The notes under the pieces are model-generated. The model was not told the origin of the DNA, did not search any database, and saw only the letters and a program-made list of their open reading frames with translations. A stretch of DNA of 21,092 nucleotides from a virus, in IMG/VR virus record IMGVR_UViG_3300045999_007893, positions 1 through 21,092 of that record; one strand, given 5' to 3'. This document shows, in pieces, positions 1 to 21,092 of this stretch. The position numbers and the translations under genes are program-made. Position 1 is the stretch's first letter; every line of letters starts with the position of its first letter.

Positions 1-97
1 GGGAGACTACTCCGAAGAGCCCTCTTCTAAACAAACGTAACCCTGTCTGGGGCTTGTAAATCGAGCTTATTTTTCTCACACTTGGGAGGGGTCAGGG

Positions 98-652
98 GTG
101 ACGGACGAGCAAAATTCAGAAAATCAGATGAGCCGCAGCGAGTTGCGTGACGTGGAAACTGCGGTGAAAAGGGCGTGGGAGATTCCGCCGGATGTGTTCT
201 CAAAACTCCCGGCAAAACTCTGGGAAATTGTGCAGAATGGCAAACAACGCGAGGCAATCAGGGCAGCAAATATCCTGCGGATGCTCAATGATTCAAACGC
301 TCCGGCGATACCTGCGGTGCACCTACACGCACCACAGCCGCAGCCACCAGTCCCGCGAACAATCCCCATCGTCACGACAGAGATAAACCATGATTGCGGA
401 TCTGCAGAGCCTCCTGAGCGAGTGCAGCGACTCCGAGTTCTCCTGGCTGACTTCAGACGAACGGGAGGCACTGGAGCAACTGCTGGCGAATCAGAAACAG
501 CAACAGCTGGATCAGAAGCAGCAGGAGCAGGAAGCGGCGATAGCACGCCGCCGGCTGCTGAATCGGGAGAAGGTGGCACGCCATCGAGCAGCCCTGCGGG
601 AGATCGGCGAAATACCCGCCGTGGCAGACCCCGCAAAACGCGCCCTGTGTGA
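98..652 (+). CDS. Putative small terminase subunit-like protein with AT-hook-like tail (184 aa)
   Basis: The GTG start at 98 is preceded by a strong purine-rich ribosome binding site (GGGAGGGG, 84-91). Residues 10-70 are charged and look helical, with a Lys/Arg-Glu-Ala-Ile-Arg-Ala-Ala-Asn-Ile-Leu pattern. A Pro/His-rich stretch follows, then a Gly/Ala/Ser/Thr/Glu-rich tail, and finally a basic end containing RGRPRK (residues 175-180), which matches the core of AT-hook minor-groove binders. From 390 onward this frame overlaps the large terminase in another frame, so the tail is either truly dual-coding or a readthrough of shadow sequence. A gene directly upstream of TerL is commonly TerS, which recognises packaging sites. 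That role is inferred from position and the helical N-terminus, not from a clear family match. The 97 bases upstream hold no convincing promoter, and possible ends of an upstream gene cannot be resolved. Confidence 0.55.
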   Translation: MTDEQNSENQMSRSELRDVETAVKRAWEIPPDVFSKLPAKLWEIVQNGKQREAIRAANILRMLNDSNAPAIPAVHLHAPQPQPPVPRTIPIVTTEINHDCGSAEPPERVQRLRVLLADFRRTGGTGATAGESETATAGSEAAGAGSGDSTPPAAESGEGGTPSSSPAGDRRNTRRGRPRKTRPV

Positions 653-2594
653 CCGATCGCTGAAGGCGTTTCTGGAGCATTGTTTCCCGGACATATTCCA
701 CCTCGAATTCTCCGCCGCACACCTTGAACTGATCGCAGCTATCGAGCGAGCCGCTACGCATGGCGGCTATGAGGCGTTCGCCTGCGAGCGTGGATTCGGC
801 AAAACTCAGCTGTCGATCGGTGCCGCGGTGTGGGGGTGCCTGACTGGCAGGGTTCGATACGCTTTGATCATCGGGGCCAACGCGGATATGGCGACGGCCC
901 AGCGTGAGGGCATCAAACGACGCCTTGAAACTTCCCCGCCGCTCTTCGACCTATACCCCGAGATCTGTTATCCCATGCGGGTGCTGGCTGGCAGTCAGAA
1001 AAACTCAGCGACCTACCATGGTGAGCTGCTGCGGATCCGTTCCCGTCCGGATCTGGTGTTGCCACGCATCCCCGGTGCACCGGGATCTGAGGCTGTCATT
1101 TCCTGCACCGGTATCGACTCGGGCTCCATTCGTGGCCGGTATTACGACCGAGCCGACGGGACCACCGTCCGGCCGGAGCTGGTGATGCTGGACGACCCAC
1201 AAGACGACAACACCGCCAAACAACCCAAAGAGGTTGAGTCACGCTCAAAAAAGATCCGGCAGGCCGTGGCTGGCACGCGGGGCCCAGGCGAAAAGCTGGC
1301 CATCCTCATGCCGTGCACGGTCATTGCCAAGCGGGATCTGGCCTACGAGTTCACCGACCGGGATCAGCGTCCAGAGTGGTCCGGCCGCCGCGTTCCGGCA
1401 ATGCCCCGCATGCCTGACGACTTGCAACTGGATCACCCATTGTGGCACCACTATGACGAACTGCGCCGCGAAGACTTGGCTGGAGGCGACAAAGAACGCC
1501 AGCGGGCAACCCAGTACTATCTGGACAACCGCGAGGCGATGAGCCGCGGGGCCGAAATCACATGGCCGTCACGCGTCGAAAAGGGCTGTGTAGACGCCCT
1601 TCAAGGCCTGATGGACAAGTACTTGAGCGACCGCATGTCGTTTCTCGCTGAACAGCAGCAGGACCCGCAAGGCGAGGATGATCTATCCATCTATCTGGAC
1701 TACGCTGGGATTCTGTCACGCTACAACGGGATCCGCCGCGGTCAGGTTCCGCCGCAGGGCACAATCCTGCTGACCGGGATCGACGTTCAAGAGCATCTGC
1801 TGTACTGGACTCAAATTGCGTGGTCCGATCAGCTGACCGGCTGGATTGTCGAGCGTGACACATTCCCCCGGCAGCCCGTGGCAGACTTCCACCACCTGCG
1901 ACCGCCGCGGACGATTCACCAGTGGGCCCGGGCGAAGTTTCCCCTGCAGCAAATGTCGTGGGAAGAGGAGCACAGCGCCGCGATTGTCGAGCTACTGGGC
2001 AATCTGCCACAGCCTGATTCACTGACCATGGGCCCGATCATAATTGACAACCGGTGGCACAAGGCTCAGGACGTGGTACACCGTCTGGCCTCAGATTCGC
2101 GATTCTCCGGCCGCCTGATTCCTTCCGGTGGTCTATTCATTTCGGGCAACGAAATTCCCATCTCCTCCCGCAAAATGCAGCCGGGCAGTAAACGCATCGA
2201 CAAAGCCGTTGAGTGGTACACCAAACGCGAGGGCAGCAACCGCCGCATGCTGCTGTTTGACGCAAACTTCTACCGCTCGCAGCTGCAGAAGGGGTTGTCG
2301 ATGGACCCCGGAACACCGGGCTCAATCACGTACAACGGCACGTCTCCAGACACGATTCTGGCCAACCATCTGGCCGCGAAAGTCGTGAAAAAATCGACAG
2401 AGACGAAACGCGAGGTTGAGGTATGGCAGAACAAGCCGGGCATTGATCAGGATCACTGGCTGGACTGCTGTGTACTGTGCCGCGTTGGTGTCGAGCTGGC
2501 TGGATTCCGGGCAAGTGGTGAGCGAAAAACGGCACAGAAAAAACGCAGACTCACACAGGCCGATCTACTCGCAAAACTGGACCGCAAAAAATGA
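390..2594 (+). CDS. terL: Phage terminase large subunit (734 aa)
   Basis: This is the ATPase-nuclease motor that cuts concatemeric DNA and packages it into the prohead. A Gln/Glu/Arg-rich predicted coiled coil fills residues 30-75. The ATPase domain follows, with a Walker A-like RGFGKT (R134 to T139) and a Walker B LVMLDD ending at D268-D269. The RNase H-fold nuclease domain has acidic residues in GIDVQ (D465), IIDNR (D553) and DQDHWLD (D686, D688, D692), in the spacing expected for TerL. The C-terminus is basic, as is usual for DNA- and portal-binding tails. Length is at the high end for the family because of the N-terminal coiled coil. The ATG at 390 is preceded by a weak GAGAT site and lies inside the upstream ORF, which suggests coupled translation. 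The stop overlaps the next start in ATGA. Confidence 0.95.
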   Translation: MIADLQSLLSECSDSEFSWLTSDEREALEQLLANQKQQQLDQKQQEQEAAIARRRLLNREKVARHRAALREIGEIPAVADPAKRALCDRSLKAFLEHCFPDIFHLEFSAAHLELIAAIERAATHGGYEAFACERGFGKTQLSIGAAVWGCLTGRVRYALIIGANADMATAQREGIKRRLETSPPLFDLYPEICYPMRVLAGSQKNSATYHGELLRIRSRPDLVLPRIPGAPGSEAVISCTGIDSGSIRGRYYDRADGTTVRPELVMLDDPQDDNTAKQPKEVESRSKKIRQAVAGTRGPGEKLAILMPCTVIAKRDLAYEFTDRDQRPEWSGRRVPAMPRMPDDLQLDHPLWHHYDELRREDLAGGDKERQRATQYYLDNREAMSRGAEITWPSRVEKGCVDALQGLMDKYLSDRMSFLAEQQQDPQGEDDLSIYLDYAGILSRYNGIRRGQVPPQGTILLTGIDVQEHLLYWTQIAWSDQLTGWIVERDTFPRQPVADFHHLRPPRTIHQWARAKFPLQQMSWEEEHSAAIVELLGNLPQPDSLTMGPIIIDNRWHKAQDVVHRLASDSRFSGRLIPSGGLFISGNEIPISSRKMQPGSKRIDKAVEWYTKREGSNRRMLLFDANFYRSQLQKGLSMDPGTPGSITYNGTSPDTILANHLAAKVVKKSTETKREVEVWQNKPGIDQDHWLDCCVLCRVGVELAGFRASGERKTAQKKRRLTQADLLAKLDRKK

Positions 2595-2839
2595 CGAGAC
2601 AGGAACACGGCTGCAATCTGCCAAACGAGTGTGACCGGTGCGGGTGCCCACGGTTTGCGATTGTGCGCCAATATAAAACCCGCGGAATTATTCACGCCAT
2701 CTGGAAATGTGATTACTGTCACGCTATGAATCGAACGCAGACCAAAAACACTTGGATCGAGAAAAAGCACGCTGAGGAGGCAGAGAATGGAACTAAACGA
2801 CGCAGCAAACGCCCCCCTGAGAAGCGTGATTGGTGGTGA
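2591..2839 (+). CDS. Small zinc-ribbon protein (82 aa)
   Basis: The ATG overlaps the terminase stop by 4 nt, indicating translational coupling. Two CxxC pairs (C14/C17 and C40/C43), separated by a basic and hydrophobic stretch, form a likely single zinc ribbon. Further cysteines are at C8 and C19. The C-terminal half is very basic (Lys/Arg-rich, ending in DWW), consistent with nucleic acid binding. Its place between terminase and portal suggests an accessory role in packaging or late transcription, but no specific family is recognised. It is not an HNH nuclease, since no HNH residues are visible. Confidence 0.7.
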   Translation: MTRQEHGCNLPNECDRCGCPRFAIVRQYKTRGIIHAIWKCDYCHAMNRTQTKNTWIEKKHAEEAENGTKRRSKRPPEKRDWW

Positions 2840-2972
2840 GACCATCGAAGAGCATAACCTGAAGGACCGCATTGCTTACGAGCAGTGGAAGGCACAGCAG
2901 GACGCCGCCGCAGCCCTTCCCGATGGACGTTCAATGATCCGCCGCACACGCCTCACACACACGAGACCCTAA
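2787..2972 (+). CDS. Small hypothetical protein between terminase and portal (61 aa)
   Basis: The start is supported by a good ribosome binding site (GAGGAGG, about 10 nt upstream), although the gene overlaps the zinc-ribbon gene by 53 nt in another frame. The protein is short and charged, with a helix-like middle (residues 20-42) and a basic end. The position equals that of the lambda head-completion gene W, but I see no convincing sequence match to gpW. It ends 3 nt before the portal start, so it probably belongs to the same operon. It has no cysteines, signal peptide or membrane segment. Function unknown. Confidence 0.55.
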   Translation: MELNDAANAPLRSVIGGETIEEHNLKDRIAYEQWKAQQDAAAALPDGRSMIRRTRLTHTRP

Positions 2973-2975
2973 GCC

Positions 2976-4559
2976 ATGGCACGCAAGAAAAATCGAGTCA
3001 CCAAACAATCCGCCCGCGTCCGTCATGAGCAACAGCGAGTTGCCCAAGTGGTCGACATGCAGCGGAATCAGGAGACCCTGAATGCCGCTTTCGATTTCGC
3101 GGAACTGACCCCGGAACTGAATGAGCTATTCGCACGCGCCAAGCATGAATCTGGCCTGACCGGCTACGATCGGCAAGCACGGCGAACGCTGATTGATCGC
3201 AGCCGGTACGAGGTTCTGCAAGCCAACAAGTGGTTTCAGGGTGCCGCACGCGCCGCAGTCACGTGGGTCATTGGCCGTGGGCCATTCCTTGAAGTCAAAA
3301 TCGCCGGAAATCCTGAAGCCGCCCGCGGCGTGGAGCTGCTGTTCAACCAGTGGTTCAAACTCCGCAACGGGGCTCGCAAGTTGCGCGTGATGTGCTGGTC
3401 GAAAATCACTGACGGCACCGGCCTTGCGATGATCACAAACTATCCGGCACCAGTGCGAGATCCGGGGCAGGCGTTGAGTGCCGCAGACGTCACGCTGAAT
3501 TTTGTGCCGTTCGAAGAGGACCAGATTCAACAGCCGTTCGCGGATCTGTACGGAGAAGCCTTCAACACAAAGTACCTGCTGGACGGCAAGGAATTAAACT
3601 CGCAAGGCGACCCAGTTGCCTACTACGTTCTCCCGTACCATCCAGCCGATGAACCCGCACTGAATCCGAATCCAGTTCCGGCGGAATTCGTGATTGACGT
3701 GTGGGATTGGCGCCGCCCATCACAGGGCCGCGGATATCCCGAGATGGCCACCAGTATCGGCGATGGCCCCATGCTTCGGGTTTACGATCGGGCCGTGGTC
3801 GACGCCGCCGCAACCGCCGCAAAACACACGGTTCTGATCGAAACCAACGTCTCGACATTTCCTGATGGTGACGAGAATTACGACCCGATTGAGCCGGGCG
3901 TTACCATGCCGATCGGGTACGGGATGCAGAGCTTCCTGCCTGCTGGCCACAAAGCCACGCAGATGAAGCCTGAGCAGCCGACGGCACGCCATGGGGATTT
4001 CGTTCGCACGAATACCGCAGGCGCAGCCAGACCACTTGGCCAACCATCGCAGATCAGCACAGGCGACTCAGCGGGGATCAATTTCGCCGGCGGGCAGCTG
4101 GGCCGGCAAGACTACGAAGCCGATGTTGACGTTCAGAGACAAGATTGGGAATCGCTTTGCCTCGACAAGTTGCTGGGCCATTTCCTCCGCGAGGCCGTGC
4201 TTCTCGGGCTGATTCCGGCAGACATTGCACAGCAGGCTGAGCTATCACACGAGTGGAGATGGACCCGCCGCAGACATCAGGACACCAACCGCGAATACAC
4301 CGGACGGCAGAAGGCGTGCGCCGCTGGCCTGACGTCGCCTGCATTCTGGCAGGAAGACGACGGCGTTGACCCTGAGGAGGAAGATCTGGCAAGCGCCCGA
4401 TCCTATGGCCTCACCATTGAGCAGTTTCGCGAGGCTCGATTCCGAACGCTGTTTCCGGAAGCCGCCGTCGCAATCCTCGGACCCGGGCAGACCCCGCAGA
4501 AAACAGCCACACAACCACAGAGAGGACAGCAGGCAAATGGCCAGCAAAATCAAACTTGA
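2976..4559 (+). CDS. Phage portal protein, lambda-type (527 aa)
   Basis: Portal proteins form the dodecameric ring through which DNA enters and leaves the head. The length is typical. The N-terminal pattern DRSRYEVLQANKWFQGAARA followed by a Val-Ile-Gly-Arg-Gly segment resembles the lambda gpB / phage_portal_2 family, in which an Arg-rich helix is followed by a hydrophobic stem and a VVGxG turn. A later segment around residues 255-290 (SIGDGPMLRVYDRAVVDAAATAAKHT) fits the conserved central helix of that family. The C-terminus is Gln/Pro-rich and looks disordered. The ATG is 3 nt after the previous stop. The 3' end overlaps the protease-capsid gene by 23 nt. Confidence 0.9.
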   Translation: MARKKNRVTKQSARVRHEQQRVAQVVDMQRNQETLNAAFDFAELTPELNELFARAKHESGLTGYDRQARRTLIDRSRYEVLQANKWFQGAARAAVTWVIGRGPFLEVKIAGNPEAARGVELLFNQWFKLRNGARKLRVMCWSKITDGTGLAMITNYPAPVRDPGQALSAADVTLNFVPFEEDQIQQPFADLYGEAFNTKYLLDGKELNSQGDPVAYYVLPYHPADEPALNPNPVPAEFVIDVWDWRRPSQGRGYPEMATSIGDGPMLRVYDRAVVDAAATAAKHTVLIETNVSTFPDGDENYDPIEPGVTMPIGYGMQSFLPAGHKATQMKPEQPTARHGDFVRTNTAGAARPLGQPSQISTGDSAGINFAGGQLGRQDYEADVDVQRQDWESLCLDKLLGHFLREAVLLGLIPADIAQQAELSHEWRWTRRRHQDTNREYTGRQKACAAGLTSPAFWQEDDGVDPEEEDLASARSYGLTIEQFREARFRTLFPEAAVAILGPGQTPQKTATQPQRGQQANGQQNQT

Positions 4560-6741
4560 GGCATCGTCCCCCGTCAATCTGCCAATCCCTGGCGGACTGG
4601 CTACGTTGGAAGTTATTGAGGCCGCAGGCGGTTCAAAAATCCGCAAGTTCAACCTGCTGGCCTACACCGGGGGCAAGGCGTATTTGCCAGGCCGCAGCAT
4701 GCCAGTGGTGTTTGATCTATCGACCATGAAGATGGTCGGCGGCATGCCGGTGCCGCTTCTGCTGGACCACGACAACACGCAGCCCGTGGGCCATACCGAG
4801 TCAATCAAGATCGGCGCCAGTTCGATCACTGGCGTGGGCTATGCGAGCGCCGAAACTGAATGGCGTGACCGTGTTGTTCAGAGTGCCGCAAACGGATTCC
4901 AGTGGCAGCTGAGCGTTGGTGTGGTAGTCGATCGGTCGAATCTGGTGGAGGTTCCTGAGGGCCGTTCAGAAAATTTGAATGGACAGTTGTTGACAGGCCC
5001 TTTCGTAATCGCTAGGCATGCCGAACTACGAGAGATCACATTTACCGCGACCGGCGCAGACGCCGGTGGAGCGGTGGCGAAATTGGCCGCCAGTTTTGGC
5101 ACACTCGAACAGGAGTCGACCGCAGTGAAATTTTCCCAATACCTGACATCGCTGGGCCTGACGGTGGCAATGCTGAGCGCTGACGCCCTCACCGCACTGC
5201 GGACCAACTGGCGAGCCGCCAACGCCGAAGCTGAGGACGATGTTCCCCAGCCGGCACCGGAAGCCCCGGCACCGGAAGTCCCAGCCGCTCCGGCTGCAAC
5301 CACTCCCGCAGCTGACGCCCCGACCCTCTCTCAGTACGAGCAGGACACCGCCGACCAGGTGCAGCGAGTCGAGCAGCTGACCGCGTTAAACGCCTCTTTG
5401 CAGCCGCCGGCCATTGATGGCCAGTCTGCACTGGCACACGCGATCCGCAACCGCTGGACTCCTGAGCAGTTCGAGCTGCACGCCCTCCGATCGCGCCGCC
5501 CACAGGCTCCCGCAGTTCACACGCCGGCACCTGCTGACCGCGACCTGATGCAGGCATCGCTGGCAATCGCCTTCGCCGATCGTCTTGGTGTTCGCCCTGA
5601 CCACGCTGTCTACGAGGCCCGCGATTCGCGGATCTCGCTGAATGCCAGCCTTCGCCGACCGGTCAACGACCAGTTCCGGCAGCGGGCAATGGATCAGGCC
5701 GATCGCTTCCGCGGTCATGGCATGGTTGAGCTGTTCGCCCAGGCCGCCCGCCTCGGTGGTCAGGACCTGAGTCAGCTGGGCCACTGGCGGTCTGATGAGT
5801 GGTTGCGAGCCGCATTCAGTTCGACCGCAATCACCGATATGTACACGCAGGCACTGAACGCCCGCGTCATGGCGAGCTGGGTTGAGCAGACCAGTGAGCT
5901 GATGCAGCTGGTCACCGAGTCCGACGTTCAGAACTTCATGGCCGCTGAGCGCAAGGCTCTGGAGCTTACCGGCGGTGCTCCTCGTCCGCTCCCGAATCAG
6001 GGTGTGGCGAAGGACATCTCGATGAGTGCCAGTGGTGAGCAGATCCGGGCGAAGATGTACGCCGACAGGTTCCAGTTCTCTGAGCAAGACCTGATCGACG
6101 AACGCTTCGACACGCTTCGCCAAGCCGGTGCAGTCATGGGCCAGCGGTCCCGCCGTTTGCTTTACGACCTGATCGCATACGTGTTGATCGCCAACCCGAC
6201 GATGAGCAACACCAGGGCGTTCTTCAACACGACCGACGGGAACTTGCGAACCAGCAAAGCCCTGACCCGTGAAAACCTGATCAGCGGTCTGACAGCGTTC
6301 GAGACGCAGCAGGAAAACGGCGTCAATATCGACGTTCGTCCGACTCACCTGATCGTGAGCCGTGCAAACCGATTCACCGCCGCAGAGCTGCTGAGCCCTT
6401 CCGCTCTGATCACTGGCGAGAATGCGACCCGCAGTTCGCTCAATGTTCTGGCTGGCCAGATCGGCGGGGTTCTGTCGGACGCTCGAATCGACAACGGATT
6501 CACAGACCCGACCGACGTTGCCGACGTTCCGGCAACCGTGGCCGGTGTGCCCACGAGCTGGTGGATTGCAGACGCGACCCAGCCGGCTATCGAGCTGGTT
6601 TACGTGGCTGGCCTCGGACGCGTTCCACGCCTCCGCAATGGTCAGCTGGGCAATGGTCAGTTCGGGTTCTGGTATGACTGCAGCATGGCCGCAGGCATCG
6701 CACCAGTTCGCCGCAAGTCGGTTCAGCGTAACAACGCCTGA
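4537..6741 (+). CDS. Fused prohead protease and major capsid protein (734 aa)
   Basis: Two functions appear in one chain. Residues 1-190 look like a herpesvirus/HK97-type prohead serine protease, with H78 in LLLDHD, S126 in WQLSVG, and the late REITFTATGAD strand typical of that fold. A Pro/Ala-rich linker (about 235-265) and a helical, delta-domain-like region follow. Residues from about 480 to 734 resemble the Mu gpT-type major head subunit (the stretch ANPTMSNTRAFFNTTDGNL is characteristic). The open frame extends upstream to 4366, but the ATG at 4537 is preferred: it has a GAGGAC site upstream, begins at the start of the protease domain, and leaves only 23 nt of overlap with the portal. 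Self-cleavage presumably releases the mature capsid protein; the cleavage site cannot be read from sequence. Confidence 0.88.
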   Translation: MASKIKLEASSPVNLPIPGGLATLEVIEAAGGSKIRKFNLLAYTGGKAYLPGRSMPVVFDLSTMKMVGGMPVPLLLDHDNTQPVGHTESIKIGASSITGVGYASAETEWRDRVVQSAANGFQWQLSVGVVVDRSNLVEVPEGRSENLNGQLLTGPFVIARHAELREITFTATGADAGGAVAKLAASFGTLEQESTAVKFSQYLTSLGLTVAMLSADALTALRTNWRAANAEAEDDVPQPAPEAPAPEVPAAPAATTPAADAPTLSQYEQDTADQVQRVEQLTALNASLQPPAIDGQSALAHAIRNRWTPEQFELHALRSRRPQAPAVHTPAPADRDLMQASLAIAFADRLGVRPDHAVYEARDSRISLNASLRRPVNDQFRQRAMDQADRFRGHGMVELFAQAARLGGQDLSQLGHWRSDEWLRAAFSSTAITDMYTQALNARVMASWVEQTSELMQLVTESDVQNFMAAERKALELTGGAPRPLPNQGVAKDISMSASGEQIRAKMYADRFQFSEQDLIDERFDTLRQAGAVMGQRSRRLLYDLIAYVLIANPTMSNTRAFFNTTDGNLRTSKALTRENLISGLTAFETQQENGVNIDVRPTHLIVSRANRFTAAELLSPSALITGENATRSSLNVLAGQIGGVLSDARIDNGFTDPTDVADVPATVAGVPTSWWIADATQPAIELVYVAGLGRVPRLRNGQLGNGQFGFWYDCSMAAGIAPVRRKSVQRNNA

Positions 6742-6781
6742 TTAGTTTTGATTCCTCCTCCAGACGCCTCTGAGATCAACC

Positions 6782-6994
6782 ATGAAGTCATATCGAGTAC
6801 TGCAACGATTCATTGACAACGGCACCACGCATGAAGCGGGGAGCACTGCCGAATTCGATGAGCTTCGCGGCGGTCAGCTGATGGGCTTCGGGTTGATCGC
6901 AGACGCGCCGGAGGCCGCCTTTGAATTGAGTTCGGAACCAGATCCAGAAACAGCAGAGGCTGACGATCAGCCCAAACGCAAGAGGAGCAAGTGA
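6782..6994 (+). CDS. Small hypothetical head-region protein (70 aa)
   Basis: This is a short acidic protein with a basic Lys/Arg tail (ends KRKRSK). The first 45 residues look globular (a Tyr-Arg-Val-Leu start and a Gly-Gly-Gln-Leu-Met-Gly-Phe-Gly segment); the rest is Glu/Asp/Pro-rich and probably disordered. It starts 40 nt after the capsid gene with a weak GAGATC site and ends just before the next start. Small proteins of this shape often follow capsid genes in phages, but I do not recognise a family. Function unknown. Confidence 0.65.
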   Translation: MKSYRVLQRFIDNGTTHEAGSTAEFDELRGGQLMGFGLIADAPEAAFELSSEPDPETAEADDQPKRKRSK

Positions 6995-6996
6995 CA

Positions 6997-7383
6997 ATGG
7001 GCGCGACCGTCCACGGTGAATATTCAACAGTCGAAAACGTGACCGCACTTCGCAACGTGAGCAGCGGCCACCTGCATGAATGCCCAGATGGGCGCATCGG
7101 CTATTACGGTGGCACGCAGAACGTGGCCAGCGGGGCTGTGATTCCGTCCCTCGAAACTGAGGTGGTCCTGAAGATCACTGCAGGCAATTTTGCGGCAATC
7201 GCCGCAGGACAGCCAGCACGCATCAATCTGACCACGCAGAGTCTGGCACTGACCGGCACTGTGATTGGCACGTACGTGAAGGACAAGGCCTTGAACGCCG
7301 CGTTCGGAATCGTCGCCTTGAACAACGCTGGCCAGCCGGCGAACACGGCACAGATTCCGACAACCACGACAGCCGCTCCGTAA
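6997..7383 (+). CDS. Putative capsid decoration/cement-like protein with PTTTTAAP tail (128 aa)
   Basis: The ATG at 6997 is preferred over the GTG at 6991 because AGAGGAG (6981-6987) lies 9 nt upstream. The small beta-rich protein follows the capsid gene, and its middle (GQPARINLTTQSLALTGTVI, then a Tyr-Val-Lys-Asp-Lys-Ala-Leu-Asn-Ala-Ala-Phe-Gly segment) looks like the DUF2190-type cement proteins that bind the outer capsid. That match is by eye and moderate. The last eight residues are PTTTTAAP, a Thr-rich tag that recurs in later virion proteins of this window. A strong intrinsic terminator follows 29 nt after the stop, so this gene closes the head transcript. Confidence 0.6.
   Translation: MGATVHGEYSTVENVTALRNVSSGHLHECPDGRIGYYGGTQNVASGAVIPSLETEVVLKITAGNFAAIAAGQPARINLTTQSLALTGTVIGTYVKDKALNAAFGIVALNNAGQPANTAQIPTTTTAAP
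7357..7380 (+). repeat. Thr tag PTTTTAAP at C-terminus of decoration-like protein
   Basis: Eight codons immediately before the stop encode PTTTTAAP. The same amino acid motif, with different Thr codons, occurs at 15130-15174 and starts the array at 16588. Confidence 0.85.
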
Positions 7384-7412
7384 TTGGCTGATCGGCCAAC
7401 CGACGAAACTCC

Positions 7413-7452
7413 GCAGGTTGCAGCGCGAAAGCCTGCAACCTGCCTGTTTTTT
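7413..7452 (+). terminator. Intrinsic (rho-independent) terminator after the head genes
   Basis: A perfect 11-bp stem (GCAGGTTGCAG at 7413-7423 with CTGCAACCTGC at 7433-7443) encloses a short loop containing GCGAAAGC, and six T residues follow at 7447-7452. It lies between the decoration-like gene and the head-tail joining gene on the coding strand, so it should reduce transcription from the abundant head proteins into the tail genes. Confidence 0.85.
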
Positions 7453-7463
7453 GAGACCATACA

Positions 7464-7817
7464 ATGACACGCCGCACAGAAGCCGCAGCCCATGTTCGCA
7501 GCCGCATAAAAGACGTGGCTGGCGAGGTTGCGACTATCACCCGCGGTGATGACGTAATTGTTTCCGGCATCCTGATCACGAGGGTATCAAGCCGCAAAAA
7601 CCTGCAGTCTTTCGGCGGTGATTTTACGGTTGACTCAACTGAGCAGCTGTGGATTATCGGCGTTGACGTTTGCGGTGAGGATTTGGAAATCGGGGACCTG
7701 ATCACGGTCGATGAAATCGATTACAGAATCTGCGAGTCAGCAGCAACCAGCAGGCACTGGCAGTGGTGGAATAACGACAACAGCGCCAAACTGTACACTT
7801 CAAGGCAGTGGCAATGA
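7464..7817 (+). CDS. Putative head-tail joining protein (117 aa)
   Basis: This is a small beta-rich protein located where head-closure or tail-attachment proteins sit, between decoration and gp10-like genes. The central segment (ITRGDDVIVSGILITRV) and LEIGDLITVDEIDYRI look like the barrel strands seen in such connectors, where a turn with Gly-Asp precedes a hydrophobic strand. The identification rests mainly on order and fold-like pattern. The 3' end overlaps the next start in ATGA (7814-7817), which implies coupling. The C-terminus has several Trp residues. Confidence 0.55.
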   Translation: MTRRTEAAAHVRSRIKDVAGEVATITRGDDVIVSGILITRVSSRKNLQSFGGDFTVDSTEQLWIIGVDVCGEDLEIGDLITVDEIDYRICESAATSRHWQWWNNDNSAKLYTSRQWQ

Positions 7818-8482
7818 GCAGCGTGGAAGAATTTGGTTTGCGGATGACGGTGAAGCAGGCGAAAACCCTGTTTCTCGATCGTCCGGCCATTGTCAACCAG
7901 CTGGACCGCGTATCGCGTCGCAGACTGGCCACGTTCGGCGCGTACTGCATGCGAGTGGCCCGCAACTCACTGACACCGAAACGAGACCTGCGAGCGGACG
8001 AGCTTCCGCAGGAGATCAAAGAGCTGGTAGGCCTCGACAGATTGCTGGTCAGGCGCGACAAACGGGGGCGATTTTTGGCCGGCGGAAAGAAGGCCAAAGA
8101 CGCTGAGCTGAAACAAATTGTTCAGCCGTGGCCGCAGACCATTTCAGATCCAAACTCACCGCCGAACTATCGCAAGGATTACACCTTCAGCGGGAAGATT
8201 TTCAGCCGATTCCGTGACCTGATTTTGTTCGTTCTTGAACCCAATATGGCCTCGGTGGTGATTGGCCCGATCATCTTCGACAAGTCGGACATCCCAGGCA
8301 AACTGGAATACGGCGGAACCATGATCGCTTATCGCCCGACGTGGTTTCTGGCTGGCGAAAATCAGGTGCGAGCGTACTACGAGAAAAAGCCGGTGCAGGT
8401 GGCTCCTCGGCCATATATGCGACCGGCGTTTGATGTTGCGGTTGACCGCAAAATTCCGGCAATTTTCAGGGAGATACTGTAG
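7814..8482 (+). CDS. HK97 gp10-like tail-completion protein (222 aa)
   Basis: The ATG at 7814 overlaps the previous stop; a GTG 6 nt earlier is possible but less likely. The C-terminal motif RPYMRPAFD near residue 205 is typical of HK97 gp10-like and lambda gpZ-type proteins, which sit at the head-proximal tail end and complete or terminate the tail. The N-terminus is helical and basic (Arg-rich, residues 20-50). At 222 aa it is somewhat longer than most gp10-like proteins, with a Lys/Arg-rich insertion at about 80-100. The stop overlaps the next gene's GTG by one base. Confidence 0.72.
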   Translation: MSSVEEFGLRMTVKQAKTLFLDRPAIVNQLDRVSRRRLATFGAYCMRVARNSLTPKRDLRADELPQEIKELVGLDRLLVRRDKRGRFLAGGKKAKDAELKQIVQPWPQTISDPNSPPNYRKDYTFSGKIFSRFRDLILFVLEPNMASVVIGPIIFDKSDIPGKLEYGGTMIAYRPTWFLAGENQVRAYYEKKPVQVAPRPYMRPAFDVAVDRKIPAIFREIL

Positions 8483-8952
8483 TGGCATACAAACACGGAC
8501 TGCGCGGCAAATTCTATGTCTCCGCAACTCTGCACCAAGCTGGCACGTCCATCACGTGGGCCGAAGTCGATCTGGTCGAATCTGTCGGAATGGAAGATTC
8601 CCGGGCAGTGGCAGACGTCACCAACCGCCGCGGCGAATTCGTCACGCACGGCGTGGGCAAGCGAACTCTCAGCTACACGCTGAGCTGCACCTATGACCCA
8701 GACGACGCTGCACAGGCCATTCTGTGGAATGCGTATCGCAACGGGACGCCGATCGCAATCGCTGACATGGATGGACCAATCGCGACCGCCGGCAGTCGTG
8801 GCGTGTTCGCGGATGTTGTCGTGACGAGTGCTCCGAAGCCCTCGGACCTGGCCGCATTCAACACGGTCGAATTTGGCCTCCAGCCCGCAGCTGTGAGCAC
8901 GTACCAGCCCACGTTCAACACCATCGCCGCGCCAACCACAACCACGGTCTGA
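8482..8952 (+). CDS. Major tail tube protein (156 aa)
   Basis: The GTG start at 8482 shares a base with the previous TAG and has AGGGAG (8468-8473) upstream. The beta-rich protein has a start of the form Gly-x-x-Gly-x-Phe-Tyr-Val and a middle with ESVGMEDSRAVADVTNRRGE, matching long-tailed phage tail tube proteins in length and layout. Location just before the chaperone and tape measure supports it. The C-terminus ends in APTTTTV, a short version of the Thr tag seen in three other virion proteins. Confidence 0.78.
   Translation: MAYKHGLRGKFYVSATLHQAGTSITWAEVDLVESVGMEDSRAVADVTNRRGEFVTHGVGKRTLSYTLSCTYDPDDAAQAILWNAYRNGTPIAIADMDGPIATAGSRGVFADVVVTSAPKPSDLAAFNTVEFGLQPAAVSTYQPTFNTIAAPTTTTV
8929..8949 (+). 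repeat. Short Thr tag APTTTTV at C-terminus of tail tube protein
   Basis: Seven codons before the stop encode Ala-Pro-Thr4-Val. It is shorter than the other tags and lacks the AAP end, so its membership of the set is likely but not certain. Confidence 0.65.
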
Positions 8953-8996
8953 CGTAGCGTTTCCAGTCCGTTTCAATCGCTTCTCGGGGGAAGCCC

Positions 8997-9188
8997 ATGA
9001 AACCAGTTGTCCATTTTGTTCGAGACGCCGCCGGCAACCTGCAGGCCTTCACCGCAATTCCGTTCATGACGCTGGAGGAGGCCCGCGAAGCTGGGGCCGC
9101 GAAAATCGTCGACCCCAATTTCATTCAGGCGAAAATTGCAGCCGCATCCGCCGCAATGACGGAGGGCAACGACAATGCCGCAAGTTAA
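8997..9188 (+). CDS. Small hypothetical tail-region protein (63 aa)
   Basis: The ATG is preceded by GGGGGAAG at a suitable distance. The protein has a beta-like N-terminus (Val-His-Phe-Val-Arg-Asp) and an Ala-rich helical second half. It overlaps the tail chaperone gene by 14 nt in another frame. The place between tail tube and chaperone is consistent with a tail assembly factor, but no family is recognised. Confidence 0.6.
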   Translation: MKPVVHFVRDAAGNLQAFTAIPFMTLEEAREAGAAKIVDPNFIQAKIAAASAAMTEGNDNAAS

Positions 9189-9642
9189 GTTGGCACGCGG
9201 AAAACAACTCCAGTGTGAAGCCACGCTGGGGTTACTCCGTCGCATCAAACGGATTCACGGCATTGACCTGTTGAGTCGTGACGTGAAGGTGTTTGCTCAG
9301 TTCCTTAGTCAGTCTGAGGTTTGCTGGCCAGTGGTATGTGAGTTCTATGGACTGCAGACACCTGAGGCACAGGAAGAGCTGGCAGAAGTGGCCAACGGTG
9401 CAGACGTCGCCGCATTGATTCGTGGGGTGAACGAAAGCCTCCGCGATTTTTTCCAGTCCAGCGGCGAGCCGGAGATGGCCGCCGCATTGGAGAAGGCCAT
9501 CGAGACGATTCAGGCGGGAAGAAACACGCTGGCGAAACGGATCACGGAGACGGATCTGGTGAGCGAGGTGACGCGGGAGATCCTCTCGATGGATTTGAGC
9601 CCTGGGAACTCGTCTATTCCGCAGCCGGCAGGCTCGGACTAA
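9175..9642 (+). CDS. Tail assembly chaperone, short form (155 aa)
   Basis: A helical acidic protein between tail tube and tape measure, the place of lambda gene G and its analogues. These chaperones coat the tape measure protein before the tail tube polymerises. The zero-frame product ends at 9642 after a helix (LVSEVTREILSMDL) and an apparently meaningless 12-residue end. In the -1 frame over the same stretch a conserved-looking continuation begins, so the short form is probably one of two products. The ATG lies inside the end of the preceding small gene, which suggests coupling. Confidence 0.75.
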   Translation: MPQVKLARGKQLQCEATLGLLRRIKRIHGIDLLSRDVKVFAQFLSQSEVCWPVVCEFYGLQTPEAQEELAEVANGADVAALIRGVNESLRDFFQSSGEPEMAAALEKAIETIQAGRNTLAKRITETDLVSEVTREILSMDLSPGNSSIPQPAGSD

Positions 9643-9848
9643 GCCCCGACCCTTACACCTGGCGGGAACTGGACATGATGGACAGGGCCCGCAGGTGTGA
9701 GGAGTGGGACAAGGTGTCGTCAATCATGTCGACCACTGTTGACGTCTGGTCGAAACGGCCGCAAGATCCGCTCCGATTCAATCCGTACAAAATCGAAAAA
9801 CCAAAGCCGCCGAAGCCGGAAATCAGTCCGTTTCTGCGGTGGTTGTGA
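9594..9848 (+). CDS. Tail assembly chaperone C-terminal extension, -1 frame (about 84 aa)
   Basis: This -1 frame stretch is open from before 9500 and encodes FEPWELVYSAAGRLGLSPDP followed by Tyr-Thr-Trp-Arg-Glu-Leu-Asp-Met-Met. That is the pattern of the distal half of tail chaperones (the gpT part of lambda gpG-T: an Ala-Gly-x-x-Gly-Leu-x-Pro turn followed by an aromatic-Thr-x-Arg-Glu-Leu motif). The first ATG in this frame is at 9675, downstream of the conserved motif, and I see no GTG or TTG start between 9516 and 9594. The sequence therefore needs a -1 frameshift from the 9175 gene. It stops at 9848, 9 nt before the tape measure start, filling what would otherwise be an unexplained gap. 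No canonical slippery heptamer was found. Confidence 0.75.
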   Translation, partial: FEPWELVYSAAGRLGLSPDPYTWRELDMMDRARRCEEWDKVSSIMSTTVDVWSKRPQDPLRFNPYKIEKPKPPKPEISPFLRWL

Positions 9849-9857
9849 GGTGGCAGA

Positions 9858-11984
9858 GTGGCTTCGAGTCGATCAGTACGAGCCGGGCGGGCATTCGTTG
9901 AATTCTTCCTTGAGGACAATCCCCTAAAGCGCGGTCTGACGGTGGCAGAACGCCGCCTGAGGCAGTTCGGTGCGAGGGTTCAGAACATCGGCCGAACGGC
10001 ATTCGCCGCGGGATTTGGGGGATTGGCCGCGACTGCCCTTCCGATTTCCCAGCTGATCGCATTCGATGACGCCATCCGCATGACGGGTGCAGTGTCACAG
10101 GCAACTGACGCACAGCTGGAGCAGATGAGAAACACGGCTCTCGAACTGGGCCGCACGACGTCATTCACGGCAGCCCAGGTGGCCAACCTGATGGGCGAAC
10201 TCGGGAAGGCTGGCTTCAGTCCCGACGAAATCGACAGCATGACGGCCGCAGTGTTGAATCTCTCACGAGCAAGTGGGACCGACGCAACAATGTCCGCCGG
10301 CATCATGGCCGCAACGCTTCGCCAGTTCTCGCTCGGTGCTGAGCATGCCACGCGTGTGGCAGATGTTCTGACGTTGGCGGCGAATGCGACATTCAATTCG
10401 GTCGACCAGCTGGGCGAAGCCCTCAGTTACGCCGGGCCGGTGGCTGCCGACCTTGGCATGTCACTGGAAGATACCGTCGCAATCCTCGGAACCCTCGGAA
10501 ATGTGGGCATTCAGGGCAGCAACGCGGGCACAGCCCTCCGCCGCCTCGGCACAATCACAGCCGCCGAAGCGGACAAGATGCGGCAACTGTTTGGCGTTGA
10601 GTTTCTGGACGCTGCAGGCAATCTACGACCGCTTGTGCAGGTGATGGGCGAATTGGCCAACGCCACAAACAACCTGCCAGCTGGCGAGCGAATCGCCAAA
10701 ATGAATGACGCGTTCGGGCTCCTCGGGATCACTGGTGCAACAGTGATGGCCAACACCGCCACGGAAACTCAGAGGCTATCTGAGCAGCTGAAAAACGCTG
10801 GTGGCGTTGCAGAGCAGACGGCCGGGAGTATGGACGCCGGACCCGGTGGCGTGTGGCGGCGATTCACCTCGGCTATCGAGGGGGCTGCAATCGCAATCGG
10901 GACCGCCTTGGCGCCCATGCTGGAGCAGTTTGGCGGATGGATCACCGCGACGGTTGGCCAGCTGACTGAATGGATCGGCATGAATCAGCATGTGATTGTG
11001 TCAATCGTCAAGCTGACGGCCGCGGTGTTCGCCGGTGGTGTGGCTCTGATTGCCGTGGCGAAAATCATCACCGCGACATCTGTCGTGGTTGGTGTGCTCG
11101 GGGCCGCGGTGGGTCTCATGCTGAATCCGTGGATTTCCGTGCCGGTCATTCTGATGGCCGCAGGCGCCGCAATCCTCTACAGCACTGGCACACTGCAGGA
11201 GATGGCCGCAGCCCTCACGGAAATGTTCGGCCCTGCCTACGATCAGGTGGTGGCTATGCTGAAATCAGGCGATTTTGAGGGGGCTATCGAGCTGGCACTA
11301 TCAGCCGCCGGGGCCGCATTGCGGATCGGGATGATCAAAATTCGGCAAGGCCTGAATGAGGCCGGAATCATGATCCGGGAAATCTGGGCACAACTCTGGA
11401 GCAACATTTCAACGGCACCATCTCAGGCGATTGCAGAGGTGCAAGACCTCGTTCAAGAGCTGACCGACTGGGCAAACAGGCTTATCGGCCGCGACGTTCC
11501 GCAGCGGATCAGCAATCTGGAAAAGGTGCAGCAAGAGATTCGGGCCGAAGAGGACAAACGACAGGCTGCCTACGAGCAGGAACGCCAAGCCTACGCACAG
11601 GAGGTGCAAGCGATTCAACTCGAATTACAGAACGAAATCGACAAGGCAAAGCAACGCACGGACCAGCTGCAACAGGACCAGAAAAAAGAGCAGATTCAAG
11701 CCGAACAAAAACCCGGGGCCATTACCCCGGGGCAGACAATGGCCAATCAGGTGCGGTCCAATTTGGCTGGAGCACAGCAGCAGCAGGCCGCATTCGTCGA
11801 CGCTGTGAGCCGACGCACACAGGAAGGCCAGCGGGCAATCTACGAATCACTGAATCAGCAGGCCGCACAGGACGAGACCACGGACGCTGTGAAGTCGCTG
11901 GAAGGCACGCTGGAGGATCAGTTTGAGCGTACCCGCCGCGAGACTCGGCAGAACGCTGTGGTGATTAGAGGGAGTCGGAAATAA
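9858..11984 (+). CDS. Tail tape measure protein (708 aa)
   Basis: The tape measure sets tail length and is ejected with DNA. The GTG start at 9858 follows GAGG with a 7-nt gap. Residues 60-320 match the TP901-type tape measure core: a FDDAIRMTGAV-like start, an LGRTTSFTAAQVANLMGELG segment, and Ala/Gly-rich helices. Residues about 377-440 form two or three strongly hydrophobic segments, as is usual for membrane-inserting tape measures. Residues about 553-617 are a Gln/Glu/Lys-rich predicted coiled coil. By the usual rule of about 0.15 nm per residue the tail would be near 100 nm. The stop shares a base with the next ATG. Confidence 0.95.
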   Translation: MASSRSVRAGRAFVEFFLEDNPLKRGLTVAERRLRQFGARVQNIGRTAFAAGFGGLAATALPISQLIAFDDAIRMTGAVSQATDAQLEQMRNTALELGRTTSFTAAQVANLMGELGKAGFSPDEIDSMTAAVLNLSRASGTDATMSAGIMAATLRQFSLGAEHATRVADVLTLAANATFNSVDQLGEALSYAGPVAADLGMSLEDTVAILGTLGNVGIQGSNAGTALRRLGTITAAEADKMRQLFGVEFLDAAGNLRPLVQVMGELANATNNLPAGERIAKMNDAFGLLGITGATVMANTATETQRLSEQLKNAGGVAEQTAGSMDAGPGGVWRRFTSAIEGAAIAIGTALAPMLEQFGGWITATVGQLTEWIGMNQHVIVSIVKLTAAVFAGGVALIAVAKIITATSVVVGVLGAAVGLMLNPWISVPVILMAAGAAILYSTGTLQEMAAALTEMFGPAYDQVVAMLKSGDFEGAIELALSAAGAALRIGMIKIRQGLNEAGIMIREIWAQLWSNISTAPSQAIAEVQDLVQELTDWANRLIGRDVPQRISNLEKVQQEIRAEEDKRQAAYEQERQAYAQEVQAIQLELQNEIDKAKQRTDQLQQDQKKEQIQAEQKPGAITPGQTMANQVRSNLAGAQQQQAAFVDAVSRRTQEGQRAIYESLNQQAAQDETTDAVKSLEGTLEDQFERTRRETRQNAVVIRGSRK

Positions 11985-12997
11985 TGGCGTTGCCGCAAGC
12001 ACGATTCTGGCGAAAAGAGCTGGCACACCAGCGAGACGGAGAGCTGACGTATCCGCAGGATGGAACGCCAGAGCGACGCGTGACGGAGTACTGGAATCTG
12101 ATCTGCCTGACCGATCAGGCGGATATGTCGGAGGATCTGGCGTGCGCCCTGTTCCCCGATCTCTGCCCGGGCACGTATCGCCCCAATGCGTACTACGTCG
12201 AGCGATTGAAGATCGACAAACTGGCCAACTCTGAACACTGCCAGGCGGTGGTTGAGCTGACGCTGAAAGTCGGGGCCGGAAGAGGCACCGTCAACGACCC
12301 GAATCCGCTCCGCCGTCCACTACGGTTCGAGGTTGGCACGGATTTCGAAGAGGTTCCGGCCGAAGTCGATGGCGAAGGCAATCCACTGGTGAACACAGCT
12401 GGCGAACCACTGGTGGGCATCACCCGCGAAGAGCAGGTTTTGGTGTTCACTGGCAGCAGGTTCATTACCCAGATTCCGCAGTGGCTCGGAGAGTTCGCCC
12501 ACGTTTGCGTCAACTCGGAACCAGTGGATCTTGATGGGTTCGTTGCAGAGCCGGAAACGCTCAAAATGAAGGGCGTAAAACTCAGTCTGCCACAGTATAC
12601 TGAGGTGGATGGCCGTGAGATTGAATTCCGCGAAATGCCGCTTCAATTCTTCTATCGCCAATCGACGTGGCGCGAGGAATACCTGAATCAGGGACTCACC
12701 GAGTATTTCCCGAAGCGCCCGATCTATGGGCCATACGACCAAACAGGATTCGCCTTCCTGCTGGGGTACACTCAGGAAATCCGCAGGCCATGCACGGACT
12801 CGACTGGCAAGCAAGTCTCGAAACCGGTACCACTAAACGCAGAGGGCAACCAGATCCGCGAATATGTCAACGTGGCTCCGCCGGGAAGTGCCCCACAGTA
12901 TGAGTGGGTCCTGAAACAGAAGCTGGAAAAGTCCGACCTGCATTTCGTGAAGTACCTGATTCCACGCAAACTCGATTTCAACCTGTTGTTTACCTGA
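11984..12997 (+). CDS. Hypothetical distal tail protein (337 aa)
   Basis: The ATG shares its first base with the tape measure stop and has GAGGGAG about 9 nt upstream, so it is in the tail operon. No family is recognised. The protein has no signal peptide or membrane segment, and contains several Cys residues in the N-terminal third, a middle with turn-rich Gly/Glu/Pro segments (residues 115-140), and an aromatic C-terminus. The gene directly after the tape measure usually encodes a distal tail or baseplate-hub component, and that is the most likely role by position only. Confidence 0.6.
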   Translation: MALPQARFWRKELAHQRDGELTYPQDGTPERRVTEYWNLICLTDQADMSEDLACALFPDLCPGTYRPNAYYVERLKIDKLANSEHCQAVVELTLKVGAGRGTVNDPNPLRRPLRFEVGTDFEEVPAEVDGEGNPLVNTAGEPLVGITREEQVLVFTGSRFITQIPQWLGEFAHVCVNSEPVDLDGFVAEPETLKMKGVKLSLPQYTEVDGREIEFREMPLQFFYRQSTWREEYLNQGLTEYFPKRPIYGPYDQTGFAFLLGYTQEIRRPCTDSTGKQVSKPVPLNAEGNQIREYVNVAPPGSAPQYEWVLKQKLEKSDLHFVKYLIPRKLDFNLLFT

Positions 12998-13008
12998 GGT
13001 GATACCAC

Positions 13009-15873
13009 ATGCCATTGAATAAATTCCGCGGTGACGCGTTACCGCTTGCAAAGGTGATTCGGCTGTTGTCCCCCGGGACTGCTGGCGTGGTCGATATCGA
13101 GATCAGCTGTGGGCCTCGGCTGTTCAAATTCTCGTCATGGAACCCGTCGACCATCGCCACGACGCTGCAAAATTCCGCCGCGCCAGAGTTTGCGAATTTG
13201 ACGTTCGGCGTGAGTGGCTCGGATGTTTTGGTTTCCGGGACTGAGGACGAAGACTTTCAGATTTCCATGGCCATTCGTCCGGCCGTCACCGTGGCCAATG
13301 ATCTGGGAGCGACGCCCGTCAACCAGATCACTCTGCTGACGTTCAACGGGGCTCGGGCGGGCACGTACAAGCTGACCATCAACGGCGTGCAAACGAGTGC
13401 GATCACCTACGGTGACGCCGCTGGGCTCCTCTCCGCAATCGACACGGCAACCGGGAAATCCTCGTCTGCCACAATTCGCACAGCGACCGCTGACCAGACG
13501 CTGTTGGAGTGGCAGGGCGATTTCGCGGCAACTCCCGTGGCTGTCGTTATGGGCGCCACAACGCTGCAGAATGGAACGGTGGTGAACGTCCGCGAAAGTA
13601 CTCCATACAAGGCGGGGCCGCATGACGTGTGGATGCTGGGCGTGGAAGCCAATTCCACTTTCACACTGACCATCGACGGCAACAGCGCCGCGGTGCGATC
13701 GGATGACGGCATCGACAAAATGCGCCAGATCGTCAAGACGCTTTCCACCAACGCTGTTGAGGTGTATGGCGGATTTTTCAAGGACGGTTCTGGAATCCCA
13801 TCCTCTCACTATATTCTGGACTTCACGGGCTACACATCCGCCGCACGCCCGACGATTTCGATCAGCAGTGTGGTGGGCTTTACGGCGCTGAAAAATCTGA
13901 ATGACCCAACCGCCCAGCTGTCTGTCACGACGGCATTCGGTACCGGAAACAGCAGTTCGGGCTATGCCGCTCACTATCTGCTCGACTTCACCACAGGCAA
14001 CACGATCACGCTGGAATATCAGGGCAAGCGGACCACCATTACGAATTCGGGTAGCACTGTTCAGCCCTACTTCAGCGACACGACGGGAAATGCAGCCTAC
14101 GCTACGGCCGCAGCTGCGGCCGCAGCGAGCCTAAACGACATCTCTGATTTCTCGGACTTCCTTGGAATTGTTGGCAAGCACATTGGCAACACTGAGTCAT
14201 GGGGAGCCGCCAGCTACGCGCCTTACTCGTTCTATCACCCACAGATCATTCACCTGATCGACAACGCCGCATTTCTGACCGGCGCCGCCATTGATGGCAC
14301 ACTCCGGCAGGTTGGTGGTACTGGGACACTCCGCAAAATCAACGACGCCGGAAGCACTGCATCCGGGGCCGTCCACGCAATCTCACTGCCAGCGAAAACC
14401 AGTTCTGGTTCGTTCCGTCTGACGCTGCCGGAAGGCACCACGGCCGCCATCGCCTACAACGCATCCGCCGCGACTGTCGAGGCACAGTTTGATTCACTGA
14501 TTGGGAGTGGGACATCAGTCACGGGATCCGGCACGGAAACCTCCCCGTGGCTGGTGACGTACGCAACCTCACAGAAAACGCGACCGCTTCCCGTGCCGAC
14601 CTCGGTGGCTCTGGGCGGCAATGGCACAGGCTCCGCCGGCATCTATCGGTACTCGGTCACCGCGCGCACGCAGAAGGCCACAATTGCCGTGGGCCGCTCC
14701 GCAGTCTCGGGCGGATTCTACTTGGCCTTCGACGGTCAGGGGCCGATTTACGTTCCCGTGGGCACCTCTGCTGCTTCGCTTCGGACATTGCTGGCCACGC
14801 TGCCGGGAATCGGCAACGTGGATAACGTGGTAGTCACCTATTCCGCAGATTCCACCAGCTATCTGATCACATTCACCAGCGGTCTGGCCAACCAGCTGTT
14901 GCCGACGTTCTTAATCACACAGAACGCCATTGACGCATCAACGCTCAATACCGTGGCACTGGTGCAGCGAGCGACTGGGCCGCGGAACTGGGCAGACGCA
15001 ACCAACTGGACTCTGGGCCGTCTGCCAGGGGCAACGGATGACGTAACAATCGACAACGCCGCTGGAGATATCCGCTACGGGCTCCGGCAGTGGGTTCCTG
15101 TGACCGTCGAAACGATCTACACGCCACTCCCAACGACCACGACCAGTTCGACCACGACCACGACGGCCGCTCCGATCGGGGCCCTCAATCGCCTGCGGGC
15201 GATTGGCGGGCACGATTTCAGAACGGGCCAGATTGTGCGCCTGCAATCCACAGGGACGATTCCCGGTGGGTTGTCTGCCGGAACCAACTATTACGTTCTG
15301 GACGCGGACAACGAGGCGGGCACATTCCAGCTGAGTGCGACCGCGACCGGCAGTCCGATCACAATCACGAGCGCGGGGTCTGGCACGATCTACTGTGGGC
15401 TGCAGGTGACATCCTTCCGGATTGCCGCGGCCTACACCGCACAGCTGGGCCGCCCAGAACGCACCAACGTCCAGAACTCGGTCGAGTATCTGCCCCGCTA
15501 TCTGTCGATTGGCGTACCGTCCGGGACTGCTGCCGAAATTGGTCTCGGCCTCGGCCGTGGATCCTCACTGATTCGCCTTGATCTGGGCATCTCCGCCGGT
15601 ACACTGCGAGTGGTGAGGACGGCATCGAGTGACGAGACAGATAAGGCGGCGTGCTGTGCATTGGTGAACAACACCAACGCAGCTGCTGAGGTGATTACTG
15701 GCGAACTCGGACTGGCTGCCTTCGATGGCGAGTCAGTGACGCTGGGAAGCCTTGAGCAGAATAACGGGCTGGTGGTTGGCGGTGCAGTGGCTCTCACGAC
15801 ACTGACCAAAAACGCCGGCCGATTGCTGATGCGACAACTGACGGCCGCTGGTGTGGTGACGATTCGGGGGTGA
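13009..15873 (+). CDS. Large adhesin or tail-fibre-like protein with repeated modules (954 aa)
   Basis: The protein is rich in Thr, Ser, Gly and Ala, as in beta-rich surface proteins. A module of the form Gly-Thr-Phe/Tyr-x-Leu-Thr-x-x-Gly, then an Ile-x-Tyr strand and an Ala-rich helix, recurs at about residues 117, 215, 466 and 567. This resembles adhesin repeats common in large planctomycete surface proteins. A Trp-rich stretch (NWADATNWTLGRLPGATDDV, near 661) looks like the start of a right-handed beta-helix domain. Residues 708-722 are the Thr tag PTTTTSSTTTTTAAP, which separates N- and C-terminal halves like a hinge. It probably acts in host recognition; no chaperone or enzymatic motif is visible. 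Confidence 0.72.
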   Translation: MPLNKFRGDALPLAKVIRLLSPGTAGVVDIEISCGPRLFKFSSWNPSTIATTLQNSAAPEFANLTFGVSGSDVLVSGTEDEDFQISMAIRPAVTVANDLGATPVNQITLLTFNGARAGTYKLTINGVQTSAITYGDAAGLLSAIDTATGKSSSATIRTATADQTLLEWQGDFAATPVAVVMGATTLQNGTVVNVRESTPYKAGPHDVWMLGVEANSTFTLTIDGNSAAVRSDDGIDKMRQIVKTLSTNAVEVYGGFFKDGSGIPSSHYILDFTGYTSAARPTISISSVVGFTALKNLNDPTAQLSVTTAFGTGNSSSGYAAHYLLDFTTGNTITLEYQGKRTTITNSGSTVQPYFSDTTGNAAYATAAAAAAASLNDISDFSDFLGIVGKHIGNTESWGAASYAPYSFYHPQIIHLIDNAAFLTGAAIDGTLRQVGGTGTLRKINDAGSTASGAVHAISLPAKTSSGSFRLTLPEGTTAAIAYNASAATVEAQFDSLIGSGTSVTGSGTETSPWLVTYATSQKTRPLPVPTSVALGGNGTGSAGIYRYSVTARTQKATIAVGRSAVSGGFYLAFDGQGPIYVPVGTSAASLRTLLATLPGIGNVDNVVVTYSADSTSYLITFTSGLANQLLPTFLITQNAIDASTLNTVALVQRATGPRNWADATNWTLGRLPGATDDVTIDNAAGDIRYGLRQWVPVTVETIYTPLPTTTTSSTTTTTAAPIGALNRLRAIGGHDFRTGQIVRLQSTGTIPGGLSAGTNYYVLDADNEAGTFQLSATATGSPITITSAGSGTIYCGLQVTSFRIAAAYTAQLGRPERTNVQNSVEYLPRYLSIGVPSGTAAEIGLGLGRGSSLIRLDLGISAGTLRVVRTASSDETDKAACCALVNNTNAAAEVITGELGLAAFDGESVTLGSLEQNNGLVVGGAVALTTLTKNAGRLLMRQLTAAGVVTIRG
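15130..15174 (+). repeat. Internal Thr tag PTTTTSSTTTTTAAP in the fibre-like protein
   Basis: Fifteen codons encode nine Thr, two Ser, two Pro and two Ala. It lies between two predicted beta-rich regions, so it would be an exposed linker. Confidence 0.85.
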
Positions 15874-15876
15874 TTG

Positions 15877-16776
15877 GTGGCTGATGAACTATTTGCGATT
15901 GAGCCGGCAGACCGCCGTCCGTTCAATGACCTGATCGACTGGTGGCAGCGGGTTGCTGTCAATGGTCCACAGTTCGTGGGCGGTGGCGGTGTCGAGGCCG
16001 TGCCGCTGATGATTCTGCGAGCGCCTGAGGGCTGGACTCTCGGGCGCTACGCTCCGATGGTTGTTGATCCTCTCTACCCCTACAGTTACGACGTGTGCCT
16101 GATTGGCTACCCAGCCGCCTACAACGCGGGGCAGGTCCAGCCGGGCACGTTCAAGGTGGCGTGGAATGACGTGGAGTCTGACCCGATTCCATTCAACGCG
16201 ACCGCGGTCCAATTCCGGGCCGCTCTCCCGCAACCGCTCCGCGACATCTGCAAAGTGACGGGCGGGACCATCACAGACACAATCAGCGGGACTGGCGAAA
16301 CGTACTACCCGGGCCGGTGGTTCGTTTCCCTTCCAGAACGATTCACAGGCCTGACAGCCCTTCCCCTCACCACTGGCACATTGGACACGGTGGTTCTGCG
16401 GGTGTCGGAATCGCCGCTCTCGGTGGCTCCGCTGGTGTTCCCATGCTGGTGCCTCGTCAATCGCACCACATCGCCCAGAATTGCCGCTGGTGCTCTCGGG
16501 CTGGGGTGGTTCACCCAGAATATCGGGCTAATGATTGGGGCCGTTGAGCCGCGAATTTACGAGGAATACAGTGGGATCATCTACCAGCCCACAACGACCA
16601 CGACCGCCGCTCCGACGGGGCCGACCACAACCACGACCGCGGGACCGACAACAACCACCACGGCCGGACCTGCGACCACGACCACCACAGCTCCAACAAC
16701 CACAACCACAACGACAGCCAATCCGACAACCACGACCACATTCGGATTCAGCACAGCACCGCCGGAAACGCCATGA
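15877..16776 (+). CDS. Adhesin/fibre-like protein with C-terminal mucin-like Thr array (299 aa)
   Basis: The GTG at 15877 is preferred (GGGGG ends 6 nt upstream); a TTG at 15874 would add one residue. The globular part is about 237 aa and contains one copy of the module found in the preceding protein (QPGTFKVAWNDVESDPIPFN, residues about 87-106, with a following Ala/Arg helix). The last 60 residues are a Thr/Pro/Ala/Gly array of PTTTTTAAP and TTTTTAGP type units, like a mucin domain, ending in GFSTAPPETP. The stop overlaps the start of the first glycosyltransferase gene in ATGA, so the two are probably translated together. Likely a surface-exposed tail appendage. Confidence 0.7.
   Translation: MADELFAIEPADRRPFNDLIDWWQRVAVNGPQFVGGGGVEAVPLMILRAPEGWTLGRYAPMVVDPLYPYSYDVCLIGYPAAYNAGQVQPGTFKVAWNDVESDPIPFNATAVQFRAALPQPLRDICKVTGGTITDTISGTGETYYPGRWFVSLPERFTGLTALPLTTGTLDTVVLRVSESPLSVAPLVFPCWCLVNRTTSPRIAAGALGLGWFTQNIGLMIGAVEPRIYEEYSGIIYQPTTTTTAAPTGPTTTTTAGPTTTTTAGPATTTTTAPTTTTTTTANPTTTTTFGFSTAPPETP
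16588..16740 (+). repeat. Tandem Thr-rich array (TTTTT with AAP/AGP/AP/ANP spacers)
   Basis: About six units of four to seven Thr codons, separated by Ala-Ala-Pro, Ala-Gly-Pro and similar spacers. Thr codons are a mixture of ACG, ACC and ACA in varied order, so selection seems to act on the protein rather than on an exact DNA repeat. The coding strand is almost free of T across 150 bases. Confidence 0.9.
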
Positions 16777-17699
16777 AACTGACAATCGGGTTCGCCACGC
16801 ATAACGATTTTGACGGACTGTATTTTTCGGTCAACGCCCTTCGCCTCTATCACGCGTGCATGATGAGCGATGTTGAATTGATCGTAATCGACAACGCTCC
16901 GGACTCACCTTGTGGGCAGCGGGCAAAAGGGCTCTTCGACCACATCAACGCCGGGATCCGCAGTGGGCAGCCGGGACATCCGTTTTCCGCTCGGTGGATT
17001 CCGTTTGGCGAGATCCAAGGCACCTCGGCACCGCGGGACAGGATCTTCCGCGAGGCCGCTGGGGACGCTGTGCTGGTGATGGATTCGCACGTCATGCTGG
17101 TGCCCGGGGCGGTCGAAAGGCTGCTGACGTTTTACCGCAGCAATCCAGACTGCAAAGACCTGCTTTCCGGGCCGCTCCTGCTGGACAGTCACGCGACAGT
17201 CTACACGCATTTCACGGACGTCTGGCGTGATGGCATGTGGGGAACGTGGGGCATCGACGAACGCGGGCGGGACATCTTGGCGGAACCATTTTCAATCCCG
17301 GCGATGGGCCTCGGATTGTTTACCTGCCGAAAAGACGCGTGGCTCGGATTCAATCCGCATTTCCGCGAGTTCGGCGGGGAGGAGTGGTACATCCACGAGA
17401 AGTTCCGGAAGGCTGGCCACGATTGCAAGTGCCTGCCGTTCCTCCGATGGCAACACCGATTCGGGGATCCGGTTGGCGGGCGAAAATCGCCGCTCTCGCT
17501 GCATGGCAAAGTGCGCAACTACATGCTGGGACATCAGGAACTCGGGCTGAGTCTCGAGCGCCTTCGCAATCACTACGTTTACGGCATCAACGAAGACACA
17601 GGGCTGGCTGAATCCCGCGACGGGCGATTGGCGTCTGCACAGTTTGCCACGTTGGCCAGTAATCCAGTTGCCTACCCTGCCCTCTCATTGTTCTGCTGA
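16773..17699 (+). CDS. Glycosyltransferase, GT-A fold, polypeptide GalNAc-transferase-like (308 aa)
   Basis: The first 50 residues are the nucleotide-sugar-binding half of a GT-A enzyme (TIGFATHN, later VELIVIDNAP). The metal-binding motif is D104-S105-H106 in LVMDSH, which equals the DxH seen in polypeptide N-acetylgalactosaminyltransferases rather than the more usual DxD. Further on, FGGEEWYIHEKFRKAGHDCK (G201-G202-E203-E204) and then WQH (H228) resemble the acceptor-side GGEN...S.R.W.CGG and VGH motifs of the same group. The start overlaps the stop of the Thr-array gene by 4 nt. It likely transfers a sugar to Ser or Thr of protein, possibly to the neighbouring Thr tags. The donor sugar cannot be read from sequence. 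It could also be a general GT2 enzyme acting on a glycan. Confidence 0.8.
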   Translation: MKLTIGFATHNDFDGLYFSVNALRLYHACMMSDVELIVIDNAPDSPCGQRAKGLFDHINAGIRSGQPGHPFSARWIPFGEIQGTSAPRDRIFREAAGDAVLVMDSHVMLVPGAVERLLTFYRSNPDCKDLLSGPLLLDSHATVYTHFTDVWRDGMWGTWGIDERGRDILAEPFSIPAMGLGLFTCRKDAWLGFNPHFREFGGEEWYIHEKFRKAGHDCKCLPFLRWQHRFGDPVGGRKSPLSLHGKVRNYMLGHQELGLSLERLRNHYVYGINEDTGLAESRDGRLASAQFATLASNPVAYPALSLFC

Positions 17700-17706
17700 G
17701 GCCTTC

Positions 17707-18363
17707 ATGAAAATCCCAGCCTTCATCACATCCCGCGACCTCATGTCTGCCGTTGATATGGCGGAAAAGTTGCGGTCATGTCGTGGCATCAGTAGCGTGT
17801 GGATTATCGACTGTGGGAGCACGTACAAGCCACTTCTGGAAGCGTACTGCAAACTCAGCGGAGGGATCGCGGTTTCGTACGGGCCGAACGATGGCTGCCG
17901 GGCATACTGGCAGCGATTTGGGACACTGAACCAACCGCCGTTCTATCTGGTCACTGACGGAGATCTGGATATCAGCCACTGGGCCGGGGACGAAATCGAC
18001 ATCATGCTGGACCGGCTACGAAGCCAGCAACACCTCATCAAAGTTGGGTCTGCCCTGAAACTCTCCGACCTGCCCGACACGGAGCTGGGCCGCAAGGCCG
18101 TTGCCCACGAAAAACAATTCTGGCAGGACCAGACCGCGGAAGGATTCTTCGCGGCGGACATCGACACCACGCTGGCCATTTACCGCACACCAGACTGGCG
18201 TGGATACTATCCGGCCGAACGGTGCACCAAAGCCACTGCCCGACACCTGCCGTGGTATCTGGACGTCAATAATCTGCCCCCGGATCACGCGCACTATTTG
18301 AGCCGCGAGGACCACCAAGCCGGAACCCACTGGAGTGAAATGCTGCGATGCGAGCAAAACTGA
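17707..18363 (+). CDS. Glycosyltransferase-like protein, second of three (218 aa)
   Basis: The open frame extends upstream to 17644, but the ATG at 17707 is preferred: GAGG lies 5 nt upstream and the domain begins at once (MKIPAFITSRDLMSAVDMAE). Residues 84-88 are DGDLD in FYLVTDGDLDIS, the likely metal- and nucleotide-binding acidic motif. A second acidic set, ADIDTT (D151, D153), and a TARHLPWYLD segment near the end match a family of small GT-A-like proteins also found in phages and cyanobacteria, recognised by their ARHLPWY and THW ends. At 218 aa it is compact. Substrate unknown. The 3' end overlaps the next gene by 16 nt. Confidence 0.75.
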   Translation: MKIPAFITSRDLMSAVDMAEKLRSCRGISSVWIIDCGSTYKPLLEAYCKLSGGIAVSYGPNDGCRAYWQRFGTLNQPPFYLVTDGDLDISHWAGDEIDIMLDRLRSQQHLIKVGSALKLSDLPDTELGRKAVAHEKQFWQDQTAEGFFAADIDTTLAIYRTPDWRGYYPAERCTKATARHLPWYLDVNNLPPDHAHYLSREDHQAGTHWSEMLRCEQN

Positions 18364-19109
18364 AACTGCCCCACGTCACATGGATCACTCCGACCTATTG
18401 CCGGCCGCAGACGCTGCCGAATCTGATTGCCTGTTTTCTCGCGCAACGATACCCAGCCGATCGGCTACGGTTGGTCATTCTGGACGATGCGGATCAATAC
18501 GGGCCGGATTGCAACGGGGATCGGTGGCAGGTGGTTTCGGTTGCTGAGCGATATCCCAGCCTTCCGGCAAAATTCAACGCACTGGCCAGCCTATTTGTGC
18601 CGCGCGAATTTGATGACATCCTGATCGTGGCGGAGGATGACGATTCGTTTCTCCCAGAGCACACCATGGCCCACGTTGACGCTCTGTTCGATGGCGATTT
18701 CTCAAAACCCTCACGCGTCCGCAGTGATTACGGGTGCACCACGCTCGGAGAGTGTATTGAGGAGGCAGCCGACGGCCGCTTCCATGGCTCAATCGCATTC
18801 CGCCGCAGCCACTTTGAGGAGCGGGGCGGATGGCCGGAGACTGACGCCGCCAATTTTGATCAGCAGATGCTGAGCCACTTCGCCGCCTCGGGCAGGACGG
18901 TCGACCCATGCGAGTTTGCTGAGCCGCAATACGTTTTCAGGTGGCACACCAACCAGTATCATGGGCAATCACTGGCCAGCGGTTCCGGTGACACTGAGTG
19001 GTACCGAAATCACGAGGTGCAGAGACTGGCACGCCGGAAGGTTGAGACGATCGTTCCACAATTGGATCCGTATACGCAGGCACTGTATGCACGCCTCAAC
19101 TATCTGTAA
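18348..19109 (+). CDS. Glycosyltransferase family 2-like protein, third of three (253 aa)
   Basis: The N-terminus is a classical GT2 start (VTWITPTYCRP, then LRLVILDDAD), followed by an acidic motif E96-D97-D98-D99 in LIVAEDDDSF. HGSIAFRRSHFEERGGWPE resembles the acceptor-side part of GT2 enzymes, in which a Gly-Ser or Gly-Gly precedes a region of acidic and aromatic residues. The length is normal for a stand-alone GT2 domain. It overlaps the preceding gene by 16 nt and the next by 23 nt, so the cassette is a single operon. With the two upstream enzymes it could build a short glycan step by step. Confidence 0.82.
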   Translation: MRAKLKLPHVTWITPTYCRPQTLPNLIACFLAQRYPADRLRLVILDDADQYGPDCNGDRWQVVSVAERYPSLPAKFNALASLFVPREFDDILIVAEDDDSFLPEHTMAHVDALFDGDFSKPSRVRSDYGCTTLGECIEEAADGRFHGSIAFRRSHFEERGGWPETDAANFDQQMLSHFAASGRTVDPCEFAEPQYVFRWHTNQYHGQSLASGSGDTEWYRNHEVQRLARRKVETIVPQLDPYTQALYARLNYL

Positions 19110-19815
19110 TCCGTGGAACCCAATGCCGGGCTGGCTGCACCCTGGGGCGCTCGATGACCCAATGGCCCCGGCGATTGATTTGACCAATCGTGGATGCTTC
19201 GATGCGATCGGGGTCCCGTATACGTTCGGCGTGTATCAGGGCGGTGAACTGATTGACGTCTGCCTGAGGATTCTGCAGACGACTGGATTTCTGGCCTCGT
19301 ACGCCGATCAGCAGCTGTTGGAGCAACTCATCGCAACTGAGGGGCCGGAGAAGGGGCGAAGGATTTTCAATGATCTGTACAACTGGCAATTCTGCACGCG
19401 CCGCAACCAATCCGCCTCAGCTGGTGAGCTTCCGGGCTTCTACTGGTTTGGCAGTGGCCGCGAGCATCCCAGATGGACCGGCAAGGTGTTCACAATTCAG
19501 GCCAACGAATACCTGCCGCCAGGTGCCTCGTTTGCTGAGCCGCCGGCCGAAGCTGTAATCACGAGCCGCACGAACATCACGCAGGGTGACGACCTGCGGC
19601 GGTGGTCACTATTCCCGCGGTCTGCTCCGCAGTCCATTGACCCGCCAACGCCATACGACGTCTGGCAATCATACGACGCAGAGCCGGGCAACACTGGTGG
19701 CATGCCTGCAGACGTCTACCGAAGCGGCGTTTTCCCGTTTCCCGGGGTGATTCTGTGGGGCTGCAGCGCGGGAAACTACATGCAGCCGATTGAGCTACGC
19801 CCGATCCAGCAGTGA
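19087..19815 (+). CDS. Hypothetical protein downstream of the glycosyltransferases (242 aa)
   Basis: The open frame begins far upstream at 18916 inside the previous gene. The ATG at 19087 with CAGG 6 nt before it is the likely start; ATG 19123 is an alternative. The protein is rich in Pro, Trp, Tyr and Gly with no signal peptide or membrane segment. Residues 90-110 (YNWQFCTRRNQSASAG) and the end (VILWGCSAGNYMQPIELRP) are distinctive, but no family is recognised. As the last gene of this run it may be a tail or baseplate component or an accessory to glycan addition. Confidence 0.6.
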   Translation: MHASTICNPWNPMPGWLHPGALDDPMAPAIDLTNRGCFDAIGVPYTFGVYQGGELIDVCLRILQTTGFLASYADQQLLEQLIATEGPEKGRRIFNDLYNWQFCTRRNQSASAGELPGFYWFGSGREHPRWTGKVFTIQANEYLPPGASFAEPPAEAVITSRTNITQGDDLRRWSLFPRSAPQSIDPPTPYDVWQSYDAEPGNTGGMPADVYRSGVFPFPGVILWGCSAGNYMQPIELRPIQQ

Positions 19816-19991
19816 AAACCCTGCATTTCTGGAAGTTTGACGAATTTTCAGAAAACTCAGGAAAGTGAGATTGTTTTCCCGGTCGATTGGATTACTATTC
19901 CCCGTGTCGACGCAAGACGGTGCGAACGACAAGGTGACGAGCAACGCCGCGAGCCACGCGGCAAACAACAATCCACGAAGGGATTACGACG
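19816..19991 (+). other. Intergenic region with a possible promoter
   Basis: This 176-nt gap is among the longest non-coding stretches in the window. It holds a weak sigma-70-like pair, TTGTTT (19871-19876) and TACTAT (19893-19898), spaced 16 nt, upstream of the 112-aa gene. A short open frame at 19865-20047 is judged spurious. No strong stem-loop was seen. Confidence 0.3.
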
Positions 19992-20330
19992 ATGAGCGAC
20001 GAAACACAGGCAATTTACGGCGATCTGTGCGACTACAACACTGGTGACGTGATTCGACCAGCGACGGCGATTGAGGCCGAAGAATCATCCACGCAGTCCG
20101 GTGACGAGGGTGTGATCGTAGTCGATGGTCGCGATTGCTATGTGGAAGGCCCAGTGGTGGTGATGGGCAGAATCATCCAGCGAGACAACAGCGGAGTCGG
20201 TCACAATTGGCGAACGATCAGCGGAACGATATCGCCAAGCGTCGCAGAGGAACTGGCTGGTGAAATTGCGGAGTCATTGGACAGCGGAATGGCTCGCATC
20301 GGCGGTGTGTGGTATCGCTGGGGTTACTGA
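19992..20330 (+). CDS. Small hypothetical protein in its own transcription unit (112 aa)
   Basis: The start is preceded by GAAGGGA at a suitable distance. The protein is acidic with alternating beta-like segments (VIVVDGRDCYVEGPVVVMG) and a helix near the end (SVAEELAGEIAESL), then a Gly/Trp-rich C-terminus (IGGVWYRWGY). It has no signal peptide or membrane segment, and no family is recognised. It has a 176-nt leader before it and an intrinsic terminator 13 nt after it, which suggests expression apart from the tail operon, as in phage morons. Confidence 0.65.
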   Translation: MSDETQAIYGDLCDYNTGDVIRPATAIEAEESSTQSGDEGVIVVDGRDCYVEGPVVVMGRIIQRDNSGVGHNWRTISGTISPSVAEELAGEIAESLDSGMARIGGVWYRWGY

Positions 20331-20343
20331 TTCACACGAACAC

Positions 20344-20374
20344 AAACCCCGCCGGATCGGCTGGCGGGGGTTTT
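20344..20374 (+). terminator. Intrinsic terminator after the 112-aa gene
   Basis: AAACCCCGCC (20344-20353) pairs with GGCGGGGGTTT (from 20363, one G bulged), with a 9-nt loop between and TTTT at 20371-20374. Confidence 0.75.
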
Positions 20375-20402
20375 CTGACACAACACACACAAGGGGACTT
20401 CC

Positions 20403-20966
20403 ATGCGATTTTTTCGGTTACTCTCAGACTGGGCATTTACTCGACTGTTTTGGTTTTGTGTGCTGGCATCGTCAGCACAAGCCGACGTGATTTTGTGGGG
20501 GCAAGGCGGCAACGATCCGCCGCGCGACAACACACCATATCTGATTCGTCCGGGTGAGTCGCGGACCCAGCCATTTTGGATTGATAAGCGTTTTCGGATC
20601 AACGACCTCCGGCTGCAGGTCCAGGACAATCCGCTGAGCAGCGGGACGGGCCGAGTAACTGTCTGGCTGTCTGGCGAGTCGATCTATTCTGGTCCCGCTG
20701 TCACGCGGTTGACTGGGCTGGCTCGTGAATTGCCGGGAGGCTGGCATCACCTGACGGTCACGGGGCTGGAGAATCAAAGCCAGTGGGTGGGTAGTGCTGG
20801 GAATGCAGTGGATAGCCAGTTCGGCATACAGGACGCGCCGGGGCTGAATTTACAGGTGATTGGCGTGTCATTGGTTCCGGAGCCGGAGTTTGTGGTGTTG
20901 CTGCTGGTATGCTGTGCGGCTGGGATTTTTTGTGCATGGAGGGCAAGCCGTGGCGACAAGACTTAA
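20403..20966 (+). CDS. Secreted protein with signal peptide and PEP-CTERM-type sorting signal (187 aa)
   Basis: AAGGGGA (20391-20397) precedes the ATG. Residues 1-27 are a signal peptide (Arg near the start, hydrophobic core, ASSAQA cleavage end). The mature part is beta-rich with a conserved-looking LTGLARELPGGWHHLTVTG segment. The C-terminus is VPEP (158-161), then a hydrophobic helix (about 163-180), then basic RASR, which is the layout of the PEP-CTERM/exosortase sorting signal. Such proteins are exported and processed by host exosortase in planctomycetes and other bacteria. It may modify the host envelope, or it may be a host gene flanking a prophage. The next gene begins inside its end. 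Confidence 0.75.
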   Translation: MRFFRLLSDWAFTRLFWFCVLASSAQADVILWGQGGNDPPRDNTPYLIRPGESRTQPFWIDKRFRINDLRLQVQDNPLSSGTGRVTVWLSGESIYSGPAVTRLTGLARELPGGWHHLTVTGLENQSQWVGSAGNAVDSQFGIQDAPGLNLQVIGVSLVPEPEFVVLLLVCCAAGIFCAWRASRGDKT

Positions 20967-21092
20967 CTGCCTGATCTATGCCGCCGAAGTGGTTGGCGGT
21001 GCGGTGCTGGTGGCCTGCATCAGTTTTTATTTGTGGTGGCTCCTCTGCCGATTTTTGAGCCACGAATTCAACAAGCGATTCCCAATGATCTC
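20950..21092 (+). CDS. Partial membrane protein running off the window
   Basis: The GTG at 20950 has GGAGGG (20938-20943) 6 nt upstream and overlaps the preceding gene by 17 nt. The 47 visible residues contain one strong transmembrane segment (VVGGAVLVACISFYLWWLL), then a Cys-Arg-Phe and a basic stretch. The frame is open to the window edge. A small membrane protein near the end of a late operon could be a holin or spanin partner, but the sequence is too short to say. Confidence 0.6.
   Translation, partial: MATRLNCLIYAAEVVGGAVLVACISFYLWWLLCRFLSHEFNKRFPMI

Follow-up and report, generated by a model that had tools for sequence, protein, structure and literature searches.

The window analysed here, a 21,092-base IMG/VR fragment of an uncultured phage, probably encodes a mucin-like O-glycosylation cassette for virion proteins. 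In this cassette, to which we assign a probability of roughly three in four, a first glycosyltransferase (GT1) would initiate on threonine (Thr) tags of the phage's own proteins, and two further enzymes would probably extend the sugar. Sequence, structure and a linkage followed in two directions all point to a polypeptide transferase that works on Thr arrays, with the transfer of sugar as an inference.

Threonine tags in the late gene module

The late module of the window displays the order terminase, portal, fused protease-capsid, head and tail genes, tape measure, tail or fibre-like genes, and the three enzyme genes. Gene calling followed a simple longest-ORF rule. The features relevant to the present analysis are listed in Table 1.

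Table 1. Tagged late proteins and downstream enzymes of the window, with the basis of each assignment.
Feature	Position	Strand	Basis
Small head/decoration-like protein, 130 aa, exact C-terminal PTTTTAAP	6991..7383	+	ORF and tag; "decoration" from gene order only
Tail tube (major tail) protein, 156 aa, exact C-terminal APTTTTV	8482..8952	+	PHROG 1407 major tail protein, E 2.5e-4
Large tail/fibre-like protein, 954 aa, internal tag PTTTTSSTTTTTAAP	13009..15873	+	Weak PHROG tail matches
Fibre-like protein, 300 aa, Thr array in the last ~60 residues; predicted main acceptor	15874..16776	+	ORF, array, gene order
GT1, polypeptide-GalNAc-transferase-like, 308 aa, D104-S-H106 and H228	16773..17699	+	PF00535, profile, model, invariant residues
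Second GT-A-like enzyme (predicted), 218 aa, DGD motif	17707..18363 (ATG at 17707)	+	Predicted fold
GT3, GT2-type GT-A enzyme, 253 aa, invariant DDD	18348..19109	+	Profile

A first-pass annotation of this DNA had claimed Thr-rich tags in four structural proteins, and four late genes do bear them. Runs of at least four Thr occur 10 times in the 20 late proteins, whereas 10,000 within-protein residue shuffles yield 0.55 such runs on average and never more than 4; the tags are thus not a product of chance. Three of the tags had been placed at the exact C-terminus. This is correct for the decoration-like and the tail tube protein, but the array of the fibre-like protein (about 51 residues, 238–289 of 300) is followed by 11 more residues, and the tag of the large tail protein is internal (residues 707–722 of 954). 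The protein roles given there are likewise borne out in part: the tail tube matches a PHROG family, whereas the names decoration-like and fibre-like derive from gene order, as Pfam and PHROGs gave no clear family match for these proteins and searches of both databases returned no identity for the Thr-array proteins. Two further statements of the annotation stand. The gene with the largest array shares 4 nt with the GT1 gene (16773–16776, ATGA), and three consecutive glycosyltransferase genes follow, the first passing the Pfam GT2 cut-off, the third being recognized as GT-A by profile and the second by its predicted fold.

Comparison with related phages provides information about the constraints acting on these tags. 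The tag PTTTTAAP of the decoration-like protein is kept in 11 relatives, in which its codons vary. Within the decoration-like and tube tags, all four core Thr are constant in eight relatives each, with two to three different codons per position, and the flanks differ among relatives (AAP, PAP, TV). Constancy of the core Thr in the face of differing codons indicates selection on the protein level. A repeat at the DNA level, arising by slippage or as a mobile repeat, was considered as the origin of the tags and rejected, since at no tag position do the relatives all use one and the same Thr codon. The internal tag of the large tail protein is kept in relatives at 57–92% identity, and the large array is freely rearranged across relatives and Thr-rich in every one of them. 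A related phage contig of 45.5 kb (G042) carries Thr runs in exactly the same four proteins and in no other gene. Two further contigs of phages, 65.6 and 53.3 kb long, have their sole substantial array in the gene directly upstream of the GT1 relative.

Fold and family of the three enzymes

By itself, GT1 yields only the generic GT2 family PF00535 in Pfam, above the cut-off, and a single-sequence search against the PDB returned nothing useful. A profile of 54 GT1 relatives retrieves polypeptide GalNAc-transferase T10 (pp-GalNAc-T10, 2d7i) over the whole domain with an E-value of 5e-6; apart from more pp-GalNAc-transferases, the remaining PDB matches of this profile cover mainly the nucleotide-binding half. 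The predicted structure of GT1 (pLDDT 93) points in the same direction: its 29 best VIA entries are all pp-GalNAc-transferases (Z 20.0–24.2, 2.6–3.3 Å, 243–259 residues), and the next structural match is chondroitin polymerase at Z 18.6. Residues D104, H106 and H228 are invariant in the 54 relatives, S105 being replaced by C in a few, and in the profile alignment H228 aligns to the "GH" of GalNAc-T10. A DxH motif has been reported for the families GT27 and GT60, both of which comprise polypeptide Ser/Thr enzymes (PMC7185993). The C-terminal His is a metal ligand in GT27, for which DxH is also described (PMC11074326).

GT1 thus shares with the polypeptide GalNAc-transferases of GT27, such as human GalNAc-T2 and T10 and Toxoplasma GalNAc-T3, a GT-A catalytic fold that spans about 250 residues, the DxH metal motif in place of DxD, and the C-terminal metal His. 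In Toxoplasma, GT27 is associated with the Thr-rich mucin-like CST1, and GT1 likewise has a Thr-rich mucin-like neighbour. However, identity to GT27 is about 17%, no signal anchor was seen in GT1, and the ricin-type lectin domain is absent, the 308 residues amounting to the catalytic domain alone with PF00535 as the only family found. Because of the missing lectin domain we do not file GT1 in GT27, and say instead that it may work like these enzymes. As the product of a bacterial virus it is presumably cytosolic, unlike GT27. The polypeptide GlcNAc-transferases of GT60 (PF11397) combine DxH with Ser/Thr polypeptide acceptors as well, but differ in that none of the 54 GT1 relatives matches PF11397 (E 0.01). 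Judging from the model, GT1 most resembles a polypeptide GalNAc-transferase, and either of GT27 and GT60 may be the nearer family.

For the second enzyme, sequence-family searches returned no match. Its model (pLDDT 79) displays GT-A matches at Z about 13, and among the loci examined the enzyme occurs only in close relatives of the window. The third enzyme, GT3, stays under the Pfam GT2 cut-off and is clearly GT-A by profile; relatives of it occur close to GT1 relatives at over a dozen distant loci, those of distant phages included. All three downstream genes have features of GT-A glycosyltransferases, the second by its predicted fold. A role as DNA-modifying glycosyltransferases was judged unlikely from location and fold. 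At one locus (L012), ORFs judged by eye to be methyltransferase-like and sulfotransferase-like are located between GT1 and GT3.

Linkage between Thr arrays and GT1

GT1 relatives from two sources, viral contigs and the genomes of GTDB, were grouped at an identity of 80%, which gave 94 clusters. A Thr-array gene was defined by at least 10 Thr in 20 residues. The gene immediately upstream of GT1 (position −1) is a Thr-array gene in 15 of the 38 viral clusters (39%) versus 3 of 606 background genes (p 1e-17), and such genes occur at −2 in 2/37 and at −3 in 2/36 viral clusters (about 5%). In cellular genomes, the corresponding count at −1 is 9 of 48, versus 3 of 607 in the background. A held-out set of 15 clusters obtained from a further scan replicates the association (8/15 versus 6/235, p 5e-8). 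In the GT1 tree, the window falls within a well-supported clade of 17, of which 14 of the 16 scorable members have an adjacent array; the two others (L008 and L088) do not. The array proteins of this clade mostly have little else in common.

The linkage was also followed starting from the tag. Fifty viral records that match PTTTTTAAP at the DNA level were compared with 50 control records matching an arbitrary 14-mer, and whole records were searched. Tags equally frequent in genomes without these glycosyltransferases, an outcome considered in the first-pass annotation as contrary to its proposal, are not what was found. The GT1 family is present in 10 of 50 tag records versus none of 50 controls (Fisher p 0.0012), and any GT2 enzyme in 21 versus 3 (Fisher p 4e-5), with no GT2 in the remaining 29 of the 50 tag records, most of which are fragments. 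PF11397 was found in 4 tag records versus no control (Fisher p 0.12), and three of these four genes are located 0.4–1.9 kb downstream of the tag, in other phage records. All ten GT1 genes lie downstream of the tag, on the same strand and within 5 kb, in records of up to 192 kb. The ten records include close kin of each other or of the window, which leaves six independent cases. Tag records are the longer ones, with a median of 31 kb versus 18 kb for the controls; restricted to records of at least 20 kb, GT1 is present in 9 of 34 tag and 0 of 22 control records (p 0.008). The short tags of the tube and decoration-like proteins are tied to GT1 only via the window's own genus.

The central proposal of the annotation, namely that the enzymes glycosylate the Thr tags of the virion by analogy with pp-GalNAc-transferases, is supported by these data: pp-GalNAc-transferases are the nearest structures to GT1, DxH and the C-terminal His are invariant, and the array linkage far exceeds background in two sets.

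A putative mucin-like coat and its alternatives

Based on these observations, we hypothesize the following mechanism. GT1, as a cytosolic and lectin-less enzyme, would move the first sugar from a nucleotide donor to clustered Thr. Its main acceptor would be the array in the end region of the fibre-like protein, whose gene lies directly upstream; the tail tube, decoration-like and large tail proteins would likely accept sugar as well, on their shorter tags. The other two enzymes would probably lengthen or branch the sugar, and the benefit for the particle would most likely consist in a hydrated, protease-resistant, shielding or adhesive coat. The tag–GT1 gene pair recurs in many unrelated phages, which thus probably coat their own particles in mucin-like sugars.

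The Thr arrays may also be regarded as flexible, protease-resistant linkers or low-complexity tails, near which glycosyltransferases are found only because tail-fibre regions gather both. In line with this, PTTTTTAAP arrays are common between domains of many phage proteins, often in records without a detected glycosyltransferase, and 63 of the 90 scorable GT1 clusters overall lack an adjacent array. However, such proximity fits poorly with an enrichment at −1 that falls off at −2 and −3, inside one and the same tail region, or with the invariably downstream, same-strand position of GT1 in the tag records, and the tags cap small virion proteins at the very C-terminus, where a linker would be needless. 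We consider this reading unlikely. Many phage GT2 enzymes modify host surface polysaccharide, and the enzymes of the window may do so as well, bringing about receptor change or superinfection exclusion rather than acting on phage proteins. The generic family matches of GT1 relatives are polysaccharide enzymes, and GT3 resembles polysaccharide synthases. Such a function appears very unlikely in view of the genes' place within the late virion operon, where GT1 overlaps its neighbour by 4 nt, the lack of a membrane helix or lipid-carrier partner among the features seen, the structural likeness to a family with polypeptide acceptors, and the linkage of Thr arrays to GT1.

Least probable of all, in our opinion, is an arrangement in which the tags do serve as sugar acceptors but a host enzyme adds the first sugar, the phage enzymes extending it or acting elsewhere. 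The many tag records without a detected phage glycosyltransferase and the presence of GT1 relatives in Planctomycetes metagenome-assembled genomes (MAGs) would be compatible with it; against it, GT1 itself shows the features of a transferase that initiates on polypeptides, and it is the enzyme tied to the array.

Glycosylation of Thr tags by the phage's own enzymes, the reading preferred here, has a precedent. Virion glycosylation by phage glycosyltransferases, on capsid and tail tube proteins, is described for the mycobacteriophages Che8, Corndog and Myrna (Freeman et al. 2023, as summarized where it is cited in PMC12363180). The window likewise has phage-encoded glycosyltransferases next to or within the virion operon. 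It differs in that tblastn with GT1 and two divergent relatives found no match among 50,697 records of isolated phages; TerL found matches in the same records, which indicates that the search works. Mucin-type O-glycosylation is treated as a eukaryotic trait, and according to PMC5504323 bacteria lack O-GalNAc on Ser/Thr. Literature searches on the tag sequence, on GT27 in connection with bacteriophage, and on phage fibres rich in threonine together with glycosyltransferases returned nothing relevant. Virion glycosylation by phage glycosyltransferases is known already, whereas the literature searched yielded no phage example of a GT27-like enzyme combined with mucin-like arrays. If true, the proposed cassette would represent a compact system, working in the cytosol, by which short and portable peptide tags are glycosylated. 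Such a system would explain the abundance of PTTTTTAAP tails on environmental phage proteins, and make virion glycosylation directly testable beyond mycobacteriophages.

A broader proposal, on which we regard the odds as evenly balanced, is that mucin-type O-glycosylation has a widespread and undescribed counterpart in bacteria and viruses, in which lectin-less GT27-like transferases are coupled with fast-remodelled Thr-array proteins. In phages, these would provide mucin-like coats of tail and head, and in bacteria the substrates would be secreted or peptide-like; a relation to the origin of the eukaryotic enzymes is conceivable. GT1 relatives are widespread among metagenomic phages and bacteria. 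Some of them (L007 and L086) are fused to sugar-O-methyltransferase-like domains. Bacterial relatives are fused to HprK-like and PqqD-like modules, which are of types seen in peptide-modifying systems, and one (L091) adjoins a protein that is putatively secreted and has a Thr/Pro tail. These fusions and this neighbour are compatible with a family of peptide- or protein-modifying enzymes.

Transferase genes and threonine-rich tags

In the three viral records G003, G027 and G034, which carry genes with the threonine-rich PTTTTTAAP tag, a gene with the PF11397 (GT60-like) domain lies 0.4-1.9 kb downstream of the tagged gene. PF11397 is a putative second polypeptide-transferase family tied to these tags, beside GT1, the polypeptide-GalNAc-transferase-like family of the window. 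Many viral contigs (L170, L183, L219, L233, L245 and similar loci) encode small proteins in which PTTTTTAAP tails recur at the C-terminus or close to it, and on some of these contigs no glycosyltransferase was seen within the fragment examined. Three GT1 copies in one Schlesneria metagenome-assembled genome (L088, L089, L141) all fall within the glycosyltransferase clade of the window and are without an adjacent threonine array.

Further genes of the window

Features of the window
Feature	Position	Assignment or C-terminus
Single fused ORF	4534-6741	Head maturation protease and major capsid protein (PHROGs 133, 4523, 371)
ORF, 187 aa	20403-20966	VPEPEFVVLLLVCCAAGIFCAWRASRGDKT

Judged by eye, the end of the 187-aa ORF resembles a PEP-CTERM sorting signal, here on a phage contig; a search of this ORF against NCBIfam gave no match.

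Bacterial relatives with additional domains

The bacterial GT1 relatives at L091 (8234-10831), L092, L099 and L102 display fusions with HprK-like, PqqD-like, DUF6065, GT25 or sulfotransferase domains, and look like an undescribed bacterial system for protein or peptide modification. The product of the gene upstream of the L091 relative resembles a protein secreted by the Tat pathway whose tail is rich in Thr and Pro.
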